This document shows, piece after piece, positions 1 to 64,000 of a stretch of 64,000 nucleotides of DNA. How positions within the stretch are numbered: position 1 is the first letter of the stretch; each line of letters starts with the position of its first letter. Source of the stretch: Pseudomonadota bacterium (lineage in GTDB: Bacteria; Pseudomonadota; Gammaproteobacteria; Burkholderiales; Rhodocyclaceae). Both the position numbers and the translations under genes were made by a program. The notes under the pieces were generated by a model that made no database searches, was not told the DNA's origin, and saw only the letters and a list, made by a program, of their open reading frames with translations. The stretch lies in assembly GCA_018241695.1 (NCBI GenBank), contig JAFEDH010000030.1, positions 62,001-126,000 on the forward strand. Direction: 5' to 3'.

Positions 1-1
1 G

Positions 2-1264
2 GATTTCGGCGGTCGCCGCCGTGGCTATTCGATGATGAACGACATCCTCGGTCCCCTATCGTCCCTCAAGCACGTCCGCGATCATTTCGAAGCCTGGATG
101 CCCGACGAGCCGCGCAGCGCGGCACCTTACGAGGCGATCGGCGGCCAGGCCTGGGTGCGTTACCAGCCCAAGGGCTGTGTGGGCATCATCGGTACCTGGA
201 ATGCGCCGTTGTTCACCCTGCTCTCCCCCCTGGCCTGTGCGCTGGGCGCGGGCAACCGGGCCATTCTCAAGCCTTCGGAGGTGGTCCCCCGCACCGGCGA
301 GGTGCTCGCCGCCGCCTTTGCCGAAATGATCGATCCACTGGAGGTGGGCGTGCTCCTTGGTGGTCCCGATGTAGCCCAGGCATTTACGCGCCAGCCTTTC
401 GATCACCTGGTGTTTACCGGCAGTACCGCGATCGGCCGGGAAGTGATGCGCGGAGCGGCGGAGCATCTGGTACCTGTCACCCTGGAACTGGGTGGAAAGT
501 CGCCGACCCTCGTAGGCCGCAGCGCCGATCTGGGCATGACCGCCTTCCGCCTCGCCGCCGCCAAGGTGACCAATGGCGGCCAGATTTGCGTCAACCCCGA
601 TGTGACCTACATCCCTGAAGACAGGCTGGAAGCCTTCATTGCAGCATTCCGTGTCGCGTACGAAGAACTGCTGCCGACGATCCGCGATAACGCCGACGTG
701 ACCGCCGTGGTCAATCCGCGCCATTCGAGCCGGGTCGAGAGCTATGTGGCGGACGCGGCCGCCCGGGGCTTGCGCATCGAGTCCCTGTCCGAAACGGTTC
801 CGGCGGACGATACGGAAAACCGCCGGCGGGGCGCCCGCCTGGTGGTCAACCCCGGCGCCGACGCGCTGATCATGCAGCACGAGATCTTCGGTCCGGCCAT
901 GGCCATCAAGACCTACCACCGGATCGAGGAGGCCGTGGCGGATATCAACAGCCGCCCACGTCCTCTTGCCCTTTATTATTTCGGCACGGACGAGGCGGAG
1001 CAGGCGTTCGTGCTCGACCACACCATTTCCGGCGGTGTCTGCATCAACGAGGCGATGGCGCACGGTGGTCTTCACGATGCGCCGTTTGGCGGCGTCGGTG
1101 ATGCCGGCATGGGCCACTATCACGGTCGCGAAGGCTTCATCGAATTCAGCCATCTGCGTACCGTCTACAAAGCCAGCGAAATCGATCCCCGCAAGGAGTG
1201 GGGCATGGTGCCTCCCTATCCGGAATGGCTGGAAGGCGCCCTGGAAGCATCGATCACACCCTGA
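2..1264 (+). CDS. Aldehyde dehydrogenase, coniferyl-aldehyde dehydrogenase type (5' end outside window)
   Basis: Oxidises an aldehyde to the carboxylic acid with NAD(P)+. The reading frame is open from base 2, and the residues before the first ATG (DFGGRRRGYS) align with the interior of the next gene (DFGNRPKAVT), so the true start lies upstream of the window. The catalytic Glu sits in ELGGKSP (codon at 485) and the nucleophilic Cys in GQICVNP (codon at 587), so the enzyme looks intact. The C-terminal block FGGVGDAGMGHYHGREGF matches coniferyl-aldehyde-type dehydrogenases. It is a paralogue of the next gene. With the PQQ dehydrogenase two genes on it probably completes an alcohol-aldehyde-acid route. 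The substrate is not known. Confidence 0.9.
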   Translation, partial: DFGGRRRGYSMMNDILGPLSSLKHVRDHFEAWMPDEPRSAAPYEAIGGQAWVRYQPKGCVGIIGTWNAPLFTLLSPLACALGAGNRAILKPSEVVPRTGEVLAAAFAEMIDPLEVGVLLGGPDVAQAFTRQPFDHLVFTGSTAIGREVMRGAAEHLVPVTLELGGKSPTLVGRSADLGMTAFRLAAAKVTNGGQICVNPDVTYIPEDRLEAFIAAFRVAYEELLPTIRDNADVTAVVNPRHSSRVESYVADAAARGLRIESLSETVPADDTENRRRGARLVVNPGADALIMQHEIFGPAMAIKTYHRIEEAVADINSRPRPLALYYFGTDEAEQAFVLDHTISGGVCINEAMAHGGLHDAPFGGVGDAGMGHYHGREGFIEFSHLRTVYKASEIDPRKEWGMVPPYPEWLEGALEASITP

Positions 1265-1335
1265 AGGGCAGTGAAGGCGAATGGTTCCCCGGATCGCGGT
1301 TTACAATTGCAAGGTGAATGAATGAGGAGATTGCC

Positions 1336-2778
1336 GTGGATACCATGACCCGTAACGACACCACCGTAGAAGAACTGACCGCCCTGGTGGCGCAGCAGCG
1401 CGCCGCCCGTATCACCGAAGGGCCGGTGAGCGCCGCGGTACGCCAGGACCGGCTGCAACGCGCGATCAACATGCTGGTGAAGCATCGCGATGCGATCTGT
1501 GCCGCCGCCAACGCCGATTTCGGCAACCGGCCCAAAGCCGTGACCATGATGATGGATCTGATGGGCGCCATCACCTCGCTCAAGGACTGCCGGAAAAATG
1601 TCGCCCGCTGGATGAAACCGCGCAAGGCTCGGGGCGTGATGCCCTTCAGCCTGTTCGGTGCCAAGGGTTGGGTCGAATATCACCCCAAGGGCACGGTCGG
1701 CATCCTCGGCACCTGGAACTACCCGATCTACACCACTATCGCCCCCCTGGCCTATGTGCTGGCGGCCGGCAACCGGGCCGTGATCAAGCCGTCCGAACTC
1801 AACCCGCGCACCGCCCAGGTGCTGGCCATGGCCGTGACCGAATTTTTCGATCCTGCCGAAGTGGCCGTGGTCAATGGTGGTATCGAACTGGGCCAGGCCT
1901 TCTCGGCACAACATTTCGACCATCTCGTCCTCACCGGCGGCACGGCCGTGGCCAAGGCCGTGATGCGCAACGCGGCGGAACACCTGGTCCCCCTGACGCT
2001 GGAACTGGGCGGCAAGTCTCCGGTGGTGGTGAGTCGCAGCGCCGATCTTGCCATGGCCTGTGAACGCATCATGATCGGCAAGGGCACCAACAGCGGCCAG
2101 CTCTGCGTGAATGCCGACTATGTCTACGTCCCCACCGAAAAGCTGGAGGATTTCATCGCCTCCCTGCGCAAATCCTATGATCGTCTCTATCCCGGCAGCT
2201 ATGCGGACAATCCGGACTGGGTGTCCGTCATCAGCGACCGGCACTGCGTCCGGGTCGATGGCTATGTGACTGAAGCCGCCGCCCGGGGTGCCCGGATCGA
2301 GACCTTCGGCGGTCCCTACGAGGGTGCGAAGCAGCGCCGCCTGCCGCTGCGCCTGGTGATCGATCCGGCCGAGGACACGGCCATCATGCGGAACGAAATC
2401 TTCGGCCCGGCCCTGGTGGTGCTCACCTATGACCGTCTGGGTGCGGCGATCGACGCCATCAACGCTCGCCCGCGCCCGCTGGCGCTGTATTACTTCGGCA
2501 AGGATGAAGCCGAGCAGCGGCATCTGCTCGATCACACCATTTCCGGCGGCGTGACGCTGAACGACATCGCCATGCATCCGGCGCTGGAGGACGCTCCCTT
2601 TGGCGGTATCGGTGATTCGGGCATGGGCCACTATCACGGCCATGAGGGCTTCCTCGAATTCAGCCATGCGCGCACGGTATACAAGGCCGGCTGGTTCGAT
2701 CCGCGCCGCACCTTCGGCCTGCTGCCGCCCTACAGCAAAAAGCTGGAAGCCATGATGGAAAAGGCGATCAAGCCATGA
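1336..2778 (+). CDS. Aldehyde dehydrogenase, coniferyl-aldehyde dehydrogenase type
   Basis: NAD(P)-dependent aldehyde dehydrogenase of about 480 residues, full length for the family. Catalytic Glu is near residue 223 (ELGGKSP) and nucleophilic Cys near residue 257 (GQLCVNA). I chose the GTG at 1336 because AGGAG lies 6 bases upstream (1325-1329). An in-frame ATG at 1318 has AAGGTG only one base away and is a weaker alternative. It is a tandem paralogue of the preceding gene, sharing the WNxPxxTxxxPL region and the C-terminal GMGHYHG block. Its stop overlaps the PQQ dehydrogenase start by 4 bases, so the two are translated together and probably act in series. Confidence 0.92.
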   Translation: MDTMTRNDTTVEELTALVAQQRAARITEGPVSAAVRQDRLQRAINMLVKHRDAICAAANADFGNRPKAVTMMMDLMGAITSLKDCRKNVARWMKPRKARGVMPFSLFGAKGWVEYHPKGTVGILGTWNYPIYTTIAPLAYVLAAGNRAVIKPSELNPRTAQVLAMAVTEFFDPAEVAVVNGGIELGQAFSAQHFDHLVLTGGTAVAKAVMRNAAEHLVPLTLELGGKSPVVVSRSADLAMACERIMIGKGTNSGQLCVNADYVYVPTEKLEDFIASLRKSYDRLYPGSYADNPDWVSVISDRHCVRVDGYVTEAAARGARIETFGGPYEGAKQRRLPLRLVIDPAEDTAIMRNEIFGPALVVLTYDRLGAAIDAINARPRPLALYYFGKDEAEQRHLLDHTISGGVTLNDIAMHPALEDAPFGGIGDSGMGHYHGHEGFLEFSHARTVYKAGWFDPRRTFGLLPPYSKKLEAMMEKAIKP

Positions 2779-4889
2779 TGAATATCTTGCGCCGGATCAG
2801 GCCGGCCCTGTTCGCCCTGGTGGCAACGGCGGCTACCGTTGCCATCGCGGGTCCGGCGGCGGTGGATGGGGCCCGCCTGGGCCAGGCCGATCGCGAGCCC
2901 GGCAACTGGATGACGCATGGTCGCACGTATGACGAGCAGCGTTACAGCCCGCTGACCCAGATCGACGATAAAAACGTGAAGCGCCTGGGGCTGGCCTGGA
3001 GCCGGGAACTGGAATTCGACCGTGGCATGGAAGCAACGCCCCTGGTGATCGATGGGGTCATGTATGTCACCGGGCCATGGAGCATCGTCTATGCGCTGGA
3101 TGCAGTCAGCGGCAGGCAACTGTGGAAATATGACCCCAAGGTGGATCGCGGACTCGCTGGCAATTTCTGCTGCGGCCCGGTGAACCGGGGTGTTGCCGCG
3201 TGGCAGGGCCGGATTTACGTGGGGGTGCTCGATGGCCGCCTGGTGGCGCTGGATGCGCGCAATGGCCACCCCGTGTGGAGCGTGCAGACGACGGACAAGG
3301 CGCGACCCTATGCCAGTACCGGTGCGCCCCGCGTGGTCAAGGGCCGGGTGCTGATCGGCAATGGTGGCGCCGAGCTTGGCGTGCGTGGCTATATCTCGGC
3401 CTACGACGCGGCTAGCGGAAAACTGGACTGGCGCTTCTATACCGTGCCCGGCGATCCTTCCAAGCCTTTCGAAAGCAAGGCGCTGGAGATGGCCGCCAAG
3501 ACCTGGAACGGGGATCAGTGGTGGATCTGGGGCGGCGGCGGTACGGTGTGGGACGCCATGTCCTACGATCCGCAACTCGATCTGCTGTATATCGGTGTTG
3601 GCAACGGCTCCACCTGGCCGCGCGCGCTGCGCAGCCCCGGTGGCGGCGACAACCTCTTCCTTTCCTCCATCGTCGCCCTGCGTCCCGAAACCGGCGAATA
3701 TGTCTGGCATTACCAGCTGGCGCCCGGAGAACAGTGGGATTATCCGGCAACCACCCAGATGATCCTGGCGGATATGGAAATCGGCGGCGTCATGCGCCAT
3801 GTGCTGATCCAGACGCCCAAGCATGGCTTCGTCTATGTGCTGGACCGGACCAACGGCAAGCTCTTGTCCGCGGAAAAATTTACCCGGGTGAACTGGGCCA
3901 GCGGCTATGACCTCGCCACCGGGCGTCCGATCGAAAATCCGGAGGCCGACTACAGCAAGAACGACAAGCCCTTCCTGCAATATCCCGGTCCGCTGGGTGG
4001 GCACAACTGGCCGGCGATGTCTTTCAACCCCCGTCTGGGGCTGATCTATTTCAGCGAGACCCAGCATCCGAACTATTACCGCCTCGATCCCACGGCCCGG
4101 TTCGAGGACCACGGGCGGCGCTGGAATATCAGCCAGGATTATTCGCTGATGATGAAAGACCCGCGCATGATTGCGGAGGTCGACCAGAACACCCGCGGTT
4201 CGCTGATCGCCTGGAACGTGGCCCAGGGCAAGCCGGCATGGCAGGTGGAGCAGTCGCTCCCCGCCAACGGCGCCACGCTGGCCACGGCCGGGAATCTGGT
4301 TTTCTTCGGTGCGGCCGATGGCAATTTCATCGCGTATTCCGCCGACAGCGGAACCCGCCTCTGGTCCTTCGACACCGGGGTCGGCGTGATGGGCGGCCCC
4401 ATCACCTACACGGTCAAGGGTCGGCAGTATGTGGCCGTGGGCAGTGGCTGGGGTGGCGGAATCGCATCCGCCTTCAAGGACATTTCCGCCGTCGATCAGC
4501 GCCGCAATACCAGCCGTTTGCTGGTATTCAGCCTGGATGCCAAGGGCAAGGTACCGCCCCCGGTGCTGCTGGGCCGGGTCAATGACACACCGCCGGTCAA
4601 GATGGTGCCCGAGCAGATCTACCGGGGCGGCATCCTGTTCAGCACCCAGTGCGGGATGTGTCACGGTTCCGGTGCGGGTGGCGTACCCGAGCTGAGCACC
4701 ATGAGCGCCCGCACGCGTGCCGACTTCATGGGCATCGTTCTGGGCGGGCTGCGTGCCGACAAGGGCATGCCGGCCTTCCATGAGCAACTGACCGTGGAGG
4801 ATGCGACAGCGATCAAGACCTTCGTCGAGTTTGTTGCCAACATGGAAAAAGCCGCCACGGCCAGGAAAGCCTCTGCCAAGTCGCCGTGA
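2775..4889 (+). CDS. PQQ-dependent quinohaemoprotein alcohol dehydrogenase with C-terminal cytochrome c
   Basis: Periplasmic oxidation of an alcohol to an aldehyde using pyrroloquinoline quinone, with electrons passed to an internal haem c. The first about 35 residues form a signal peptide (RRIRP, then a hydrophobic run, then AxA-type cleavage). The eight-bladed propeller region carries the adjacent-cysteine disulfide pair characteristic of PQQ alcohol dehydrogenases (Cys132-Cys133 in GNFCCGP) and the WDAMSYDP / IGVGNGSTW motifs near the quinone. A single haem-binding CGMCH (residues 626-630) marks a type II quinohaemoprotein. At 704 aa it has normal family length. It overlaps the upstream aldehyde dehydrogenase by ATGA. 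No PQQ biosynthesis genes are in the window. Confidence 0.93.
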   Translation: MMNILRRIRPALFALVATAATVAIAGPAAVDGARLGQADREPGNWMTHGRTYDEQRYSPLTQIDDKNVKRLGLAWSRELEFDRGMEATPLVIDGVMYVTGPWSIVYALDAVSGRQLWKYDPKVDRGLAGNFCCGPVNRGVAAWQGRIYVGVLDGRLVALDARNGHPVWSVQTTDKARPYASTGAPRVVKGRVLIGNGGAELGVRGYISAYDAASGKLDWRFYTVPGDPSKPFESKALEMAAKTWNGDQWWIWGGGGTVWDAMSYDPQLDLLYIGVGNGSTWPRALRSPGGGDNLFLSSIVALRPETGEYVWHYQLAPGEQWDYPATTQMILADMEIGGVMRHVLIQTPKHGFVYVLDRTNGKLLSAEKFTRVNWASGYDLATGRPIENPEADYSKNDKPFLQYPGPLGGHNWPAMSFNPRLGLIYFSETQHPNYYRLDPTARFEDHGRRWNISQDYSLMMKDPRMIAEVDQNTRGSLIAWNVAQGKPAWQVEQSLPANGATLATAGNLVFFGAADGNFIAYSADSGTRLWSFDTGVGVMGGPITYTVKGRQYVAVGSGWGGGIASAFKDISAVDQRRNTSRLLVFSLDAKGKVPPPVLLGRVNDTPPVKMVPEQIYRGGILFSTQCGMCHGSGAGGVPELSTMSARTRADFMGIVLGGLRADKGMPAFHEQLTVEDATAIKTFVEFVANMEKAATARKASAKSP

Positions 4890-4955
4890 CCTTCCTGCGA
4901 ATCCCCCGGCCCTGGTGAATGAAGGGTCGGGCGTCATGGAAAGCAAGCGTCGGAT

Positions 4956-6086
4956 ATGAAGTGCACCGTGCCGGATTACGACGCCCTGGTGGATTCGATT
5001 TACCGGGGGGCGACCCAGGAGCAGCCCTGGCTTCAGGTGGTGGAGCGTCTGGCGCGCATTCTGGAAGCGGATGACGCCACGCTGTACATGTACTCCCTGC
5101 GCGACCAGTACTGCAACTATTTTGTTTCCACCTCGAAAATGCCCAGTCTGCGGGATCGCGGCTATGTGAACCGGATCATCCAGGAAGGCCGCCGTTATGG
5201 CGCCGATCCTGCCCGCCATCCGCTGACCTGGCGCAATGCCCGCTACCGTGACCTGCGCGAGGCGGATATTTACAAGCGGTATATCGCGCCCGCCGGCATC
5301 GAGCACATGATGGTTCAGGATATCTATGACGACGGGGAAACCCAGATCCGGATCGCCCTGAGCCGTTTCGGTACCCGCAGCGACTTCAACGGCGAGGAAT
5401 GCGCCTTGCTGGAAAGGGTGTCACACCATGTATTGCGCTCCCTGGAATTCCGGACCGCGCTGGAGGAAAAATCAGCCTACTCGGACCAGCTGGCCGAACT
5501 GCTTTCACGCATGTCGATCGGGACGCTGGTCGTCGATTCGGACAAGCAGGTGCTGTCCTTCAACCCGGCGGCATCCCGGGCCTGCGCGCGCGGCCTGGGT
5601 GTGGCCATGGCCCAGGGGCGCCTGAGCTTCGGCTCCGGCGTGGAAGCCACCCGGCTCGCCCAGGGGCTGGATATGGTGCTGTCGGCGCGGCGCCGCGGCA
5701 TCATCTGGCAGGATACGGTTTCCGGCATGCTGAGCGCGGCGCCGGGAATGCCGGCCCTCGAAGTGGTGATCAAGCCGCTGTCATTGATGAACACATCGAC
5801 GGCGCCCACCCGGCCCGCTGCGCTGATCCTGCTCAACGATACCCGTGGCAATGGTGATGCGGTGGAGGTCAAGACGCTGTGCAGGGTTTATCACCTCACG
5901 GAGCGTCAGGCCACCCTGGTTGCCCTGCTCGGGCAGGGGCATACCTTCAACGAGGTGGCTTCGATCCTGGGCATTTCGGTCAATACGGTGAAAAAGCACG
6001 CCAAGAGTACTTACGAGAAGCTGGGCGTGAATCGCCGTTCGCAGGTGGTCGCGATGTTTTCACGCTGTTCCGCGAATTTCGCCTGA
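4956..6086 (+). CDS. LuxR-family transcriptional regulator
   Basis: DNA-binding regulator of 376 aa. The C-terminal about 60 residues form a LuxR/FixJ helix-turn-helix (LTERQATLVALL, then NEVASILGISVNTVKKH and YEKLGVNRR). The N-terminal 300 residues look like a PAS/GAF-type sensor without a receiver Asp pattern, so it is probably not a classical response regulator. It lies 66 bases downstream of the PQQ dehydrogenase on the same strand and may control the alcohol/aldehyde oxidation genes upstream or the SDR downstream. The start has only a weak ribosome-binding site. The ligand is unknown. Confidence 0.85.
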   Translation: MKCTVPDYDALVDSIYRGATQEQPWLQVVERLARILEADDATLYMYSLRDQYCNYFVSTSKMPSLRDRGYVNRIIQEGRRYGADPARHPLTWRNARYRDLREADIYKRYIAPAGIEHMMVQDIYDDGETQIRIALSRFGTRSDFNGEECALLERVSHHVLRSLEFRTALEEKSAYSDQLAELLSRMSIGTLVVDSDKQVLSFNPAASRACARGLGVAMAQGRLSFGSGVEATRLAQGLDMVLSARRRGIIWQDTVSGMLSAAPGMPALEVVIKPLSLMNTSTAPTRPAALILLNDTRGNGDAVEVKTLCRVYHLTERQATLVALLGQGHTFNEVASILGISVNTVKKHAKSTYEKLGVNRRSQVVAMFSRCSANFA

Positions 6087-6140
6087 GCCCTTCCGGGCAT
6101 ATCTTCCCGGCTTCATCAGCGGATTATCAGAGGAGAGGAA

Positions 6141-6992
6141 ATGACCTGTCGTCATACCCTGGAAGGACGGAATGTACTGGTGAGCGGGGGAGCCACGGGA
6201 ATCGGCCGCGCCTGTGCCGTGCGTGCCGTGGCCGAAGGCGCCATCGTGACCATCTGCGGACGGAATGCGCAACGGCTGGAATCCGTGGCCGGAGAGATTG
6301 CCGCGGCGAATTCCGGACCGGGCGCCATTCGCTGGATGGCGGCCGACGTGACCCGCGAAACCGATGTCGAGCGGATCGTTGCCCATGCCGCCGGAACCTC
6401 CGGAAAGCTCCATGGCTGCATCGCCAATGCGGGTGGCGGCGGCATGCCGGCGCCCTACCATCTGCAGACTGCGGAAGAATTCCAGCGCGTTCTGGGCCTC
6501 AATGTGATGGGCACCCTGCTGTGCATCAAGCATTCCATTTCCGCCATGATGACCAATGGCGGAGGTTCCTTCATCGCCATGTCCTCCATCGCTGCCGGCA
6601 CCACCCATCGCTACTTCGGCGCCTATCCCGCCGCCAAGGCGGCGATGGAAGCCATGATGCTCAATGCCGCCGATGAATACGGACACCTGAATATCCGCTT
6701 CAATTCGATCCGTCCCGGCTATACGGCCACCGAAATCATGGAGAACGTGCCGCCCGAAAGTCTGGCGTATCGCAGTTATGTGGACAACACGCCGATGGGC
6801 GGTGTCTCCAGGCCCGAGGATATTGCCGATCTCGCCCGCTTTCTGCTCAGCGATGAATCCAGGCGGATCACCGGGCAGGTGATCGCGGTGGACGGCGGCA
6901 ATGAAATACGCCGGGGTCCCGATTTCTCCGAAGCGGTTACCGCCATCCACGGCGAGCGCGCTTTCGGGTTCGGGAACCGGTCGAATGGCTGA
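6141..6992 (+). CDS. SDR family NAD(P)-dependent oxidoreductase
   Basis: Classical short-chain dehydrogenase/reductase of 283 aa that interconverts an alcohol and a ketone. Visible motifs are the cofactor loop SGGATGIGRA near residue 15, the structural NAG (IANAGGGG), the catalytic Tyr162-xxx-Lys166 and the Ser in the preceding MSSIAAG. A strong site GAGGAGAGGAA precedes the ATG. It is about 25 residues longer at the C-terminus than a minimal SDR. It follows the LuxR gene by 54 bases. Substrate unknown; the context suggests a hydroxyacyl-CoA or alicyclic alcohol. Confidence 0.88.
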   Translation: MTCRHTLEGRNVLVSGGATGIGRACAVRAVAEGAIVTICGRNAQRLESVAGEIAAANSGPGAIRWMAADVTRETDVERIVAHAAGTSGKLHGCIANAGGGGMPAPYHLQTAEEFQRVLGLNVMGTLLCIKHSISAMMTNGGGSFIAMSSIAAGTTHRYFGAYPAAKAAMEAMMLNAADEYGHLNIRFNSIRPGYTATEIMENVPPESLAYRSYVDNTPMGGVSRPEDIADLARFLLSDESRRITGQVIAVDGGNEIRRGPDFSEAVTAIHGERAFGFGNRSNG

Positions 6993-7088
6993 TAAAGCGG
7001 GAAATTTTGTGAGTCCCGCAAATTCCGCAAACGCTACGCCTGCCGGTCTTGCGCGGGAATGTCTTTACACACGGGGCAACTCTTTGCC

Positions 7089-7442
7089 ATGAACACCACC
7101 GTCCTCTATCACAATCCCCGCTGCTCCAAGTCCCGGGGCGCGCTTGAGATCCTGCGCGAAAAGGGCATCCGGCCCGAAGTGGTCGCCTATCTTGAAACGC
7201 CACCGGATGCGGCGCAGCTTGGAAAACTGCTTGCGCTGCTCGGCCTGGACGATCCCCGCGCCCTGATGCGCAAGGGCGAACCCGAATACGAAGCACTGGG
7301 ACTGGCCGATGCCGCTTTGTCGAAAGATCAACTGATCGCCGCCATGGTGGCCCATCCCCGGCTGATCGAACGGCCCGTTTTCGTGCACAAGGGCAGGGCG
7401 GTCATCGGCCGTCCGCCCGAACGGGTGCTCGAAATTCTCTAA
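7089..7442 (+). CDS. ArsC/Spx-type glutaredoxin-like arsenate reductase family protein
   Basis: A 117-aa thioredoxin-fold protein of the ArsC family. The N-terminal YHNPRCSKSRGAL holds the catalytic Cys12 and the C-terminal RPVFVHKGRAVIGRPPE is the family signature. Genes of this type reduce arsenate with glutathione/glutaredoxin, but many are of uncertain function. An upstream in-frame ATG at 7059 would add 10 unrelated residues; homology begins at 7089. No ars operon surrounds it. Its 3' end overlaps the convergent TetR gene by 4 bases. Confidence 0.85.
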   Translation: MNTTVLYHNPRCSKSRGALEILREKGIRPEVVAYLETPPDAAQLGKLLALLGLDDPRALMRKGEPEYEALGLADAALSKDQLIAAMVAHPRLIERPVFVHKGRAVIGRPPERVLEIL

Positions 7443-8230
7443 TCGTCGTCGGGCCGGATTTTCCCCTCGCTACCGGGGAGTGCATCCTGATCGTCATTCC
7501 GGTCCACGCTGTCCACCAGGGCGCGTGCGACACGGATCAGCATCGGCGTCAGCGAGGGGGAAGCGAGCAGGTCGGGGCGTTCCTCGACCAGGGTGGCCAG
7601 CATGTTGCGCACGCCGCGCACGATCATGAAAGCGGCCAGTTCCTTGTCTGTTTCTCCGGCTTCCTCCGGGTGATCCTGGAGCAGCCGGGTCGCGCTGGCC
7701 ACGATCTGCTCCGAACTGCGCGGGCCGCTGCCCATGCCCTGCACCCGCCCGAACTGCATCTGGCGCGAGTAACGCCGGTAGAAATCCTTGCCCAGGGCCA
7801 GCAGCCGGGTTTCGGTCCGCACCGTGCGCTTGAACAGTTCTTCGAGCATGTCGTTGAGTGACTGTCGATGCAGACGGAATAGCAGGGGCGAGGCCGCAAA
7901 CGATTCCTCGTCCATGATTTCCTTGCTGATATGCAGCAGGATGGCGTCCTTGTCCGGGAAGTACTGGTACACCGTACCAACGGCAACGCCGGCATGTGCC
8001 GCGATCTGGCGCGTGGTCACCGCATCGACGCCGCTTTTCTGGATCAGATCCCGGGTCGCATTGACGATGGCCTCGAAGGTGAATTTCGCCCGGGCCTGGG
8101 TCGGTGCGCTCCGGACCGGTGAGGACGATTTGTCACGATTGTGGCGAGCGGCAAGTCGATCTGCCGCCCGGGGTTTTACGGTGCCTGTTTTCATGGGCTT
8201 TTGTTCATTTTTGTTCAATGCACGGAACAT
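7439..8230 (-). CDS. TetR/AcrR-family transcriptional regulator
   Basis: Repressor-type regulator of up to 263 aa. The TetR helix-turn-helix lies around residues 55-100 (FEAIVNATRDLI, then TRQIAAHAGVAVGTVYQYF), preceded by a basic, probably disordered N-terminal tail of about 45 residues. The start is uncertain: the next in-frame ATG at 8194 is equally plausible because neither has a clear ribosome-binding site. It is divergent from the thiolase at 8413, so the 8231-8412 gap is the natural place for its operator and it probably controls the beta-oxidation run that follows. It converges on the ArsC-like gene with a 4-base overlap. Confidence 0.88.
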   Translation of the reverse strand: MFRALNKNEQKPMKTGTVKPRAADRLAARHNRDKSSSPVRSAPTQARAKFTFEAIVNATRDLIQKSGVDAVTTRQIAAHAGVAVGTVYQYFPDKDAILLHISKEIMDEESFAASPLLFRLHRQSLNDMLEELFKRTVRTETRLLALGKDFYRRYSRQMQFGRVQGMGSGPRSSEQIVASATRLLQDHPEEAGETDKELAAFMIVRGVRNMLATLVEERPDLLASPSLTPMLIRVARALVDSVDRNDDQDALPGSEGKIRPDDD

Positions 8231-8412
8231 CAGTATTCATGCGGGTTTTAGAGAGTCTAAAGATTCGCATTCAGATTTATGCTCAGATTTTAGCGGTTGC
8301 TTGAGATTTCCACTATCTTGTACGTCTGCTCTCCGGTGGATTGACGTATCCGCGCCTTGATGCCCTGGATGCCTTTGCCCGGCCGGTTCCCGATATTTCT
8401 TAAAGGACAGTC

Positions 8413-9621
8413 ATGACCGACGTCTTCATTTACGACCATGTGCGCACACCGCGTGGCAAGGGCAAGCCCGATGGCGGGCTGGCCGAAATCACTCCCATGC
8501 AACTTGCAGCCCAGATGCTTCAGGCCCTGCGCGACCGTAACCGGCTGGATACCCGCCTGGTGGAAGACGTTTTCCTCGGCTGCGTCTCCCCCGTCGGCGA
8601 GCAGGGTGGCAACATCGCCCGTATCGCTGCCCTGGTGGCGGGCTTTGACCATTCGGTTCCCGGTGTACAGGTGAATCGCTATTGCGGTTCCGGCCTGGAG
8701 GCGGTGAATTTCGCCGCTGCCAAGGTGGGGGCCGGGCAGGTGGACATGGCCATCGGTGGTGGTGTGGAAAGCATGTCGCGCGTGCCCATGGGCAGCGATG
8801 GCGGTGCCATGGCCCTGGACCCCCAGGTGGCTTTCTCCATCCATTTCATCATGCAGGGCGTGGCCGCCGACCTCCTGGCCACCAAATATGGCTTCACCCG
8901 CGAACAGTGCGATGCCTACGCGGTGGAAAGCCAGCAGCGCGCCGCCAATGCCTGGGCCAGGGGCTACTTCGGGCGCTCCATTGTCGCGCCCAAGGACGTG
9001 GTGGGCCTGCCGGTGCTGGAGAAGGACGAACTGATCCGTCCCGGCACCACGCTGGAATCACTCGCCGCCCTCAAGCCTTCGTTTACCGAAATGGGCACCC
9101 AGTACGGCTTCGACGCCGTGGCTCTGCAGCGCTATCCCGATATCGAAGCCATCGATCACGTGCACCATGCCGGTAACAGCTCCGGCATCGTGGATGGTGC
9201 CGCGGCGGTGCTGGTGGGCAACAAGGAAGCCGGCGCCCGCGCCGGCCTCAGGCCCCGTGCCCGTATCCGTTCCGTCGCCACCGTGGGTTCCGAGCCCACC
9301 ATCATGCTCGATGCGCCGAGCTTCGCCGCCGAGAAGGCGCTGAAAAAGGCCGGCATGAAGGCCGCCGATATCGGCCTCTGGGAACTCAACGAAGCTTTCT
9401 CCTCCGTGGTCCTGTGTCTCATGGAGCGCCTCAGCGTGCCCCACGACAGGATCAACGTGAACGGTGGTGCCATCGCCATGGGTCATCCCCTGGGTGCCAC
9501 CGGTGCCATGATCCTCGGTACCCTGCTCGACGAGATGGAGCGCCGCAAGGTCGGCACCGGCCTCGTCACGCTGTGCGAAGCCGCCGGCATGGGCACCGCC
9601 ACCATCATCGAGCTCGTCTGA
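8413..9621 (+). CDS. Acetyl-CoA C-acyltransferase (thiolase)
   Basis: Cleaves 3-ketoacyl-CoA with CoA to give acetyl-CoA and a shortened acyl-CoA. All three catalytic elements are present: Cys91 in NRYCGSG, His358 in MGHPLGATG and Cys388 in LCEAAGMG. Length 402 aa is standard. AAAGGACAG precedes the ATG. It is followed after 28 bases by the FadB-like fusion, the usual pairing for the thiolase and hydratase/dehydrogenase subunits of a beta-oxidation complex. It heads the run of + genes divergent from the TetR gene. Confidence 0.95.
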   Translation: MTDVFIYDHVRTPRGKGKPDGGLAEITPMQLAAQMLQALRDRNRLDTRLVEDVFLGCVSPVGEQGGNIARIAALVAGFDHSVPGVQVNRYCGSGLEAVNFAAAKVGAGQVDMAIGGGVESMSRVPMGSDGGAMALDPQVAFSIHFIMQGVAADLLATKYGFTREQCDAYAVESQQRAANAWARGYFGRSIVAPKDVVGLPVLEKDELIRPGTTLESLAALKPSFTEMGTQYGFDAVALQRYPDIEAIDHVHHAGNSSGIVDGAAAVLVGNKEAGARAGLRPRARIRSVATVGSEPTIMLDAPSFAAEKALKKAGMKAADIGLWELNEAFSSVVLCLMERLSVPHDRINVNGGAIAMGHPLGATGAMILGTLLDEMERRKVGTGLVTLCEAAGMGTATIIELV

Positions 9622-9649
9622 GCCGCCAACGGAATCCCAAGGAATCGCC

Positions 9650-11836
9650 ATGAGTGAAGTCATCCACGTAACGGTCGACGCCGACGGCATCGCCACGCTG
9701 CTGTTCGACCGCAAAGACAATGTCATGAATGTCATGGACATGAAGTTCATGACCGAACTGGAGGCCGCCGTGAAGCAGGTGGCCGCAGACCCTGCCATCA
9801 AGGGCGCCATCATCACCTCGGGCAAGCCGGTGTTCGCTGCCGGAGCCGATCTGAAGGACATGGAAGCGGCGCTCGAACGCAACCAGGATATTCCCCTGGC
9901 CGAGCGCGTGGCCCAGAACGCATCCCTCTCCACCCTGCTGCGCAAGATGGAAACCTGCGGCAAGCCCGTGGTCTGCGCCATCAATGGCACCGCCATGGGC
10001 GGTGGCACCGAACTGGCGCTGGCCTGCCACTACCGTGTGGTCGCCGACACCAAGGGCATCATGCTGGGCCTGCCCGAAGTCCAGGTGGGCCTGCTGCCCG
10101 GCGGCGGCGGCACGCAGCGCGTGCCGCGCCTGGTGGGCATCCAGGCCGCCATGGGGGTGGTGCTCGAAGGTCAGGCGCTGTCCGCCGAGAAGGCGCTCAA
10201 GATGGGCCTGATTCACAAGGTGGTGCCGCAGGATCAGTTGCTCGGCGAGGCCAGGCGCTGGCTGCTGGAAACGGGCGACCCGGTTCAGCCCTGGGACAAG
10301 AAAGGATTCAAGGTGCCTGGCGGCGCCGGCCCCATGGCTCCCGCCGTGGCCCAGATGCTGGTGGTCAGCAACGCCATGATCCAGGCCAAGACCTTCCACA
10401 ACCTGCCCGCGCCCAAGGCCATCCTCTCCTGCCTCTACGAAGGCCCGATGCTGCCCATGGACAAGGCCCTGGCGGTGGAAGCCAAGTATTTCACCCTGTT
10501 GAGCCTGGACCCGGTGTCGCGCAACATGATCCGCACCCTGTTCGTGAACAAGGGCAAGGCCGACAAGCTGATGCACCGTCCGGAAGGCGTGCCCAAGACC
10601 ACGTTCAAAAAGATCGGCGTGGTCGGCGCCGGTCTCATGGGGGCCGGCATCGCCTACACCTGCGCCAAGCTGGGTATCGAGGTGGTGCTGGTCGACCGCG
10701 ACCAGGTCGCCGCCGACAAGGGCAAGGCCTATTCCGCCAAACGTCTGGAAAAGGATATCGCCAAGGGCCGCATGACCCGGGAAAAGGCCGATGCCATCCT
10801 TGCCCGCATCCACTCCGGCGCCGACTATGCGCCGCTGGCCGATGTGGAGATCGTGGTCGAGGCGGTGTTCGAGGATCGCGGCATCAAGGCCGACGTGACG
10901 AAGAAACTCGAAGCCGTGCTGCCCGCGCATGCGGTGATCGCCTCCAACACCTCGGCCTTGCCCATCACCGAGCTGGCCGAGGCGGGTGCCCACCCCGCGA
11001 ACTTCATCGGCATGCATTTCTTCTCGCCGGTGGAACGCATGCCGCTGGTGGAAATCATCTGCGGCAAGCAGACCTCCCCTGAAACCCTGGCCCGCGCCCT
11101 CGATCTGGCGCAGGTGATGAAGAAGACCCCCATCGTGGTCAACGACGGCCCCGGCTTTTTCACCAGCCGTTTCATCGGCGCCTATGTGAATGAAAGCCTC
11201 ACCATGGTCACCGAGGGTGTGAATCCGGCCCTGATCGAGAATGCTGCCAAAATGGCCGGCATTCCCGTCGGCCCGCTCACCGTGTCCGACGAGATCGGTC
11301 TCGATGTGGCCTATCACGGTGGCCAGCAGCGCAAGAAGGATGCGGGGGCAGCCTTCAAGGAATCACCTACCTTCCGCCTGGTGGAAAAACTGGTGGGTGA
11401 TCTGGGTCGTCATGGCCGCAAGAATGGCAAGGGTTTCTTCGAATACGCCGCGGACGGCAGCAAGAAGCTGTGGTCCGGGCTGGCGGCGCTTTATCCGCGC
11501 CTGCCGCAGCAGCCTTCCGTCGATGAGGTCAAGGCCCGCATGCTGTTCTCCCAGCTGGCCGATGCGGCCAGGGCCATGGAGGAGGGCGTGCTGCGCGATC
11601 CTGCCGATGGCGATGTCGGCTCCATTCTCGGGGTGGGTTTCCCGGCCTATCTCGGCGGCCCCTTCGCCATGATGGACACCCTGGGCATTCCGCAGGTGGT
11701 GGCCGAATGCGACCGCCTTGCCGCCGCCTATGGCGAACAGTTCGCCCCTCCCCGGCTGCTGCGCGACATGGCCCGGGCAGGGCAGACATTCCACGGCCCC
11801 AACCGGCTGGTACCCCCCGCACTGAAACAGGCCTGA
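9650..11836 (+). CDS. Enoyl-CoA hydratase / 3-hydroxyacyl-CoA dehydrogenase fusion (FadB/FadJ-like)
   Basis: Bifunctional beta-oxidation protein of 728 aa. Residues 1-190 form a crotonase domain with the oxyanion segments AAGADLKDME and GTAMGGGTELAL. The NAD-binding 3-hydroxyacyl-CoA dehydrogenase domain starts at about residue 322 with GVVGAGLMGAGIA and includes the catalytic FFSPVERMPLVEI and NDGPGFFTSR segments, followed by the C-terminal helical domain. It hydrates enoyl-CoA and oxidises the L-3-hydroxyacyl-CoA. It probably forms a complex with the thiolase immediately upstream. Gene symbol is withheld because fadB and fadJ cannot be told apart by eye. Confidence 0.94.
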   Translation: MSEVIHVTVDADGIATLLFDRKDNVMNVMDMKFMTELEAAVKQVAADPAIKGAIITSGKPVFAAGADLKDMEAALERNQDIPLAERVAQNASLSTLLRKMETCGKPVVCAINGTAMGGGTELALACHYRVVADTKGIMLGLPEVQVGLLPGGGGTQRVPRLVGIQAAMGVVLEGQALSAEKALKMGLIHKVVPQDQLLGEARRWLLETGDPVQPWDKKGFKVPGGAGPMAPAVAQMLVVSNAMIQAKTFHNLPAPKAILSCLYEGPMLPMDKALAVEAKYFTLLSLDPVSRNMIRTLFVNKGKADKLMHRPEGVPKTTFKKIGVVGAGLMGAGIAYTCAKLGIEVVLVDRDQVAADKGKAYSAKRLEKDIAKGRMTREKADAILARIHSGADYAPLADVEIVVEAVFEDRGIKADVTKKLEAVLPAHAVIASNTSALPITELAEAGAHPANFIGMHFFSPVERMPLVEIICGKQTSPETLARALDLAQVMKKTPIVVNDGPGFFTSRFIGAYVNESLTMVTEGVNPALIENAAKMAGIPVGPLTVSDEIGLDVAYHGGQQRKKDAGAAFKESPTFRLVEKLVGDLGRHGRKNGKGFFEYAADGSKKLWSGLAALYPRLPQQPSVDEVKARMLFSQLADAARAMEEGVLRDPADGDVGSILGVGFPAYLGGPFAMMDTLGIPQVVAECDRLAAAYGEQFAPPRLLRDMARAGQTFHGPNRLVPPALKQA

Positions 11837-11895
11837 TGCCACCCGGAGCGGCTGAGAGGCCACTCCGGGGCATCGCGCCGACTGGAAACGATTGC

Positions 11896-13518
11896 ATGGA
11901 TACATTCGATTACGTCATCGTGGGTGCCGGCTCGGCCGGCTGCGTGCTGGCGGCACGGCTGAGCGAGGATCCCGCGGTGAAGGTGCTGCTGCTGGAAGCA
12001 GGCCCGCGCGACCGCGATCCCCTGTTCAAAATCCCCGCCGGATGGGGCAAGGTGTCTTCCGATCCCCGCTATGCCTGGCTCTACCGTACCGAAACCCATG
12101 CCGCATTCACCGGGCATCCGATGACCATGCCGCGTGGCCGGGTCATGGGTGGCAGTTCGACCATCAATGGCATGGTGTATGTGCGCGGTCAGCCCGCCGA
12201 CTACGATCAGTGGGCCGAAATGGGTGCCGAGGGCTGGAGCTGGCGGGATCTGTTTCCCTATTTCAAGGCGCTGGAGGACTGGGCGCCGGGCGCCGATACC
12301 TACCGTGGCCAGGGCGGCCCGCTCAAGGCTTCGCCCCTGATGGAGCAGCCTCATCCGCTGAGCCGGCTCATCATGCAGGCCGCCCAGGAAGCGGGATTGC
12401 CCTTCAATGCCGATTACAACGGCGCCAGCCAGGAGGGCGTGGCCTGGACCCAGCTGAGCGCCCGCAACCATCAGCGCTGCTCCGCCGCGCATGCCTACCT
12501 GCATCCGGTGCTTTCACGTCCCAATCTGAAGGTGGAGACCGGTGCGCTGGCGACACGGCTGTTGTTCGACGGCTTGCATGCTGTGGGTGTCGAGTACCGC
12601 CAGGACGGTGTGCTGCGCGAGGCGCGCGCCGGTCGTGAGGTGCTGCTGTCCGGCGGCGCCATCAATACCCCCCAGTTGCTGCTGCTTTCGGGCATTGGCC
12701 CCGGCACAGGGCTGCAGAAAATGGGCATTCCCGTGGTCGCCGACCGCGCCGGCGTCGGCGCCAACCTGCAGGACCACCTGGTGGTGCCCGTTGCCTTCCG
12801 CCTCAAGGCCGGCGCACCGAGCATGAACCGTGAACTGGGCGGGCTGGGCATGATCGCCACGGTGCTCAAGTTCCTGCTTGCCAAGCGCGGCCCCATGAAC
12901 ATGCCCGCCGGCGAAGTCAGCATCTTCTGCCGCAGCACACCGGACAAGGCGCGACCCGATCTGCAGTTCCATTGTCTGCCGCTCAGTGGCGACATGGAGG
13001 CGAAGTACCGCGATGGTGTGGACAAGCCGCATCGCACGCCGGGAATGACGATCGCACCCTATCCCATGCATCCCCGGTCACGGGGCAGCGTGACGCTGAA
13101 TTCCACGAGCCCCGAGGATGCTCCCCGGGTGGACCCCAACTATCTCGATCACGAGGATGACTGGCAGGCCACCTTCAATGGCATCGAATGGGCACGCCGC
13201 ATCGCCCGCGCGCCTGCCCTGGCGCCGTGGGTGGATGCCGAACTTTATCCCGGAGCGGAAACCCGCACCGACGAGGCTCTGCGCCACGCCATCGCCCACG
13301 GCACCTCCACCGGCCACCATCCCATTGGCACCTGCCGCATGGGGCGTGATGCCGACTCGGTGGTGGACAACGAACTGCGTGTGCGCGGCGTGGAAGGCCT
13401 GCGCGTAGTGGATGCCTCAGTCATGCCCTGCCTGATCTCCGGCAACACCAACGTACCCACCATCGCGATCGCCGAACGGGCGGCCGACCTCATCCGCGGT
13501 CGTCGTCCCCGCGTCTGA
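11896..13518 (+). CDS. GMC-family FAD-dependent oxidoreductase (choline/alcohol dehydrogenase type)
   Basis: FAD-dependent alcohol oxidation, 540 aa. The N-terminal FAD-binding motif VGAGSAGCVLAARLSED starts near residue 9. GMC signatures GGSSTINGMVYVRG and SGGAINTPQLLLLSGIGP are present, with a catalytic His near 475 (GHHPIGTCRMG) and Asn near 517-519 (SGNTNVPT). I start it at 11896, where homology begins and GGAAACG lies upstream; the frame is open further upstream over unrelated sequence. It probably oxidises a hydroxyl on the growth substrate or an intermediate rather than choline, since no betaine genes are nearby. Confidence 0.92.
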   Translation: MDTFDYVIVGAGSAGCVLAARLSEDPAVKVLLLEAGPRDRDPLFKIPAGWGKVSSDPRYAWLYRTETHAAFTGHPMTMPRGRVMGGSSTINGMVYVRGQPADYDQWAEMGAEGWSWRDLFPYFKALEDWAPGADTYRGQGGPLKASPLMEQPHPLSRLIMQAAQEAGLPFNADYNGASQEGVAWTQLSARNHQRCSAAHAYLHPVLSRPNLKVETGALATRLLFDGLHAVGVEYRQDGVLREARAGREVLLSGGAINTPQLLLLSGIGPGTGLQKMGIPVVADRAGVGANLQDHLVVPVAFRLKAGAPSMNRELGGLGMIATVLKFLLAKRGPMNMPAGEVSIFCRSTPDKARPDLQFHCLPLSGDMEAKYRDGVDKPHRTPGMTIAPYPMHPRSRGSVTLNSTSPEDAPRVDPNYLDHEDDWQATFNGIEWARRIARAPALAPWVDAELYPGAETRTDEALRHAIAHGTSTGHHPIGTCRMGRDADSVVDNELRVRGVEGLRVVDASVMPCLISGNTNVPTIAIAERAADLIRGRRPRV

Positions 13519-13545
13519 CCCTGAATTCTCCAGGAGGTAAAACGA

Positions 13546-14634
13546 GTGAATTTCGATTTTTCCGATGACCAGCGACTGCTGCAGGAAGCGGTGTGCAAGA
13601 TGCTGGCCGAGACCAGCACCTCCGTCGAGGTCCGCCATGTCCTCGAAGGCCGCAAACCCTATTCGGATGGCGTCTGGCATAACCTGATCGGGATGGGCGC
13701 GGCCGCTGCGGCCATTCCTGAAGCCTACGACGGCGCCGGCCTCGGTTATCTCGAGCTGTGCCTGGTGGCGGAGGAAGCCGGCCGGTATCTGGCCGCCGTG
13801 CCCCTCTCGTCCACCTTCTATCTGGCCGCCGAAGCGATTCTGCATGGCGGCAGCGAAGCCCAGAAGCAGCGCTGGTTGCCAGCTATCGCCCGGGGCGAGC
13901 TGATCGCCACCGCTGCCCTTGGCAGCCGCGAAACCTATCTCGGTCAACCGGCGCTCGTCTTCGACGGCAAGACGCTCAACGGCACCCTGCCAGTCCTCGC
14001 CGACGGTGCTCTCGCCGGGCTGCTGGTGGTGCGCGTCGGCGACGATCTGGTGGTCGCGGAACTCAAGGGTGCCGGAGTGACGTGCGAAGCCTTGCCTTCC
14101 CTGGACCCGACCCGACCCTATGCCCGCCTCGGCCTGTCCGCCGTGCCAGCCGAAAAGCTGGCTGCTGCTCCCGGTGCTGTGGTGGCGCAGCGGGTGCTGG
14201 ATGGCGCCGCCGTACTGCTGGCTTTCGAGCAGGTGGGGGGTGCCGCCCGCATCCTCGACATCTCGCGCGAATACTCTCTGGAACGCAAGGCCTTTGGCCG
14301 TCAGATCGGCAGCTTCCAGGCCCTCAAGCACAAGATGGCCGACATCTATACCCGCAACGAACTGGCGCGCGTGCACGCCTACTACGGTGCCTGGGCCCTG
14401 TCGTCCGATGCGCCGGAACTGGCCCGCGCCGCTGCTGCCGCGCGTGTGGCGGCAACCACTGCCTTCAACTTCGCGGCGGAGGAGGGTATCGAGATCCACG
14501 GCGGCATCGGCTTTACCTGGGAGATGGACTGCCATCTCTACTACCGTCGCGCCCGCCATCTGGGCCAGCTGCTGGGCAGCGAACACCAGTGGCGTGCCCG
14601 GCTTGCCGCTGAACTGATCAAGGAGGCCGCGTAA
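13546..14634 (+). CDS. Acyl-CoA dehydrogenase family protein (short partner of a pair)
   Basis: FAD-dependent acyl-CoA dehydrogenase of 362 aa starting at GTG with a near-perfect AGGAGG 8 bases upstream. The C-terminal ERKAFGRQIGSFQALKH and IEIHGGIGFTWEMD segments are family signatures. The middle domain is divergent and lacks the usual TEPxxGSD segment, which the next gene does have. Adjacent unequal acyl-CoA dehydrogenase genes often encode alpha2beta2 heterotetramers in steroid catabolism, with FAD-binding residues shared between subunits. By inference this is the subunit with the degenerate middle domain. It is followed after 15 bases by the second subunit. Confidence 0.9.
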   Translation: MNFDFSDDQRLLQEAVCKMLAETSTSVEVRHVLEGRKPYSDGVWHNLIGMGAAAAAIPEAYDGAGLGYLELCLVAEEAGRYLAAVPLSSTFYLAAEAILHGGSEAQKQRWLPAIARGELIATAALGSRETYLGQPALVFDGKTLNGTLPVLADGALAGLLVVRVGDDLVVAELKGAGVTCEALPSLDPTRPYARLGLSAVPAEKLAAAPGAVVAQRVLDGAAVLLAFEQVGGAARILDISREYSLERKAFGRQIGSFQALKHKMADIYTRNELARVHAYYGAWALSSDAPELARAAAAARVAATTAFNFAAEEGIEIHGGIGFTWEMDCHLYYRRARHLGQLLGSEHQWRARLAAELIKEAA

Positions 14635-14649
14635 GCGGCGGAGGACGTC

Positions 14650-15876
14650 ATGGATTTTCGTGATACACCTGAAGAAGCCGAATTCCGCGCCCAGGTTCGT
14701 GCCTGGCTGGCCGCCAATGGACAGAAACGCAACAGCGCCGACGAGACCTTTGGCGAAGGACTCGACGACGCCGCCAAACTCGCCGCCGCCAAGGCCTGGC
14801 AGGCGAAGAAGGCCAAGGCCGGCTATGCCGCGATCACCTGGCCGAAAGAGGCCGGCGGGCTGGGCGGCACGCCGATGCAGCATGTCATTTACCAGCAGGA
14901 GGAGGCCGCCTACGTGGTGCCGGGCATGATCTTCGAGGTCAGCATCGGCATGGGCCTGCCCACGGTGATGATGTGGGCCGCACCCGAACTCAAGGCCCGC
15001 TTCCTGCGTCCCGGTATTTCCGGGCAGGAGATCTGGTGCCAGCTTTTCTCGGAACCCGCAGCCGGTTCCGATACCGGAGGCATCCGTACCCGTGCCGAGA
15101 AGCAGGGCGAAGAGTGGGTGATCAGCGGCCAGAAGGTGTGGACCTCCGGCGCCCATTTCTGCGACTACGGCATCCTGCTCACCCGCACCGACTGGGACAA
15201 GCCCAAGCAGGAGGGCCTGACCATGTTCATCGTGGACATGAAGGCCCCCGGTGTGGAGATCCGCCCCATTCACCAGATGTCGGGTGATTCCGAATTCAAC
15301 GAGGTGTTCTTCACCGACGTGCGCATCGCCGACAAATACCGTCTGGGTGAAGTGAACGGCGGCTGGAAGGTGATGCTCAGCACCCTGATGCAGGAACGGC
15401 TCTCGGTCGGCGGCAACCTGCCTACCGACCTGCACCGTCACCTGATCGCCCTGGCCCGCAAATGCCAGTGGGACGGCCACCCGGCCCTGGAGGATGCCCG
15501 TGTGCGTGATCGTATTGCCGATGCCTACCTGCAGCAGCAGGGCGTGGGGCTGATCATTTCCCGTGGCCTCACGGCCCTGTCCAGAGGCAAGACTCCCGGC
15601 CCCGAAATGGCCATCACCAAGCTGGTGGCGGCCAAGGCCATGCAGGATATCTCCGCCTTCGCCCTGGAACTGGCCGGCCCCGAAGGTATGGTGGGCTTCG
15701 AGGCGCTGGGCAACGATTGGCGCTACATGCAGCGCCTGTGGCTGGGCTCCCCCGGCGCCCGCGTCGCCGGCGGCACCGACGAGGTGCTGCGCAATGTGGT
15801 GGCCGAGCGCGTGCTGGGTCTGCCCGGTGAAATCCGCACCGACCGCAAGGTGCCTTTCCGCGAACTGGCGGGCTGA
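14650..15876 (+). CDS. Acyl-CoA dehydrogenase (long partner of a pair)
   Basis: Introduces the alpha,beta double bond into an acyl-CoA; 408 aa. The middle domain has the canonical FSEPAAGSDTGG and GQKVWTSGAHFCDYG segments. The C-terminal SPGARVAGGTDEVLRNVVAER is the family signature close to FAD. It is translated directly after the shorter acyl-CoA dehydrogenase (15-base gap) and the pair probably forms a heteromeric enzyme. The chemistry is secure but the chain length or ring substrate is not visible. Confidence 0.93.
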   Translation: MDFRDTPEEAEFRAQVRAWLAANGQKRNSADETFGEGLDDAAKLAAAKAWQAKKAKAGYAAITWPKEAGGLGGTPMQHVIYQQEEAAYVVPGMIFEVSIGMGLPTVMMWAAPELKARFLRPGISGQEIWCQLFSEPAAGSDTGGIRTRAEKQGEEWVISGQKVWTSGAHFCDYGILLTRTDWDKPKQEGLTMFIVDMKAPGVEIRPIHQMSGDSEFNEVFFTDVRIADKYRLGEVNGGWKVMLSTLMQERLSVGGNLPTDLHRHLIALARKCQWDGHPALEDARVRDRIADAYLQQQGVGLIISRGLTALSRGKTPGPEMAITKLVAAKAMQDISAFALELAGPEGMVGFEALGNDWRYMQRLWLGSPGARVAGGTDEVLRNVVAERVLGLPGEIRTDRKVPFRELAG

Positions 15877-15890
15877 GGCCCGAGGAAACG

Positions 15891-16568
15891 ATGATGAATG
15901 TGACCGAAGCTGTCCGCTCCCGCGCCGCCTGCCGCGCCTTTCTCGACCGGCCGGTGCCGGCGGCGGTGCTGCGCACCCTGGTGGAGACCGCCCTGCGCGC
16001 GCCGTCAGGTGGCAACCTGCAACCCTGGCATGTGCATGTGCTGACCGGGGCCGCCAAGGCCCGTCTCACGGCCAGCGTGATGGAAGCTTTTCAGCGTACT
16101 CCCGCCGGCGAGCCGGACCATGATCCGCAGATCTACCCGGAGCCTCTGGGTGAACCTTACAAGACCCGCCGCGCCGTCTGCGGCGCCATGCTCTACGACG
16201 CCCTGAAAATTCCCCGGGAAGACAAGATGGGCCGCATCCGCCAGGCGCTGAAAAACTACGAGTTCTTCGGCGCGCCCGTGGGCCTCATCTTCACCGCGCC
16301 CGCCGGCATGGTCGAAGGACAGGCGGTGGATATGGGCATCCTCATGCAGACGGTGATGCTGCTGGCCCGGGAGCAGGGGCTGGACACCTGTCCCCAGGCC
16401 ATCTGGCGCATGTGGCCGAAAGCCATTGCCGCGGCGCTGGGGCTGGGTGAGGGCATCCATGTGCTGGGCGGCATGAGCCTGGGCTATGCCGATGCGGCAT
16501 CCCCGGTGGCCACGCTGAATATCCCGCGCGATGGCCTGGATGTCCTCGCCACTTTCCATTCCGAATAA
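15891..16568 (+). CDS. Nitroreductase-family FMN flavoprotein
   Basis: FMN-dependent NAD(P)H oxidoreductase fold of 225 aa. The N-terminal RSRAACRAFLDRPV and LRAPSGGNLQPWHVHVL segments are the FMN-phosphate binding signature, and LGGMSLGYAD near the C-terminus completes the FMN pocket. Either ATG (15891 or 15894) can serve; GAGGA at 15882-15886 fits 15894 slightly better. In catabolic clusters such proteins may reduce enones or nitro groups. Here the position between acyl-CoA dehydrogenases and a CoA transferase suggests reduction of a pathway intermediate, which is inference. Confidence 0.87.
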   Translation: MMNVTEAVRSRAACRAFLDRPVPAAVLRTLVETALRAPSGGNLQPWHVHVLTGAAKARLTASVMEAFQRTPAGEPDHDPQIYPEPLGEPYKTRRAVCGAMLYDALKIPREDKMGRIRQALKNYEFFGAPVGLIFTAPAGMVEGQAVDMGILMQTVMLLAREQGLDTCPQAIWRMWPKAIAAALGLGEGIHVLGGMSLGYADAASPVATLNIPRDGLDVLATFHSE

Positions 16569-16590
16569 GCCGCACCACGAAAGGCATTTC

Positions 16591-17778
16591 ATGGCGACGA
16601 AACCGCTGCAAGGCGTCAAAGTTCTCGATTTCACCCAGCTTCTGCCCGGCCCGATGTGCACCATGCATCTGGCCGACATGGGCGCCGATGTGCTCAAGTT
16701 CGAACCGCCGGGCAAGGGCGAGGCGGCCCGGGGTGGCGGCATGGGCGGTTCGGGCATTCCGCAGTTCTTCATGGCGGTGAACCGCAACAAGCGTTCGCTG
16801 GCCATCAATCTGCGTGCGCCCGGCGCCCGTGATGTGGTGCTGGATCTGGCCCGTGAGGCCGACGTTCTGGTGGAAGGCTTTCGCCCCGGCGTGATGGCCC
16901 GCCTTGGCCTGGGCTACGATGATCTCAAGGCCGTCAATCCACGACTGGTCTATTGCGCGATCACCGGTTATGGCCAGGATGGCCCGTTTGTCGAACTGGG
17001 TGGCCACGACATCAACTATCAGAGCTACGCCGGCATCCTGGAGCAGAGCGCGCCCGCGGGGGGTCGGCCGCATCCGGGCAATTTCCAGATCGCCGATCTC
17101 GCCGGCGGGGCGCTTTCCGCCGCCATGGGCATCCTCGCCGCGCTGTTCGACGCGCGGCGCAGCGGCCAGGGCCGTTTCGTCGATATCTCCATGACCGATT
17201 GCGCGATGGCGCTCAACATCCAGCCTCTGGCCGGCTTCAACACCTATCGGCGAACGGTGCCGGCAGGCCATGACACGCTCACCGGCGCGCTGCCCTGCTA
17301 CGGCACCTACGAGACAGCCGACGGCCGTCACCTTGCCGTCGGAGCCCTCGAACCCAAGTTCTGGCATGCCTTCTGTGAAGCGATCGATCGTCCCGATCTG
17401 GTGAAAAGCGGCTGGGCCAGCGGCAAGGATGGCGTCGCCGTGAAGGAGCAACTGGCCACCCTGATCCGGAGCAAGACATTGGCGCAATGGACCGGAATCT
17501 TCGCCGGTGCCGACGCCTGCGTGAGTCCCGTACTGCGGGTGGATGAAGTGCTCGATCACCCGCTCACGAAGGCGCGCGGCATGGTGGTGCAAACCCCGAT
17601 GCCGGATGGTGGCAGCGTTCCCTATTACGCATTCCCGGTGAAGATGAGCGACTTCACCTTCACGCTTGACCGCGAACCGCCCGCTCTCGGGCAGCACAAC
17701 GAGGAAGTGTTGCGCAGCCTTGGGTATGACGATGCCGCGCTTGACACGCTCAGGCGCGACGGCGCGCTGCCCGCCTGA
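16591..17778 (+). CDS. CaiB/BaiF-family CoA transferase, alpha-methylacyl-CoA racemase-like
   Basis: Family III CoA-transferase fold, 395 aa. The motif GHDINYQSYAG matches the GHDINY catalytic-Asp segment of alpha-methylacyl-CoA racemases, and QIADLAGGALSAAMGILAAL resembles the following racemase block. I therefore favour epimerisation of a 2-methyl-branched acyl-CoA over CoA transfer. That activity is needed to degrade isoprenoid side chains by stereospecific beta-oxidation. Start chosen at 16591, where homology begins with AAAGG upstream, so it does not overlap the nitroreductase gene. Sits between nitroreductase and acyl-CoA ligase. Confidence 0.88.
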   Translation: MATKPLQGVKVLDFTQLLPGPMCTMHLADMGADVLKFEPPGKGEAARGGGMGGSGIPQFFMAVNRNKRSLAINLRAPGARDVVLDLAREADVLVEGFRPGVMARLGLGYDDLKAVNPRLVYCAITGYGQDGPFVELGGHDINYQSYAGILEQSAPAGGRPHPGNFQIADLAGGALSAAMGILAALFDARRSGQGRFVDISMTDCAMALNIQPLAGFNTYRRTVPAGHDTLTGALPCYGTYETADGRHLAVGALEPKFWHAFCEAIDRPDLVKSGWASGKDGVAVKEQLATLIRSKTLAQWTGIFAGADACVSPVLRVDEVLDHPLTKARGMVVQTPMPDGGSVPYYAFPVKMSDFTFTLDREPPALGQHNEEVLRSLGYDDAALDTLRRDGALPA

Positions 17779-17829
17779 CGACGGCCACAACCCTGTGTGT
17801 ATTCACCTTCAAAGATTTCCGGAGAGCCC

Positions 17830-19452
17830 ATGAAAGCCGAACGCAACTACAGCCTGGCCGATCTTTTTGCCATTGCCGCCGAGACGGTGCCCGATCGCAT
17901 CGCCGTCATGATCGGTGATGAAAGCCATACTTTCCGCAGCATGGCCGCGCGCATCGAGCGTCTGGCCGCCTGGCTTCATGCCCAGGGGATTGGCGAGGGC
18001 GACGTGGTCGGCCTGCAGATGTACAACAGCGCCGAGTATCTGGAAACCTTCCTCGCCGCCTGCCGGGTACGGGCCGTGCCGGCCAACTTCAATTACCGTT
18101 ATGTGGCGGATGAACTGCGCTATCTGTACAGCAATTCCCGGATCAAGGCACTGTTCTACAGCGAGGATCTGGAATCCGCGGTGGCCGAGGCGCTCGATGC
18201 GGCGCCGGAACTCAAGGTGAAGGTACGTTCCGGGGCCGGCCGGCCCACCGTGAAGGGTGCGGTTTCCTTCACCGACGCGATTTCGATGACCGATCTTTCC
18301 GGCCTGCGCAACGTGCGAGGCCAGGATACGGATATTTCCCTCCTCTATACCGGTGGCACCACGGGAAAACCCAAGGGGGTGATGTGGCCGCACAAGGAAT
18401 TCTTTTTTGGTTGCCTGGGCGGCGGCGGCTATTTTCTGCCAACCGAAGGGCCGGTGAAAAATCCGGAGGAACTGGCCGACCGCATTCTCAAGGGGCCGGT
18501 GATCCGTTTCATGCCTGTGGCGCCGCTGATGCATGGCGCCGCCCACTGGGCCACCATGGTGGCGCTCTATGCTGGCCACACCGTGGTGCTGAATGACCAG
18601 ACCCATTTCAACGCGGAGCATGTGCTGGATCTGGTGGCCCGCCATCAGGTCAACTCCCTCACCGTGGTGGGTGATGCCATGGCGTTGCCAATTCTCGATG
18701 CCTTGCGTGCGCATCGCGGGCGCTGGGATCTGTCGCGTCTGGCCATCTTCGGCAATGGCGGGGCGGTGCTCTCCGGCCATGTGATGGATGCCCTGAAGGA
18801 GTTTTTCCCGCCGCATATCTATTTCAGCAACGGCATCGGCTCGTCCGAGGGGGGGCAGTTCGGCATGGGCGCCCGCTCCACCGATGGCGGCATGCTCAAG
18901 ATCGCCGCCCGTCCCGATCTGGCCGTGCTGGTCGATGGCAAGCGCCTGGCCACGCCCGGAGAGACCGGCATCCTCGCGCGGGGCGGCATGGTGCCGCTGG
19001 GCTATTTCGGCGATCCGGCCAAAACCGCGGAGACCTTCGTCACCATCGACGGCAGGCGCTATGCCATCACCGGTGATGCCGCCAAGGTCGGTGAGGACGG
19101 CGCCATCGTGGTGTTTGGTCGCGGCTCCAACTGCATCAATACCGGCGGCGAAAAGGTGTTTCCCGAAGAAGTGGAAGAGGTGCTGCGCATGAGTCCGGAG
19201 ATCAGCGATGCCGTGGTGGTCGGTATGCCCGATCCGCGTTGGGGACAGAAAGTGGTGGCGGTGGTTTCGCCGCGCCCCGGTGTGAGCTTCGATGCCAAGA
19301 GCCTGCGCGAACTGTGCCGCCAGCATCTGGCCGGCTACAAGGTGCCCAAGGATGTCATCCCCGTGGCCGAGGTATTCCGTTCCGCCGCCGGCAAGGCCAA
19401 TTACGTCTGGGCCAAGACCGTGGCGGAAGCCGCGCTGGCCGATGCCCAATGA
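17830..19452 (+). CDS. AMP-forming acyl-CoA synthetase
   Basis: ATP-dependent activation of a carboxylic acid to its CoA thioester; 540 aa. The adenylate-forming P-loop LLYTGGTTGKPKGVMW is near residue 175. Later signatures include the hinge ITGDAAKVGEDGAIVVFGR, then NTGGEKVFPEEVEE and the catalytic Lys region near the C-terminus (SAAGKANY). Start at 17830 follows GGAGAG; an in-frame ATG at 17797 is less likely. Likely the entry step for acids made by the aldehyde dehydrogenases upstream. The acid is unknown. Confidence 0.93.
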   Translation: MKAERNYSLADLFAIAAETVPDRIAVMIGDESHTFRSMAARIERLAAWLHAQGIGEGDVVGLQMYNSAEYLETFLAACRVRAVPANFNYRYVADELRYLYSNSRIKALFYSEDLESAVAEALDAAPELKVKVRSGAGRPTVKGAVSFTDAISMTDLSGLRNVRGQDTDISLLYTGGTTGKPKGVMWPHKEFFFGCLGGGGYFLPTEGPVKNPEELADRILKGPVIRFMPVAPLMHGAAHWATMVALYAGHTVVLNDQTHFNAEHVLDLVARHQVNSLTVVGDAMALPILDALRAHRGRWDLSRLAIFGNGGAVLSGHVMDALKEFFPPHIYFSNGIGSSEGGQFGMGARSTDGGMLKIAARPDLAVLVDGKRLATPGETGILARGGMVPLGYFGDPAKTAETFVTIDGRRYAITGDAAKVGEDGAIVVFGRGSNCINTGGEKVFPEEVEEVLRMSPEISDAVVVGMPDPRWGQKVVAVVSPRPGVSFDAKSLRELCRQHLAGYKVPKDVIPVAEVFRSAAGKANYVWAKTVAEAALADAQ

Positions 19453-19468
19453 TTCCGGGAGTTCCGCG

Positions 19469-20266
19469 ATGAGCGAAGCGAAGGTATTGACCCGCCGCGA
19501 AGGCCGGGTGCTCCACGTGACGATCAACCGCCCCGAGCGGATGAATGCCATCGATACGGAAACCAATTTTGCCCTGCAAGCTGCTTTCGATGAATTTGCC
19601 ACCGACGGCGAGCTATGGGTGGCGGTGATCCGTGGCGCCGGCGACAAGGCTTTTTCCGCAGGGGGCGATCTCAAGGCCATGAATGCCGCCTCTTCCGGTG
19701 GTCCGGCTTATGTGGTGCCGGAAAAGGGCTATGCCGGACTGACCAGCCGTTTCGATCTGGACAAGCCGGTGATCGCGGCGGTCAACGGACTGGCCATGGG
19801 CGGTGGATTCGAGATCGTGATGGCCGCCGATCTGGCGGTGGCTGCCGAGCATGCGGTATTTTCCCTGCCCGAGCCGCTGGCCGGCATCGTTGCCTATGCG
19901 GCTGGCATGCATCGCCTGCCACGCCAGCTGCCACACAAGCAGGCCATGGAACTGCTGCTGACCTGCGAGACGCTGACTGCGGCCCAGGCCATGGAATGGG
20001 GGCTGATCAATCAGGTGGTGCCCGCTGTGGGGCTGGACGCAGCCGTGGATAAGCTGGTGCAAAAGGTATTGCGTTGCGCGCCGCTCGCGGTGCGGGCCAC
20101 CAAGCAATGCGTACAGCGCGGCCTGAACCTTTCCCTGGAGGATGCGGTACGGGGGCAGGAAACCGGGCTGTATCCCGCGCTGGAAGCCATGCGCCAGAGC
20201 CAGGACATTCTGGAAGGCATCCGGGCCTTTGCGGAAAAGCGGTCCCCGGTCTGGACGGGGCGCTGA
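19469..20266 (+). CDS. Enoyl-CoA hydratase/isomerase (crotonase family)
   Basis: Crotonase-fold protein of 265 aa. Oxyanion-hole segments FSAGGDLKAMN and VNGLAMGGGFEIVMAADLAV are clear, and the Glu of SLPEPLAGI occupies a catalytic position. Probably hydrates or isomerises a 2-enoyl-CoA. Starts 16 bases after the ligase stop, with GGGAGTTCCGCG upstream. Its position directly after the ligase suggests an early beta-oxidation step. Confidence 0.92.
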   Translation: MSEAKVLTRREGRVLHVTINRPERMNAIDTETNFALQAAFDEFATDGELWVAVIRGAGDKAFSAGGDLKAMNAASSGGPAYVVPEKGYAGLTSRFDLDKPVIAAVNGLAMGGGFEIVMAADLAVAAEHAVFSLPEPLAGIVAYAAGMHRLPRQLPHKQAMELLLTCETLTAAQAMEWGLINQVVPAVGLDAAVDKLVQKVLRCAPLAVRATKQCVQRGLNLSLEDAVRGQETGLYPALEAMRQSQDILEGIRAFAEKRSPVWTGR

Positions 20267-20379
20267 TCCGCTGCGGGAAATATGAACCGGATCTTTCTTT
20301 TGCAGTTGATAACATTCGAGAGCCGAGGCGTCCGGCTTGCGACGCCTGTTGCACAGATAGAGGAATAGAGGAGACGAAG

Positions 20380-21138
20380 ATGGGAAAACTCGACGGCAAG
20401 GTCGCCCTGATCACGGGCGCAGGCGGCGGTATCGGGCAGGGCATGGCGCTGGCCATGGCGAAGGAGGGGGCGGATATCGCCGTGGTGGAACTCAATGCCG
20501 AGGCGGCGGCAAAGACGGTCGAACTGGTCCGGGCGCTGGGGCGCAAGGCGGTCGCGATTACCTGCAACGTCGGTGTGCGCGCCGAGGTGGATGCCGCGAT
20601 CGGGACCACGGTCAGGGATCTGGGCCGGCTCGACATTCTGGTGAACAATGCGCATGCGTCCCGCCCTGGCATCACCCTCGAAGCCGTGACGGATGCGGAC
20701 ATGGCCCTGTCGATGAATTCCGGCTTCTATGCCACCTGGTACATGATGCAGGCGGCTTTCCCTTATCTTTCCAAGGCGGGAGGAAAGGTCATCAATTTCG
20801 GTTCTGGCGCCGGGATCAACGGCATGTGGGGACAGACCGCCTACGCCGCCGCCAAGGAGGCCATCCGTGGCATGAGCCGTGTCGCCGCCACCGAATGGGG
20901 GCGTTACAAGATCAATGTAAATGTGATCTGCCCGGTGGCGGAGTCCCCCGGCGTCAAGAAATGGAAGGAAGAACTACCCGAGCAGTACGAGGCATCGCTG
21001 GCCAGGGTTCCCATGGGGCGCTATGGCGATTGCGAGCGTGATATCGGCCGCGCCGCCGTTTTCCTGGCATCCCCGGATTCGGATTTCATCACCGGACAGA
21101 CCCTGATGGTGGATGGTGGCGCCACTTTCGTCCGCTGA
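20380..21138 (+). CDS. SDR family NAD(P)-dependent oxidoreductase
   Basis: Classical SDR, 252 aa. It has a cofactor motif TGAGGGIGQG near residue 13, NNAH in place of the usual NNAG, catalytic Tyr155-xxx-Lys159 (AYAAAKEAI) and a C-terminal DGGATFVR. GGAGACG precedes the ATG; the frame is open upstream into the crotonase gene but homology begins here. Probable substrate is a hydroxyl of a CoA-bound intermediate. A 113-base gap from the crotonase gene may hold a promoter, though I could not identify one. Confidence 0.9.
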   Translation: MGKLDGKVALITGAGGGIGQGMALAMAKEGADIAVVELNAEAAAKTVELVRALGRKAVAITCNVGVRAEVDAAIGTTVRDLGRLDILVNNAHASRPGITLEAVTDADMALSMNSGFYATWYMMQAAFPYLSKAGGKVINFGSGAGINGMWGQTAYAAAKEAIRGMSRVAATEWGRYKINVNVICPVAESPGVKKWKEELPEQYEASLARVPMGRYGDCERDIGRAAVFLASPDSDFITGQTLMVDGGATFVR

Positions 21139-21294
21139 TCGCTGACTGATCGTTCCACGCAAATGCCGGGATGGGATGCCCCATGCCCGGCATTCGTGCT
21201 TTAACGGGTAAAGTACGCAATCCTTCACCGTGGAGCGCAAGCAGGCCTGGCGTTGCCGCAACTTCATTCAATCCGATGCAACAGGAGACCGAAC

Positions 21295-22089
21295 ATGGCT
21301 GACAGACTGAAAAACAAGGTGGCGATCATCACTGGCGCGGGGAGCGGCATTGGCGCGGCGACTGCCCGCCGTTTTGCCGAAGAGGGCGCCACGGTGATCC
21401 TGGTGGGGCGTCGCGCCGAACCGCTCCAGGCGGTCGCCGCCGAAATTGCCAAAGCGGGTGGCCGGGCCGAACCGGTTTCCGCCGATGTGGGCGATGAGGT
21501 CGCGTTTACCCGTGTGGTTCAGGACACGGCGACCAAGCATGGCCGTGTGGACATCCTGGTGAACAATGCCGTGGCCCTGACCGCCGGCATGATCGATAGC
21601 ACCACCACCGCCGACTGGCATGCCAATTTTCGCGTCACGGTGGATGGCACTTTCTTCGGCGTGCGTGCGGCGATGCCCATCATGGCCAAACAGAAGGCCG
21701 GCTCCATCGTGAACATCTCTTCCGTCTGCGGCATGCTGGGCGCTCCTGGGGTGGCCGGCTATTCCGCCGCCAAGGCCGCCGTGGTGAACTTCAGCCGCGT
21801 TGCCGCCATGGAGGGTGCCGCCAGCAATGTGCGCGTGAATGTGGTGGTGCCCGGCGTGGTGATGACGCCACCCACAGCCGCCACCCTGCCTGACGAAAAG
21901 GCGCATCGTGCCACGGCAAACGCGGTGCCGCTGCGCCGTATCGCCGAACCGGTGGAACTGGCCAACGCCATCCTGTTCCTGGCCTCGGATGAAGCCTCCT
22001 ATGTGACCGGCACCTCGCTGATCGTGGACGGCGGCAAGACTGCCGAGCTCAATACCGGTGCTGCCCGCATCGATGACATGGAGTTCTGA
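21295..22089 (+). CDS. SDR family NAD(P)-dependent oxidoreductase
   Basis: Classical SDR, 264 aa. Cofactor motif TGAGSGIGAA near residue 14, NNAV variant of the NNAG structural motif, and catalytic Tyr156-xxx-Lys160 (YSAAKAAV) with the Ser in NISSVCG. AGGAGACC precedes the ATG at 21295; an earlier in-frame ATG at 21253 adds unrelated residues. It is followed after 3 bases by the SnoaL-like gene, so the two are co-translated. Confidence 0.9.
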   Translation: MADRLKNKVAIITGAGSGIGAATARRFAEEGATVILVGRRAEPLQAVAAEIAKAGGRAEPVSADVGDEVAFTRVVQDTATKHGRVDILVNNAVALTAGMIDSTTTADWHANFRVTVDGTFFGVRAAMPIMAKQKAGSIVNISSVCGMLGAPGVAGYSAAKAAVVNFSRVAAMEGAASNVRVNVVVPGVVMTPPTAATLPDEKAHRATANAVPLRRIAEPVELANAILFLASDEASYVTGTSLIVDGGKTAELNTGAARIDDMEF

Positions 22090-22092
22090 TTC

Positions 22093-22722
22093 ATGGCCGA
22101 TATCAACCAGGATCTGCTGGCCCGTATCGATCGCCTCGAATCCATCGAGGAAATCCGCATGCTGCCGGCGAAATACGCGCTGTCTCTCGATATGCGCGAT
22201 ATCGATGCCCATGTGAACCTGTTTGCCCCCGATATCCGCATCAGCCGCGACAAGGTCGGCCGGCAACACATGAAAGCCTGGGCGGATGACACTTTCCGCC
22301 TCCAGTTCACCGGCACATCGCATCATATCGGCGGCCATATCATCGAGTTCAAGGACCCGGATCACGCCCTCGGTGTCGTCTATTCCAAGAACGAGCATGA
22401 AACCGGTCCCGAGTGGGTGATCATGCAGATGCTCTACTGGGATGATTACGAGCGTGTCGAGGGGCGCTGGTATTTCCGCCGCCGTCTGCCCTGCTACTGG
22501 TACGCCGTCGACCTCAACAAGCCGCCCATCGGCGACAAGAAAATGCGTTGGCCGGGCCGTGAACCTTATGATGGCTCCTGGCATGACCTGTGGCCGACAT
22601 GGAAGGAATTCTGGGCACACTCATCAGCGGATCTGCCCGAGGTGGCTGCCCCGGCACCCCTGGACAAGTTTTTGGAAACCATGCGCCGGGGTGCGCCCAA
22701 TCCGAAGATTCGGGTCCGCTAG
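22093..22722 (+). CDS. SnoaL-like / NTF2-fold domain protein
   Basis: A 209-aa protein whose N-terminal 150 residues fit the SnoaL_4/NTF2-like alpha+beta barrel: LLARIDRLESIEEIRMLPAKYA, then the DMRDIDAHVNLFAPDI segment, then a TSHHIGGHIIEF strand. Members act as small dehydratases, isomerases or hydrolases, or are of unknown function; many sit in steroid and aromatic catabolic clusters. Co-translated with the SDR upstream. Last gene of the + run, closed by the terminator at 22793-22830. Exact reaction not assignable. Confidence 0.72.
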   Translation: MADINQDLLARIDRLESIEEIRMLPAKYALSLDMRDIDAHVNLFAPDIRISRDKVGRQHMKAWADDTFRLQFTGTSHHIGGHIIEFKDPDHALGVVYSKNEHETGPEWVIMQMLYWDDYERVEGRWYFRRRLPCYWYAVDLNKPPIGDKKMRWPGREPYDGSWHDLWPTWKEFWAHSSADLPEVAAPAPLDKFLETMRRGAPNPKIRVR

Positions 22723-22792
22723 ATTGCCGGCCGGTTCCTCGCTGGTGGCCTGCGCCTGATTTACAGCCAATTTATAGCCAGTTGGCCTCATG

Positions 22793-22830
22793 AAAAAAAA
22801 CGCCACCCGGTAATTAACGGGTGGCGTTTT
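22793..22830. terminator. Bidirectional intrinsic terminator
   Basis: A perfect 9-bp stem CGCCACCCG / CGGGTGGCG (22801-22809 and 22818-22826) with an 8-base loop. It is preceded by eight A (22793-22800) and followed by four T. The A-run gives a strong U-tract for the - strand receptor gene ending at 22887; the T-run gives a weaker one for the + strand cluster. It separates the two convergent transcription units. Confidence 0.88.
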
Positions 22831-22886
22831 GCTTGGAGCACCTGAACAAATGCCCGTGGTCGGGGCCTTTCAGTCTCCGTAGGGAT

Positions 22887-25220
22887 TTACCACTTGTAGT
22901 TGAAAGTCAGGCCATAGGTGCGGGGTTCCTGCCAGTTGGCCGTCTGGTACATGCCGAAATCAATCTTCTGGATCACCTTTTTTTCATCCGTCAGATTTTT
23001 GACCCAGAGCGAGATGTCCGCCTTGCCCGGGCCACCGACAGGGACGTCGGCCAGCAGCAGGCGGGCATTGATGTTCATCTGCGCTGGAACCTCGTCAATC
23101 CCTACAACATAGCTGCCACCGGCATTCGGTGCGGTGAGACTTTTATTGGCTGCATAGAGGTAGACCTTGGCGGTATAGGTGTAATCCACGATACCGCGCA
23201 GGGTGCCCCATGAGGTCTGGGCCAGTTTGCCGTCCAGGTTGAGATTGAGGGTGTGCTTGGGAGCATAGGGAGCCAGACGGTTGCTGGCAGTGTCGATCAG
23301 CGGACGTCCGGGAATGTTGAGAGCGTTGTCGATGTATTCGTCGAACTTGGTGTCGAGATAACCGTATCCGCCCTGCAGTGTCCAGCCGTCAGCGAGGATG
23401 ACCGCACCTTCCAGTTCGATACCCTGGTAGGTGGCTTTACCCGCATTCACCACGTAGGAAGAACTGGTGCCGGGAATCAGCTGGGTGATGTGCAGATCGG
23501 TGATCTTGTTCTGGAATACCGAAGCGTTCAAACGTGCACGGTTGTCGAGAAAAGTGGCTTTCACCCCCATTTCGAACGAAAGGGATTTCTCCGGGTTGAA
23601 GGGAGTCTTGATGATTGCGGCATTGGTCAGCTCGCCGTTGAATCCTCCACTCTTGAAGCCACGGGCAATCCGGGCGTACAGGCTGGTTTGCTCGCTCAGC
23701 TTGTAACCAACAGCGACCACGGGTGTATTCGCGCTCCACGAAGCGGCGTAGGAAACCATGGGGATGGTGCCCGGAGCAGCATCGGTCAGGAAGGGGCCGT
23801 TGAAACTGGTGGTGTAGTAGCGATGGGTCCAGCCACTCTTGGTTTCGGTCGTGTGACGCATGCCGAAGGTGGCGGTAAGGGCGTCGGTGACCTTGTAGTC
23901 GATCTGGCCGAACCATGCCTTGGCATCGGTTTTTACAGCATAGTCATCACGCACATAGGGCAGGCCGAAGAGGCTGAAATCCTGTGGTCCCAGGGTGGTG
24001 CCATCATCCTTGAACAGGTAGTAGCCCAGAACGTAATGGGCGCGATCGGTATGGCCGATCCACTGCAGTTCGTGTGAGTCCTGCTTGTATTGGGTATCCC
24101 GGTGATAGACCATCCCGGTGCCCCAGCGGTTGTTGGGTGGGACACCCGGCGCGGCGATGGAACCCATGGGCGCTCCGGAAAGGGAATTCGAATCGTGATA
24201 TTCCATTTTCCGGGTGGCGAAAATGTATTTCAGCTCATTGTTGTCGCTGAATTTGTGGCTGAAGATCAGGGTATGCCCGTCGGTCTTGTTCTTTTCATAC
24301 AGCGGGTAGCCGGTCTGGGTGCTGGTCGTGTCGGGCCGGTTGGTAACGATATAGGGCGTGAGCGCATTCTGGATCAGTCCTCCCAGATATCCGCCGAATA
24401 CGGAGGGGAAGGTACCCGACCAGCCACTGAGTGCGTACAGGGTGCTGGCTGGTGGCGTGTTGTTAATGTCGGAGTGATCGAATTTGTAGTCCAGGGTCGT
24501 GGCCGGGCTGAAGGCGAAGTTGGCCGCAAACCGGAAGGCTTCCTTGTCCCGTTTGCCCAATGCGCCTCCGACTCCCGAGGTGTTGTTGCTCATCCAGCCA
24601 TCCTGGTTTTCCTTGCGATAGCCGAAATTCAGGCTGGCGATCCCCATTTTGGGCAGGTCCATGGCCAGCTTCCAGACCGTGTGTCCGTAATTGCCGACTT
24701 CAAAGCCGGCACTCCCGCCAAATTCTCCGGAAGGCTTGCGGCTGATGAAACTGACCGCACCCCCTTCGGTGTTGCGACCGAACAGGGTGCCTTGCGGACC
24801 ACGCAGGACTTCGATGCGCTCCACGTCGATCACGTCGAAGACGCTGCCCTGGGCTTTGCCGATATAGACACCGTCCACGTAGATACCGACCGGGGGGTCC
24901 ATCCATATCGCGGGTTGACCGGTCACACTGCCCCGAATCGAAACCGTGGCGACCAGATTTGTGGAAGGATTGGGGCGAAACATCAGGTTGGGCGCCAGGG
25001 AGTTCAGATTGGCGAGCCCTTCGATGCCTCGATTCACCAGTTGGCTGCCGGAAAGTGCGGTAACCGCGATGGGCACATCCTGCAGGCGCTCTTCACGCTT
25101 CTGGGCAGTGATGACCACTTCTTCCAGGGCGCCGGCGGCGTAGCCCTGGCCGGCAAAGCTGGCTGCGATCAGGGCTGGAAGGACACGGACTGTAAGGCGA
25201 TGTTTCGCTGATTCTTTCAT
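22887..25220 (-). CDS. TonB-dependent outer-membrane receptor
   Basis: Outer-membrane active transporter of 777 aa. The signal peptide spans about residues 1-28 (ends QGYAAG). A TonB-box/plug start EEVVITAQKREERLQDVP follows, then the plug motif RGPQGTLFGRNTEGGAV. The chain ends with an aromatic residue (FNYKW) as expected for a beta-barrel. It belongs to the large group with the VITAQKREE box found in degraders of aromatic and steroid compounds and probably imports the growth substrate. GAGGGG precedes the ATG. It lies downstream of the large catabolic operon but behind its own AT-rich 255-base upstream region. Confidence 0.93.
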   Translation of the reverse strand: MKESAKHRLTVRVLPALIAASFAGQGYAAGALEEVVITAQKREERLQDVPIAVTALSGSQLVNRGIEGLANLNSLAPNLMFRPNPSTNLVATVSIRGSVTGQPAIWMDPPVGIYVDGVYIGKAQGSVFDVIDVERIEVLRGPQGTLFGRNTEGGAVSFISRKPSGEFGGSAGFEVGNYGHTVWKLAMDLPKMGIASLNFGYRKENQDGWMSNNTSGVGGALGKRDKEAFRFAANFAFSPATTLDYKFDHSDINNTPPASTLYALSGWSGTFPSVFGGYLGGLIQNALTPYIVTNRPDTTSTQTGYPLYEKNKTDGHTLIFSHKFSDNNELKYIFATRKMEYHDSNSLSGAPMGSIAAPGVPPNNRWGTGMVYHRDTQYKQDSHELQWIGHTDRAHYVLGYYLFKDDGTTLGPQDFSLFGLPYVRDDYAVKTDAKAWFGQIDYKVTDALTATFGMRHTTETKSGWTHRYYTTSFNGPFLTDAAPGTIPMVSYAASWSANTPVVAVGYKLSEQTSLYARIARGFKSGGFNGELTNAAIIKTPFNPEKSLSFEMGVKATFLDNRARLNASVFQNKITDLHITQLIPGTSSSYVVNAGKATYQGIELEGAVILADGWTLQGGYGYLDTKFDEYIDNALNIPGRPLIDTASNRLAPYAPKHTLNLNLDGKLAQTSWGTLRGIVDYTYTAKVYLYAANKSLTAPNAGGSYVVGIDEVPAQMNINARLLLADVPVGGPGKADISLWVKNLTDEKKVIQKIDFGMYQTANWQEPRTYGLTFNYKW

Positions 25221-25475
25221 CGGGTTCCCCTCAATGTTCAGGATCAGGGCGGTTCCATGAAAAAGCTCCAGGCCCTGTTGGCAGGTGTTGCCGCATGGAT
25301 TGTAGTTAAACCGTTGAAATTGTAATTATTCGTTTAATTTGATAATTCATCATTATTTCTTCGTTAAGAATCATTGGATTGAAATCGAGGCCAATTTTGT
25401 TCGCATTTGCAGGGATATTCGCGGCCGGCAGGCGAAGCCGCACGCCATTCGCGTGGCAGTGTCAGGTGCGGACTT
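25221..25475 (-). promoter_or_regulatory. AT-rich leader/promoter region of the TonB receptor
   Basis: This gap between the DUF385 gene and the receptor contains a markedly AT-rich core (about 25300-25380) unlike the GC-rich surroundings, which fits a promoter for the - strand receptor gene. I cannot assign -35 and -10 boxes with confidence. No copy of the ACGTTTCG operator found upstream of the neighbouring operons is present. Open frames on the + strand here look random. Confidence 0.4.
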
Positions 25476-25910
25476 TCATGTGCCCAAAGGCAGGCTGCGT
25501 TCGAGCAGGATTACGGGCATTTCGCGTCCGGCACGTTGCTCGTAACGGTCGTAAGGTGGATAGATCGCTACCATGCGCTGCCAGAGGGCGGGGCGCTCGG
25601 TCGCGGTGACCACGCGGGCCCGTACCGGAAAAACTTCGGCGCCAACCTGGATTACCGCTTCCGGGCAGGCTTGCAGGTTGCGGAACCAGTCGGGCGGATT
25701 GGGCGCTCCCGCCTTGGATGCGACCACGATGTAGCGACCGGCCGCGTCGGTTTCATACACCACAGCGACGGTTCGCACTAGCCTGCTGCGCCGGCCCCGT
25801 GTATCAAGCAGCAGACAGCGGGTGCCGTTGAAATGATGGCCCTCCGCGCCACCGGTTTCCCGGTAGCGTTTGATGTGTGACGCCATTTCTACGTAGGCGG
25901 AAGGGCTCAT
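25476..25910 (-). CDS. Nitroreductase/deazaflavin-dependent oxidoreductase family protein (DUF385, DDN-like)
   Basis: A 144-aa split-barrel protein. The block VVASKAGAPNPPDWFRNLQACPEA is the hallmark of the family of mycobacterial F420H2-dependent nitroreductase Ddn, and the C-terminal TERPALWQRMVAIYPPYDRYEQ fits too. Actinobacterial members use F420; whether this organism makes F420 or the protein uses another flavin is unknown. Last gene of the twelve-gene operon, overlapping the ferredoxin oxidoreductase gene by 4 bases. May reduce an enone or quinone intermediate (inference). Confidence 0.8.
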   Translation of the reverse strand: MSPSAYVEMASHIKRYRETGGAEGHHFNGTRCLLLDTRGRRSRLVRTVAVVYETDAAGRYIVVASKAGAPNPPDWFRNLQACPEAVIQVGAEVFPVRARVVTATERPALWQRMVAIYPPYDRYEQRAGREMPVILLERSLPLGT

Positions 25911-28900
25911 GCGTGGTCTCCTGAAAGGGCCGCGAGACTGTCTCCGGGCAGCCCCAGTGCCGCAATGTGCTGCTGTAAAGCAGCCAGGGTGGTGCGGGCA
26001 TTTTCTTCCTTGATCGTGTCATAGCCGCGCACATGCTCGGGAAAGGCGGCGATGGCAATGGCCGCTTCAAGCGTGTCGGGGCCGAGCTTGGGGAGCAGCT
26101 TGCGCATCACCGATTCGTAGGTGACGATGAGATTCCGCTCGAAGCGGCGATGGGCGGCGCGGCCGAATGGGTCGAAGGGTGTACCGCGCAGGAAGCGCAA
26201 GGAGGCCAGAAGGCGCAGGACGTGAAGCATCCAGGGGCCGAACTCGCGTTTGTCGATGCGACCGGTCTTTTTGTTGCGGGGCAGGATGGGGGGTGCCATA
26301 TGGAAGGTGATGCGGAAGTCGCCCTCGAAATCGCGTTGCAGGGATTCGATGAATCCACTGCGGGTATGCAGGCGGGCGACTTCGTATTCATCCTTGTAGG
26401 CCATCAGCTTGAACAGGTGGCGGGCGACCGTGGTCGTCAGCACTTCGCTGCCCAGCGCTGCTTCGGCACGCCGCACGGCGTCCACCAGCGCCTGATAGCG
26501 TCTGGCATAAGCGGCGTTCTGATAAGCCTCCAGTTCCTTACTGTGGAAGGCGATCCGTTCATCCAGAGTTTGTGTCCGGACCCGGGTGGCCGGCTTGGCC
26601 AGAATCTGTTCGACCAGGGCGGGCGTGTGCGCGAATGCGCGGCCCCAGGCGAAGGCCCGACGATTGGTGTCCACCGCGATGCCATTGATCTCGATGGCCT
26701 GTTCCAGCGCCGCTCTGGAGAGTGGTATCCCGCCTTGCTGGAAAGCATGGCCGAGAAGGAAAAGATTGCCGGCCACGGTGTCGCCAAAGCCCTTCATGGC
26801 GATCTGGGTGGCATCGAGTTCGCTGATTTGGTCACTGCCGACGCTTGCTGACAGGGTTTCCAGCATGGGTGCTGCGGAGAGCGCCATGTCGGGGTTCCGG
26901 GCAAAGGCGGAAGTGGGCGCCACATGGTTGTTCACCGTGATCCGGGTGCGTTGCGGCGATATGCGCGTGAGCACATCCGCCGCAGTGGCGACGACGATAT
27001 CGCAACCCAGGATCAGGTCTGCCGAACCGACGCCGATCCGGCTGGAGTGGATCTGTTCGGGTCGTGCGGCGAGACGGATATGGCTGGTGACGGCACCGTT
27101 GCGCTGGGCCAGTCCGGTGATGTCGAGCACCGAGCAGGCCTTGCCTTCCAGATGGGCCGCCATGCCCATCAGCGCACCGAGCGTGACGACGCCGGAGCCG
27201 CCGATGCCGGCAACCAGAATGTTGCAGGGCTGGTCGAGGCTGGCGGGCGGCGGATCGACGAGTCGGGCGATCACGGCATCCACGGCGCTGCCATCGGTGG
27301 TGGTGCTTTCGATCCTGCGCGGTTTCGCGCCGTAAAGCGAGACGAAACTGGGACAATAACCCTTGATGCAGGAATAGTCGTCATTGCAGACCGACTGGTT
27401 GACCTGGCGCTTGCGCCCCTGAGGGGTTTCCAGCGGTTCCAGGGCGATGCAGTTGGATTGCACGCCACAGTCGCCGCAGCCTTCGCAGACCGCAGGGTTG
27501 ATCACGATGTGACGCGGCGCCGTTGCCCATTTGCCGCGTTTGCGCCGCCGGCGTTTTTCGGTGGCGCAAACCTGGTCATACACCAGGGCGGTACAGCCGG
27601 GAATTTCACGCAACCTGCGCTGCACCTCATCGAGCCGGTCACGGTGGAAGATTTCCGTGGCCGGAGGAAAGTCGCCGCGATCAGCATATTTATCCGGCGC
27701 ATCGGTAACCACCGCCACCTGTCCGACACCGATCGACTCCAGTTGCCGCACGATATAGGCCACCGCGGCCTTGCCGGCGATAGGCTGACCGCCGGTCATG
27801 GCGATCGCATCATTCACCAGGATCTTGTAGGTGATGTTGGCACCCGAGGCCACCACGGCGCGGATCGCGAGCAGGCCGGAATGGGTGTAGGTGCCGTCCC
27901 CCATGTTCTGGAAGATATGGCGGGTTTCGGTAAAGGGGGCGATCCCCATCCACATCGCGCCTTCACCACCCATATGGGACAGGGCCAGGGTGCGCCGCTC
28001 CGGCAGCCAGAGGGCGAGTCCGTGGCAGCCGATGCCGCCCATGGCGACACTGCCTGCGGGGATATTGGTCGAGGTGTTGTGGGGGCAGCCTGCGCAAAAG
28101 GCCGGCATGCGGGTCAGGGAGGGTGCCTGTCCGGCGCCCGCGGGCTGCGCCGGAGCGCAGCCGGGTCGAATCTCGAGCGTCCGCCCCAGGGTCGCGGCCA
28201 GCGGCAACAGTCTTCGCGCCAACACGGGGGTGAGCGCCGCGGCGCTCAATTCGCCCACTTCGCTGATCAGCACGGCACCGGTTTCGTCGTGTTTGCCCAC
28301 CAGACGCGGCGCGACGGGGAGGTTGATCAGCAGGCGGGCGATCTGGTCCTCGATGATGCCGCGCTTTTCCTCGACGACGAGGATCTCTTCGACGCTTCCG
28401 GCAAGATCAAGAATGCCCCGGGGTTCCAGCGGCCAGGGGACAGCCACCTTGTAGATGACCACGCCCAGCCCGGCCAGGGCGGCATCGTCCAGCCCCAGTT
28501 CTTCCAGCGCCTGGCGCAGGTCGAGATAGGCCTTGCCGGTGGCGACGAGGGCGATGCGTCGCACGGGGGCATCCAGCATCACCCGGTCAAGGTGGTTGGC
28601 GCGGACAAATGCCTTCACCGCTTCCAGCCGCTCCTGATAGAGCCGCCGTTCGGATTCGATCGGCAGCACCCCCGCGCGCAGATTGAGGCCCTGCGGTGGC
28701 AGGGTGAAATCGTCCGGCTCGACAATCCGCACCCGGTCGGGATCGATATCCACCGAGGCGGAGGCTTCCACCGTGTCGGTGATGCACTTGAAGCCTACCC
28801 AGCAGCCCGAAAAGCGCGACAGGGCAATTCCGTAGAGCCCGTAATCCAGATATTCCTGAACATTGGCCGGATTCAGGTAGGGCATGCCGGCATGAATGAA

Positions 28901-29380
28901 AAAGGTGTCGCTCTGATGGGCGATGGTGGAGGATTTCGCGCCATGGTCGTCGCCGGCCAGCAGCAGCACGCCGCCATGCTTGGCGCTGCCGGCGTAATTG
29001 CCGTGCTTGATGGCATCACCCGAACGGTCCACGCCGGGGCCTTTGCCATACCAGAGGGCAAATACGCCGTCATAGGGGGATTTTCCGAACTGGGCCACCT
29101 GCTGGCTGCCCCAGACGGCGGTAGCCGCCAGATCCTCGTTCAGGCCGGGCTGAAAGCGGACATGGTGTTCGTCCAGATGTACGCGCGCCTGGGCCAGGGC
29201 AAAGTCGTAGGTGCCCAGCGGCGAGCCGGTATAGCCTGAAATGTAGCCAGCGGTGTTGAGTCCCGCCATCACGTCGCGCTGGCGCTGCATCAGGGGGAGG
29301 CGCACGAGCGCCTGGGCGCCGCTGAGATAGACCCGTCCGGTACGGGCGGTGTACTTGTCTTCGAGAGTGACCTGCTTCAT
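25907..29380 (-). CDS. Fused indolepyruvate-type 2-oxoacid:ferredoxin oxidoreductase
   Basis: A 1157-aa single-chain enzyme of the indolepyruvate ferredoxin oxidoreductase type that converts a 2-oxoacid to acyl-CoA and CO2 with thiamine diphosphate and Fe-S clusters. Domains in order: N-terminal pyrimidine-binding half; a middle region with FCAGCPHNT and the ThDP-binding GIGCHGLA / GDGTYTHSG segments; a ferredoxin-like stretch with CEGCGDCGVQSNC and a second Cys cluster (CNDDYSC, then KGYCPS); and a gamma domain (VAGIGGSGVVTLGALMGMAA). Start at 29380 places it 4 bases after the VOC gene stop; upstream in-frame starts overlap that gene. It is an uncommon member of an apparently aerobic, oxygenase-containing operon. 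Confidence 0.9.
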   Translation of the reverse strand: MKQVTLEDKYTARTGRVYLSGAQALVRLPLMQRQRDVMAGLNTAGYISGYTGSPLGTYDFALAQARVHLDEHHVRFQPGLNEDLAATAVWGSQQVAQFGKSPYDGVFALWYGKGPGVDRSGDAIKHGNYAGSAKHGGVLLLAGDDHGAKSSTIAHQSDTFFIHAGMPYLNPANVQEYLDYGLYGIALSRFSGCWVGFKCITDTVEASASVDIDPDRVRIVEPDDFTLPPQGLNLRAGVLPIESERRLYQERLEAVKAFVRANHLDRVMLDAPVRRIALVATGKAYLDLRQALEELGLDDAALAGLGVVIYKVAVPWPLEPRGILDLAGSVEEILVVEEKRGIIEDQIARLLINLPVAPRLVGKHDETGAVLISEVGELSAAALTPVLARRLLPLAATLGRTLEIRPGCAPAQPAGAGQAPSLTRMPAFCAGCPHNTSTNIPAGSVAMGGIGCHGLALWLPERRTLALSHMGGEGAMWMGIAPFTETRHIFQNMGDGTYTHSGLLAIRAVVASGANITYKILVNDAIAMTGGQPIAGKAAVAYIVRQLESIGVGQVAVVTDAPDKYADRGDFPPATEIFHRDRLDEVQRRLREIPGCTALVYDQVCATEKRRRRKRGKWATAPRHIVINPAVCEGCGDCGVQSNCIALEPLETPQGRKRQVNQSVCNDDYSCIKGYCPSFVSLYGAKPRRIESTTTDGSAVDAVIARLVDPPPASLDQPCNILVAGIGGSGVVTLGALMGMAAHLEGKACSVLDITGLAQRNGAVTSHIRLAARPEQIHSSRIGVGSADLILGCDIVVATAADVLTRISPQRTRITVNNHVAPTSAFARNPDMALSAAPMLETLSASVGSDQISELDATQIAMKGFGDTVAGNLFLLGHAFQQGGIPLSRAALEQAIEINGIAVDTNRRAFAWGRAFAHTPALVEQILAKPATRVRTQTLDERIAFHSKELEAYQNAAYARRYQALVDAVRRAEAALGSEVLTTTVARHLFKLMAYKDEYEVARLHTRSGFIESLQRDFEGDFRITFHMAPPILPRNKKTGRIDKREFGPWMLHVLRLLASLRFLRGTPFDPFGRAAHRRFERNLIVTYESVMRKLLPKLGPDTLEAAIAIAAFPEHVRGYDTIKEENARTTLAALQQHIAALGLPGDSLAALSGDHA

Positions 29381-29384
29381 GGGT

Positions 29385-29789
29385 TCAGGGTTGCTGGCAC
29401 ATGACTTCGATGGCATTGCCATCCGGATCCTCGATCACCGCCACGGCCACGCCGGGCCGCAGATCGGTGTAATCCTGCTGCACCGTGACACCGGCTGACT
29501 TCCAGCCGGTCAGGTCGCTTTGCAGATCGGCCACCTGGATACTCATGGCACGCAGGCCGAGGGCCGCAAGGATGGGGCCGGGCAGTGCGGGCGGCAGCGC
29601 TGCGGTGCCGGCTGGCGCGACCAGCCGGATCAGGCTCTGGCCACAGGCCATGCGGACGATGCGGGCGATATCGGGAATGTCCACCTCGCCTTGCACCGGA
29701 AAGCCGAGCCGGTCGCGATAAAAGGCCACCATGTCGGCTTGCCGGCGTGTCACCAGCACGATGTCGATGGCGGATTTTTTGAGTTCCAT
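29385..29789 (-). CDS. VOC-superfamily (glyoxalase/bleomycin-resistance fold) protein
   Basis: Single-domain vicinal-oxygen-chelate protein of 134 aa: beta-alpha-beta repeat beginning DIVLVTRRQADMVAFYRDRLGFPV, and ending in the metal-ligand Glu segment VIEDPDGNAIEVM. Members act as epimerases, lyases or dioxygenases on CoA esters and other small molecules. Touches the DUF35 gene (no gap) and lies 4 bases before the oxidoreductase gene. By context a methylmalonyl-CoA-epimerase-like or isomerase role on a pathway intermediate is possible but unproven. Confidence 0.78.
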   Translation of the reverse strand: MELKKSAIDIVLVTRRQADMVAFYRDRLGFPVQGEVDIPDIARIVRMACGQSLIRLVAPAGTAALPPALPGPILAALGLRAMSIQVADLQSDLTGWKSAGVTVQQDYTDLRPGVAVAVIEDPDGNAIEVMCQQP

Positions 29790-30242
29790 TCAATTCTCCT
29801 TGGATGAGATCCTGATCCAGCAGGGCAGGGTGACGTCCTCCGTCAGCTGGCGGAAGCACAGTCGCACCCGGTCGCCGATGGCGATTGCGGTATCGCGGCT
29901 GGCACCGATATCGGCATCGGGTGTGGTCAGCAGATTGCCGATCATGCGTATGCCTGGCACGCCTTCCGGCTCAACGACCACCACGCGATAGGGTGCGAGG
30001 GCCTGATAGGCCGGCAGCAGGGGCGGGTGCACGGTGACGAAAGACCAGATGCGGCCCGACTCTCCGGCCGGCACCCATGCCAGGGGGCCATGGCAGCCGG
30101 GACAGAACACCCGTGGTGGAAAGTGATGGCTGGCGCAGGCCTCGCAGTGCTGCACCAGCAGGCGACCCTGTCGGGTGGCAGCCCAGAAGGCGGCGTCGAC
30201 CGGATTGTCGGTCACGGGCAGTATCCACGCTTCAGCAGCCAT
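29790..30242 (-). CDS. DUF35 (Zn-ribbon + OB-fold) acyl-CoA-binding protein
   Basis: A 150-aa stand-alone DUF35 protein. The N-terminal rubredoxin-like zinc ribbon has two Cys pairs (CEACASHHFPPRVFCPGC) and is followed by an OB-fold (GRIWSFVTVH, then YRVVVVEPEGVPGIRMIG). DUF35 proteins are obligate partners of thiolase-superfamily enzymes; in the cholesterol pathway the DUF35 domain of ChsH2 binds the aldolase Ltp2. Here it is one base downstream of an Ltp2-like, Cys-less thiolase, so the two probably form one enzyme. Confidence 0.87.
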   Translation of the reverse strand: MAAEAWILPVTDNPVDAAFWAATRQGRLLVQHCEACASHHFPPRVFCPGCHGPLAWVPAGESGRIWSFVTVHPPLLPAYQALAPYRVVVVEPEGVPGIRMIGNLLTTPDADIGASRDTAIAIGDRVRLCFRQLTEDVTLPCWIRISSKEN

Positions 30243-30243
30243 T

Positions 30244-31389
30244 TCAGTTCCTCAGCAGCAAGGCGCTGGTGGGTGTGGCATCGCAGGAAGTCACCAGGCA
30301 GGTGGCGGCACCGGCCACCTGGTTTTGCGCTGTGCCGCGCAGCTGGCGCACGCCTTCGGTGATCAGGTTGAAGCCGTGGATATAGGCTTCGGAAAGGCTG
30401 CCGCCGGCGGTGTTGACCGGCAGGCGTCCCCCGTTCACGGCAATGCCGCCCGATTCGACAAACGCGGCGGCTTCCCCCCGGCCACACAAGCCATAGGCTT
30501 CCAGGGAAAACAGGATCAGGGGCGAGAAGGCGTCGTAGATCTGCGCAACCTGGATATCGGCAGGACCGATGTCGGAACCCTGCCAGAGCTTGCGTGCGGC
30601 TACCGCGGATGCGCTGGCGAAAGGATCGGCACCGAATACGTCGGGCATGTTCTGCTGGCCCCGGGCCAGCCCTTGCGACCAGGCATGGATGTAGGCCGGG
30701 CGCTGGCGGCAGTCCTGCGCGTGGTCGCGGCGGGCCAGCACCACAGCCACCGCGCCATCGGACTCCAGGCAGTTGTCGAACAGGCACAGGGGATCGCTGA
30801 TCATGCGTGCCGCCTGGTATTCGGCGAGGCTGAGGGGACGGTTGTGCATCATGGCGCGGGGATTGTTCAGCGCGTGGTTGCGCAGGGTCACCGCGATGTG
30901 CCCCAGTGTGTCGCGACTGGCGCCATGGTCGTGGAAATAGCGCCGGGCCAGGAGCGCCACTTCATCCACCGGGCGCAGCAGGCCCCAGGGCTGTGACCAT
31001 TTCCAGTGATTGTTGAGCCGTGGCGGCGTCTGCGCCCAGACCCGTGAAGCCTTGCCGCTGCGCTTGCGCGCACGCCACACCACCGCCACATTGGCCTGCC
31101 CGGTGGCTATGGCCATTGCCGCCTGGCCGACGATGCCGCAGCCGGCGCCTCCACCGTAATGGACGCGGCTGAAAAAGGAAAGATCACCGAAGCCCAGGTT
31201 GCGGGCATATTCGAATTCTGGCGTTTCTTCCATGGTGTAGCAGGCCACGCCGTCCACTTCGCCGGCGGCAATGCCGGCATCCTGCAAGGCATTGCGGATG
31301 GCGCTGCAGCCCAGTTCCAGCTCGCTTTCGGTAAAGCCCTTGCCGAAGGACGTTTCACCTATGCCGACGATGGCAACCTGATCCTTCAT
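30244..31389 (-). CDS. Thiolase-superfamily protein lacking the catalytic Cys (Ltp2-like aldolase candidate)
   Basis: A 381-aa thiolase-fold protein. Where thiolases have the nucleophilic Cys (VNNNCATG in SCP2) this has VHYGGGAG, so the residue is Gly80. The GHPxGATG His segment is replaced by SEAYIHGF with Tyr336 at that position, and another Tyr lies in IYDAF (Tyr285). Ltp2, the retro-aldolase that removes the last side-chain unit in bacterial cholesterol catabolism, also lacks thiolase residues and has been reported to use two tyrosines about 50 residues apart (from memory). With the DUF35 gene directly downstream, C-C cleavage of a 3-hydroxyacyl-CoA is the best prediction. Overlaps the crotonase gene by 4 bases. 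Confidence 0.82.
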   Translation of the reverse strand: MKDQVAIVGIGETSFGKGFTESELELGCSAIRNALQDAGIAAGEVDGVACYTMEETPEFEYARNLGFGDLSFFSRVHYGGGAGCGIVGQAAMAIATGQANVAVVWRARKRSGKASRVWAQTPPRLNNHWKWSQPWGLLRPVDEVALLARRYFHDHGASRDTLGHIAVTLRNHALNNPRAMMHNRPLSLAEYQAARMISDPLCLFDNCLESDGAVAVVLARRDHAQDCRQRPAYIHAWSQGLARGQQNMPDVFGADPFASASAVAARKLWQGSDIGPADIQVAQIYDAFSPLILFSLEAYGLCGRGEAAAFVESGGIAVNGGRLPVNTAGGSLSEAYIHGFNLITEGVRQLRGTAQNQVAGAATCLVTSCDATPTSALLLRN

Positions 31390-32129
31390 GCCGGCAGATC
31401 CCGGGGCGGGTAGGCGCCGGCCAGGGCCAGGGTAGCCACGCGCGCTTCACGGGCCAGGGCGGCATCGAAGCCGGAATGTGCGCCGTGGCGCAGGGCTTCG
31501 CGCATTTCCACCAGTACGGCCGGATCGATCCGGTTGAGGCGCTCGCAGAGAGTCCGTACGGCAGGCTGCAATTCATTCTCCGCCAGCACCCGGTTCACCA
31601 GGCCGGCGTCCAGCGCCGCATCGGCATCGATGGGCTCGCCCAGCATCAGCCATTCGGTGGCCTTGCGCACACCGACACGGCGCGGCAGGTGATAGGTGGC
31701 ACCCAGTCCGGGAGGAATGTTGAGGCTGGCGAAGGGAAGCACGAAGCGGGCGCTGCGCGCGGCAAGGAGCAGATCGAAGCCGAGAATCGCGGTGACGCCG
31801 ATACCTGCGGCGGGGCCATTGATCGCGGCGATGGTGGGTTTGGGATAGTGATGGATGAGCGGGGCGAATTCGCGCAGGAAGGGCGCATCGCCCAGCCGCC
31901 GCAGGCGCTCCGGATCGTTCTGCACCTCGCGGTCGGCACCGGCGCAAAAGCCGCGGCCCGCGCCGGTCAGCACCACCGATCTGACCGCCGGGTTGTCGCG
32001 ATGTGCAAGAAAGGTGGCGAGCAGCGCATCGCCCATTTCCGGCGTGAACGCATTGAGCTTGTCGGGCCGGTTGAGAATCACCCAGGCGGTGCCCGCTTCC
32101 TGGCGATGGATGAGGATGTCGTCGCTCAT
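31386..32129 (-). CDS. Enoyl-CoA hydratase/isomerase (crotonase family)
   Basis: A 247-aa crotonase. Oxyanion segments GRGFCAGADREVQ and INGPAAGIGVTAILGFDLLL are present; the third conserved segment is FASLNIPPGLGATYHLPRRVG. I start it at the ATG at 32129, which overlaps the stop of the upstream crotonase by 4 bases; the longer open frame to 32723 only shadows that gene. One of two adjacent, clearly different crotonases, so two separate hydration, isomerisation or ring-cleavage steps are likely. Confidence 0.9.
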   Translation of the reverse strand: MSDDILIHRQEAGTAWVILNRPDKLNAFTPEMGDALLATFLAHRDNPAVRSVVLTGAGRGFCAGADREVQNDPERLRRLGDAPFLREFAPLIHHYPKPTIAAINGPAAGIGVTAILGFDLLLAARSARFVLPFASLNIPPGLGATYHLPRRVGVRKATEWLMLGEPIDADAALDAGLVNRVLAENELQPAVRTLCERLNRIDPAVLVEMREALRHGAHSGFDAALAREARVATLALAGAYPPRDLPA

Positions 32130-32908
32130 TTCTGCCCCGGCTTTTTCCATTGTGGCGGGCGCTTTTCGGCGAAGGCCCGCGGTCCCTCGGAAAAATCGGG
32201 ATGTTGGGTATGGCCGATGATGAGTTGCCAGGCATTTTCCAGTGAAGCCTGCAAGCCCTTGTCCAGCGACTGCCAGATCGCCTGTTTGGTGCGCGCCAGC
32301 GCGGCGGGGGAATGGCGCGCGATGGCGCTGGCCAGTTCGAGTGCCCGCGCCTGCAGGCCGTCGGCGGGCACCACCTCGCTGACCAGCCCCATGCGTTCCG
32401 CCAGCACGGCACTCACCCGTTCGGCGCCACCCATCAGCGCCATGCGCAGGACATGGCCCAGGGGGATGCGCCGTGCGAGCATCACCGGCTCCAGTCCGGA
32501 GACGAAACCCACCGCGACATGGGGGTCCGAAAACCATGCGTTGTCGGCGGCAATGACGATATCGGCATCGGCAACGAAATGCAGCCCGCCTCCCACGGCC
32601 ATGCCGTTGACGGCGCAGATCACCGGCTTGCTCACCTGGTTCTGCAGGGGGGTCCAGCGAATTGAATCGATGCTCTGCGCCGTATCCGTTTCGGGTGGTT
32701 CGAGCAGATCGGCACCGGTGCACAGGGCGCGCTGGCCGGCACCGGTGAAGATTGCCACCCGCGCCTCCGGATCGGTTTCGAATCGCTGCCAGACCCGCGG
32801 CAACTCCAGGCTCATTGCCTGGTTGATGGCGTTGAGCCGGTCGGGCCGGTTGAGGACGATCCGGGCAATGCCGTCGGTGACGCTGTATTCCAGGGTGGTG
32901 AAGCTCAT
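32126..32908 (-). CDS. Enoyl-CoA hydratase/isomerase (crotonase family)
   Basis: A 260-aa crotonase. It begins with FTTLEYSVTDGIARIVLNRP, has the oxyanion segments ALCTGADLLEPP and VNGMAVGGGLHFVADADIVI, and ends with the typical AFAEKRPPQWKKPG. The start at 32908 overlaps the thiolase stop by 4 bases; a start at 32938 would run deeper into that gene. In some crotonases ring opening of a cyclic beta-keto acyl-CoA replaces hydration, which is possible here given the extradiol dioxygenase in the operon. Confidence 0.9.
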   Translation of the reverse strand: MSFTTLEYSVTDGIARIVLNRPDRLNAINQAMSLELPRVWQRFETDPEARVAIFTGAGQRALCTGADLLEPPETDTAQSIDSIRWTPLQNQVSKPVICAVNGMAVGGGLHFVADADIVIAADNAWFSDPHVAVGFVSGLEPVMLARRIPLGHVLRMALMGGAERVSAVLAERMGLVSEVVPADGLQARALELASAIARHSPAALARTKQAIWQSLDKGLQASLENAWQLIIGHTQHPDFSEGPRAFAEKRPPQWKKPGQK

Positions 32909-34056
32909 TTCTCCATTCCCAGAATGGTGATGGCGCAACCGGTGGGGAATCCGCCGATGTTATGGGTCAGCGCTGTGACCGGACGGCGCCTGAGGTTGCG
33001 CTCGCCCGCCTCGCCACGCATCTGGCGGATGTTTTCGTAGAGCATGCGCACCCCGGTCGCGCCCGTGGGGTGGCCGAACGATTTCAGCCCGCCGTCGGTG
33101 TTCACCGGCAGTTCGCCATCGAATGCGAAGGTGCCGGCCGTGATGTGTTCCTTCGCCGCCCCCTTGGCGCACAGGCCCAGATCCTCGTAGGCCAGAAGCT
33201 CGGTCAGCGTGAAGCAGTCGTGCACCTGGCACAGTTCGATCTGGCGGAAGGGGTCGCTGATGCCGGCCATCCGGTAGGCTTCGGCGGCGGCATTTTCCGT
33301 CGGCTTCCAGCGCAGGAAATCGTGATCGGGATCGGTATGCGGATTGGCGGCGCTACCGCTGGCGACCGCCTTTACCCAGACCGGATCTTTGGGGTAGCTG
33401 CGTGCATGCGCGGGCGAGCTGATGATGACCGCCGCCGCGCCGTCGGACTGGCCGGCACAGTCGAACAGGCCGAAGGGCCAGGCGATCATGCGCGCCTTGA
33501 GCACATCGTCCACCGTGACCACCTTCTTGATGAAGGACTTGGGCGCATGGGCGCCATTGGCGTGGTTTTTCACCGCGATACGGGCGAGATCCTCGCGTCC
33601 CGCGCCATATTTTTTGAAGTAGGGCGCGGCGCACAGGGCGAACCAGGCCGCCGGTGTGCCGGGCAGATCGCGCACGCCACGTATGGTCACGGAAGGCCCG
33701 GAGACGCCGCGATCCTTGGGTTTGTCGTAGCCGACGACCAGCACAGTGTCATAGACTCCGGCGGCCACCGCCATGACCCCGGCGCGGAAGGCCTCGGTGC
33801 CGGTGGCGCAGTAGTTGGAGACCGCGGTCATGGGTTTGTAGAGCTTGAGGGCTTCGCTCACTTCCACCGGGCCGAGCTGGGAATAGAGCGAGCCACAGTA
33901 GATGGCATCGATCTGGCGCCGTGGATCCTCGATGCCGGCATCGGCGTAGGCTTCGAGAACGGCGTCGACGATCATGTCCTCGGGGCCTTGATCCCAGTTC
34001 TCGCCGAACTTGCAGCAGCCCGCGCCAACCACGGCGGCCTTGTTGCGCAATGTCAT
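32905..34056 (-). CDS. Thiolase (SCP2/SCPx-type acyltransferase)
   Basis: A 383-aa thiolase of the lipid-transfer/SCP2 group. Unlike the other thiolase-like protein in this operon it keeps the catalytic Cys83 (SNYCATGTEAF) and His329 (FGHPTGATG). Probably performs CoA-dependent cleavage of a bulky 3-ketoacyl-CoA. It overlaps by 4 bases the gene for an HMG-CoA-synthase-like/DUF35 fusion. Archaeal acetoacetyl-CoA thiolase and HMG-CoA synthase are known to form a complex bridged by a DUF35 protein, so a similar assembly is plausible here. Confidence 0.9.
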   Translation of the reverse strand: MTLRNKAAVVGAGCCKFGENWDQGPEDMIVDAVLEAYADAGIEDPRRQIDAIYCGSLYSQLGPVEVSEALKLYKPMTAVSNYCATGTEAFRAGVMAVAAGVYDTVLVVGYDKPKDRGVSGPSVTIRGVRDLPGTPAAWFALCAAPYFKKYGAGREDLARIAVKNHANGAHAPKSFIKKVVTVDDVLKARMIAWPFGLFDCAGQSDGAAAVIISSPAHARSYPKDPVWVKAVASGSAANPHTDPDHDFLRWKPTENAAAEAYRMAGISDPFRQIELCQVHDCFTLTELLAYEDLGLCAKGAAKEHITAGTFAFDGELPVNTDGGLKSFGHPTGATGVRMLYENIRQMRGEAGERNLRRRPVTALTHNIGGFPTGCAITILGMEK

Positions 34057-35471
34057 GGCAGCTTGCCTCGCACAGGGGTGACTTTCCAGAAATAGTTGGG
34101 GCGCCTGCCCACCTGATGAATGCGGCGGAAGGTGAATTCCACTTCCGTTCCGATCCCGATTTCGTCCGCATCCGCATCGGTGGCCTGCAGATAGAGGCGC
34201 GGTCCGCCCGCCACCTCGGTTACGGTGATCACCGTGGGTGGACTCGGGTTGGGAAAAAATGCGTCGCGTGAATAGGTAATCACCGATCCATGGCGATCAG
34301 CGTAGCGGACGGGCTGGAAGTGATCGGCACAGCCGCAGCGCACGCAGATCCGGCCCTTGGGGAACTGATGGGTGCCGCACTGGCACACCTGGCCTTCCAG
34401 CGAGAGATTGGCATCGCGCTCCCGATAATGCGCCGTGGCGGAATTGCCCGGTTCGCCGCCGGGCTCGAATTCGGTGGCCAGCAGTTGTCGTGCGCTCAGA
34501 TACCAGGCATGGCTCACGACCCGGCCGAGGGCCTCCTGGCCAGCAAGAGAGCGAGCAGGCGGCGGCGGGGCGACATCGAGCTCGATCATGGCGGCATCGG
34601 CACCATCACCATAATTGGCCAGCAGCAGGCGTTCGCCGGCTTGCGCCTCCTCAAGGCCGGCACACAGCTGCAGCAGGGCGAACGATGCCCCGGTACAGCC
34701 GATGCGGCCCGGCCAGTCGCGTCCGATCACACGTTCGAGCGGCAGATGATGGGCTGCCGCAATTTCGCGGAGGCTGCGTGAATCGGGCGCGTACAGGGCG
34801 ATGCGGTCGATGCGCTGCAGGTTGCCGCCTTCCGCTTTTGCCATCGCATCCAGGGCACGACCGATCTGATCCTTGTAGCCATGGTCGAGGATGAAGCGGT
34901 TTTCCCAGCCATGGACGAAGCGCTCGCCGGCACCACGCCAGACATCCAGCATTTCGTTGCTCAACTGGACCGGAACGCCAATACGGCCGAAACCGCCACG
35001 ATTGCCCAGCAGCAGGGCCGCGCCGGCATCGCCGAATTCCAGTTCGGCAGCATCGCCGGGCGTCATCTGGCGCACATCGCCTGCGATCACCAGGCAGGAA
35101 GCGATGCGGCCGCTGGCCACCAGGGCGCCCGCGGCATGCAGCGCCTGGGTGCCGGAACGGGTGCTGGCGGTAATGTCGAACGTCATGACGTCATCGCGCA
35201 ATCCCAGGGTTTTGGCGGCAATCGCGGCGCCCTGCTTTTCACCATAGGGTGCGCTGGTGGTGGCGAAGATGAGCGCGTCGATCTCGCTGCGATCCATGTT
35301 GCCAGCGCCGGCCAGAGCATTGCGGGCCGCGGCGACGGCCAGGGTCAGGCTGTCCTCGTCCGGGCCGGCGAGGGTGCGCGCTGTGCTGCCCTTGCGCCCG
35401 AGGCTGGCCGCCGTGAGGCGGTGGATGGGCAGATAGGCGCCATAAGCGATGATGCGGGCATCCATGGTCAT
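34053..35471 (-). CDS. HMG-CoA-synthase/KAS III-like protein fused to DUF35, catalytic Cys replaced
   Basis: A 472-aa two-domain protein. Residues 1 to about 340 have the KAS III/HMG-CoA synthase thiolase fold (IIAYGAYLPIHR, later FGDAGAALLLG). Residues about 345-472 are a DUF35 module with zinc-ribbon cysteines 363, 365, 376 and 379 and an OB-fold. At the nucleophile position the sequence is DITASTRSG, with Thr104 where homologues have Cys (DVTNACYGG). By eye the His and Asn segments are also altered: APDS where HQAN is expected and GCTG where GNTG is expected. It may be a scaffold or an enzyme with new chemistry. Four-base overlaps on both sides tie it to the SDR and the thiolase. Confidence 0.83.
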   Translation of the reverse strand: MTMDARIIAYGAYLPIHRLTAASLGRKGSTARTLAGPDEDSLTLAVAAARNALAGAGNMDRSEIDALIFATTSAPYGEKQGAAIAAKTLGLRDDVMTFDITASTRSGTQALHAAGALVASGRIASCLVIAGDVRQMTPGDAAELEFGDAGAALLLGNRGGFGRIGVPVQLSNEMLDVWRGAGERFVHGWENRFILDHGYKDQIGRALDAMAKAEGGNLQRIDRIALYAPDSRSLREIAAAHHLPLERVIGRDWPGRIGCTGASFALLQLCAGLEEAQAGERLLLANYGDGADAAMIELDVAPPPPARSLAGQEALGRVVSHAWYLSARQLLATEFEPGGEPGNSATAHYRERDANLSLEGQVCQCGTHQFPKGRICVRCGCADHFQPVRYADRHGSVITYSRDAFFPNPSPPTVITVTEVAGGPRLYLQATDADADEIGIGTEVEFTFRRIHQVGRRPNYFWKVTPVRGKLP

Positions 35472-36379
35472 GCTTCCGCTCCGCGCGGGCGCACACCATC
35501 GTGAAAGGGATAGGGCTTGCCCAGGATGCCGAAGGCGCCGAATTCCTGCGGCAGGTGCAGATTGAAATAGCGCACGATTTCCTCCAGCGTCCAGCCGCCG
35601 GGGCGGATCAGGGTTTTGCCGTAATGAGGCTGCACCATATGGGAAATGCGCTCACCGCCAGTGCCGAAGATCTGGCCGCTGACGTGGCCGGCCAGATGGC
35701 TGCAGAGGAACACGACCATCGGTCCATTGAGTGCGGGATCGATCCAGTCGGCGACAGCGGCGGGCTTGTCACCCTTGTAAGTGTCGGACATGCCGGTCGA
35801 ACCGAGGGGGCCGATGGCGTTGACGCGAATGCCTTCCTTCGCCAGTTCGGTGGCCCAGGTGTAGGTCATGGAGGCGATGGCACCCTTGGCCGCGCTATAG
35901 GCGGTCTGGCCGAAACTGCCGAAGTGGGCGCCAGAAGTGGTATTGACGATGGCACCGCCGTGGCCCTGTGTCTTCATGCGCAGCGCCGCGGCCTGGGCGC
36001 ACCAGAAGGTGCCTTTGACATGTACGCGCCAGACCGCATCGAATTCCTCGTCGGTGCACTTGAGAAAGCTGCGGTCGCGCAGATTGCCGGCGTTGTTGAC
36101 CAGGATGTCGATGGCGCCAAAGGCACTGACACAATCGGCGATCAAACGCTCGGCGCCGGCGCGGCTGCCGATATCGGCCTGGCTGCCGATCGCCTTGCCT
36201 CCGGCGGCCTCGATTTCGTGGACAACCGTTGCGGCCCGTTCCGCATCCAGGTCGTTGACCATCACGCTGGCGCCGGCGGCGGCCAGATGCAGGCAGTGCC
36301 CGCGGCCGATGCCCTGACCGCCGCCGGTGACCACGGCGGCCTTTCCGGCGAGAAGCCGGGTGAGATCGAGATCGTTCAT
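35468..36379 (-). CDS. SDR, HSD17B4/MFE-2-type (3R)-hydroxyacyl-CoA dehydrogenase candidate
   Basis: A 303-aa SDR with TGGGQGIGRG near residue 18, NNAG at 95-98, and Tyr161-xxx-Lys165. The segment RDRSFLKCTDEEFDAVWRVHVKGTF resembles the SDR domain of peroxisomal multifunctional enzyme type 2, which oxidises (3R)-hydroxyacyl-CoA. That fits the MaoC-type hydratases upstream, which make the R isomer. Start at 36379 overlaps the acyl-CoA dehydrogenase stop by 4 bases; the open frame continues to 36976 as a shadow of that gene. Substrate specificity is inference. Confidence 0.85.
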   Translation of the reverse strand: MNDLDLTRLLAGKAAVVTGGGQGIGRGHCLHLAAAGASVMVNDLDAERAATVVHEIEAAGGKAIGSQADIGSRAGAERLIADCVSAFGAIDILVNNAGNLRDRSFLKCTDEEFDAVWRVHVKGTFWCAQAAALRMKTQGHGGAIVNTTSGAHFGSFGQTAYSAAKGAIASMTYTWATELAKEGIRVNAIGPLGSTGMSDTYKGDKPAAVADWIDPALNGPMVVFLCSHLAGHVSGQIFGTGGERISHMVQPHYGKTLIRPGGWTLEEIVRYFNLHLPQEFGAFGILGKPYPFHDGVRPRGAEA

Positions 36380-37500
36380 GGAGTCTCCAGGGGGCCGAAC
36401 ATGCGTTCGGCGATACGGTCCTCCAGCGTCGCAGGATCGCCGTTGAATAGTTGCAGATGCTTGGCGCGGCGGAAGAAAAGCTGGGGATCGGCTTCGAGGG
36501 TGAAGCCGAAGCCGCCGTGCACCTGGATGGAAACCGCCGATGCCTTGCGCAGCACCGCAGTGTTGAACAGTTTGGCCTGATTCGCAGCCTGGGCGTTGTC
36601 GATGCCTGTATCGGCCTGCCAAGCGGCGTAATAGGCGAAGCTGCGGGCCGCGTCCACCTCTGTTGCCATCTCTGCAAGATAGTGGGCAATCGCCTGGAAT
36701 GCGCCGATCGGCTTGCCGAACTGCTCCCGTTCCTTGGCGTAGTTCACCGACATCTCCTGCACCGCCTGGGCTGCTCCGGCAGCAAAGGCGGCCTGGAGCA
36801 TGCCACCCTGATCGAGCACGGACTCCCAGGTCGACCAGAAGGTGCCGCCCGCGAGGCTTCCTTGCACCGGAGCGGCTTCCATACGTATCTCGCACAACCC
36901 GTCGTTGCCCAGGCTGGGCTGCGGGGAAATGGTCACGCCCGGTCCGCGCGGATCGAGCAGGAACCCTGCCGGACAACCCTCGATATCGCGTGCGATGACG
37001 ATGATCAGATCCGCATCACTGGCGAAAGGAACCAGATGCTTGATGCCGTCGATTACCCGCTGATCCGCATGCAGCCTGGCTTCGGCCCGGATGCCGCTCG
37101 GGGTGGTGCTGCGTCCCGGTTCATCGATGGCGATCGTGGCGATGCACGTGCCACTGGCCAGTGCGGGCAGCCATCGTCGGCGCAAGGCGGCATCACCACA
37201 GGTGCCGATCAGGCGCGCCGCCAGATAGGCACTGACGAAATGGGGTGAGCAGGCCAGTCCGCGGCCCAGTTCTTCGTAGAGCACCGCAGCGCCGACCTGG
37301 TCGAGAGCGATGCCGCCATCCTCCCCGGAAATGAAAATGCCGCAGAAACCGGCTTCGCCCAGGGCGTTCCAGATTTCGGGGGCATAGCCCTTGCCCGCGG
37401 CTTCGGCGCGGCGCAGGGCGGGGAGGGATTGAGCCTTCCGGCACAGGGCGCGAACGCTCTCCCGCAGCAGAATCTGGTCTTCGGAGAAATCAAAATCCAT
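36376..37500 (-). CDS. Acyl-CoA dehydrogenase
   Basis: FAD-dependent acyl-CoA dehydrogenase of 374 aa: MDFDFSEDQILLRESVRALC at the N-terminus, KEREQFGKPIGAFQAIAHYLA and IQVHGGFGFTLEADPQLFF in the C-terminal domain. The middle domain lacks the canonical TEPxxGSD segment, as in the short subunit at 13546. It could pair with the acyl-CoA dehydrogenase at 40562 in a heteromeric enzyme, although that gene is in the neighbouring operon. Starts 12 bases after the extradiol dioxygenase stop. Confidence 0.9.
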   Translation of the reverse strand: MDFDFSEDQILLRESVRALCRKAQSLPALRRAEAAGKGYAPEIWNALGEAGFCGIFISGEDGGIALDQVGAAVLYEELGRGLACSPHFVSAYLAARLIGTCGDAALRRRWLPALASGTCIATIAIDEPGRSTTPSGIRAEARLHADQRVIDGIKHLVPFASDADLIIVIARDIEGCPAGFLLDPRGPGVTISPQPSLGNDGLCEIRMEAAPVQGSLAGGTFWSTWESVLDQGGMLQAAFAAGAAQAVQEMSVNYAKEREQFGKPIGAFQAIAHYLAEMATEVDAARSFAYYAAWQADTGIDNAQAANQAKLFNTAVLRKASAVSIQVHGGFGFTLEADPQLFFRRAKHLQLFNGDPATLEDRIAERMFGPLETP

Positions 37501-37512
37501 GCAAGCCTCTGC

Positions 37513-38499
37513 TCAGCGCTGGCCAGTGTTGTCGTCCTGCAGTCCGGATGCCATTTCCGCAATCGCCTCGACGGTCAGGCCCTTGTGGCCCCAGACATCT
37601 CCCTCGCAGAACTGGTTGGGAACCCAGTGCTCGTCGATCTGTACCGGATCGCAACCGATTTCCACATCGAAGCCGGAGGGGCCGCGCATGTAGAAGGACA
37701 GCATGTGGTCATTGGTGTGGCGGCCGAGGGTGCTGGTGATCGTCATACCTGCCTTTTGCACCCGGTCCATGATGCAGCCGACCTGATCGATACCGGTCAC
37801 CTCGAACATGACGTGATGCAGCCCCCTGATGTCTCCCACCTTGACCATGCCGACACTGTGGTGGCGCTGGTTGCAATGAAGGAACTGGATCGACATGCCT
37901 GCCTCGGCATTGATCACCAGGTAGTCGCTCAGGCGCATGCCCAGTGCGCGGGTGTAATACTCGTAGGTCGTATCGATATCGTCGACGAACAGGTTCACGT
38001 GGCCGAATCCCACTTTCCCGGCCACGAAGCTGATTCCCAGCGGGGAGTGGAAACGGTAATCGCGGGTGGGGCCGACATAGATTTCGATCGCGTTGCCCAT
38101 CGGGTCGCGGCTGTGTGCCAGATGACGCACACTGCGCGCGGCGGCTTCGGCCGGCGTTCCGTTCCTGACCGGCGCACCGGTGGTCTTCAGGCGTTCCAGC
38201 GTGGTACGGAAGCCTTCCTCGTCGCCGGCATCGAAGCCGAGATAGCGCAATCCTTCCGCACCGGGATGAACGGCAACCCGCCATTGGTGATCGTCCAGCT
38301 TCAGATAGACCGAGCCGTCCGGGCCGATGCCGGAACCCTGGCTGGCCGGACCGGGATTGTCGGGATCGCCGGGCATGCCCCAGCTTTCTCCGGGCCATGC
38401 ACGCGCCGGCATCATGCCCAGAATGCGGGTCCCGTACTGCAGCCATTGCTCCGGTGCGTGGGCACCGATGCCGATATATCCCAGGGCTGAAACGCTCAT
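37513..38499 (-). CDS. Type I extradiol ring-cleavage dioxygenase (BphC/HsaC-like)
   Basis: Fe(II)-dependent meta-cleavage of a catechol-type ring; 328 aa with two VOC domains. Predicted metal ligands are His167 (GFGHVNLF), His229 (LHHVMFEV) and Glu280 (FDVEIG), with the second-shell His-His of QRHHSVG and Tyr270. The C-terminal STLGRHTNDHMLSFYM and the following Gly-Phe-Asp-Val-Glu block strongly resemble HsaC of steroid ring degradation and BphC of biphenyl degradation. It is roughly 30 residues longer than HsaC, with a Gly/Pro-rich insert at residues 31-62. First gene of the twelve-gene operon, behind an operator at 38517-38530. Confidence 0.92.
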   Translation of the reverse strand: MSVSALGYIGIGAHAPEQWLQYGTRILGMMPARAWPGESWGMPGDPDNPGPASQGSGIGPDGSVYLKLDDHQWRVAVHPGAEGLRYLGFDAGDEEGFRTTLERLKTTGAPVRNGTPAEAAARSVRHLAHSRDPMGNAIEIYVGPTRDYRFHSPLGISFVAGKVGFGHVNLFVDDIDTTYEYYTRALGMRLSDYLVINAEAGMSIQFLHCNQRHHSVGMVKVGDIRGLHHVMFEVTGIDQVGCIMDRVQKAGMTITSTLGRHTNDHMLSFYMRGPSGFDVEIGCDPVQIDEHWVPNQFCEGDVWGHKGLTVEAIAEMASGLQDDNTGQR

Positions 38500-38516
38500 G
38501 AAGGCTCCTGTTCGTT

Positions 38517-38530
38517 ACGGTACGAAACGT
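38517..38530. promoter_or_regulatory. Predicted TetR operator upstream of the extradiol operon
   Basis: On the - strand the sequence is ACGTTTCGTACCGT, 18-31 bases upstream of the dioxygenase start. It matches the palindrome ACGTTTCGAAACGT upstream of the P450 operon at 12 of 14 positions. The 84-base gap 38500-38583 also follows directly after the TetR gene, so this is the promoter region of the downstream operon. Regulation by that TetR is inference from position and shared sequence. Confidence 0.6.
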
Positions 38531-38583
38531 TTTGTCTCGAAAATAGGGTCAAAAAAATCATGGCCGGGCAGGACGTGGATCGC

Positions 38584-39174
38584 CTAGGCCTGGTGGTAAC
38601 GGATGGCTTCGGCAACAGCCTTCCGGATATAGCTCTTGCCCGGCTTCGCACCCGAGAGCATGAAGCGCATCACTACCGGGCCCATGATGGCGTCGAGAAC
38701 GAATTCGATATCCGTGCCGGTACTCAGCTCGCCACGGGCGATGCCGCGCCGGATGGCGTTGCGGATCGGTTCGCGGCGGGCATCGAAGACGGGAACGATG
38801 AGTTTTGTCAATTCCGGATTGTGCGCACTCTCGCCCAGCAGGCTGGGAAAGGCTTTGCCCAGGGGCGTGCTGGCCATGAGTTCGACAAACCGGTTCACCA
38901 GGGTTTCCAGATCCTTGCCGACATTGCCACGATCCACGTCGCTCAGGGGCGGTGTCCGCTCGAAGGCGGCAACGGTCAGGTGCAGTTTGTTCGGCCAGCG
39001 CCGGTAGATGGTGGCTTTGCTGGTGCCCGAACGCGCCGCGACTTCTTCCACGCTCATGGCGGTGAAACCGCGTTCCGCCAGGAGATCCAGCGTGGTGTCG
39101 AGAATCGCCTGGTGGGATTCGCTGCTACGGGGGCGGCCCGGAGGTTTGCGCGCGACGGCTCGGGGTGGATTCAT
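38584..39174 (-). CDS. TetR/AcrR-family transcriptional regulator
   Basis: A 196-aa repressor-type protein. The GRPRSS segment precedes the helix-turn-helix at residues about 15-60 (AILDTTLDLLAERG, then VEEVAARSGTSKATIYRRWPNK). The C-terminal ligand-binding domain resembles the TetR_C group common in actinobacterial AcrR-like proteins. It lies at the end of the P450/MaoC operon (25 bases after the MaoC gene) and directly upstream of the extradiol operon. Both operons carry the same ACGTTTCG-centred operator, so it is the likely local regulator and autoregulates as part of its own operon. Confidence 0.88.
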   Translation of the reverse strand: MNPPRAVARKPPGRPRSSESHQAILDTTLDLLAERGFTAMSVEEVAARSGTSKATIYRRWPNKLHLTVAAFERTPPLSDVDRGNVGKDLETLVNRFVELMASTPLGKAFPSLLGESAHNPELTKLIVPVFDARREPIRNAIRRGIARGELSTGTDIEFVLDAIMGPVVMRFMLSGAKPGKSYIRKAVAEAIRYHQA

Positions 39175-39199
39175 GCGGGGTGGGGGAAGGGTTGGGTGA

Positions 39200-39664
39200 T
39201 CACGAGTATCTTAAGACGAATTCGGCTGCCATGAGGGGCTGCTCCGGATCGTCGGTGAATGCCTGGTATTCACGGATCAGGTCGGTGCCCTTGTCGCCCA
39301 CGGTGATCGCGTTCAGGCGGGTGCGACAGCGCACAGCCGATCCGGCCCGTAGCGGGGCGAGGAAGCGCACCCGGTCAAGCCCGCGGTTGACTGCCTGGCG
39401 ATGCCCCGCGATCTGCCATGACTGCCGCGGAGAAAGGCGTGGCAACAGGCTCAGGAGCAGCATGCCATGGGCGACCGGTGCACCGAAGGGACTTTCGCGG
39501 AGGCAGCGCTCCACATCCACATGCAGCCAGTTTCGATCCCCCGAGAGTTCGGCGAATGTATCGATGCTTGCCTGATCGACCGTCAGGACAGGCCCGGGGG
39601 CAGACCATAGGCCGAGGTGTTTTTGCAGGGCGGCTGCATCGCGGAAATCGATGGATTCGGTCAT
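39200..39664 (-). CDS. MaoC-like (R)-specific hydratase
   Basis: A 154-aa hot-dog-fold protein. The hydratase-2 motif is present as FAELSGDRNWLHVD (Asp-x4-His) followed by FGAPVAHGMLLLSLL, the conserved helix with His-Gly. Hydrates a trans-2-enoyl-CoA to (3R)-hydroxyacyl-CoA. It overlaps the next MaoC-like gene by 4 bases; three consecutive genes here are of this fold. A single-domain protein of this type works as a homodimer. Confidence 0.87.
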   Translation of the reverse strand: MTESIDFRDAAALQKHLGLWSAPGPVLTVDQASIDTFAELSGDRNWLHVDVERCLRESPFGAPVAHGMLLLSLLPRLSPRQSWQIAGHRQAVNRGLDRVRFLAPLRAGSAVRCRTRLNAITVGDKGTDLIREYQAFTDDPEQPLMAAEFVLRYS

Positions 39665-40086
39665 TTTGCATCTCCGGCAGGCAGGAAGGCTTCAACCTCA
39701 CCTTCCGTCACTGTGCGATCGTCGCGCTGGAAGCTGATGGCAAGGGTGAGGGCCGTGCCTGCCACGGTATCGATTCGGGCAGAGACCGTCCCGCGGATGA
39801 TCAATGCATCCCCCGGGCAGACCGGGGCCTTCATGCGGCAACGCAGACGTCGTACCCGTGCCGACGGGCCCAGGGTATCGGTGGCATAACGGCTGAGCAG
39901 GCCCTGCAGGGTCGGTGTGTTCATGATCACATCGGGCAGGCCGGCGGCGAGAGCGTGGCGGTGATCATGATGCTGGGGCGCCAGATCCCGCGCAGCGAAA
40001 GCGGCACCGATCACCATTCGGGCCGTCACGGCAACGCTGAGTTGGGGCAGGGTTTCACCCAAAACAGGCAAGGATGCGTGGCTCAT
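39661..40086 (-). CDS. MaoC-like dehydratase, catalytic half
   Basis: A 141-aa hot-dog-fold protein. An Asp-x4-His pair is present (ARDLAPQHHD), but the following helix reads DVIMNTPTLQGLLSRY without the usual His-Gly. It overlaps both neighbours by 4 bases. With the N-terminal-type MaoC protein encoded just upstream it probably makes a split double-hot-dog hydratase, comparable to the ChsH1-ChsH2 hydratase of cholesterol side-chain degradation. Confidence 0.78.
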   Translation of the reverse strand: MSHASLPVLGETLPQLSVAVTARMVIGAAFAARDLAPQHHDHRHALAAGLPDVIMNTPTLQGLLSRYATDTLGPSARVRRLRCRMKAPVCPGDALIIRGTVSARIDTVAGTALTLAISFQRDDRTVTEGEVEAFLPAGDAK

Positions 40087-40559
40087 GTGCGATAGGCAAA
40101 AAACCGGATGCGTTCGGTGGCTACGACATCACCATCTTCGTTCCGGTAATGCAGTTCGATGGCCCAGCGGCGGCCACTGCGGCCACGCCGCTCTTCTTCC
40201 GGCCCCAGCTCGGCCAGACGTTGCTCCACCATGATGCGGTCCCCCGGATGCACATCGGCATGCAGTTCAAGTTCGTTCTCTTCCACCAGGGCATGGGGAT
40301 AGCCGAGGATCTCCTTGAGCCGGTGATGCAGTTCCACCGGGCGTGTGCGGGTTTCCCCGTCGGGTACCGGGCCGTCGTCAGGGCGGGTCCAGGCGGTCAC
40401 CATGGCGGGCGGGCAGATCGGTGGCAAGGACGAGTCGTTCCGGTAGCGCGGGTGCGTATCCGCGATGGCGCAGAGAAAGTTCTGCCAGACCTGGGCCGAG
40501 GCTTCCACGGCGGCAGGATCCACGATACGCAAAGTGAAAAGATCCGCTTCGGCGCTCAT
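40083..40559 (-). CDS. MaoC N-terminal-type / FAS1-like dehydratase domain protein
   Basis: A 158-aa protein of the MaoC_dehydrat_N (FAS1-like dehydratase region) type. It has an N-terminal helix, PPAMVTAWTRPDD, then HHRLKEILGYPHALVEENELELHADVHPGD and RRWAIELHYRNEDGDVVATER. Such domains have a hot-dog fold but lack the catalytic Asp-His and act with a catalytic MaoC half, here probably the 39661 gene with which it overlaps by 4 bases. Separated from the acyl-CoA dehydrogenase by 2 bases. Confidence 0.8.
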   Translation of the reverse strand: MSAEADLFTLRIVDPAAVEASAQVWQNFLCAIADTHPRYRNDSSLPPICPPAMVTAWTRPDDGPVPDGETRTRPVELHHRLKEILGYPHALVEENELELHADVHPGDRIMVEQRLAELGPEEERRGRSGRRWAIELHYRNEDGDVVATERIRFFAYRT

Positions 40560-40561
40560 GA

Positions 40562-41752
40562 TCAGTTTTGTAGGGGCAGCCCCAGGCCACGCCGGGCAAT
40601 GACGTTTTTCTGAATTTCGGAAGTACCGCCGCCGATGGTGTCGAGGGGAGTCGCCCGATAGAGGTGTTCCCAGTGGCCCTCCGCGATGGCATGAGGAGCT
40701 TCACAACGCAGCAGGGCCTGCGGGCCGAGAATATCGAGTGCCGCATCGGCGAGCCGCTTGCCCAGTTCCGAGCTGTAGAGCTTGAACTTGGCCGCTTCCA
40801 CACTGGGAATGGCGCCACTGGCGGCAGCCATCAGAACCCGTCGCTGGAGCAGGGTGGCTGCCTCCACTTCGGTACCGAGGCGGGCCAGGCGCCGGCGGAT
40901 CTGCACATCCTGGCTCAGGGCAACGCCGTCGCGTGTGATTTTTCGTACCGACTCGCACAGCATGTCGAATGCCTTGCGCAGCGGGGAGATGGTGTAGATG
41001 GAAAACCGTTCGTAATCGAGGGCTTCGCAGATGTAGGTCCATCCGTGATCGATCTCGCCCACGACATAGTCGTCGGAGACGAACACATCATCGAAGAAAA
41101 CGGCATTGGTGCGATGGTCGCCCATGGTATGGATCGGCGTGATCGTGAGTCCGGGCTGTGTGAGCGGGAGCAGAAACAGGCTGATGCCCTTGTGTTTGGG
41201 TGCCTCCGGATTGGTGCGGGCAGCTACCCAGTACCAGTCGGCGAAATGGGCCGAGGTATTGAAGGTTTTCTGGCCGTTGAGCCGCCAGCCGCCTTCGCTG
41301 CGGGTCGCCTTGAGCTGGAGCGATGCGAGATCCGATCCGGCGCCGGGTTCGGTGTACCCCAGCGCGAACTCGACTTCGGCCTTGAGAATGCGGGGCAGGA
41401 ATTCCTGTTTCAGTTTTTCGGAGCCATGGCGCATCAGCGTCTTGCCGATGATGCCGCAGCCCTTGCCGATCAGGGGGGCGCCGAATTGAGCCAGGGCCTC
41501 GTTGGCCAGGTAATCGTAGATGCCCGGCATGTCCTGGCCGCCATACTTGCCAGGCCAGGACATGCCGATGTAGCCCTCTTCGGCGAGAGTGCGGTTGAAC
41601 TCCCTTCGGGCGGGAGTATCGGCCAGTTGCGAATCGGCCCAACGACCGAAGTCGAGCGCATCGGCACCGTAGGGCTTGTGCTGCTGTGCCTCCAGAAATT
41701 CCGTTATCCGGTGCTGGAACTGCTGCTCTTCTTCGCTGAAGCTGAAATTCAT
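40562..41752 (-). CDS. Acyl-CoA dehydrogenase
   Basis: A 396-aa acyl-CoA dehydrogenase with a complete FAD/substrate region: GYTEPGAGSDLASLQLKA and NGQKTFNTSAHFADWYWVAART in the middle domain, and TIGGGTSEIQKNVIARRGLGLP near the C-terminus. N-terminal MNFSFSEEEQQFQHRITEFL is typical. It follows the P450 gene after 18 bases. The order P450, acyl-CoA dehydrogenase, MaoC proteins parallels the mycobacterial igr cholesterol side-chain operon. Confidence 0.92.
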   Translation of the reverse strand: MNFSFSEEEQQFQHRITEFLEAQQHKPYGADALDFGRWADSQLADTPARREFNRTLAEEGYIGMSWPGKYGGQDMPGIYDYLANEALAQFGAPLIGKGCGIIGKTLMRHGSEKLKQEFLPRILKAEVEFALGYTEPGAGSDLASLQLKATRSEGGWRLNGQKTFNTSAHFADWYWVAARTNPEAPKHKGISLFLLPLTQPGLTITPIHTMGDHRTNAVFFDDVFVSDDYVVGEIDHGWTYICEALDYERFSIYTISPLRKAFDMLCESVRKITRDGVALSQDVQIRRRLARLGTEVEAATLLQRRVLMAAASGAIPSVEAAKFKLYSSELGKRLADAALDILGPQALLRCEAPHAIAEGHWEHLYRATPLDTIGGGTSEIQKNVIARRGLGLPLQN

Positions 41753-41770
41753 GGTGTATTCCGCGCAGAC

Positions 41771-42973
41771 TCAGGCTTTGAGTGTGAAGCTCAGTGGAAC
41801 GCTGACAAATCCCGAAAGATGCTCTCCGTAGGAATTTTCACAGCGATCGTAATTCACCTCGAAGTCGGTGATATCCCTGAACACTTCTTCGAGGATGGCG
41901 ATGCCGGCTTCGATGGCGACGAATTTGCCAAGACAGAAATGGGAACCGATACCGAAGGTCATGTTCGGATCTCCGTCTTCGCGCAGGCAGTTGAACTGGT
42001 CGGGATCGCTGAACCGCTTCGCATCGCGGTTGGCCGAAGCGTAGATGAAAAGAAGATTCTGCCCGGCACGAATCGCCTGACCTCCAACCTCGAAATCCTC
42101 ACGTGCACGGCGCGCCAGCATGTTGGTCGGCTGCCGGTATCTTGCGGCCTCGAAAAATGCGCGGCGCAGCAGGCCGTTATCAGAGAGAACCGCGGCTTTC
42201 TGTGCGGGATTCTGTCCAAGATGATAGAAGGTAGCGGCAATCACCATCGGGGTGGTTTCCGATCCAAGCACAAGCAGGCTGAACAGGTACCACACCAGTT
42301 CTTCATCCGTCAGGCGATGGCCATCGATCTCGGCCTCCAGATAGGCTTTGGTGAAACCCTCCGCCCTGGCAGGATCGGCTCTCAGCCGGCCTACGAACTC
42401 ATGCAGATAGGCCATCAGGGCGCCGCCTGCGGATTGATTGCGCTCCGAGTTCCCTCCGACCTGATTCGGATTCCGGTGCAGCATGTCATCGATCAGGGAA
42501 CGCATGTGTTCGGAGTCGTCGCGGGGCAACCCGAGCTTGTAGCCCGCGTTGATGCAGAAGAACCGGTTGGCGAGATCGCGATAGGCATCCATCCTGCCCT
42601 GTTTCCTGAGCGGCTCCCATAGCTCTCGGGCCAGCGCACGATAACGCGGCACCTGGGCGGCAACCGCATCCGGAGTGAAATCGCCCGCGATGATGCCGCG
42701 CCATGCCTTGTGCGCCGGCCCATTCATGGTGGCGAAGGTGTGCGGGATGAATTCATTGAGGAGCAATTGTCCCGGAGTCTGGCCATGGCTGAAGTCAAGG
42801 CATTTTTCCTTGAGGCTCGCCGCCTTGACGTCATCAAACAGGGTAAAGGCCCAGGCATTGTATTTGGGCAGAAAATGGGGGGCACCCTCTGCGCGCAATG
42901 CGCGGTACAGCTCATGGGGGTCGCTCATCGCGGCGTGGGAATACGGGTCGTACTGGCTTGCACATGCAGTCAT
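41771..42973 (-). CDS. Cytochrome P450
   Basis: A 400-aa soluble bacterial P450 that hydroxylates an unactivated carbon using O2 and reduced ferredoxin. The haem ligand is Cys347 in FGIGSHFCLGKF; the I-helix oxygen-activation segment is LLVLGSETTP; the K-helix ExxR is EAARYRQP. I start it at the ATG at 42973 with AAAGGAG upstream; an in-frame upstream ATG at 43006 adds 11 unlikely residues and would start inside the operator region. No ferredoxin or reductase gene is adjacent. First gene of its operon. The role may be terminal side-chain oxidation, as for CYP125, but the P450 family is not assigned. Confidence 0.93.
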   Translation of the reverse strand: MTACASQYDPYSHAAMSDPHELYRALRAEGAPHFLPKYNAWAFTLFDDVKAASLKEKCLDFSHGQTPGQLLLNEFIPHTFATMNGPAHKAWRGIIAGDFTPDAVAAQVPRYRALARELWEPLRKQGRMDAYRDLANRFFCINAGYKLGLPRDDSEHMRSLIDDMLHRNPNQVGGNSERNQSAGGALMAYLHEFVGRLRADPARAEGFTKAYLEAEIDGHRLTDEELVWYLFSLLVLGSETTPMVIAATFYHLGQNPAQKAAVLSDNGLLRRAFFEAARYRQPTNMLARRAREDFEVGGQAIRAGQNLLFIYASANRDAKRFSDPDQFNCLREDGDPNMTFGIGSHFCLGKFVAIEAGIAILEEVFRDITDFEVNYDRCENSYGEHLSGFVSVPLSFTLKA

Positions 42974-43016
42974 GTCACGCTCCTTTTGATCCGGCTCCAA
43001 AACCATACGATACGAT

Positions 43017-43030
43017 ACGTTTCGAAACGT
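43017..43030. promoter_or_regulatory. Predicted TetR operator upstream of the P450 operon (perfect palindrome)
   Basis: ACGTTTCGAAACGT is a perfect 14-bp palindrome, 44-57 bases upstream of the P450 start and partly overlapping a tandem ATACG repeat. Its near copy is upstream of the extradiol operon. Size and symmetry suit a TetR dimer, and the TetR gene at 38584 lies within the operon this site would control. Confidence 0.65.
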
Positions 43031-43183
43031 GGCAAGAGGGATCGCTTGGCTTCTGCATGAGATGGGTCATCCGTGAGTACCGCATACCTGTTGCCTGACT
43101 GGAAGAATCGACACGATATTCGCTTTTATAAAAATTGTTGATGTTTCATCGTGGTTGGGATAATGTTACAAAAAAGAAACAGA

Positions 43184-43197
43184 CCGTTTCGTTTTGT
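43184..43197. promoter_or_regulatory. Weak operator-like match in the TonB receptor leader
   Basis: CCGTTTCGTTTTGT agrees with the extradiol-side operator (ACGTTTCGTACCGT) at 10 of 14 positions, keeping the CGTTTCG core but not the second half. It would lie downstream of the putative receptor promoter, where a repressor could act. Possibly chance. Confidence 0.25.
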
Positions 43198-43354
43198 TTA
43201 TCTCCGGATGGGCGGCCTGGTGGCGGGGGGTGCTGGAGGGTGGCTTGCACCAGGTAGTGCACGTCCTTCCCGAACGCGCAGGAAGGAGTCGAGGGCTCGT
43301 AATGCGATGTCTGCCGGTTTTGGCAGGGTCTTGAAAATTTTCCAAGGGGACACC

Positions 43355-45814
43355 ATGGTTTTTCGTGAGAAGAGAATGCATCGGGCAATCTGTTCGGTGC
43401 TCGTTGCCACCACCGGCCTGGCGATGTCGGCAACCTGGGCGACGGAAGTCGCGCTTGAGGAAGTGATTGTGACCGCACAGAAGCGTTCGGAAAATCTGCA
43501 GGAGATTCCGATTTCCGTGACCAGCTTTGATAGCTCCGCCCTGGAAAAGGCGGGTATCCAGACGTTGGCGGACATCGGGGCGATGGTGCCCGGGCTGCAG
43601 ATGAAGCCGTATCCGGGCAGCAGCGAAACCTTCCAGCCCTCGATTCGTGGCATCGTGCCGAATGCCGTGGGAGTGCTGATTCCCAATCCGCTGGCGGTGC
43701 ATTACAACGGGGTGTACCTGTCGCAGTCTGCGGGGCTGAATTTTGCCGCAGGTGATATTGAACGCATCGAGGTGTTGAAGGGTCCGCAAGGCGTACTGGC
43801 CGGACGGAATTCCACCGGCGGGACGCTGAATATCTATACGGTCAAGCCTGATCTGGGAGAGTTCGGTTTCAAACAGCAGATCACGCTGGCCCAGCGTGGT
43901 CAGCTGCTTTCCAAAACCTCGGTCAATCTGCCGCTCCGGGATGATCTGGCGGTCCGGCTGACCTATTTTCACAGCGACAAGGACAACGACGGAATCAGCA
44001 ATTCAGCATCTGGTGGCTTCAAGTTTGGCGAGAAAACGACCGAAGCCTATCGACTGGACGTACGCTGGAAGCCGGCCGCCACGGTAACCGTGGATTATGG
44101 CTACGACCATTCCCTGACCGAGGGGTACGACACGCCGCCACAGTGTCTTGTGCCAGGAAACCAGATGGTCTTCGCCAATTTCACCGGTGGCCTGACGGCA
44201 GCGCCTTTCATGGGCGATCCCCGGGTGCAGCAATATGTTGCGGGCTGCTCAATGTCCCGGCTTTCATCGCTTTACTATCCCTTCCAGTTGCCGAAGAACC
44301 GTAATCTGGCCGAAGGGCACACGCTGAATGTGAGCTGGGAAGTCAGCCCGACGCTCACCATCCGCTCGATCACCGGATTCCGCAAGACCGATACGGCCAA
44401 TACCAATCTGTACACGGCGTATGGTTCCACCAATACGCTGGGTGTGCGCAGTGATGGCGGGCCGCTCAGTCTGGTTGCCTTTGGAACCGGTGCGGTGGTT
44501 GCGGCTTCGGGTACGCAGGGTCCGGCCTGGACGCTGTATAACGAAGCCCTTTCGGAGGAGGTTCAGTTCATCGGTGATGTGAACGAGAATTTCAAGTACA
44601 CCGCAGGACTCTATTTCTCCGAGGAAAAGGGGCATGACCGCAATCACTATGTGGCGACCTATGTGCCTACCGCCAGTTTGTTCGGCGGTGTGGATCTGGT
44701 GGCGATGGGTGATGCGGGAATTTCCTCCGCCAGAAGCCGGTCGATTGCGGTTTTCGGGCAATTCTCATGGCGACCCGATGTACTCGGGCGGAAACTCGAA
44801 ATCGTTCCGGGTGTCCGCTATACCCGGGATCACAAACAGGCTGTCGGCTTCAACATGGGCTGGGGCAATATCTATCAGGTTCTGCCCTCGGTCAATCCGG
44901 CCGTTCCCGGAGTGGCGACGGTCGTTGGTGCCGTGCCGACGGGGTATATGCCCTTCAGCGGCGTGAGTGGTGATCGTACCTTCTCCCAGACCACGCCTTC
45001 GCTGTCGTTCAACTACCATTGGTCCGATACGCTGATGGGCTATGCGAAGGTTACGAAGGGCTTTACTTCCGGGGGATTCGATCCGGTATCCGGGCCTCCC
45101 AATCCGGTCAGCTTCGCCCAGGGGTTCGCGCCGGAAACGGTTACTTCGATGGAAGTCGGATTCAAGGGCGAGTTCCTCGAACGCAGGCTCCGGGTCAATG
45201 GTGCCGCCTTCGAAACCAAGTTTTCCAACGAGCAGAAAACTACCTACGCCGGTGGTGGGTGGGCGGTGCAAAACATCGGAGCATCGACCTACAACGGTTT
45301 CGAGCTGGATGTGACAGCCGCCGTCACCGAGCGTTTGCGTTTGGGATTCAGTGCCAGCTGGCTTTCCCACCGTTACGGGTTGTGGCGAAACACCGATCCG
45401 ACCGTTGCGCCCGTGGGTGCAAATATCGCATCGTTGATGAAAATGTTCGTTCCGAAGCAGAACTGGTCGATGACGATGGATTACCGGTTCCCGGATTTCG
45501 GCTTGCCAGGAAAGCTGGATCTGAATCTGGGAGCCACTCATCAGGACGCATTTTCTTCACCCGTCCGGATCAATGCGCCAACCCTGCCCGATTACTCGAC
45601 CACGCCGGGATATACGGTCATGAATGGACGGCTCGCCTTGTCCCGCCTGCAGGTTGGCCCCGGCAACAAGGGTGACCTGACGGTAGCACTGTGGGTGCAT
45701 AACCTGACCGACAAGAAGTATGCGACGTACCGGACCATCAATACCAGCGCAGATTCGGCCAGCCCATGGGGTGAGCCGCGCACGGTGGGCCTGGATCTGA
45801 TCTACCAGTACTGA
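43355..45814 (+). CDS. TonB-dependent outer-membrane receptor
   Basis: An 819-aa outer-membrane transporter. The start at 43355 follows AAGGGG and gives a signal peptide MVFREKRMHRAICSVLVATT ending near ATWATE; the open frame extends to 43151 but adds a tail incompatible with export. The TonB-box/plug start is EEVIVTAQKRSENLQEIP, the plug motif is LKGPQGVLAGRNSTGGTL, and the barrel ends in an aromatic residue (LDLIYQY). It is a second, clearly different receptor from that at 22887. Divergent from the P450 operon, so probable co-regulation and import of the same class of substrate. Confidence 0.92.
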   Translation: MVFREKRMHRAICSVLVATTGLAMSATWATEVALEEVIVTAQKRSENLQEIPISVTSFDSSALEKAGIQTLADIGAMVPGLQMKPYPGSSETFQPSIRGIVPNAVGVLIPNPLAVHYNGVYLSQSAGLNFAAGDIERIEVLKGPQGVLAGRNSTGGTLNIYTVKPDLGEFGFKQQITLAQRGQLLSKTSVNLPLRDDLAVRLTYFHSDKDNDGISNSASGGFKFGEKTTEAYRLDVRWKPAATVTVDYGYDHSLTEGYDTPPQCLVPGNQMVFANFTGGLTAAPFMGDPRVQQYVAGCSMSRLSSLYYPFQLPKNRNLAEGHTLNVSWEVSPTLTIRSITGFRKTDTANTNLYTAYGSTNTLGVRSDGGPLSLVAFGTGAVVAASGTQGPAWTLYNEALSEEVQFIGDVNENFKYTAGLYFSEEKGHDRNHYVATYVPTASLFGGVDLVAMGDAGISSARSRSIAVFGQFSWRPDVLGRKLEIVPGVRYTRDHKQAVGFNMGWGNIYQVLPSVNPAVPGVATVVGAVPTGYMPFSGVSGDRTFSQTTPSLSFNYHWSDTLMGYAKVTKGFTSGGFDPVSGPPNPVSFAQGFAPETVTSMEVGFKGEFLERRLRVNGAAFETKFSNEQKTTYAGGGWAVQNIGASTYNGFELDVTAAVTERLRLGFSASWLSHRYGLWRNTDPTVAPVGANIASLMKMFVPKQNWSMTMDYRFPDFGLPGKLDLNLGATHQDAFSSPVRINAPTLPDYSTTPGYTVMNGRLALSRLQVGPGNKGDLTVALWVHNLTDKKYATYRTINTSADSASPWGEPRTVGLDLIYQY

Positions 45815-45848
45815 GCACGCCGTTCCAGGCACGTTGTTCGCAGCCCGC

Positions 45849-45884
45849 AGCCCCCGCGTTCCCGGACGCGGGGGCTGTTGTTTT
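45849..45884 (+). terminator. Intrinsic terminator after the TonB receptor
   Basis: A perfect 10-bp GC-rich stem AGCCCCCGCG / CGCGGGGGCT (45849-45858 and 45867-45876) with an 8-base loop, followed by GTTGTTTT. It lies 34 bases after the receptor stop. Confidence 0.88.
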
Positions 45885-46010
45885 GCAAGGCTCGATTTGT
45901 AGCGGCAGCGGGCACATTCTCCGAAAGTGTTTATAGTCCGGAACGTGCCGGGTGTATCGGGCTTTTCGCCTGCATCCGGAATCGGTTTGGAAACTCGGAG
46001 GAGTGTGTCC

Positions 46011-47150
46011 ATGCATGCGCTGGTCATCGGTGGTACCGGCCCGACCGGGCCATTTATCGTGAATGGCCTGCTGGCCCGTGGCTGGAAGGTGGAGATTCTC
46101 CATACCGGCAACCATGAAGTGGACGAAATTCCTCCCGAGGTGGTGCATATCCATGTCAGTCCGCATGACCCGGTCGCGCTGGCGGCTGCGGTTGGCGATC
46201 GGAAATGGGATCTGTGCATTGCCACCTATGGGCGACTGCGATCCATAGCCGAGATATTCGCCGGTCGGGTTGGCCGCTTCATTTCTGTGGGGGGCGGGCC
46301 GGGGTATCTGGGCTACATGAATCCCTTCCTGCATCAACCCGAAGGAATTCCCGGCCCGCTCGCAGAAGATTCTCCGAAGGTGAGCGATCCCGCTCAGGAT
46401 GAAAAGGGCTGGCGCATCGTGCGCACCGAAGCCGCAGTGTTTCACTACCATCCCGATGCCACGCATTTCCGCTATCCCTTTGTCTATGGCCCGTATCAGC
46501 CCGCGCCACGGGAGTGGATGGTGGTGCGGCGCGTGCTTGATGGGCGCCGCCGCATCATTCTGCCCGATGGCGGTCTGACCCTGGATGCCTATGGCTATGC
46601 CGGAAACATCGCCCACGCAATCCTGCTGGCGGTGGACCAGCCTGAACAGGCCCGGGGAGAAATTTTCAATGTGGCCGACAGTCATGCGCTGAGCCTGCGC
46701 GATGTGGTGTTCCACGCCGCCCGAGCGCTGGACTGGGAATTCGAAATCATCGATATTCCCGCTCCGCTGGCGCTACCGGCGCTGCCACTGCTGACCCGGC
46801 CCACCACGACCCACCGGCTTTACGACATCACCAAATTGCGTACCCGGCTTGGTTATCGCGATGCGGTGGCACCCGCCGAGGCGGTGGCCAGTACCGCCCG
46901 CTGGCTGGCCGCGCACCCGCCACCTCCGGTCAACGGTTATCCGGTCGAGGCGGTATTGCAGGATCCGTTCGATTACGCTGCCGAAGACCAGTTGATCGAG
47001 CGCTGGCAAAGGGCGCTGACGACAGTGGAGATGCCCGTGTGGTCTACACCCCCGGGCTATGGCATGGCCTACAGCGGTCCGGGCGGGCGGCCACGCAGCA
47101 AGGCGGTGTTCGAGGAGGCTCCCCTGGCTGGCCGGAGTGGACAATCATGA
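46011..47150 (+). CDS. NAD-dependent epimerase/dehydratase-type protein (atypical extended SDR)
   Basis: A 379-aa protein with an N-terminal Rossmann motif VIGGTGPTGPFIVNGLLARG and the extended-SDR layout (RFISVGGG, then RYPFVYGPYQPAPREW). The catalytic Tyr-xxx-Lys is not visible: the expected YGxxK segment reads GWRIVRTEAAVF. This suggests a binding or isomerase role or an atypical SDR rather than a standard epimerase. GGAGGAG precedes the ATG at 46011. Its stop overlaps the CoA-transferase start (ATGA), so the two are coupled. Confidence 0.8.
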   Translation: MHALVIGGTGPTGPFIVNGLLARGWKVEILHTGNHEVDEIPPEVVHIHVSPHDPVALAAAVGDRKWDLCIATYGRLRSIAEIFAGRVGRFISVGGGPGYLGYMNPFLHQPEGIPGPLAEDSPKVSDPAQDEKGWRIVRTEAAVFHYHPDATHFRYPFVYGPYQPAPREWMVVRRVLDGRRRIILPDGGLTLDAYGYAGNIAHAILLAVDQPEQARGEIFNVADSHALSLRDVVFHAARALDWEFEIIDIPAPLALPALPLLTRPTTTHRLYDITKLRTRLGYRDAVAPAEAVASTARWLAAHPPPPVNGYPVEAVLQDPFDYAAEDQLIERWQRALTTVEMPVWSTPPGYGMAYSGPGGRPRSKAVFEEAPLAGRSGQS

Positions 47151-48343
47151 GTGACACGGGACCATTTTCCGGCGTTCGTGTCATCGAACTGGCCAGCGCG
47201 CTGGCCGCTCCCGGCGCCGGGGCCGTGCTCGCCGACCAGGGCGCGGATGTGATCAAGATCGAGCCGCCGGGAGCGGGCGACATCCTGCGCTATATGGGAA
47301 CGTCGAAACACGGCGTCTCCGGCCTGTTTCAGCATTACAACCGTGGCAAGCGGTCGCTGGCGCTGAATCTGAAACATCCCGAGGGGATGGACATTCTCCG
47401 TCGTCTGATATCCGGCGCCGATGTTCTGCTGCATAACTTCCGGCCGGGCGTGGCCGAGCGGCTGGGCATGGGGTACGCGGCGATGAAGGTGATCCGCCCC
47501 GAACTGATCTATGTCTCGGTGACCGGGTTTGGTCACGAAGGGCCGTATGCGCAAAAGGCAGCCTGGGACAATGTTGTGCAGGCTTTTGCCGGTGTCGCGC
47601 ATTCCCAGCCGAATGCGGAAACCGGCGAGCCAACCCAGTACTACCAGATCTTCGCCGACAAGCTCACCGCGCTGAATGCGGCGCAGGCCATCGGCGCTGC
47701 CCTGTTCGCGCGCGAGCGGGGGCGCGGCGGGCAGGAACTCCGCCTGGCAATGATCGATGCGGTGGCTGCCTTCCTCTGGCCGGATACCAGTGGTGGCGCC
47801 GCATTCCTCGATCCCGACGGGGTGCGCGAGGGGCAGTCACTGGCCAAGGGTAACCGGCTGGTACGCTTCAGTGACGGCTGGGCGCAGATCGCGCCGACCG
47901 ATGATGCTTCGTTTATGGCGACCTGCCGTATTCTGGGCGAGGACGTTGCGGGTGATCCGCGATTTGCGAGCTTCCGCGCCCGGAACGAGAATTTCGACGA
48001 GGTGCGTGCCCTCTTCGGCAGGCTTTATGCGCGTGCGCGGGAGATGCCGGTGGACGCGGTCCTGGCCCGGCTTGAAGCGGCGGATGTGCCCTGTGCGAAA
48101 GCGCTGCGGGTCGAAGAGTTGCCATCCCATCCGCAGTTTCAGGCCAATGGACTGTTCACCGTGACCGATCATCCCCGCGCCGGTCCGATTCTCGGACCGA
48201 GAACCCCCGTCCGCTTCAGTGCAACGCCGGATGTACAGGGTCTCAAGGCGCCGGAACTGGGAGAACACAGTGATGTGATCCTGACCGAACTGGGCTGGGA
48301 AACTCCGGTGGCCACGTTACGTGAACAGGGCGTGATTGCCTGA
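47147..48343 (+). CDS. CaiB/BaiF-family CoA transferase
   Basis: Family III CoA transferase of 398 aa. The catalytic Asp is expected in KAAWDNVVQAFAGVA; the N-terminal VIELASALAAPGAGAVLADQGADVIKIE and GKRSLALNLKHPEG are family signatures. Transfers CoA between acyl-CoA and a free acid. It lacks the GHDINY segment of the racemase-like paralogue at 16591, so transferase activity is more likely here. Start at 47147 overlaps the upstream SDR stop; the longer frame to 47039 is a shadow. Confidence 0.88.
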   Translation: MSDTGPFSGVRVIELASALAAPGAGAVLADQGADVIKIEPPGAGDILRYMGTSKHGVSGLFQHYNRGKRSLALNLKHPEGMDILRRLISGADVLLHNFRPGVAERLGMGYAAMKVIRPELIYVSVTGFGHEGPYAQKAAWDNVVQAFAGVAHSQPNAETGEPTQYYQIFADKLTALNAAQAIGAALFARERGRGGQELRLAMIDAVAAFLWPDTSGGAAFLDPDGVREGQSLAKGNRLVRFSDGWAQIAPTDDASFMATCRILGEDVAGDPRFASFRARNENFDEVRALFGRLYARAREMPVDAVLARLEAADVPCAKALRVEELPSHPQFQANGLFTVTDHPRAGPILGPRTPVRFSATPDVQGLKAPELGEHSDVILTELGWETPVATLREQGVIA

Positions 48344-48385
48344 CGCACGGCGAAGTTGCTGCGGGATGCAAGACCCGGAGCAGGA

Positions 48386-49174
48386 TCAGGTCAGGCGCAG
48401 GTAGTGATCGATGCCGTTGGGCATCCTTATCCGCTCCGGAGAATAGCCGGGCAGGGCAAGGCGCCACAGACGTCTGGAGATGAACCGGTTCAGCCGTTGA
48501 TGCATCCGTTCCGATTTCTGCCGTGAAGCCTCGACTTCGGCAGGTGACATATGCTTCCAGTCCTCATTGAGCATGATGGCTTCGGCCATCCGGATGTGCT
48601 TTTCCAGATGCCGGTGGGTCGACATGGTAAAGCGCAGGCGGTGCAGCCATCTGCCGCCGAACCGGTGATAGGCCGTGTAGGCAACCATGCGATGCTCGAA
48701 TTCTTCCGCCAGATGCCATTTCCACAGATTGACGACCGCGGGGTCGGCGCCGGCCAGAAGATCATCGGCCCCTTCGAAAAGAAATTCGGCCCAGATCGGC
48801 CCCAGGGACTCGAACCCTTCGCAGTAGGCCAGCTGGTCACGCAAGGGCCAGTCGTGAAGATAGCGGGCGTAATCCTGCCGCAGTGATTCTCCGACCGCTG
48901 TGAGAGCCGCATAACCCGCGCCGTAGAGCGCCTGGTTGTAACTCCCGTGCAGCATCGTGTGGTTGGCTTCCTGCCTGACGAAGGTGCTCATGTCCATGCG
49001 GAAGGAATCACTTTCGGGCAGCGCTTCCCGGGCCTTGCGCATCACCCGGTTGAGAAAGGGTTCCAGCTCCATGATGACGATGGAAATCCCGTTGAACATA
49101 TGGGAAAACTCCCGGCTCCTGGCCCAGTGGGGCAGGGAGCGGGAGAAATCAAGATCGGGCTTTCTGGCGTGCAT
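48386..49174 (-). CDS. Predicted metal-dependent hydrolase (PF10118 family)
   Basis: A 262-aa, mostly helical protein of the family annotated as predicted metal-dependent hydrolase. Two ligand pairs are evident: FVRQEANHTMLH (Glu-x2-His) and WHLAEEFEHRMVAY (Glu-Glu-x2-His). This Glu/His spacing resembles ferritin-like di-iron carboxylate proteins, so an oxygen-activating di-iron site is possible. No member's reaction is known to me. Lies 16 bases downstream of the epoxide hydrolase on the same strand, suggesting related substrates. Confidence 0.78.
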   Translation of the reverse strand: MHARKPDLDFSRSLPHWARSREFSHMFNGISIVIMELEPFLNRVMRKAREALPESDSFRMDMSTFVRQEANHTMLHGSYNQALYGAGYAALTAVGESLRQDYARYLHDWPLRDQLAYCEGFESLGPIWAEFLFEGADDLLAGADPAVVNLWKWHLAEEFEHRMVAYTAYHRFGGRWLHRLRFTMSTHRHLEKHIRMAEAIMLNEDWKHMSPAEVEASRQKSERMHQRLNRFISRRLWRLALPGYSPERIRMPNGIDHYLRLT

Positions 49175-49190
49175 GATGCTTCCTTTCCGG

Positions 49191-50363
49191 TCAGGCCGTT
49201 CGCAGTGGCGAAAAGAATTGCCTCAGTTCATCGACCACCAGTTGTGGCTCCTCGAAGGGGGCGAAATGTCCGCCCACGTCCGAGCGTGTCCAGCGCCGGA
49301 TATCGAAACATTTTTCCATCCATGCACGAGGAAACTGGACCACATCATGTTCGAGCCGCAGAACTCCGGTCGGGACCGTGACCATCTTTTCTCCACCGCG
49401 TACAGGTTGCCACGGGTGGTTTCTGGATTCGTAATACATCCGGATGGAGGTACCGATGGTGTTCGTGACCCAGTACAGCATGACCGAGGTGAGCAGATCG
49501 TCCTTGCTGAATCGTGATTCAACGTTGCCCTGACTGTCGCTCCAGCTGCGGCGTTTTTCAAGCAGCCAGGCGCAGAGTCCGACGGGAGAATCCGAGAGTC
49601 CGTACGCCAGGGTCTGCGGCCGGGTTGCCTGCTGCGAGAAATATCCCTGGTGTTCGAGAAAGAAACGATGGGTGCGCTCGTGCCATCCGTGTTCATCGGC
49701 GGCGTAATCATCGGGGCCTGGCAGCGGCTTGACGCTCCAGTCCAGCGGTGCGCCGCCAATCATGTGTATCCCTAGCAGATGCTCGGGATACTGATGGCCG
49801 AGCTGCGCCGTGACATAGGCACCCCAGTCTCCTCCATGGGCAGCGTAGTTTGGGTAGCCCAGAATTTCGGTCATCAGCCGGTGCCACAGATCTGCCGTCC
49901 TGATGGCGCTGATTCCGGTCTGGCGCAATGGCGAAGAAAAGGCATATCCAGGCAGGGAAGGGATGACGATATCGAAGGCATCCGTAGCTTTTCCTCCGTG
50001 AGACTGAGGATCGGCAAGCGGTGCGATCACACGGTTGAAATCCCAGAAAGTCCACGGCCAGCCGTGCGTCATGATCAGGGGAATCGCGCCGGGATGGCTG
50101 CTTTTGAGATGGATGTAATGGATGGGAACGCCTTCGATCTCGACGCGGTAATGGGGATAGCGATTCATCTCGGCTTCATGGGTGCGCCACTGGTAGTGGT
50201 TCAGCCAGTAACCAACGAGTGATTCCAGATATTCCCGCTCGGTGCCATAGCTCCAGGAAGAATTGCCGAAATCTGGCGCAAAACGCGTATTGCTCAACCG
50301 CCTGCGCAAATCCTCGAGTTCGTCATCGGAAACGTGGATCGAAAACCTTTCCGCTGCCGCCAT
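49191..50363 (-). CDS. Epoxide hydrolase (EHN-domain alpha/beta hydrolase)
   Basis: A 390-aa microsomal-type epoxide hydrolase with the N-terminal EHN domain (residues about 3-110, including SWSYGTEREYLESLVGYW). The alpha/beta core has the oxyanion HGWPW (100-104), nucleophilic Asp179 (HGGDWGAYV) and C-terminal catalytic His in VGGHFAPFEEP. Hydrolyses epoxides to diols. The start at 50363 follows AGAGGGA; the in-frame ATG at 50393 is less supported. Divergent from the AraC gene, which is the likely regulator. Confidence 0.92.
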   Translation of the reverse strand: MAAAERFSIHVSDDELEDLRRRLSNTRFAPDFGNSSWSYGTEREYLESLVGYWLNHYQWRTHEAEMNRYPHYRVEIEGVPIHYIHLKSSHPGAIPLIMTHGWPWTFWDFNRVIAPLADPQSHGGKATDAFDIVIPSLPGYAFSSPLRQTGISAIRTADLWHRLMTEILGYPNYAAHGGDWGAYVTAQLGHQYPEHLLGIHMIGGAPLDWSVKPLPGPDDYAADEHGWHERTHRFFLEHQGYFSQQATRPQTLAYGLSDSPVGLCAWLLEKRRSWSDSQGNVESRFSKDDLLTSVMLYWVTNTIGTSIRMYYESRNHPWQPVRGGEKMVTVPTGVLRLEHDVVQFPRAWMEKCFDIRRWTRSDVGGHFAPFEEPQLVVDELRQFFSPLRTA

Positions 50364-50590
50364 GATTTTTCCCTCTGATATTTTTGATGTCATTGTCGAA
50401 GTATCGATGCTGAACGTTACCCTGATCAGGGCGGATCAGTGTCAGTGGCCGGACATTTGTGCTCACTCTGCCATGCGGGAGGCGGATCGAAAAGGCATTG
50501 GTCACAGGAAGCGGTACATGAGGCGGCCTTGTCAGGCAGAATTGAAATCCTCCCTTGTATGGCTTGAGTACTCCTGTAATCCCAGGATAA

Positions 50591-51667
50591 ATGATGTCCC
50601 GATCCAATCTGATTCCCATTGGCTATGCCGCCGCCGTTTTCGAGGAACTGGCACTGGCCGGCCATTCCCGAATCAGGGTGTTCCGCGATGCCGGCCTGGA
50701 ACTTGACGAACAGGAGATTCTCGATCCCGAACTCCAGCTGCCGGCGCCGGTTTTTTCTCATCTGTATGGTGTCGCCTTGCGCATTCTGGAAGCCGAAACC
50801 AGCTTGAGAGCCGATCACAGCCGGATGGACAAGGATGTGGTGGACCTGCTTTGTCATTGCCTCATTAGTTGCACCCGGCTGGACGAGGCCATCGACAGGG
50901 CGGCGGCCTTTCTACGTGCCATCGGCCCGCTTGGCACACTGTTGCAGCGTTGCCAGCGTGGTACTGCCGTCCGGCTGAGCTTTGACTTCATGCGCCGTGA
51001 TGACAAGAGAGCTTCGCTGCTCGTCGTTCTGGCTGCGATGAATATGCTGCACCAGCTTTTTTCATGGCTCATCGGCAAAGAGATAAAACTGCAATCCGTT
51101 TCATTACGATATGCGGCGCTGCAAGAGCAGTTTTTAATCGCCCATGGACTCGGAGTACCTCCTGCCTACGGGCAGACGGAGGATGCCATCACCTTTTCCG
51201 GCCATTATCTGGATCAGCCAATCGTCCGCTCTCCGCAGGATTTGCGCGAGGTGATTGATTACTTTCCCCTGGATCTGCATCTTTGCATCGACAGTCACGG
51301 TACTTTTTCCGAGCGGGTGCGAAGATTGATTTCGTCTGCGCTGTATCGCAATCAGACCATTCCGGGGCTGCGGACTTGCGCCCAGCTCTTGTATGTGGGA
51401 GAAACGACGCTGCGCCGCCATCTGGATCAGGAAGGTACGCGTTTCACCCTCATCCGGACGACCTGTCAGCGGGAATATGTGGAGTATCTGCTCCGGTTTT
51501 CGGGCAGAACCGTGGAAGAAATTGCAGGGATGGCAGGGTTTGGTGACGACAGGGCGTTGCGCCGCGCCTTCAGGTCATGGTCGGGTGTCAGTCCATCGGA
51601 TTTCCGGAGCCGTGGCGCCTTGCCCAGGCAACCCCGTGCAGATCGGCGCAAAGTGAAAATGGAGTAA
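50591..51667 (+). CDS. AraC-family transcriptional regulator (arabinose-binding-domain type)
   Basis: A 358-aa regulator of the OruR/ArgR-like AraC group: a 200-residue N-terminal ligand-binding domain (IPIGYAAAVFEELALAGHS) and the C-terminal double helix-turn-helix (LLYVGETTLRRHLDQEGTRF, then VEEIAGMAGFGDDRALRRAF). The second ATG at 50594 is an equivalent start. It is divergent from the epoxide hydrolase operon across a 227-base gap and is probably its activator. The urea transporter gene starts only 6 bases after its stop. Confidence 0.9.
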   Translation: MMSRSNLIPIGYAAAVFEELALAGHSRIRVFRDAGLELDEQEILDPELQLPAPVFSHLYGVALRILEAETSLRADHSRMDKDVVDLLCHCLISCTRLDEAIDRAAAFLRAIGPLGTLLQRCQRGTAVRLSFDFMRRDDKRASLLVVLAAMNMLHQLFSWLIGKEIKLQSVSLRYAALQEQFLIAHGLGVPPAYGQTEDAITFSGHYLDQPIVRSPQDLREVIDYFPLDLHLCIDSHGTFSERVRRLISSALYRNQTIPGLRTCAQLLYVGETTLRRHLDQEGTRFTLIRTTCQREYVEYLLRFSGRTVEEIAGMAGFGDDRALRRAFRSWSGVSPSDFRSRGALPRQPRADRRKVKME

Positions 51668-51673
51668 GCCTCT

Positions 51674-52597
51674 ATGTTCGGAAGCATCCTGCGGGGGAGT
51701 GGCCAGGTCATCTTCATGGAGAGCCCCTGGTCGGGTCTGCTTAATTTCGCGGCAATGTTCTGGGCGGCGTATGCCGGTGGAACCACGCTTGCCGTTGCGA
51801 TCGGATCGGTAGTCGGCACCGTGGTGGCGACTCTGGTGGCATCCCGTTTGCAGGCCGGGCGCACCGCAATAAAAGCCGGTCTTTATGGGTTCAATGGAAT
51901 GCTGATCGGCGCGGGAATACCGACTTTTCTCGAACACACGCTGTTCATGTGGGAAATTCTGATCTTCGTGTGCGGCATATCTGCGATCGTTACCCTTGCG
52001 CTGGGTAACGCGCTGCGCAGATGGAGCATACCGGGGCTTACCTTCCCTTTTATTTTGTGCACCTGGCTGGTTCTGCTGGCTGCGGGCAATATTCCCACAT
52101 TGCATGCCATCGGGCCATCCGCTGCCATATGGCCTGGTGGACCCGATGCGATGTTTGGCACGCATGCCTTCGTCCGGGCGGTGCTGACCAGCATCTCCCA
52201 GATTTATTTTGTCGACAATCCCGTGTCGGGGGGAATTTTTCTGCTGGCGATTGCCATCCATTCCCCACGCTGTGCCGGCTTTGCATTTCTGGGCGCTGCG
52301 CTGGCTGTGGTGTTGTCGTTATGGTTCGGGGCGGACCGGGGGATGGTCTATCACGGTCTATGGGGGTATTCGGCAATACTTACGGCAGCCGCAATCGGAG
52401 CCGTCTTCATAGCACCGGGTACAAGAGCTCTGGTTTATGCGCTGGCAGCCACGGTATTTTCCGTGCTGGTGCATGCGGCGCTGTCCACGCTCTTTCAACC
52501 GGCGGGTATTCCGGTGTTCACCTTTCCCTTTGTTGTGACAACCTGGATATTCCTGCTGGCGAGAGCCGGCCTGGCTGAAACTGCCAGCGGAAAATAG
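51674..52597 (+). CDS. Urea transporter (UT family)
   Basis: A 307-aa integral inner-membrane channel of the urea transporter family with about ten hydrophobic segments. It contains the duplicated UT signature: ILRGSGQVIFMESPWSGLLN near the N-terminus and VLTSISQIYFVDNPVSGGIF in the second half, each followed by a glycine-rich pore helix (LYGFNGMLIGAG and GLWGYSAILTAAAIG) and PGLTFPFILCTW / PVFTFPFVVTTW. Provides passive urea uptake. No urease genes are in the window. Apparent co-transcription with the AraC gene is unusual. Confidence 0.88.
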   Translation: MFGSILRGSGQVIFMESPWSGLLNFAAMFWAAYAGGTTLAVAIGSVVGTVVATLVASRLQAGRTAIKAGLYGFNGMLIGAGIPTFLEHTLFMWEILIFVCGISAIVTLALGNALRRWSIPGLTFPFILCTWLVLLAAGNIPTLHAIGPSAAIWPGGPDAMFGTHAFVRAVLTSISQIYFVDNPVSGGIFLLAIAIHSPRCAGFAFLGAALAVVLSLWFGADRGMVYHGLWGYSAILTAAAIGAVFIAPGTRALVYALAATVFSVLVHAALSTLFQPAGIPVFTFPFVVTTWIFLLARAGLAETASGK

Positions 52598-52607
52598 AAG
52601 GGTTGAT

Positions 52608-52627
52608 ATGGGGCAGATACTCCCCAT
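52608..52627. terminator. Possible hairpin between convergent genes
   Basis: A 6-bp stem ATGGGG / CCCCAT with an 8-base loop in the 55-base gap between the urea transporter and the K+ channel genes. There is no T-run on either side, so its role as a terminator is doubtful. Confidence 0.25.
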
Positions 52628-52652
52628 CCTCTCCTGCCAGCAGAGAATGCAG

Positions 52653-54356
52653 CTAGGGCGCACGGGGGAGCCGGGCACCCGTGGCCCATTGCCAGAGCCA
52701 GCCACCACTTTCGCGACCGCTCAGAACATATTCCATGGCATTGCCGTTTTGCAGCGTCAGTTCCACATCCCTGCGGGTGCCTTCGGGTGCGGCGAACAGC
52801 AGGCGATCGCCGGCGATCAGGAGCTCATCTTCCGCTGGCAGCAGGAGGGGTTTTCCATCACGTTCCAGCAGTAATGGCACCACGGGGAGGGTATCGTCCC
52901 GGTTCCTGTTGTCACGCAACAGATCTCCCAGCCGGATCGAACGTCCCTGCATCAGTTCGCGGTGAACAGCGGCTGCATCCTGGGCATTGAGGCAGGAACG
53001 CCAGAGTTCTGGCACCCGGTCCGGGGAAATTTTCTGCATGGTTGCCACAAGCCGGGCGCACCATGCTTCATCACATTGATGCAGCAGGTGGACAAGATGC
53101 GCCAGCATCGGTGTGGTCAGAATGGAGAGACATTCCTGCGCCACGATATGGCTGGGTACCATGCAGGCATCACTGTCGAAGGCCTCAAACAAAGGATTGT
53201 TGGCCGCCTGGTTCTGGCGGGTGACGATGAACAATCCGGAGTTGATCTCTCGGGCCATGACTGCAAGTGCCAGATTGGCGACATCGTTGTCACTACCGGC
53301 CACGATGCCTTGCGCCTCGCGTATGCCTGCGGCTTCGAGCGTGGCGGCATCGGTACCCAGGCCACGAATTACCCTGCGATCCGGCACCGGATCGGCCTGT
53401 GGGTCCACGATGGTGACGGTGATTCCGACCGCTTCCAGTTTGCGAACCACGGCCTGGCCAAAAAGACCATAACCGCAGACGATCCAGTGTCCTCTGGGTG
53501 GATGATGGGGATCGGGCAATGGGGTGCCGGGCAGGGCGGTAAGCAATTCCGTCAAACGGGAACGTTCGGGCGCCACGATGGCCTGGGAAAGATAGCTGGC
53601 AAAGCGCTGGAACGGATTGATGACATGATGGGTTCCGCAGGAGATCATATTGGCCACAGTGGTGGCGCTGCGGGCACGGGCCAGAATGGGGATGCCGGGA
53701 CTGAGCAGGCGTGTGGCCATGGCGACAACCAGATTCGTGGATTCGTCATCGGTCAGAGCCAGCACCCCGCGGCACCGGCGATGCTGCAGGCCGGCCTGTA
53801 ACAGCCGCCTGGGTTCGCCGGCATCGGCATGGAGGGCGAGAGGACTGGTCCGGTAATCTTCCATGTCCAGTTCCTGGACCCGCGCTTCATCAATCTCCAG
53901 AACCACAAAACGCTGGTTCAGATGATCGAGCGCACGACAAACCCGTCGCCCGGTTTCACCATAGCCGCACACCAGATAGAAAGGTTCGTTGATACGGCGC
54001 AGGCCGCGCAGAAACCGATTGGTGACCAGTGCCTTGAGCAGGCCCTTGTCCTGAAAACAGGAAAGCAGGGTGACGATGACAAAAGACCAGCTGATCACCA
54101 GCAGATAAATGCAGGCAGTAACCCACAGGCGTTGTGCATCGGAAAACCCGCCGACCGGCTCGGTGTAGCCGATCGTGGTGGCGGTATAGGTGATGAAGTA
54201 AAAGGCGTGGAAAAAGCCCAGCGGTGGTGTCGGGTTACCGTTTACATCCGCACCGGGGATCAGGGTCAGCCCGAGTACGGCGATGGCGTGGCTGAGAATG
54301 ACCAGAATCAGCGGCAGCCGCATGCGCCGCAGCAGCAGGAAGAAAACGCTGTTCAT
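52653..54356 (-). CDS. K+ channel with two RCK/TrkA-N domains
   Basis: A 567-aa inner-membrane potassium channel. The N-terminal about 100 residues hold two membrane helices around a pore loop with the selectivity filter TIGYTE (61-66). Two cytosolic RCK/TrkA-N domains follow: the first at about residue 127 (YLVCGYGETGRRVCRAL), the second beginning WIVCGYGLFGQAVVRKL, and a TrkA_C-like tail (LLLPAEDELLIAGDRLLFA). The RCK domains gate by ligand or nucleotide. Start at 54356 gives the membrane helix; the longer frame to 54473 is not needed. The DUF6394 gene is 16 bases upstream. Confidence 0.92.
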   Translation of the reverse strand: MNSVFFLLLRRMRLPLILVILSHAIAVLGLTLIPGADVNGNPTPPLGFFHAFYFITYTATTIGYTEPVGGFSDAQRLWVTACIYLLVISWSFVIVTLLSCFQDKGLLKALVTNRFLRGLRRINEPFYLVCGYGETGRRVCRALDHLNQRFVVLEIDEARVQELDMEDYRTSPLALHADAGEPRRLLQAGLQHRRCRGVLALTDDESTNLVVAMATRLLSPGIPILARARSATTVANMISCGTHHVINPFQRFASYLSQAIVAPERSRLTELLTALPGTPLPDPHHPPRGHWIVCGYGLFGQAVVRKLEAVGITVTIVDPQADPVPDRRVIRGLGTDAATLEAAGIREAQGIVAGSDNDVANLALAVMAREINSGLFIVTRQNQAANNPLFEAFDSDACMVPSHIVAQECLSILTTPMLAHLVHLLHQCDEAWCARLVATMQKISPDRVPELWRSCLNAQDAAAVHRELMQGRSIRLGDLLRDNRNRDDTLPVVPLLLERDGKPLLLPAEDELLIAGDRLLFAAPEGTRRDVELTLQNGNAMEYVLSGRESGGWLWQWATGARLPRAP

Positions 54357-54372
54357 ACGTTTTCCGTTGAAT

Positions 54373-54756
54373 TCAACGGCGGAGCATGACGGTTTCGGCA
54401 ATGAGCATGATGACGGACACGATATTGGCAAACAGGGCGCCCCCCGCAAGGGAAACGACGCTCGCAGTGACATGGGGCGTCATGCCATCCCCGGTGCCAT
54501 AAATAGCGACAGCCCAGGTGACTGCAGCAGCGATCAGCTGCAGGTCAGCCACCAGACTGGTGGACAAATGCACGGCGCCAATCTGGGTACGGTCACCGAA
54601 TTTGAGCGCCGTAGCGATGAAGTTCACCACGATGGCGGCAAACAGTTCATACACGCTATGGAGATCGGGCAGGGCGATATCTCCGACAAAAAAACCGAAA
54701 TTCAGGGTTGCGGAGAGAACAATGAAAAAACCGAAAACCACTTTTTCGAAATTCAT
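54373..54756 (-). CDS. DUF6394-like small membrane protein
   Basis: A 127-aa integral membrane protein with about four hydrophobic segments: EKVVFGFFIVLSATLNFGFF, then VYELFAAIVVNFIATALKFG, then LIAAAVTWAVAIYG, then a C-terminal helix. The block KFGDRTQIGAVHLSTSLVADLQ fits the DUF6394 family as I recall it, which often neighbours K+ channel genes. The start at 54756 follows AGGAAAGG. Probably an accessory subunit or co-regulated partner of the K+ channel. No function is established. Confidence 0.72.
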   Translation of the reverse strand: MNFEKVVFGFFIVLSATLNFGFFVGDIALPDLHSVYELFAAIVVNFIATALKFGDRTQIGAVHLSTSLVADLQLIAAAVTWAVAIYGTGDGMTPHVTASVVSLAGGALFANIVSVIMLIAETVMLRR

Positions 54757-54923
54757 GACCTTTCCTGCATCCAATATTCGACGGGTGACAGGTTACAACA
54801 GGGGCGGGCGTCTCTTGTGTAATTCGCGCATGATCGGGAAACTCCGTCAGTCACGGGATATTGCTCATCCACACCTTTCTTGGTGGATATCTGGAGAAGT
54901 TTCTGCTGCTGCCTGGGTACATC

Positions 54924-55022
54924 ATGGCTGCCCGCTCCACGTTCCGTGATTGGGCCGCCTGGTGCGATTCAAAGCGTGCCGCCAACATCATCCCCACATA
55001 CAAGAAAGCGAAAGCCGCTTGA
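54924..55022 (+). pseudogene. Possible N-terminal fragment of a phage-type integrase
   Basis: A 32-aa open frame ending in TGA whose middle (RSTFRDWAAWCDSKRAAN) resembles the SAM-like N-terminal core-binding region of tyrosine recombinases. No catalytic domain follows; the frame stops before the HigBA module. Read as a relic at the edge of an accessory region, this would mark an old integration event. The similarity is short and judged by eye. Nothing else is recognisable in 54775-54923. Confidence 0.22.
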
Positions 55023-55024
55023 CG

Positions 55025-55047
55025 AGTGTAATTGATGTGATTACACT
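55025..55047. promoter_or_regulatory. Predicted HigA operator
   Basis: A perfect inverted repeat AGTGTAAT / ATTACACT (55025-55032 and 55040-55047) with a 7-base spacer, 26 bases before the toxin start. A further half-site-like GATTACA lies at about 55059-55065. Position and symmetry are as expected for autoregulation by the HigA antitoxin. Confidence 0.65.
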
Positions 55048-55072
55048 GATTGCCAGTTGATTACATATCGCC

Positions 55073-55351
55073 ATGATTCGGACATTCAGACATCGCGGAC
55101 TTGAACGGTTCTTCAAGAAGGGCGACCACCGGGGCATCATCGCCAAGAGCGAGGCGCGCATCGAGCGCATTCTCGACCGACTGGATACGGTGCCCAATCC
55201 CGAGGACATGAACATCCCCGGCTTCAAGCTTCACGGCCTGGGCGGGGATCGGAAAGGCACCTACGTGGTATCGGTGACCGGCAACTGGCGCATTACCTTT
55301 CGTTTCGAGGGCGAAGACGCTGTCGATGTGGACTTGGAGGATTATCACTGA
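55073..55351 (+). CDS. higB: HigB-type toxin (RelE superfamily)
   Basis: A 92-aa RelE-fold ribosome-dependent mRNA endonuclease toxin of the HigB/Killer group. The segments MIRTFRHRGLERFFKKGD, GFKLHGLGGDRKGTYVVSV, and the strand NWRITFRFEGEDAVDVDLEDYH are typical. Toxin precedes antitoxin, which is the HigBA order, and the stop overlaps the antitoxin ATG by one base. Confidence 0.92.
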   Translation: MIRTFRHRGLERFFKKGDHRGIIAKSEARIERILDRLDTVPNPEDMNIPGFKLHGLGGDRKGTYVVSVTGNWRITFRFEGEDAVDVDLEDYH

Positions 55352-55668
55352 TGAAGTCGCTACGAAACCCGAACCGGCGGCCCACGCACCCTGGTGCGAT
55401 TCTGCGTGAGGATGTGTTGCCCGCCCTGGAAATGACGCAAACGGAATTCGCTGGGCGCCTGGGCGTATCCCGCCTATCCGTGTCGGACTTGCTGCATGAG
55501 AAGCGTGGCATGTCGCCGGAAATGGCCATGCGCGTCGCCAAGCTGCTCAACACTACGCCCGAGAGCTGGCTGCGCATGCAGGAGGCGGTCGACTTGTGGG
55601 ACGTGCAGCAAAAACCCGAGAAACTGGCCGGTATCAAGCCCCTCAAGAGGGAACTGCTGGCCGCATAG
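55351..55668 (+). CDS. higA: HigA-type antitoxin
   Basis: A 105-aa XRE-family antitoxin that neutralises HigB and represses the operon. The N-terminal RRPTHPGAILREDVLPALEMTQTEFA and the helix-turn-helix (GVSRLSVSDLLHEKRGMSPEMA) are the HigA signature, and the C-terminal ESWLRMQEAVDLWDVQQ is the toxin-contacting end. It is translationally coupled to higB. Its probable operator is the inverted repeat at 55025-55047. Confidence 0.93.
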   Translation: MKSLRNPNRRPTHPGAILREDVLPALEMTQTEFAGRLGVSRLSVSDLLHEKRGMSPEMAMRVAKLLNTTPESWLRMQEAVDLWDVQQKPEKLAGIKPLKRELLAA

Positions 55669-55706
55669 AGCTTTCACCCGCCCCCGACCGGGATCGCCGG
55701 GGATGC

Positions 55707-55740
55707 GTGCCGAGAAGGAGTTGCATCTCCGACTCGGCAC
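55707..55740. other. Perfectly nested hairpin downstream of higA
   Basis: An 8-bp stem GTGCCGAG / CTCGGCAC (55707-55714 and 55733-55740) encloses, across a symmetric AA/GA internal loop, a second 4-bp stem GGAG / CTCC with loop TTGCAT. There is no T-run, so it is not a standard intrinsic terminator. It could protect the higBA mRNA 3' end, or be a recombination-related element of the accessory region. Confidence 0.45.
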
Positions 55741-55789
55741 TGACCACAACGCAAGACGTACAAGGGGAATTGCATTAGAACAGGGGGGT

Positions 55790-55886
55790 GCGAGGTCAAC
55801 AGTTGAAAACGAAAAACCCCGCAGGGCGCGGGGCTCGGCGGGGTCATCGTCCAGTCAGAGACTGGTTTTGCCAATATTATTGGCGG
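55790..55886. repeat. 97-bp direct repeat, copy 1 (distal to tRNA)
   Basis: Matches 57971-58067 at 93 of 97 positions with no gaps. It includes a complete copy of the tRNA-Ser terminator (55812-55833) and ends with TGGCGG, the complement of the last six bases (CCGCCA) of the tRNA. No tRNA follows it. The rest of 55669-56054 contains no gene I can support. Confidence 0.93.
55812..55833 (-). terminator. Duplicate of the tRNA-Ser terminator
   Basis: Stem CCCCGC / GCGGGG with AAAAA on the + strand side, giving a U-tract for - strand transcripts. Identical to the terminator downstream of tRNA-Ser(GCU). It may end transcripts coming from the - strand small gene at 56055. Confidence 0.7.
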
Positions 55887-56054
55887 GCCAGAAGGTATGC
55901 CAACACAAACCGTCTAGCCTGCAATGATTAAATTCTATTCACACCAGCCATCAGCAGCAACCTTCTCGGCACTGCGGCCTTGACTTCCTTCTGGGGTTAC
56001 GCGAGTTATGCGGCAACCACGAAACCAAGAGGAAAACGACATGCAGGCTTCGAC

Positions 56055-56321
56055 CTACCCTGTAACTCCGATGCGCCAAATCGCAATCATTCTTGCCCAC
56101 TGCATCGTGCGAATCCAGAGAAAGCGATCGACCAGAGCCATGACAGAACCGAACTGATGTGCAACGCGGTTGTGACATGACTCGGGTGATTGCTTCACCG
56201 CTTTGGCTAATATTTGCTTCTCGTGTCGGCGTAGCGACTTGGCCGGTTTCGTATGGGCCCCGGCCTTGCGGAACTTGGTGAGTGCCACGAAAGGGTTTCG
56301 TGGCTTGATTTTCGGTTTCAT
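56055..56321 (-). CDS. Small conserved-type basic protein
   Basis: An 88-aa frame whose first about 40 residues (KPRNPFVALTKFRKAGAH, then KSLRRHEKQ) match a pattern I recognise from short basic proteins of about 45-50 aa found in mobile islands, function unknown. The C-terminal half shows no such pattern and may reflect a lost stop or an old frameshift. GGAG precedes the ATG. It lies inside the direct-repeat-bounded islet. Confidence 0.5.
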   Translation of the reverse strand: MKPKIKPRNPFVALTKFRKAGAHTKPAKSLRRHEKQILAKAVKQSPESCHNRVAHQFGSVMALVDRFLWIRTMQWARMIAIWRIGVTG

Positions 56322-56334
56322 CTCATCTCTCCTT

Positions 56335-56460
56335 TCATAGAACTGCTTCCAGCTCCTTCCGCTCCAGAAGGTTCAGCAACTTGAGCGAGGGGCCACTGGG
56401 GTGCTTATCGTCGCCGGTTACCCTTATCTCAAGGTGAAGTAATTGATCCAAAGACTGCGC
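56335..56460 (-). pseudogene. C-terminal remnant of an XRE/NadS-like antitoxin
   Basis: The frame reads DDKHPSGPSLKLLNLLERKE and then LEAVL and stop, which closely resembles the last about 25 residues of NadS/HigA2-type antitoxins (RHPSGAALKLL pattern). No helix-turn-helix remains upstream, because the ParE gene begins at 56468. Read as a truncated antitoxin without its toxin. Confidence 0.35.
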
Positions 56461-56467
56461 GACCGCG

Positions 56468-56851
56468 CTAGTGTTGCCGGTCGGCGGAGGACTCTACGTC
56501 GGACTCGTTGGCTGCCGGCAGGTTACGTGGCAGATCCATGCTGTCGTGAAGCAGACGAAGCACCTCGATGACCGAAGCATCCGGGCCCGGATCAACCCGG
56601 AAGACGATGAAGTGCCGTCCCTTGCGCCCGTGGCGGGCGACGTGCAGGGTATGTATGCCAGGGCTGATGTCTTCGCGCTGGTGGCAGCCGACGATGTCCG
56701 GCCCTCGCGCAAGATCCCTCAGGGCGCTACGGATCGTCTTATCGTAGACGCGCGTTTGCCCTTTGCCGAAATGATCGAGCGTCCATCTCAGAATATTGAC
56801 CAGATCGCGCGTTGCTTCCGTAGTCAGGCTGACTTTCCAGCGCGGGGTCAT
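56468..56851 (-). CDS. parE: ParE-type toxin (RelE/ParE superfamily)
   Basis: A 127-aa toxin of the ParE group, which poisons DNA gyrase. It carries WKVSLTTEATRDLVNILRWT, RSALRDLARGPDIVGCHQRED, and the C-terminal strand pair HFIVFRVDPGPDASVIEVLRLLHDSMD with the conserved Arg and His. It overlaps the upstream ParD gene by 4 bases. The C-terminal tail (about 20 residues) is longer than usual. ParE here means the toxin, not topoisomerase IV. Confidence 0.9.
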   Translation of the reverse strand: MTPRWKVSLTTEATRDLVNILRWTLDHFGKGQTRVYDKTIRSALRDLARGPDIVGCHQREDISPGIHTLHVARHGRKGRHFIVFRVDPGPDASVIEVLRLLHDSMDLPRNLPAANESDVESSADRQH

Positions 56852-57129
56852 GCGGCGCCGATGACTTCGTTGGCGAGCGCAGCGAGGTGCCTATCGAGTG
56901 CTTCTGGCGTATCGAAGGTAATGTATCGCCCGGCTTCCATGTCGGCAATGCCGATGCGCGTAGCCTCGCGCAAGGCATCGAGCTTCGCGGCTTCTTCTGT
57001 CTCGCGCGTTTCGACCAGCCGCAGTCCTTCACGGAGAACCTCGCTGGCATTCTGGTAGCGGCCGGAGGACACCAGTTGCTCAACAAAGGAAGCCTGATGG
57101 TCGGTAAGGACGACATTGCGGGTAGGCAT
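56848..57129 (-). CDS. parD: ParD-type antitoxin
   Basis: A 93-aa ribbon-helix-helix antitoxin. The N-terminal RNVVLTDHQASFVEQLVSSG is the DNA-binding strand and first helix, NASEVLREGLRLVE completes the ribbon-helix-helix, and the acidic C-terminal part would wrap the toxin. It precedes and overlaps the toxin gene, the ParDE order. Probable operator at 57150-57168. Confidence 0.92.
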   Translation of the reverse strand: MPTRNVVLTDHQASFVEQLVSSGRYQNASEVLREGLRLVETRETEEAAKLDALREATRIGIADMEAGRYITFDTPEALDRHLAALANEVIGAA

Positions 57130-57149
57130 GGCAGACCTCGTTTAAATGG

Positions 57150-57168
57150 ATACTGGCATAGTATGCCA
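57150..57168. promoter_or_regulatory. Predicted ParD operator
   Basis: Two interleaved dyads lie 21-39 bases upstream of parD: TGGCAT/ATGCCA (57154-57159, 57163-57168) and ATACT/AGTAT (57150-57154, 57160-57164). On the - strand the same place contains a TATACT-like -10. This is the expected layout for antitoxin autoregulation. Confidence 0.55.
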
Positions 57169-57265
57169 TTTCGTGCTCATTGATGCAAAATCGGTCACAG
57201 ATCTAGTCCGGCGTCTGAAACCGGGATATCGATGTGGTAGTCGTATCGCAGATCAGCCTTGTCAG

Positions 57266-57575
57266 CTATGTTGCGAAAGCCGCTTTTACTAGCCGCGCCG
57301 CCTGGGGGTCGTAGACGTAGTTAGTTATCGTCCCGTCCTTGATGCGCTCGACGGCTTCGTCAACGACGAACAAGGGAACGAGGAACCATTCCTGCGGCTG
57401 CACGGGATGGCCAAAGCGGTCATTGATCGTGATGTCTAGCCGCGCCGGCGCAAACAGCCTGTGAAACAGGTTCTCCATTCGTGTTCGGTTGATGCCTGCC
57501 AGTTTGTAGGTGGCAACCACCTCGACCTTCGCCAGAAGGTACGTGGCGTCATGCTCGGCGTCCGCGATACGGGTC
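57266..57575 (-). pseudogene. 5'-truncated GIY-YIG nuclease-family (Mug113/T5orf172) gene
   Basis: The frame reads TRIADAEHDATYLLAKVEVV, then ATYKLAGINRTRMENLFHR and FGHPVQPQEWFLVPL, the C-terminal half of GIY-YIG family proteins of the Mug113/T5orf172 type. The catalytic GIY-YIG segment and the N-terminal region are missing; upstream residues are unrelated and a stop codon is reached near 57625. A GTG at 57520 could start an 84-aa product, but it would be inactive as a nuclease. Remnant inside the islet. Confidence 0.7.
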
Positions 57576-57970
57576 GGTGTAGATGCCCAGCACTGCCACT
57601 GTTCTCTGCTACATACCTTTCCTCAGCTGCCGAGGCTCTTGCACAGATGGACGAGGTGATGAGAATTTTGTCTTCAGTCATAGCGGTTCGTGCCAGTTTG
57701 CTAGGTATTCCGGTACTTTGAATATTGTACTCATGCGTCATTGTCTCATCAGGGAGGCCCATGGAATGAGCCTCCTGAAGGTGTTTTCTACACTGATATT
57801 TTGCTTTGGCGCTTCGTCGCTGCCAAAACATACGCCAATGCGAACTTCGCCGTGACCGCCCGGAAACCAGTACCAGTTGGACGATTGAAAACCTGCACCG
57901 AGATGCTCGTAGTCAACAGGTTTCGAGAAATCTGGCGTCTAAGAGCGCAGATTCCTGAGAACGTGAGGGA
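57576..57970. other. No recognisable feature
   Basis: About 400 bases between the truncated GIY-YIG gene and direct repeat copy 2. Short open frames occur on both strands (for example 57583-57855 +), but none resembles a known protein, has a credible ribosome-binding site, or shows a conserved-looking domain. Probably decayed accessory DNA. Confidence 0.5.
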
Positions 57971-58067
57971 GCGAGGTCAACAGGTAGAAACGAAAAACCC
58001 CGCAGGGCGCGGGGCTCGGCGGGGTCATCGTCCAGTCAGAGACTGGTTTTGCCAATGTTATTGGCGG
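57971..58067. repeat. 97-bp direct repeat, copy 2 (adjacent to tRNA-Ser)
   Basis: Second copy of the repeat at 55790-55886, 93/97 identical. It comprises the terminator and 3' flank of tRNA-Ser(GCU), ending with the last six tRNA bases. The distance between copies is 2181 bases. Consistent with attachment sites of a small integrated element or with a duplication during insertion. Confidence 0.93.
57993..58014 (-). terminator. Terminator of tRNA-Ser(GCU)
   Basis: Stem CCCCGC / GCGGGG (57998-58003, 58009-58014) with a 5-base loop, followed in the - strand direction by five U. It lies 48 bases after the tRNA 3' end. Confidence 0.82.
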
Positions 58068-58154
58068 AGAAGGAGGGATTCGAACCCTCGATGCAGTTTT
58101 TGACCGCATGCTCCCTTAGCAGGGGAGTGCCTTCGACCACTCGGCCACTTCTCC
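58062..58154 (-). tRNA. tRNA-Ser (anticodon GCU)
   Basis: A 93-nt tRNA including an encoded CCA. The 7-bp acceptor stem is GGAGAAG / CTTCTCC. The anticodon stem-loop is CTCCC-CTGCTAA-GGGAG with anticodon GCU. A long variable arm characteristic of serine tRNAs and a T-arm with GTTCGAATC are present. Gene order lysC then tRNA-Ser(GCU) on one strand resembles many Gammaproteobacteria, although csrA, often found between them, is absent. Confidence 0.97.
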
Positions 58155-58192
58155 GGAAGGAGCGCGATGATACCTGCTTGCAGTCCTTCGGG

Positions 58193-59440
58193 TCAAACCT
58201 GCGCGGGTGCCTGATCCAGATCGAATGCCTTGTGCAATACGCGAACCGCAAGTTCCAGGTACTTTTCATCCACCACGACGGAAATCTTGATTTCGGAGGT
58301 GGAAATCATCTGGATGTTGATGCCTTCTTCCGCGAGGGTGCGAAACATCTGGCTGGCCACACCGGGATGGGACCGCATGCCGACGCCGACGGCGGAGACC
58401 TTGCATGTCTTGTTGTCGGCAACGATCTGGCGGGCGCCCACATGGGGTTTGACCTGGTCTTCGAGTATCTTGCGTGCCCGCTCCATTTCGCTGCGGGCTA
58501 CGGTGAAGGAGAAATCGGTGGTACCGTCGTGGCCAACGTTCTGGATGATCATGTCCACGTCGATACTGGCTTCCGCAATGGGGCCCAGGATCTGGTAGGC
58601 GATGCCGGGCCGGTCGGGCACGCCCAGTACGGTGAGCTTCGCTTCGTCACGATTGAAGGCGATGCCGGAAATGATTGGTTGTTCCATCTTGCGATCTTCC
58701 TCGAAAGTGATGAGTGTGCCCGACGTTTCCTTGCCTTCTTCTTCAAAACTGGAGAGAACGCGCAGCTTGACCTTGTATTTTCCCGCGAATTCGACGGACC
58801 GGATCTGCAGGACCTTGGAGCCCAGGCTGGCCATTTCCAGCATTTCCTCGAAGGTGATGCGTTCCAGTTTGCGGGCTTCGGGCACGATGCGCGGATCGGT
58901 GGTGTACACCCCGTCCACATCCGTGTAGATCTGGCATTCATCGGCCAGGAGGGCAGCGGCCAGCGCGACACCACTGGTATCCGAGCCGCCACGCCCGAGG
59001 GTGGTGATGTTGCCCTGTTCGTCAACTCCCTGGAAACCGGCAACGATGACAACGGTGCCTGCATCCAGATCACGACGGATATTGGTGTCCTGGATATCGA
59101 GGATGCGGGCCTTGGTGTGGATGTTGTCGGTGAGGATGCGTACCTGGCTGCCGGTGTAGCTGCGCGCAGAGACTCCGATATCCTGCAGCGCCATCGCTAG
59201 CAGGGCGATGGTGACCTGTTCGCCGGTGGATACCATCACGTCGAGTTCACGTGGCGCGGGCGCAGGGGAAACTTCTTTTGCGAGCGAGAGGAGGCGGTTG
59301 GTTTCACCGCTCATGGCCGAGACAACCACAACCATCTGGTGACCTTGCGACTTCCAGCGGGCCACGCGGCGGGCGACATTGCGAATGCGCTCGGGCGTAC
59401 CCATGGAGGTGCCGCCGTATTTTTGAACGATCAAAGCCAT
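58193..59440 (-). CDS. lysC: Aspartate kinase
   Basis: Phosphorylates aspartate in the first step of lysine, threonine and methionine synthesis. The 415-aa protein begins with the signature [20 protein letters not shown], has the aspartate-binding [17 protein letters not shown] region and the [20 protein letters not shown] segment. It ends with two ACT domains (about 265-400) that mediate feedback inhibition, including [17 protein letters not shown]. Length matches monofunctional class II enzymes of Proteobacteria. It precedes tRNA-Ser(GCU) by 38 bases on the same strand. Confidence 0.97.
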
Positions 59441-59566
59441 GTGGATGGGATGAATTTCTAGGGAAGAACAGGTAATTCTACCCGAATCCCCTGGCTCTCC
59501 CGGAGCACGCGGTCCCTCTGCCCGGCTGCGCTTGAAAAACGCTTGAAAAATATGTGGCCCTTGTAT

Positions 59567-59616
59567 GTTATATGGGTAGCATTTATACTTCGCGACATAT
59601 AACTTCGGTTATATGT
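59567..59616. promoter_or_regulatory. Three GTTATATG operator-like sites
   Basis: GTTATATG at 59567-59574, its complement CATATAAC at 59596-59603 and GTTATATG again at 59608-59615. The latter two form a perfect 9-bp dyad ACATATAAC-TTCG-GTTATATGT (59595-59616). The AT-rich block is conspicuous in GC-rich DNA and lies 72-121 bases before the HTH gene. Probable autoregulatory operator; the lack of a T-run argues against a terminator. Confidence 0.6.
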
Positions 59617-59687
59617 TTCCCGGATAGTGCGACGCCAGGCTGCCCTGGTGTTTTGAACTGCCAACCCAACATCAAGGAGTGATGAGC

Positions 59688-59984
59688 ATGAAGACCAGTG
59701 AAAAAATTGATGCCCGTGATATCCGCCGCAAGCTGGGGCTTAACCAGCAGCAATTCTGGTCCAGGCTCGGGGTGACTCAAAGTGGTGGTTCCCGTTATGA
59801 GAGTGGCCGCAATATGCCGCGTCCGGTCCAGCATCTTCTGCGTCTGGTGCATGTCGAGCAAATCGATATCGCCAAGGTGCGCAAGGAGGATTTCGAGGTG
59901 GTGGAATACCTCAAATCCCACGATCCGGAACTGTTCAGGGAATTGAAAAAGCAGGCTCGATCTGCCGTCAAGAAAGGCGGTTGA
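59688..59984 (+). CDS. Small XRE-type helix-turn-helix regulator
   Basis: A 98-aa DNA-binding protein. Residues about 8-50 form the helix-turn-helix (ARDIRRKLGLNQQQFWSRLG, then QSGGSRYESGRNMPRPVQHLL), followed by an acidic-basic tail (DFEVVEYLKSHDPELFRELK). AAGGAG at 59674-59679 supports ATG 59688. No toxin gene is adjacent, so it is probably a stand-alone regulator or orphan antitoxin-like protein. Likely to bind the GTTATATG sites just upstream. Confidence 0.82.
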   Translation: MKTSEKIDARDIRRKLGLNQQQFWSRLGVTQSGGSRYESGRNMPRPVQHLLRLVHVEQIDIAKVRKEDFEVVEYLKSHDPELFRELKKQARSAVKKGG

Positions 59985-60002
59985 GTCCGGGGTCGGGTTT
60001 CA

Positions 60003-60854
60003 TCAGGGGTTGACCCGTACAGTCAATCCCTGCTGTCGCAGGCGGGTGGCCAGCGTTTCCATCCATGCCGCAGAAAGATTTGACAGCCGCGCCGCTTCGG
60101 GTTGCAGGGAGGGGCGGGCCAGTCCGTAGAGAAACACTCCGCCCAGTTTCCCCGACATGCCGCCCAGCAGGGCGATATAGGCATCCACCTCCTCGGCAGG
60201 GGGAGCGTGACCATCCATACTGAATACGCAGGTTTGCACCCAGGTGGGGCAGAGACTGATACACAGTTCAAGGCGGGTCCGGAGTGATTCCGGCGAGGTT
60301 CTTGTGTTGTTGATGCGCCGCGTGGTGGCACTCGTGACGGCGTCAACCTTGAACCAGACCTCTCCACCCGCAGCAGCCAGATTGCGTACTCCGTCCTGCA
60401 CCGTGGTGCGTCGTATCAGGCTGCCATTGGTGATCAGGCGGAGGGGGATCTTTCCTGTCAGGTGCCGGCGGGCCAGCACCCCGGCGACGATTTTCACGGC
60501 TTCGGCAAATTCGGCCGCACTGGTGGGTTCGCCGTTGCCGGAAAAGGCCACATCGACCAAATGTCGCGCATCCGCGGGAACCCGTTGCTGGAGAAAATCC
60601 CCGTTTTGAATCTGGTCAAGCAGATTTTCCAGTTCCACCTTCAATTGATCGAGTGCGATGGGGGGCGGGCCACCACGTACAAGATCGGGAACCTGACAAT
60701 AGACGCAGCGCCAGTTGCAGGCGTTGTTCGGGTTGAGGTTGATTCCTACCGAAACACCGCCCGCCCGCCGCGAAACCACCGGGTACACATAGGTCATTCC
60801 TGCCGCATCGCGGTCATGATGCTCGACAGTCAACTGGCGGGGCGGGGCGTTCAT
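60003..60854 (-). CDS. Radical SAM protein
   Basis: A 283-aa radical SAM enzyme. The [4Fe-4S] cluster motif is Cys46-xxx-Cys50-xx-Cys53 (NACNWRCVYCQV), followed by the SAM-binding FSGNGEPTS (a GGE-like motif) and RLITNGSLI. Family members make diverse radical modifications. The start is uncertain: the ATG at 60854 lacks a clear ribosome-binding site and residue 20 is another Met. It is divergent from queD with a 49-base gap, so a nucleoside- or cofactor-related role is possible but unproven. Confidence 0.85.
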   Translation of the reverse strand: MNAPPRQLTVEHHDRDAAGMTYVYPVVSRRAGGVSVGINLNPNNACNWRCVYCQVPDLVRGGPPPIALDQLKVELENLLDQIQNGDFLQQRVPADARHLVDVAFSGNGEPTSAAEFAEAVKIVAGVLARRHLTGKIPLRLITNGSLIRRTTVQDGVRNLAAAGGEVWFKVDAVTSATTRRINNTRTSPESLRTRLELCISLCPTWVQTCVFSMDGHAPPAEEVDAYIALLGGMSGKLGGVFLYGLARPSLQPEAARLSNLSAAWMETLATRLRQQGLTVRVNP

Positions 60855-60870
60855 CGATGGGGAGGGCAGC

Positions 60871-60876
60871 TATAAT
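60871..60876 (+). promoter_or_regulatory. Possible -10 box for queD
   Basis: A perfect TATAAT, 27 bases before the queD ATG, in the 49-base gap shared with the divergent radical SAM gene. No good -35 is seen, so assignment is tentative. Confidence 0.4.
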
Positions 60877-60903
60877 TGCCCGCCCGAGGTTATCACCGAT
60901 CAC

Positions 60904-61350
60904 ATGCAAATTACCCGCCGCCTGGAGTTCGATGCCGGGCATCGCATTCCGGGCCATCAGAATCAATGCCGTCACCTTCACGGACATCGCTATGCGCTTG
61001 AAATCACCCTTGCAGGGGATGTGAGCACGCAGGCAGGAAGCCCTGATGAGGGGATGGTGATGGATTTCGCACAGGTCAAATCCATCGCGAGGGAATATGT
61101 GGTCGATCTCTGGGATCACGCATTTCTGGTGTATCGGGAAGACCGGGTAGTGATGGCGTTCCTGGAATCCATGCCGGATCACAAAACCGTGGTGCTGAAC
61201 ACCATTCCGACGGTGGAAAATCTGGCGCGTACTGCTTTTGCCATCCTGGCTCCCCGCTATGCCGCGGGTTATGGTGGCTGTCTGCGACTGATCCGGGTGC
61301 GGCTGTACGAAACCCCCAACTGCTGGGCAGATGCCTCTACGGGTGAGTGA
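60904..61350 (+). CDS. queD: 6-carboxy-5,6,7,8-tetrahydropterin synthase (QueD family)
   Basis: Converts dihydroneopterin triphosphate to 6-carboxytetrahydropterin in queuosine synthesis. Zinc ligands are His13 (FDAGHRIPGH), His26 and His28 (HLHGHRY), and the catalytic Cys22 lies just before them. The segments GMVMDFAQVK and PTVENLART are also characteristic. At 148 aa it is slightly longer than E. coli QueD. Followed by a short hairpin terminator. Confidence 0.93.
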   Translation: MQITRRLEFDAGHRIPGHQNQCRHLHGHRYALEITLAGDVSTQAGSPDEGMVMDFAQVKSIAREYVVDLWDHAFLVYREDRVVMAFLESMPDHKTVVLNTIPTVENLARTAFAILAPRYAAGYGGCLRLIRVRLYETPNCWADASTGE

Positions 61351-61364
61351 TAGAATCGCCTCCG

Positions 61365-61382
61365 CTCCGGATCCGGAGTTTT
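61365..61382 (+). terminator. Likely terminator of queD
   Basis: Palindrome CTCCGGATCCGGAG followed directly by TTTT, 15 bases after the queD stop. The stem is short, but its position suits termination ahead of tRNA-Ser. Confidence 0.5.
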
Positions 61383-61465
61383 CCGCCGGAGTCTTGATGA
61401 AACCAGCAGCATGGCCCGGGGATTCCGGGGCCGGGCTGTGAAATTTTTTGCAGGGCTGGTCATAC

Positions 61466-61553
61466 GGAGGTGTGGCAGAGTGGTCGATTGCACTGGTCTT
61501 GAAAACCAGCAAAGGGCAACCTTTCGTGAGTTCGAATCTCACCGCCTCCGCCA
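61466..61553 (+). tRNA. tRNA-Ser (anticodon UGA)
   Basis: An 88-nt tRNA with encoded CCA. Acceptor stem GGAGGTG / CGCCTCC, anticodon loop CTTGAAA with anticodon UGA, a serine-type long variable arm, and T-loop TTCGAAT. The second serine tRNA in the window. Confidence 0.97.
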
Positions 61554-61573
61554 GATGCCGCCGGTAATTTTTC

Positions 61574-61705
61574 ATGAATGAACCGATTCACCACCATCTG
61601 CCCGAGCATCGTCCGTTCCGTTTCTGGACGATCGCGATTGTTTGCTGGCTTGTAGTGGCTTTGTGCGGCTTTCTGGCGTGGGGTATTTCCGAGTACTGGG
61701 GCTGA
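61574..61705 (+). CDS. Short single-pass membrane peptide (43 aa)
   Basis: A 43-aa frame with a His/Pro-rich N-terminus (MNEPIHHHLPEHRPFRF) and one hydrophobic helix (WTIAIVCWLVVALCGFLAWG) ending SEYWG. It begins 21 bases after tRNA-Ser(UGA) and ends before the convergent methyltransferase. There is no strong ribosome-binding site and no family I recognise. The hydrophobic segment has the composition of a real transmembrane helix, so it is listed as probable. Confidence 0.45.
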   Translation: MNEPIHHHLPEHRPFRFWTIAIVCWLVVALCGFLAWGISEYWG

Positions 61706-61753
61706 GCGTCGGGGCGTGATGATGCCCCTCGGTAGCTCACTGGTGTTTTCAGT

Positions 61754-62896
61754 TCATGCGCTGCCCAGCCGCCACAGGGATGTGATTTCCCGGGTCCGGG
61801 CCATGTGTAGCGGGTCGCTGGCATCTCTTGCCCTGGCGTGACGTGGCCGGATATCCAGTCGGTCGATAAGCTGCAATCCGTTTTCGGCAAACATGGCGAG
61901 CAAGGTTGTTCTGGAGCGCAATTCCAGGTGCTCAGCCAGATCGGAGAGGATCAACCAGCCCTCGCCATGTGGGGAAAGGTGGTTTCTCAACCCGGCAAGA
62001 AAGCCACGCAGCATGCGGCTTTCGGGGTCATAGATCGCATGTTCCAGGGGTGATCCGGGGCGGGCCGGTATCCAGGGCGGGTTACAGATCACCAACGCCG
62101 CGCGATCGGGAGGGAAAAGATCGGCACGCAGCAGTTCCACCCGGTTCGTCATGCCCAGACGCGCAAGGTTGTCGGCGGCACAGGCAAGGGCGCGTGGCTC
62201 CTGATCCGTTGCCACAACTTTTTCGATACCGCGTTGCACCAGCAGGGCGGCCAGGACACCACTGCCAGTGCCGATATCGAAGGCGCGGTTGTCATTCATC
62301 AGGGTGGCGGGCAGGGGCGCCCGGGCCACCAGGTCCACATATTCACCACGTACTGGCGAGAAGACGCCGTAATGGGGATGAATCCGCGCCCCCAGCGCAG
62401 GGATGGTTACACCTTTACGCCGCCATTCATGGGCACCGATCAATCCTTGCAGTTCACGCAATGAAATGGCAAAAGGTTGTGCGTGTTCGGTGGTAGTGCC
62501 GAAGGCTTCGGTACAGGCTGCAGCCACGTCGGGTGCCCGGCGCAGGGGAATACGGTAACCAGAATCCACAGGCACCAGCACCCGGTTGAGCATTGTGGCG
62601 CGTTGGGCCTGGGCCATGCGGTACAGATGGAAGGCCTCCCGGGGTGTGGTGCTTTTCTGATGCCCTTTGCGATCCACTCGCCGGGCCAGGGCCTGGAGCA
62701 ACTGGCGGGCGTTGTGGTAGTCGCCGCGCCAGAGGATGGCGGTTCCCTCGCAGGCCAGGCGATAGGCGATATCGGCCTTGAGGGTGTCGTCGCCGATCAC
62801 GACCCGTTTGGGTGGAGGATGGCCGGCGGGGGAAAACCAGGGAGTACTACGCGGACCGTCCGGTTCCTGCCAGTGGAGGAGGGCGGATGCCCGCAT
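61754..62896 (-). CDS. Class I SAM-dependent methyltransferase (RsmC/RlmG/PrmC-type NPPW)
   Basis: A 380-aa methyltransferase. The SAM-binding motif I is FDIGTGSGVLAALL and the catalytic motif is VICNPPWIPARPG, the NPP(Y/W) group that methylates amino groups in nucleic acid bases or Gln. The N-terminal 190 residues form an unassigned domain. The start at 62896 shares one base with the upstream stop (TAATG), which I prefer; the frame is open to 63154 as a shadow of the small gene. Target not assignable. Confidence 0.85.
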   Translation of the reverse strand: MRASALLHWQEPDGPRSTPWFSPAGHPPPKRVVIGDDTLKADIAYRLACEGTAILWRGDYHNARQLLQALARRVDRKGHQKSTTPREAFHLYRMAQAQRATMLNRVLVPVDSGYRIPLRRAPDVAAACTEAFGTTTEHAQPFAISLRELQGLIGAHEWRRKGVTIPALGARIHPHYGVFSPVRGEYVDLVARAPLPATLMNDNRAFDIGTGSGVLAALLVQRGIEKVVATDQEPRALACAADNLARLGMTNRVELLRADLFPPDRAALVICNPPWIPARPGSPLEHAIYDPESRMLRGFLAGLRNHLSPHGEGWLILSDLAEHLELRSRTTLLAMFAENGLQLIDRLDIRPRHARARDASDPLHMARTREITSLWRLGSA

Positions 62897-63201
62897 TACT
62901 CGTAGCGGCCGTGGGCAAGAAAGTTCATCAACTTGTCCACCTCGGTTCGTTCCGTGGATACGCTGCGCAGGTACGCATGATAGGCCTGTGGATCCTTGAC
63001 CGAGAGCTTTGCCAATTCTTCCAGGCTGAGAAGATTCTGCTGCGGGAGAGATTGGCCGGAGGGCATCAGTGAAGCAACAGTGATTTGGGTAGTGTTGGAA
63101 GATGACTGCTGATGGCCGACCTGCAGCATCTGTACGATCCCTTCGCTTCTCCATGCCAGTCCCAGCAAGCCCAGAATGGCCAGAATCAGCAGCTTTTTCA
63201 T
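62896..63201 (-). CDS. Small exported or membrane-anchored protein
   Basis: A 101-aa protein beginning MKKLLILAILGLLGLAWRSE, a signal peptide or N-terminal anchor, followed by a Ser/Gln-rich stretch (HQQSSSNTTQITVASLMPSG) and a charged helical C-terminus. No family recognised. Translationally coupled to the methyltransferase by TAATG. A 9-bp inverted repeat (63209-63239) lies directly before its start and includes the likely ribosome-binding site. Confidence 0.7.
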   Translation of the reverse strand: MKKLLILAILGLLGLAWRSEGIVQMLQVGHQQSSSNTTQITVASLMPSGQSLPQQNLLSLEELAKLSVKDPQAYHAYLRSVSTERTEVDKLMNFLAHGRYE

Positions 63202-63208
63202 GATGGAT

Positions 63209-63239
63209 GCATTCCTGTGATTGACTCGGTCAGGAATGC
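63209..63239. promoter_or_regulatory. Inverted repeat covering the ribosome-binding site of the small exported protein
   Basis: GCATTCCTG (63209-63217) and CAGGAATGC (63231-63239) form a perfect 9-bp stem with a 13-base loop. On the - strand the arm nearest the gene contains AGGAA just upstream of the ATG at 63201, so folding would hide the ribosome-binding site. No T-run follows, so it is an unlikely terminator for the aconitase gene. Confidence 0.45.
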
Positions 63240-63317
63240 TATCAGAATAATCTGGCCGCCTATTCAACCAGGTGGCGAATGAAACAACTACGAAGACAAA
63301 ACGATTCAGCCCGCGTT

Positions 63318-64000
63318 TCAGCCCGCCAGCAGTTCCCTCAACACAAAGGGCAGGATGCCGCCATGATTGTAGTAATCCACCTCGATGGCGGTGTCGATAC
63401 GTACCTGAACGGGGACACGTTCGGTCCGGCCGTTTTCGCGATGGATGACCAGTGTTACATCCTGCTGGGGCCGGATTTCTCCTTCCAGACCCTCGAAATC
63501 GAAGGTTTCACGGCCGTTGAGACCGAGGGACTGGGCCGAGTCGTTACCCTTGAACTGCAGCGGCAGCACTCCCATCCCCACCAGGTTGGAGCGGTGAATG
63601 CGTTCGAAGCTGCGGGCGACCACGGCCTTTACGCCCTGAAGCTGGGTTCCTTTCGCCGCCCAGTCGCGGGATGACCCGGTGCCATATTCCTCTCCACCGA
63701 AGATGACAGCGGGGATGCCTGCCCCGACGTAGCGCATGGCCGCGTCGTAGATGGACAGGGTTTCGCCCGAGGGCTGGTGGATGGTAAGGCCGCCTTCGAC
63801 GCGGCTGCCATCAGCCTTGGGCGGGATCATCAGGTTCTTGATGCGCACATTGGCGAAGGTGCCCCGCATCATTACCTCATGATGGCCGCGGCGCGAACCG
63901 TAGGAGTTGAAGTCGGCCCTGGTCACGTCATGACCCAGCAGCCATTTCCCCGCGGGTGAATCGACCTTGATCGATCCCGCCGGGGAAATGTGATCGGTGG
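63318..64000 (-). CDS. acnA: Aconitate hydratase, AcnA type (3' part; 5' end outside window)
   Basis: Interconverts citrate and isocitrate. The frame remains open to the window edge and reads [20 protein letters not shown], followed by [20 protein letters not shown], the start of the C-terminal swivel region of AcnA/IRP-type aconitases. Then come [17 protein letters not shown] with the active-site Ser-Arg and [21 protein letters not shown]. About 227 C-terminal residues are in the window; the iron-sulfur cysteines lie upstream outside it. Confidence 0.95.

Follow-up and report, generated by a model that had tools for sequence, protein, structure and literature searches.

Genes at the locus

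The window, by which we mean the whole analysed stretch of 64,000 nucleotides, carries on its reverse strand a gene for an Ltp2-like thiolase-fold protein and, directly after it, a gene for a stand-alone DUF35 protein (Table 1). The second gene follows as closely as the original prediction described: base 30243 alone lies between the stop codon of the first gene and the ATG of the second.

Table 1. Features of the window, in order of position
Feature	Position	Strand	Basis
Second TonB-dependent receptor	22887..25220	(-)	
Indolepyruvate:ferredoxin oxidoreductase family (IOR), EdcC-like	25907..29422	(-)	family search; 53% to ES2-1 protein
VOC protein, VOC gene of edc clusters	29385..29789	(-)	family search; 33% to ES2-1 VOC
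Stand-alone DUF35 protein, 150 aa, zf-ChsH2 zinc ribbon and OB fold, proposed aldolase partner	29790..30242	(-)	Pfam, PDB sequence search
Ltp2-like thiolase-fold protein, 381 aa, proposed catalytic subunit of aldolase	30244..31389	(-)	sequence, structure model, tree
Codon of Tyr336, aligned with TcLtp2 Tyr344 (catalytic acid)	30382..30384	(-)	alignment
Codon of Ala287, aligned with TcLtp2 His296 (oxyanion-hole residue of YDHF)	30529..30531	(-)	alignment
Codon of Tyr285, aligned with TcLtp2 Tyr294 (catalytic base)	30535..30537	(-)	alignment
Codon of Gly80, position of the thiolase nucleophile Cys	31150..31152	(-)	alignment
Enoyl-CoA hydratase family, start set at Met before domain	31386..32129	(-)	family search; 39% to ES2-1
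Enoyl-CoA hydratase family, BadI-like position of edc clusters	32126..32938	(-)	55% to ES2-1
True SCP2-type thiolase, Cys, HDCF and GHP motifs	32905..34056	(-)	family search; 72% to ES2-1
HMG-CoA-synthase-like protein fused to DUF35, nucleophile Cys absent	34053..35471	(-)	family search, alignment
Short-chain dehydrogenase (SDR), start approximate, ORF runs to 36976	35468..36379	(-)	family search; 66% to ES2-1
Acyl-CoA dehydrogenase 1	36376..37500	(-)	family search
Extradiol dioxygenase, EdcB-like	37513..38499	(-)	37% to ES2-1; 43-54% to edc-cluster relatives
TetR-type regulator, EdcR position	38584..39174	(-)	translation judged by eye
MaoC-type hot-dog protein	39200..39664	(-)	
MaoC-type hot-dog protein	39661..40086	(-)	26.9 bits, just below Pfam cut-off of 27
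MaoC N-terminal-type hot-dog protein	40083..40559	(-)	38% to ES2-1 MaoC2
Acyl-CoA dehydrogenase 2	40562..41752	(-)	57% to ES2-1
Cytochrome P450, EdcA-like	41771..43006	(-)	50% to ES2-1
TonB-dependent receptor, EdcT position	43151..45814	(+)	

The original prediction did not mention the surroundings of this gene pair, which form an estrogen-degradation (edc) type of cluster, with its genes found between 22887 and 45814. The set typical of such clusters is present: cytochrome P450, extradiol dioxygenase, IOR, thiolase, HMG-CoA-synthase-like (HMGCS-like) protein, SDR, acyl-CoA dehydrogenase, enoyl-CoA hydratase (ECH), VOC protein, MaoC proteins and TonB receptor. The same set is found on plasmid p3 of Novosphingobium sp. 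ES2-1, which we take to be an estradiol degrader. Gene-by-gene comparison with ES2-1 covered the cluster except the TonB receptor, and the Ltp2-like protein is 61% identical to the lipid-transfer protein (LTP) of that strain. According to the gene list in the accessible part of PMC7793797, the edc cluster of N. tardaugens has the same content. In the edc/oec cluster of N. tardaugens NBRC 16725 a 'lipid-transfer protein' (EGO55_13535) and a 'chsH2-like hydratase' (EGO55_13530) hold the same place and are probable orthologues of our pair, likened by gene list only. While N. tardaugens is a sphingomonad, the window comes from a beta/gammaproteobacterium, and while EGO55_13530 is annotated as a hydratase, the counterparts examined in ES2-1, Croceicoccus estronivorus and others consist of DUF35 parts only. 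The placement of the window among the beta/gammaproteobacteria follows from the aspartokinase of its genome, which shares 69-71% identity with the enzymes of a Comamonadaceae bacterium, Pseudomaricurvus and Parahaliea and 54-57% with those of four alphaproteobacteria. Elsewhere in the window (1318-6086) an aldehyde dehydrogenase, a PQQ-type dehydrogenase with a cytochrome c domain and a LuxR-type regulator stand in a row.

The cluster encodes three proteins of the thiolase superfamily, of which the Ltp2-like protein alone has the tyrosine pair of the aldolases. The thiolase keeps Cys, HDCF and GHP in 13/13 sequences, and the HMGCS-like-DUF35 protein has its nucleophile Cys replaced in 12/12, the window being included in both counts; the ordinary HMG-CoA synthase mechanism is therefore unavailable to the latter. 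This bears on an explanation that gives the aldol cut to the HMGCS-like-DUF35 protein (34053-35471) and leaves to the Ltp2-like pair another C-C cleavage or an auxiliary part. HMG-CoA synthase working in reverse would cleave a tertiary 3-hydroxyacyl thioester. The HMGCS-like protein also brings its own DUF35, and the accessible text of PMC7793797 assigns it no role. Against this stand the loss of the nucleophile and the complete tyrosine pair of the Ltp2-like protein, and we regard the explanation as improbable. The HMGCS-like-DUF35 protein might serve the adjoining thiolase as a partner without catalytic activity of its own. The archaeal thiolase/DUF35/HMGCS complex (6esq, 6et9) and benzoylsuccinyl-CoA thiolase (7pxp) share a thiolase fold and a DUF35 partner with the Ltp2-like pair, but they are named thiolases and match the Ltp2-like model with lower Z (48.4 and 45.0, respectively). 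It is the thiolase and HMGCS-DUF35 genes of the window that resemble these systems more.

Fold and active site of the Ltp2-like protein

The Ltp2-like reading frame (30244-31389, reverse strand) scores 516 bits for NCBIfam PRK07855 'lipid-transfer protein' (cut-off 469), and its best PDB sequence is 6ok1_A, TcLtp2 of Thermomonospora curvata (E 9.9e-90); both matches are beyond chance. Superposition on the Ltp2-ChsH2 DUF35 complex had been proposed as a check of the original prediction. For the AlphaFold2 model of the Ltp2-like protein (built from a 30-row alignment; pLDDT 91.8), 6ok1 comes first among structures (Z 59.5, rmsd 1.5 Å over 373 residues). Second is CtSal (9myr), the bile-acid aldolase of Comamonas testosteroni (Z 51.1), and Foldseek likewise places TcLtp2 and then CtSal at the top.

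The active-site residues named earlier were all found where they had been predicted. Gly80 shares its alignment column with the Cys of SNYCATG in the cluster thiolase (32905-34056), with Gly83 of TcLtp2 and with Gly89 of CtSal. Tyr336, within SEAYIHG, corresponds to the His of the thiolase GHP motif when the ungapped register after NTxGG is compared by eye, and the second tyrosine, Tyr285, is part of QIYDAF. The two tyrosines are 51 residues apart, as compared to 50 for Tyr294 and Tyr344 of TcLtp2, which are described in the accessible part of PMC12329534 as catalytic base and catalytic acid. Gly80, Tyr285 and Tyr336 are kept in all 23 aligned rows of the clade to which the window protein belongs. 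Equivalents of Tyr294, Tyr344 and His346 and the Gly at the thiolase Cys position add to the likeness with TcLtp2 in fold.

Pfam and NCBIfam place the protein among the thiolases, as would be expected if it worked as a thiolase or acyltransferase by way of an acyl-enzyme. The thiolase signature, however, is Cys, HDCF or an equivalent, and the GHP His, and all three catalytic positions (nucleophile Cys, HDC Cys and GHP His) are replaced here, the protein having Gly80, YDAF and EAYIHG. We find this alternative hardly credible. Identity with Sal is rejected on motif. CtSal resembles the window protein in its thiolase fold, its DUF35 partner Shy and the equivalents of Tyr302 and Gly89, but it uses Cys304 of YDCY as the acid and has no second Tyr, whereas the window protein has Ala in YDAF and Tyr336. 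Moreover, Shy is a fused DUF35-MaoC protein and the DUF35 protein of the window is unfused.

A point absent from the original prediction is that the YDHF motif of Ltp2 has become YDAF. The His of this motif is an oxyanion-hole residue in Ltp2, according to the accessible part of PMC12329534; it is His296 in TcLtp2 and Ala287 in the window protein. Ala occupies this position in 23/23 rows of the window clade, while the 22-row Ltp2 clade has His in 20/22 and Ala in 2/22 (L109, L096). With these two YDAF rows excluded by choice, the remaining 20 Ltp2 rows differ from the window clade at Arg108, Lys109, Arg139 and Glu143, which are fixed or nearly so in the 23 rows; TcLtp2 lacks these clade-specific residues as well. 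In the alignment, Arg139 adjoins the column of Gln161 of CtSal, an oxyanion-hole residue, and Glu143 adjoins that of CtSal Tyr165, which belongs to the active site. Arg108 and Lys109 are found close to where the beta4-alpha4 loop begins; in thiolase-fold aldolases this loop helps to form the wall of the pocket (PMC12329534, accessible part). Judged from the alignment, the four residues would lie close to the substrate.

Clade, DUF35 partner and gene linkage

In a maximum-likelihood tree of 62 rows the window protein falls in a separate 23-row clade (support 100/98), outside the clade formed by the Ltp2 rows (100/99). This tree was built without the YDxF columns, omits eight long-branch rows and keeps only 5 YDCF rows. 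The 23-row clade appears also in a quick tree of 89 rows (SH-aLRT 99), which comprises LTP matches of at least 205 bits over at least 330 query residues in the fetched loci, duplicates removed, together with the window protein, TcLtp2, a CtSal fragment and the Sal encoded upstream of the window (L094). Identity between the window protein and the YDHF rows of the Ltp2 clade is 43-48%; for the characterised Ltp2s of Comamonas and Mycobacterium a mutual identity of 61-64% is given in the accessible part of PMC12502768. Croceicoccus estronivorus MH-B5, an estrogen degrader according to published work, has two members of the window clade, 61% and 59% identical to the window protein. Matches at the clade level (E 1e-110) were obtained in 13/397 genomes of Sphingomonadaceae, the family of C. 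estronivorus, and in 1/398 sampled genomes of the phylum of the window, the one being its own.

In another clade, rich in sphingomonads and Rhodospirillales (L050, L053, L055, L065 and others), YDCF with its Sal-like Cys occurs together with a second Tyr as in Ltp2, and a DUF35 gene adjoins. This active-site combination is apparently uncharacterised. The window's own genome has two further YDAF/Tyr336 proteins with DUF35 nearby (L095 9233-10378 on C2 and L096 9660-10781 on C19), which group with the Ltp2 clade.

Fold, the two tyrosines and the 'lipid-transfer protein' annotation would all suit a canonical Ltp2, an enzyme that cleaves off the C17 side chain of cholate or sterols in the form of propionyl-CoA. 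This identity is disfavoured by the separate clade, by YDAF in place of YDHF with its missing His, by the 43-48% identity to the YDHF rows and by the fact that the genome has a YDHF Ltp2 of its own, and we reject it as very improbable. That Ltp2 is encoded upstream of the window on the same contig, beside a ChsH2-like protein of 358 aa in which a FAS1-type hot-dog domain is fused to DUF35. A YDCY Sal is likewise encoded upstream, beside a Shy-like DUF35-MaoC protein of 313 aa. Side-chain cleavage is therefore covered by the genome's own Ltp2-ChsH2 and Sal-Shy systems, to which the window pair adds a third with a task of its own. The upstream stretch (L094, C23:42001-62000) holds a ChsE/ChsH/Ltp2-like set and the Sal-Shy-like pair at 5485-10483 and 17561-19764, so that modules for the side chain and for the estrogen ring lie together on one contig. 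DUF35 matches in this genome number 8 in all.

The DUF35 protein (29790-30242) gives Pfam matches to zf-ChsH2 (E 3.3e-12) and OB_ChsH2_C (E 2.6e-13), i.e. DUF35 parts only, and its best PDB sequence is 6ok1_B, the DUF35 chain of the TcLtp2 complex (E 3.6e-12). The original prediction had set it apart from mycobacterial systems by the lack of fusion to a MaoC domain. A fusion is truly absent, but as a distinction this is rejected, as most of the sampled relatives have a DUF35 gene that is separate. Membership of the Ltp2 group is not decided by it either, because several actinobacterial YDHF rows also adjoin unfused DUF35 genes. Among 22 distinct loci of the window clade, DUF35 lies within 0.5 kb of the LTP gene in 13 and 4-6 kb away in 8; at the remaining locus, a truncated one, no DUF35 gene was found. 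The DUF35 proteins of the clade measure 138-164 aa in 21/21 (nearest-start lengths), and Pfam, run on 10 of the 21 frames from stop to stop, recognises DUF35 parts alone in 10/10. A custom hot-dog HMM matched none of the clade DUF35 frames, but it also missed the hot-dog domain of the ChsH2-like protein in L094, so its result carries no weight by itself. Most of the zinc-ribbon Cys residues are missing from the DUF35 proteins of Parahaliea (L031 11166-11573) and Pseudomaricurvus (L132 9890-10333).

The 22 loci were fetched at about 20 kb for most, several being cut by contig ends or by the bounds of the stretch. IOR is present in 15/22 of them and an extradiol dioxygenase in 12/22. In two Streptomyces genomes and one Actinomycetes MAG with clade members, searches for an IOR (E 1e-50) and for an extradiol dioxygenase (E 1e-20) found neither, while the Maritimibacter genome gave an IOR at 46% only and no extradiol dioxygenase at E 1e-20; because of these four genomes, clade members cannot be said always to go with the full edc pathway. 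In the two Streptomyces loci (L033 and L090) the clade members are part of LTP-DUF35-ECH groups, EdcB and EdcC not being found genome-wide at the thresholds used. Second clade copies occur in Sphingomonadaceae (L130, L141, L143) in a small group of LTP, IOR, DUF35 and ECH, with no extradiol dioxygenase in the fetched 20 kb.

These distributions feed the main rival to a role specific to estrogen, namely that the same retro-aldolase chemistry has as its native substrates a wider range of acyl-CoAs from ring-opened steroids or terpenoids, estrogen being just one use. It is favoured by the actinobacterial members, for which no EdcC or EdcB is recognisable, by Maritimibacter and Parahaliea, which lack a close EdcB, and by the sphingomonad second copies. 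On the other side, an extradiol dioxygenase is near the gene in the window and in the 12 loci counted above, and the missing EdcC does not exclude estrogen as substrate in Actinobacteria, because other enzymes are reported for the EdcC step there (PMC12507874, accessible part). Overall the broader role seems rather unlikely to us, although it is the strongest of the alternatives.

Proposed reaction and its meaning

The Ltp2-like protein together with DUF35 is a clear variant of a known steroid-cleaving enzyme and no new kind. From its sequence, motifs, fold model and gene linkage we infer that the pair probably forms a heteromeric retro-aldolase of the Ltp2-DUF35 type for estrogen A/B-ring degradation, cutting C9-C10 to give HIP and acetyl-CoA. 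In the original prediction the pair was a retro-aldolase acting on a branched 3-hydroxyacyl-CoA. The part concerning an Ltp2-like retro-aldolase with DUF35 has good support from the sequence, from superposition of the model and from the context of the pathway. Its substrate, however, is very probably a B-ring-opened estrogen intermediate and not a branched side chain, and the enzyme belongs to a separate clade without the oxyanion His, which is not canonical Ltp2.

In the 4,5-seco pathway, as given in the accessible part of PMC11446756, C2-C3 are removed by thiolysis and the B ring is opened by hydrolysis, after which an aldolytic step takes off C1 and C10 and yields HIP. The window pair is the best candidate for this aldolytic cut. 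The cluster's thiolase, which has Cys, HDCF and GHP, could perform the thiolytic step. A tertiary 9-hydroxyacyl-CoA would be made from the B-ring-opened intermediate by acyl-CoA dehydrogenase and MaoC (or ECH) enzymes. Since the clade DUF35 counterparts that were examined have no hydratase domain, hydration would fall to the ECH or MaoC proteins. With a tertiary 9-hydroxyl no 3-ketoacyl-CoA can form and thiolysis is not available; the reason is the same as for Ltp2, where the tertiary alcohol at C17 is stated to be why an aldolase is needed (PMC11321319, accessible part).

In the proposed mechanism Tyr285 would take the proton of the 9-hydroxyl, the C9-C10 bond would break and HIP would leave with its ketone at C9. 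The enolate would be protonated by Tyr336 to acetyl-CoA, which contains C10 and C1, and the DUF35 protein would buttress the active site. Given Ala287, the thioester oxygen would have to be held by a group other than the oxyanion His. Arg139, or Arg108 and Lys109 of the beta4-alpha4 loop, are candidates for binding either this oxygen or the free propanoate of the substrate. Compared to TcLtp2-ChsH2, the pair has in common a DUF35 partner gene and, as proposed, conversion of a tertiary beta-hydroxyacyl-CoA to a ring ketone. It differs in that DUF35 ends a hydratase there and is encoded alone here, and in that TcLtp2 releases propionyl-CoA at C17 whereas release of acetyl-CoA at C9-C10 is proposed for the window pair.

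It is conceivable, though we offer it tentatively, that the clade represents a third type of thiolase-fold retro-aldolase, next to Ltp2 with its Tyr/His/Tyr and Sal with its Tyr/Cys. Such an enzyme would be of the Tyr/Tyr kind without His, would use clade-specific Arg and Lys to stabilise the enolate or the substrate carboxylate, would release HIP from a ring-opened seco-steroid acid along with acetyl-CoA, would work with a free-standing DUF35 and would be common to alpha-, gamma- and probably betaproteobacteria and to actinomycetes.

As to the literature, the accessible part of PMC7793797 says that the edc genes, the HMGCS-like and VOC genes excepted, were each given a step in Figure 1 of that paper, and it speaks of an aldolase that takes part in forming HIP, so the place of the lipid-transfer gene at the aldolase step may already be in print by way of that figure. 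In the accessible literature text, figures aside, we did not find the edc lipid-transfer protein named as the aldolase, which is no proof of absence. The HIP-forming aldolase figures in the accessible texts as a drawn step only, and the DUF35 gene is listed as a hydratase.

HIP formation is the junction at which estrogen breakdown meets the common steroid pathway. A concrete gene pair with a testable change in the active site makes the HIP aldolase step assayable. The pair also gives markers for estrogen degraders beyond sphingomonads, and a natural variant without the His helps to ask which residues a thiolase-fold aldolase needs.

Follow-up and report, generated by a model that had tools for sequence, protein, structure and literature searches.

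We propose, with a probability of about two in three, that the fusion protein encoded at 34053–35471 of the window (the whole 64,000-nucleotide stretch of DNA that was analysed; all features given here lie on its minus strand) is a catalytically dead HMG-CoA-synthase-like/DUF35 scaffold for a thiolase complex that serves catabolism by releasing acetyl-CoA from an A-ring remnant. The protein has 472 residues and comprises an HMG-CoA-synthase/KAS III-like domain (residues ~1–300), a linker, and a DUF35 domain (~350–472). Its open reading frame shares a 4-bp overlap with that of its partner, a 383-residue SCP2-type thiolase (NCBIfam PRK06157; 32905–34056), and another with that of a short-chain dehydrogenase (35468–36379), a candidate beta-hydroxyacyl-CoA dehydrogenase. 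We infer the physical complex, its substrate and the inactivity of the synthase half from the residues, models and gene context described below.

The synthase-like domain has lost the residues on which an HMG-CoA synthase depends: alignment finds none of the catalytic Cys, Glu, His and Asn in the fusion. An earlier note on this DNA had placed Thr104 at the nucleophile position and had reported changes in the His and Asn segments, and both claims hold. In two independent alignments, Thr104 (codon 35160–35162), within D99-ITASTRSG, lies opposite the catalytic Cys of archaeal HMG-CoA synthase and a Gly of PhlA; the latter agrees with the published position of that residue, Gly115 (PMC6392133). 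The His segment reads Y-APDSRS, and Asn is replaced by Cys259 in GCTG (codon 34695–34697). The catalytic Glu is replaced by Thr72, and Thr is present here in 85 of 96 relatives. The Asn of the synthase triad, replaced in the present fusion, is kept in 37 of 65 relatives. The earlier note had asked whether a different Cys might occupy the active site; as judged by sequence alignment, the only one at a catalytic position is Cys259, which is shared by 4 of the 65 relatives, while the ES2-1 and L051 proteins carry Phe. We reject Cys259 as a substitute nucleophile, as it stands at the Asn position and is not conserved among these 65 proteins.

Homologs with Cys at position 104 were one of the findings that, according to the earlier note, would refute its reading; none was found among approximately 125 fused proteins. 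In 96 fused relatives the position is occupied by Leu (66), Gln (13), Thr (9) and others, and Cys is likewise absent from ~31 further fused relatives from archaea, actinobacteria and Pseudomonadota. Every unfused archaeal HMG-CoA synthase that we compared has Cys and Glu, and also His and Asn where the region is present. Judged from these alignments, loss of the Cys is a family-wide trait, not a one-off. A scan of genome contigs with the single fusion sequence found no relative; a scan with the alignment gave 527 matches, of which the best 80 were kept. Members of the family occur in Pseudomonadota, Actinomycetota, Chloroflexota, Myxococcota, Thermodesulfobacteriota, Bacillota and archaea. In a tree of synthase-like domains, in which several rows are long-branched, the fused forms stand apart from HMG-CoA synthase and PhlA (support 95/100), with the exception of one archaeal fusion (L163) that is placed with the outgroup.

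The fusion and its thiolase travel together. Of 398 sampled genomes, 10 encode the fusion, and it is these 10 that also encode the PRK06157-type thiolase, with 11 copies of each; in one of them (G475) the two lie on separate contigs, far from the contig ends. Distances of the two fusion domains correlate with those of the thiolase (0.64 and 0.77, uncorrected for species history), and these values fit co-evolution. Beyond estrogen clusters, the pair is found in catabolic clusters of other kinds, among them ones with Rieske oxygenases or MaoC; the substrate is thus not fixed by the family.

The zinc-ribbon and thiolase residues are conserved. The fused DUF35 had been described as intact, and its zinc-ribbon ligands Cys363, Cys365, Cys376 and Cys379 (34335–34385) are indeed invariant in 65 relatives. 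With these four Cys and an OB fold it belongs to the ChsH2-type DUF35 proteins and probably binds zinc, although its Pfam PF01796 score of 22.6 is under the curated threshold (27.1). Among solved structures, the DUF35 of archaeal complex 6ESQ matches it best (chain E, E 6e-9). The overlapping thiolase had been credited with Cys83 and His329, and alignment finds both. Cys83 (codon 33808–33810), His279, Asp280, Cys281 and Phe282 of the HDCF motif (residues 279–282; 33211–33222), and Gly328, His329 and Pro330 of the GHP motif (33067–33075) are invariant in 51 partners. By these motifs the protein is an SCP2-type thiolase.

Structural models tie both proteins to the archaeal thiolase/HMG-CoA-synthase/DUF35 complex. 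The single-chain model of the fusion (pLDDT 93.9, pTM 0.94) has the fold of the archaeal enzyme, with 6ESQ chain I as best match (Z 46.7, rmsd 1.5 over 327 residues), followed by PhlA and MucA. The thiolase model best matches 6ESQ chain A (Z 57.0), then the benzoylsuccinyl-CoA thiolase BbsAB (PDB 7PXP; Z 55.8); PhlC scores ~50.5. All three components of the archaeal set are present here, in adjacent genes, and 6ESQ provides the best match for each: by structure for the synthase-like domain and thiolase, and by sequence for DUF35. The systems differ in that the synthase half of the fusion is without Cys, Glu, His and Asn, in that DUF35 is a separate protein in the archaeal complex and joined to the synthase-like domain here, and in that mevalonate synthesis there contrasts with a catabolic context here.

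Dead synthase subunits are already known from the PhlABC and MucABC acyltransferases. PhlABC (PpATase, CsATase; PDB 5M3K, 9SKH) likewise combines a dead synthase-like subunit, DUF35 and a catalytic thiolase-fold subunit, although there PhlA and PhlB are not fused to each other. PhlC moves acyl groups to phenols without CoA, using a PhlC-type active site of His56, Trp211 and Tyr298, whereas the thiolase here is a CoA-type SCP2 enzyme. PhlA has Gly for Cys and Cys for Glu, and the losses in the fusion mirror those in this non-catalytic subunit. In PhlABC, where PhlA is without the same Cys and Glu, catalysis is carried out by PhlC only (PMC6392133). The MucABC acyltransferase of Streptococcus macacae (PDB 9VBO) is also multi-component and has a synthase-like subunit without the Cys (Glu there), but its identity is ~20%, its subunits are separate and its chemistry is different. 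BbsAB resembles the present system as a catabolic SCP2-type thiolase, and we know of no synthase-like subunit in it. It has been described as a thiolase/DUF35 complex (PMC12329534).

To judge from gene content and order, the surrounding genes look like a cluster built for estrogen breakdown. Core gene order is the same as on a plasmid of the estradiol degrader Novosphingobium sp. ES2-1 and as in the published edc cluster (PMC7793797). The window encodes an EdcA-like cytochrome P450 (41771–43006; 61% identity to ES2-1 IM701_RS20240), an extradiol dioxygenase (37513–38499; 58% to IM701_RS20245) and an EdcC-like indolepyruvate:ferredoxin oxidoreductase (25907–29422; 53% to its ES2-1 counterpart), which together with the operon core mark these genes as an edc-type estrogen 4,5-seco cluster. 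The ES2-1 counterpart of the fusion is 42% identical. An acyl-CoA dehydrogenase (36376–37500) lies upstream of the short-chain dehydrogenase; two enoyl-CoA hydratase family genes follow the thiolase, one (32126–32902) where the edc cluster has its BadI-like gene and a second at 31386–32120. HIP-degradation genes, including FadD3, are present elsewhere in the genome. Published work on Novosphingobium (Caenibius) tardaugens, whose edc cluster includes an 'HMG-CoA synthase', EGO55_13555, gave this gene no step, as a condensing enzyme did not fit the pathway (PMC7793797). EGO55_13555 occupies the same place in the same operon and adjoins the thiolase EGO55_13550; by operon position it is presumably the ortholog of the fusion.

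In the mechanism we favor, the fusion would assemble with the adjacent thiolase in the layout of the archaeal complex and PhlABC, with DUF35 bridging the two thiolase-fold subunits. The thiolase, through Cys83, His279/Cys281 and His329, would perform all carbon-carbon chemistry, while the synthase-like half would hold the assembly and probably help to give the site its shape, whether for CoA or for a bulky substrate. Pathway logic suggests, as the likely reaction, thiolysis of the 3-ketoacyl-CoA that derives from what is left of the A ring in 4-norestrogen-5(10)-en-3-oyl-CoA. This would free acetyl-CoA (carbons 2 and 3), and the BadI-like hydrolase would then receive a ring-B beta-keto acyl-CoA.

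The synthase-like domain shows no decay: mean column identity is 0.60 in it and 0.55 in DUF35. The fusion has Arg134 (codon 35070–35072), and Arg stands at this position in 94 of 96 relatives; catalytic HMG-CoA synthases carry Ala or Ser instead. A PDxRxH segment, also conserved, occupies the site of the former catalytic His. Conservation of this degree, across bacteria and archaea, could mean a role beyond scaffolding. Perhaps, then, the domain still works: a pocket of Thr/Leu104, Arg134 and PDxRxH could bind acyl-CoA, enolize the substrate, or run a non-covalent retro-Claisen or hydrolytic step. We regard this as possible, at the odds of an outsider, and hold the more specific proposal, that an Arg134–PDxRxH pocket has replaced Cys-Glu-His-Asn and binds a CoA ester or acts before or after thiolysis, to be just as tentative. 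Position 104 accepts 12 residues (Leu, Gln, Thr, Ile, Val, Pro, Ser, Arg, Ala, Gly, Met and Phe), a tolerance that does not sit easily with catalysis by this residue. Within PDxRxH, neither Asp230 nor His234 is invariant, and the present fusion has Leu at 234. Moreover, PhlA, which has the same losses and also an Arg at the position equivalent to Arg134, takes no direct part in catalysis (PMC6392133). If the domain does have such a pocket, a family of fused 'dead' synthases in bacteria and archaea would carry an uncharacterised catabolic function.

Alternatively, the complex could be a C-acyltransferase of the PhlABC/MucABC type that moves an acyl group to a carbon acceptor rather than carrying out CoA thiolysis. 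The shared three-part layout and the match of the synthase-like part to the PhlA and MucA folds would suit such an enzyme. We think this improbable, given that the thiolase is structurally closer to 6ESQ and benzoylsuccinyl-CoA thiolase than to PhlC, has every motif of the SCP2-thiolase set and has beta-oxidation genes around it. More improbable still is a retro-aldolase, one possibility in the earlier note. Steroid aldolases do occur among related thiolase-fold/DUF35 pairs, namely Ltp2-ChsH2 and Sal-Shy (PMC12329534), but the thiolase has an invariant HDCF in place of the YDHF/YDCY, with catalytic Tyr, of Ltp2/Sal aldolases. Three genes downstream of the pair, the operon also encodes a separate Ltp2-like candidate steroid aldolase (30244–31389; match to 6OK1, E 1e-89) that keeps YDxF (as YDAF), is without the nucleophile Cys, and has its own adjoining stand-alone, ChsH2-like DUF35 (29790–30242). 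We assign the aldolase chemistry of the operon to that putative pair, and the suggestion of reverse, aldolase-like cleavage by the fusion and thiolase finds no support. What survives of the earlier proposal, in which a similar complex serves catabolism with its synthase half reduced to a scaffold or performing new chemistry, is a catabolic relative of the archaeal complex with a synthase half that has ceased to be one, as the 6ESQ matches and co-occurrence indicate. The PhlA and MucA precedents, the estrogen-degradation setting and the family-wide extent of the Cys loss go beyond that proposal. The least credible reading is that the gene encodes a functional HMG-CoA synthase or is an ordinary, unlinked remnant resembling a pseudogene, despite a profile score of 164 bits against archaeal HMG-CoA synthase (cut-off 244): HMG-CoA synthesis by the fusion is rejected on the replacement of all four catalytic residues, and the reading frame is intact, overlaps its neighbors by 4 bp and belongs to a pair conserved in many phyla. 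No other archaeal-type HMG-CoA-synthase-like gene was found in the genome.

A scaffold role would explain the edc 'HMG-CoA synthase' gene that estrogen researchers could not place, and this testable role extends to a multi-phylum family. Members are currently annotated as '3-oxoacyl-ACP synthase', 'OB-fold protein' or even 'hydroxymethylglutaryl-CoA synthase', and such annotation of the fused proteins misleads pathway reconstruction. Dead synthase subunits, which until now had been characterised in acyltransferases of the antibiotic type, would also have a place in catabolic thiolase systems.

The window encodes a 472-residue protein (34053-35471, minus strand) that combines an N-terminal HMG-CoA-synthase/KAS III-like domain with a C-terminal DUF35 region (zinc ribbon and OB fold). 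As an earlier note had read from the DNA, its gene overlaps that of an SCP2-type thiolase (32905-34056, minus strand); the overlap is 4 bp, and the thiolase has 383 residues and belongs to NCBIfam PRK06157. That note also placed Thr104 of the fusion at the nucleophile position and described the His and Asn segments as changed, and our comparisons bear this out. Two alignments made by different routes pair Thr104 with the archaeal synthase's catalytic Cys; the synthase His and Asn are both replaced, as is the catalytic Glu. In both alignments Thr104 also meets a Gly of PhlA, the Cys-less synthase-like subunit of the PhlABC acyltransferase. This Gly is consistent with the published Gly115, which PhlA carries in place of Cys, alongside Cys83 in place of Glu (PMC6392133).

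Loss of the nucleophile extends across the relatives of the fusion. Homologues were collected from genome searches, plasmids and GTDB genomes (for GTDB, the best 80 of 527 matches). Not one of 96 fused proteins has Cys at the position of Thr104, which is occupied by Leu (66), Gln (13), Thr (9), Ile (3), Val (2), Pro, Ser or Arg; 85 of them have Thr where a synthase has its catalytic Glu. Cys is equally absent from this position in about 31 further proteins, drawn from archaea (a more distant set among them) and from plasmids of actinobacteria and proteobacteria. The unfused archaeal HMG-CoA synthases compared alongside them retain Cys and Glu, as well as His and Asn where that region is present. 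Two loci (L160 and L161), found in genomes G706 (Desulfotruncus locus) and G708 (Ammonifex locus), carry thiolase, Cys-less synthase-like and DUF35 genes separately but side by side, and look like a possible unfused form of the fusion system. As such versions occur, catalytic loss does not require fusion, though the two coincide in this sample. In five fusions from Pseudomonadota (loci L040, L042, L044, L045 and L047), most or all of the four DUF35 zinc-ribbon Cys are gone and the remaining protein is conserved. A Streptomyces cathayae plasmid fusion (L206) is annotated as hydroxymethylglutaryl-CoA synthase despite the absent Cys; an ABC transporter operon and two AMP-binding proteins adjoin it and its thiolase.

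The synthase-like half is probably inactive as a synthase. A function in binding, or even in the chemistry, is kept in view as an unlikely alternative, because the domain shows strong conservation (mean column identity 0.60) and has its own nearly invariant residues, Arg134 foremost. Several structural residues of the fusion are invariant among the relatives compared, as are, in 65 of these relatives, its four zinc Cys, which presumably bind the metal. Between the window lineage and its nearest relatives, identity is 37-43% for the synthase-like domain versus 63-71% for the thiolase, a divergence consistent with, though no proof of, relaxed constraint on a non-catalytic partner.

The thiolase retains Cys83 and His329, as claimed earlier, with HDCF at 279-282 and GHP at 328-330; Cys83, H279-D-C-F and G-H329-P are invariant in 51/51 partner thiolases. 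In a phylum sample of 398 genomes (E up to 1e-25 for the fusion and up to 1e-90 for the PRK06157-type thiolase), both genes occur in an identical set of 10, each present in 11 copies. The two genes are adjacent in most loci. In one genome (G475) they lie on separate contigs, both far from contig ends, and the pairing is therefore more than mere neighbourhood.

Predicted structures point to a shared assembly. Both models are of high confidence. That of the fusion (pLDDT 93.9, pTM 0.94) best matches the synthase chain of 6ESQ, the archaeal thiolase/HMG-CoA-synthase/DUF35 complex (Z 46.7, rmsd 1.5 over 327 residues), followed by PhlA-type and MucA-type subunits (Z 41.5 to 44.4) and ordinary synthases (about 38). 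The thiolase model (pLDDT 93.6, pTM 0.94) best matches the 6ESQ thiolase chain (Z 57.0), with benzoylsuccinyl-CoA thiolase second, and the first sequence match of the DUF35 part is the 6ESQ DUF35 (E 6e-9). As each part, taken singly, matches 6ESQ best, one known assembly is indicated, and fusion and thiolase may form a similar complex.

Plasmid p3 of the reported estrogen degrader Novosphingobium sp. ES2-1 (PMC12507874) carries the closest plasmid relative of the fusion. Window and plasmid share the order acyl-CoA dehydrogenase, SDR, fusion, thiolase, two enoyl-CoA hydratases, Ltp2-like protein and DUF35, the sole departure being one additional hypothetical gene. Identities to ES2-1 are 66% (SDR), 42% (fusion), 72% (thiolase), 55% (hydratase-a), 61% (Ltp2-like) and 53% (EdcC-like); the window P450 and dioxygenase are 61% and 58% identical to two other genes of that plasmid. 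The source genome also holds a HIP-type cluster (FadD3 at 53%), and the N. tardaugens edc cluster has the same gene set, including an 'HMG-CoA synthase' gene that its authors left without a step (PMC7793797). Given this gene order, the HIP-type genes and the edc gene set, the best reading of the window is that of an edc-type estrogen 4,5-seco cluster, and we predict that the source organism uses estrogens. TonB-dependent receptors flank the cluster (22887-25220, minus strand; 43151-45814, plus strand) and are candidates for steroid uptake, like EdcT. An F420H2-dependent quinone reductase-type flavoprotein (25476-25910, minus strand) comes directly after the EdcC-like gene and is not part of the core in common with ES2-1. 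Three small consecutive MaoC/hydratase-like genes with few-base overlaps (39200-40559, minus strand) stand between TetR and acyl-CoA dehydrogenase genes, and two small gene pairs at 55073-57129 resemble toxin-antitoxin systems by eye only.

The published pathway runs through 2-oxoacid oxidoreductase, hydratase, dehydrogenase, thiolase, BadI-like ring hydrolase, dehydrogenase, hydratase and aldolase to HIP (PMC12507874). Combining it with our own reading of the carbon skeleton, we propose that the A-ring remnant on C10 would become a 3-ketoacyl-CoA, whose thiolysis would release acetyl-CoA and leave the BadI-like enzyme a ring-B beta-keto acyl-CoA to act on. This cleavage would suit the thiolase/fusion pair, with the synthase-like half as a holder that may keep thiolase and DUF35 in working arrangement, like PhlA in PhlABC. 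The later retro-aldol step would suit the second thiolase-fold/DUF35 pair of the operon, formed by the Ltp2-like protein (30244-31389, minus strand; best solved relative Ltp2, 6OK1, E 1e-89) and its stand-alone DUF35 partner (29790-30242, minus strand). The Ltp2-like protein has YDAF where the thiolase has HDCF and lacks the nucleophile Cys; the pair is a candidate steroid retro-aldolase for the HIP-forming step.

PhlA and MucA are known dead synthase subunits of thiolase-fold/DUF35 complexes, and BbsAB is a known catabolic thiolase/DUF35 complex (PMC12329534). We found no prior description of such a fusion/thiolase pair in the open-access literature searched. What is new is a widespread pairing of a fused, apparently dead synthase-DUF35 protein with a catabolic CoA thiolase, which can now be placed in estrogen breakdown.

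Follow-up and report, generated by a model that had tools for sequence, protein, structure and literature searches.

The region analysed here is very probably a rearranged gene cluster of the edc/aed type for aerobic 4,5-seco estrogen catabolism, a reading to which homology, phylogeny, gene context and a shared promoter element all contribute. The window, meaning the whole stretch of 64,000 nucleotides under analysis, corresponds to positions 62001-126000 of contig C23 in a genome of 2.86 Mb that is 97.5% complete. It contains a minus-strand operon (42973-39200) of five closely spaced or overlapping ORFs, and the order given for it in the original prediction, namely P450, acyl-CoA dehydrogenase (ACAD), FAS1-type MaoC (MaoC-N), MaoC and MaoC, was borne out. 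The same prediction took the window for a rearranged degradation system for an isoprenoid or steroid-like molecule, with this operon as its side-chain module of the mycobacterial igr type; the steroid type and the rearrangement are supported, whereas the igr reading of the operon is not. For four of the five operon genes, all except the last MaoC, the nearest annotated relatives lie in 4,5-seco clusters, edc in Novosphingobium sp. ES2-1 and aed in Prescottella equi.

Table 1. Features of the window and of related loci in the same genome. Positions are those of the window unless a contig is named; percentages are identities, and RS numbers denote ES2-1 genes.
Feature	Position	Strand	Basis or remark
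SnoaL/NTF2-like protein, edc-linked in ES2-1	22093..22722	+	66% RS20310, which neighbours MaoC RS20315
TonB receptor	22887-25220	-	
Indolepyruvate:ferredoxin oxidoreductase family (IOR), EdcC-type	25907..29422	-	53% RS20330; 57% G506/G894 cluster copies; NF009589 1582 bits
Small VOC protein	29385..29789	-	33% RS20335
DUF35 / OB_ChsH2_C partner of Ltp2	29790..30242	-	Pfam zf-ChsH2 + OB_ChsH2_C; 35% RS20385
Ltp2-type aldolase, edc type	30244..31389	-	61% RS20380; PDB 6ok1 E 1e-89
Enoyl-CoA hydratase family (crotonase)	31386..32228	-	38% RS20370
Enoyl-CoA hydratase family (crotonase)	32126..32938	-	55% RS20365
Thiolase	32905..34056	-	72% RS20360; tree 100/100
HMG-CoA synthase-like protein, C-terminal OB domain (HMGS-OB)	34053..35471	-	42% RS20355
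SDR, 3-hydroxyacyl-CoA dehydrogenase type	35468..36379	-	66% RS20350
ACAD, beta-type (edc OpA)	36376..37500	-	33% RS20345; 33% aed ACAD 25350; 41% G506/G894
Extradiol dioxygenase, EdcB/AedB-type	37513..38499	-	Identity, tree, metal ligands
Operator-like element TACGGTACGAAACGTTTTG	38512..38536	.	Upstream of EdcB-type gene
TetR regulator, EdcR-like	38584..39174	-	37% TetR RS20395
Second MaoC hydratase, canonical SGDxNxxH motif	39200..39664	-	Pfam MaoC 65 bits; nearest is HIP-cluster MaoC RS20415, 44%
MaoC hydratase partner	39661..40086	-	Pfam MaoC 26.9 bits, slightly below 27 cut-off; 42% RS20315; 41% other half of fused aed MaoC
FAS1-type (MaoC-N) hydratase partner	40083..40559	-	Pfam FAS1_DH_region 24 bits, cut-off 22; 38% RS20320; 40% half of fused aed MaoC
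ACAD, edc OpB type, alpha-type steroid ACAD	40562..41752	-	Identity and tree; three Pfam ACAD domains
Cytochrome P450, EdcA/AedA-type (estrone 4-hydroxylase-like)	41771..42973	-	ORF open to ATG at 43006; Pfam p450 67 bits
Operator-like palindrome ACGTTTCGAAACGT	43007..43030	.	Upstream of P450; counterpart at 38517-38534
TonB-dependent receptor, divergent from P450	43151..45814	+	Pfam TonB barrel + plug; 26% RS20500
igr-like module: ChsH2 (FAS1, zinc-ribbon, OB), ACAD, MaoC, Ltp2, ACAD, acyl-CoA ligase	C23:47485-54405, in locus L009 (C23:42001-62000)		
HIP cluster: FadD3, thiolase, SDR, ACAD, MaoC, crotonase, IpdAB relatives	C24:30649-44862		34-67% to ES2-1

ES2-1 is an estradiol degrader, and among 72,556 plasmids the nearest annotated relatives of the P450, the dioxygenase, the operon ACAD and Ltp2 were all found on its plasmid p3. 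The plasmid matches amounted to 58% and 41% for the dioxygenase (ES2-1 RS20245 and AedB; ES2-1 EdcB follows at 37%), 57% and 52% for the ACAD (RS20325 and aed ACAD 25360; about 60-62% to the copies in genomes G506 and G894, described below) and 61% for Ltp2. The reference cluster, from Caenibius (Novosphingobium) tardaugens NBRC 16725, consists of one part with edcA, a chsH2-like gene, a lipid-transfer protein, crotonases, a thiolase, an HMGS, an SDR and an ACAD, and another with edcB, a VOC gene, edcC, an ACAD, two MaoC genes and a TonB receptor; EdcA, EdcB, EdcC and EdcT were examined by deletion, and EdcA also in vitro (PMC7793797). The ES2-1 plasmid has an operon pair with this published content and served as proxy for the C. 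tardaugens proteins in the gene-by-gene comparison; its TetR, IM701_20395, has been called an EdcR homologue, which ties the ES2-1 locus to the literature (PMC8700777). Compared one by one, the window genes are 33-72% identical to the ES2-1 edc genes, with DUF35, VOC and TetR at the lower end (33-37%). The OpA set (ACAD, SDR, HMGS-OB, thiolase, crotonases, Ltp2 and DUF35) is present in the ES2-1 order, again at 33-72%.

The window is like C. tardaugens and ES2-1 in OpA and OpB gene content and unlike them in arrangement. One of its operons groups the P450 with the ACAD and MaoC genes; the other begins with the dioxygenase and continues with the OpA set, VOC and IOR. Both run the same way, with the TetR gene in between, whereas the two operons of C. 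tardaugens and ES2-1 are divergent; moreover, the P450 and dioxygenase are of a second ES2-1 type rather than canonical edc. The aed cluster on a plasmid of P. equi DSSKP-R-001, also described from Rhodococcus sp. B50, resembles the window in its AedA and AedB relatives, both ACADs, FAS1/MaoC, Ltp, DUF35 and VOC. However, FAS1 and MaoC are fused there and separate in the window, and the P. equi stretch examined lists no IOR, which agrees with an AedG/H/J route (PMC12507874).

The P450 displays intact FGIGSHFCLG and GSETT motifs on reading of the sequence. A start at 42973 is likelier than one at 43006, because the palindrome spans 43007-43030 and the ES2-1 relative, at 397 aa, has the corresponding length. 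That relative, IM701_RS20240 (60.8% among the plasmids), is followed among the matches listed by AedA of P. equi (37%) and by others at about 32% or less, and a search of genome contigs returned one match genome, a Novosphingobium MAG. Identity to canonical ES2-1 EdcA (RS20390) is 50%. In the tree, the P450 groups with EdcA of ES2-1 and AedA of P. equi (support 100/98, or 100/99 once the copies of G506, G894 and G980 are added); its sister within this clade is the second ES2-1 P450 and not canonical EdcA. The CYP125 rows form a clade of their own (98/97 and 97/95); the P450, 26-29% identical to them, falls outside it, yet within another steroid P450 family. CYP142, absent from the tree, reached just 102 bits in the PDB search. 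Membership of CYP125/142 is rejected by identity and, for CYP125, also by the tree.

The dioxygenase had been called HsaC-like. A match to the HsaC/BphC superfamily exists, below both curated cut-offs, but HsaC identity is rejected by the tree, in which the protein groups with EdcB, AedB, the second ES2-1 dioxygenase and a G506 copy (100/98), while HsaC and BphC lie outside this group. The genome's own HsaC relative, on contig C12, was included in that tree and falls apart from the EdcB/AedB clade. Residues H167, H229 and E280, which by their position we take to be the metal ligands of the family, are invariant.

Both proteins are closer to the second, uncharacterised ES2-1 pair (61% and 58%) than to canonical EdcA and EdcB (50% and 37%). 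In ES2-1 this pair, RS20240/RS20245, adjoins an igr-like module, and the contig of the window carries a matching module, 40-65% identical to ES2-1 RS20250-20275, at C23:47485-54405, which is 7.6-14.5 kb to the left of the window. These observations would suit the same 4,5-seco chemistry acting on another aromatic-A-ring steroid, such as one whose C17 side chain is still in place, with the igr-like module removing that chain. This is nevertheless unlikely, since the P450 and dioxygenase are the sole EdcA/EdcB-type pair found in the genome and sit within an otherwise ordinary edc gene set, and the side-chain modules may just have other steroids as their substrates. There is similarly a small but real chance that the pair and its relatives in ES2-1 and MAG STE_139 form a second EdcA/EdcB branch, with another aromatic-steroid substrate and coupled to the igr-like module; if so, 4,5-seco chemistry would reach beyond C18 estrogens.

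On the preferred estrogen reading, the pathway can be outlined with reactions inferred from genetic work published on C. tardaugens and Rhodococcus. A TonB receptor would import the steroid, the P450 would hydroxylate estrone at C4 and the dioxygenase would split the C4-C5 bond of ring A. By oxidative decarboxylation, the 25907 oxidoreductase would then turn the resulting 2-oxo acid into a CoA ester. The A/B-ring remnant would be converted to HIP by the ACADs, MaoC hydratases, SDR, thiolase, crotonase-type hydratases, HMG-CoA-synthase-like protein and Ltp2/DUF35 aldolase, with the operon ACAD as candidate desaturase and the FAS1-type/MaoC pair as candidate hydratase of this beta-oxidation; the order and exact substrates of its steps are likewise inferred. 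Rings C and D may be finished by the HIP cluster on contig C24.

The genome encodes five KshA_C proteins, and the HsaC relative on C12 lies beside genes that, from their sequences, are read as HsaA/HsaB-like, which together point to 9,10-seco steroid catabolism as well. That the cluster uses this enzyme set to break down a terpenoid, or a polycyclic phenol that is not a steroid, is very improbable: extradiol dioxygenases and CoA enzymes are often reused, but bacteria known to degrade estrogens carry the entire gene set together, and this genome has the steroid HIP cluster, the KshA-type oxygenases and the HsaC relative. The abietane diterpenoid (dit) cluster, considered in view of the combination of P450, dioxygenase and thiolase, was dropped on the strength of the edc match.

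The mycobacterial igr operon (cyp125, chsE1/E2, chsH1/H2, ltp2) contains the same enzyme classes as the window, and the two probably share their step chemistry of desaturation, hydration and retro-aldol cleavage. They differ in that igr has another P450 family, two ACADs and a fused ChsH2, whereas the window operon has one ACAD and no fusion. A ChsE1 and ChsE2 pair is not found in the operon, its single ACAD falling in the edc clade (100/99), apart from igr-type ACADs; nor is a ChsH2 with fused DUF35, the protein at 40083-40559 comprising the FAS1 region only. Ltp2 similarly groups with edc Ltp (99/98) and apart from igr-type Ltp. A fused ChsH2 does occur in the genome, at L009:5485-6561, within the genuine igr-like module to the left of the window; that module, which has no adjacent P450, is what the original prediction described. 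That the P450 is CYP125, that the ACAD and MaoC proteins are ChsE and ChsH and that the operon removes the final three carbons of the cholesterol side chain is extremely improbable and largely refuted by the trees, even though the FAS1-type protein weakly matches the ChsH1/ChsH2 structure (E 5e-4) and Ltp2 matches PDB 6ok1, a lipid-transfer protein which we take to be T. curvata Ltp2.

The last MaoC of the operon is assigned to the edc set by position, since its nearest relative belongs to a HIP cluster. The neighbouring operon, 38499-25907, carries the EdcB-type and EdcC-type genes and the remaining A/B-ring beta-oxidation set, and the Ltp2 and DUF35 equivalents had correctly been placed in it. 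Next to the IOR gene lies a VOC gene, as is also the case in G506 and G894. Divergent from the P450, the TonB receptor may be EdcT-like, by position only, and its true start probably lies later than that of the long ORF; two TonB receptors are 26-28% identical to one ES2-1 receptor. Plus-strand ORFs at 22821-25211 were rejected as antisense to the receptor at 22887-25220. Further away, the gene at 16531-17778, previously considered AMACR-like, encodes a family III CoA-transferase: the curated models that fit it best are those for mesaconate, succinate-glutarate and formyl-CoA transferases, each below cut-off, and AMACR has no specific support.

Co-regulation of the two operons, also claimed originally, is suggested by an operator-like element present in both promoters. 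An 18-mer is common to them with 3 mismatches, and 0 of 150 shuffled pairs were equally good (10, 1 and 2 of 150 at word lengths of 14, 16 and 20, respectively). The 14-mer TACGAAACGTTTCG, allowing up to 2 mismatches, has only two sites in the window, in these two promoters, against 0.13 expected, a figure that overstates the case because the pattern was picked after the sites had been seen, the pairwise shuffle being the fairer test. This 14-mer was not found in the C23 flanks or in the C12 and C24 stretches examined. A search for the EdcR palindrome known from the literature found none; the element common to the two promoters is a different one. The TetR protein, encoded between the two operons, would repress both through the common operator.

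The class given originally, Gammaproteobacteria, is supported by the aspartate kinase, whose identities (71% to Pseudomonas, 70% to Acinetobacter and Neisseria, 57% to Azospirillum) fit the GTDB class and speak against Alphaproteobacteria; the GTDB class takes in the former Betaproteobacteria. A search for a 16S gene, for taxonomic placement, gave none. In a sample of 369 genomes of the class, the dioxygenase was matched at E 1e-60 or better in the source genome and G506 only, and among 300 drawn from the order the P450 was matched at E 1e-90 in the source genome only. A close dioxygenase was not found in two congeners, and the G375 stretch examined keeps, of the edc-operon genes, Ltp2 (79%) and DUF35 (53%). 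Related P450s are carried by G894 and G980, from the family of G506. G894 and G506, of another order in the same class, resemble the window in IOR (57%), Ltp (59-61%), ACAD (61-62%), FAS1, MaoC, P450 and dioxygenase, and G894 also in HMGS-OB and thiolase; their gene order differs and the P450s are just 34-37% identical. In G894, the IOR, VOC, DUF35, Ltp, dioxygenase, HMGS-OB, thiolase, FAS1, MaoC, P450 and both ACAD genes fall within about 33 kb. G506, unlike the window, has its dioxygenase on a separate contig (C1, with DUF35 and SDR), most edc-like genes being on C2.

In the literature searched, which excluded subscription papers, the 4,5-seco clusters with genetic proof are those of sphingomonads and actinobacteria (PMC12507874). 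Estrogen clusters of different organisation have been mentioned for Achromobacter xylosoxidans and Denitratisoma oestradiolicum (PMC8700777), and Comamonas testosteroni has been proposed on transcriptomics. The window is therefore not the first hint beyond sphingomonads and actinobacteria; it extends a known kind of cluster, and few reports exist for its lineage. The presence of a complete, rearranged cluster in GTDB Gammaproteobacteria, with copies in a second order, points to a wider set of bacteria that may clear environmental estrogens, and the window sequences provide markers that sphingomonad-based searches would miss. Since gene order varies between sources, the constant core of P450, dioxygenase, ACAD, FAS1/MaoC and Ltp2/DUF35 suggests which enzymes are important for the poorly known beta-oxidation of the A/B rings.

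An igr-like side-chain module, complete in its gene set, lies left of the window and matches a module on plasmid p3 of the estradiol degrader Novosphingobium sp. ES2-1, where it adjoins a second EdcA/EdcB-like P450/dioxygenase pair. This second pair is separate from the ES2-1 edc operons and is itself adjoined by an IS256 transposase; a literature search found no paper on its function. For the further run of CoA enzymes within the window, a clear counterpart in ES2-1 was not found.

Two window genes have counterparts in a congener, G375, that is without a close edc dioxygenase. Elsewhere in the 2.86 Mb genome (G000), five KshA_C oxygenases are encoded, two of them at contig ends, and the indolepyruvate:ferredoxin oxidoreductase (IOR) family has two more members outside the window.

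Coordinates of the features discussed (C, contigs of G000)
Feature	Position	Strand	Details
igr-like module	C23:47485-54405 (L009:5485-12405, stretch left of window)		ChsH2 with DUF35, ACAD, MaoC, Ltp2, ACAD, CoA ligase
Second P450/dioxygenase pair, ES2-1	NZ_CP063448 118024-120230 (L030:19989-22195)		
CoA-enzyme run	window 8413-21138	+	thiolase, FadB-like, GMC oxidoreductase, two ACADs, CoA-transferase, acyl-CoA synthetase, crotonase, SDR
TonB receptor	window 22887-25220	-	66% identity to G375 gene near Ltp2/DUF35 pair
PQQ alcohol dehydrogenase	window 2775-4889	+	44% identity to G375 gene near Ltp2/DUF35 pair
KshA_C oxygenases	C22:163109, C24:45560, C19:95605, C20:29298, C21:59852		
IOR-family protein	C24:1482-4907		51% to window copy
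IOR-family protein	C15:111743-115138		46% to window copy
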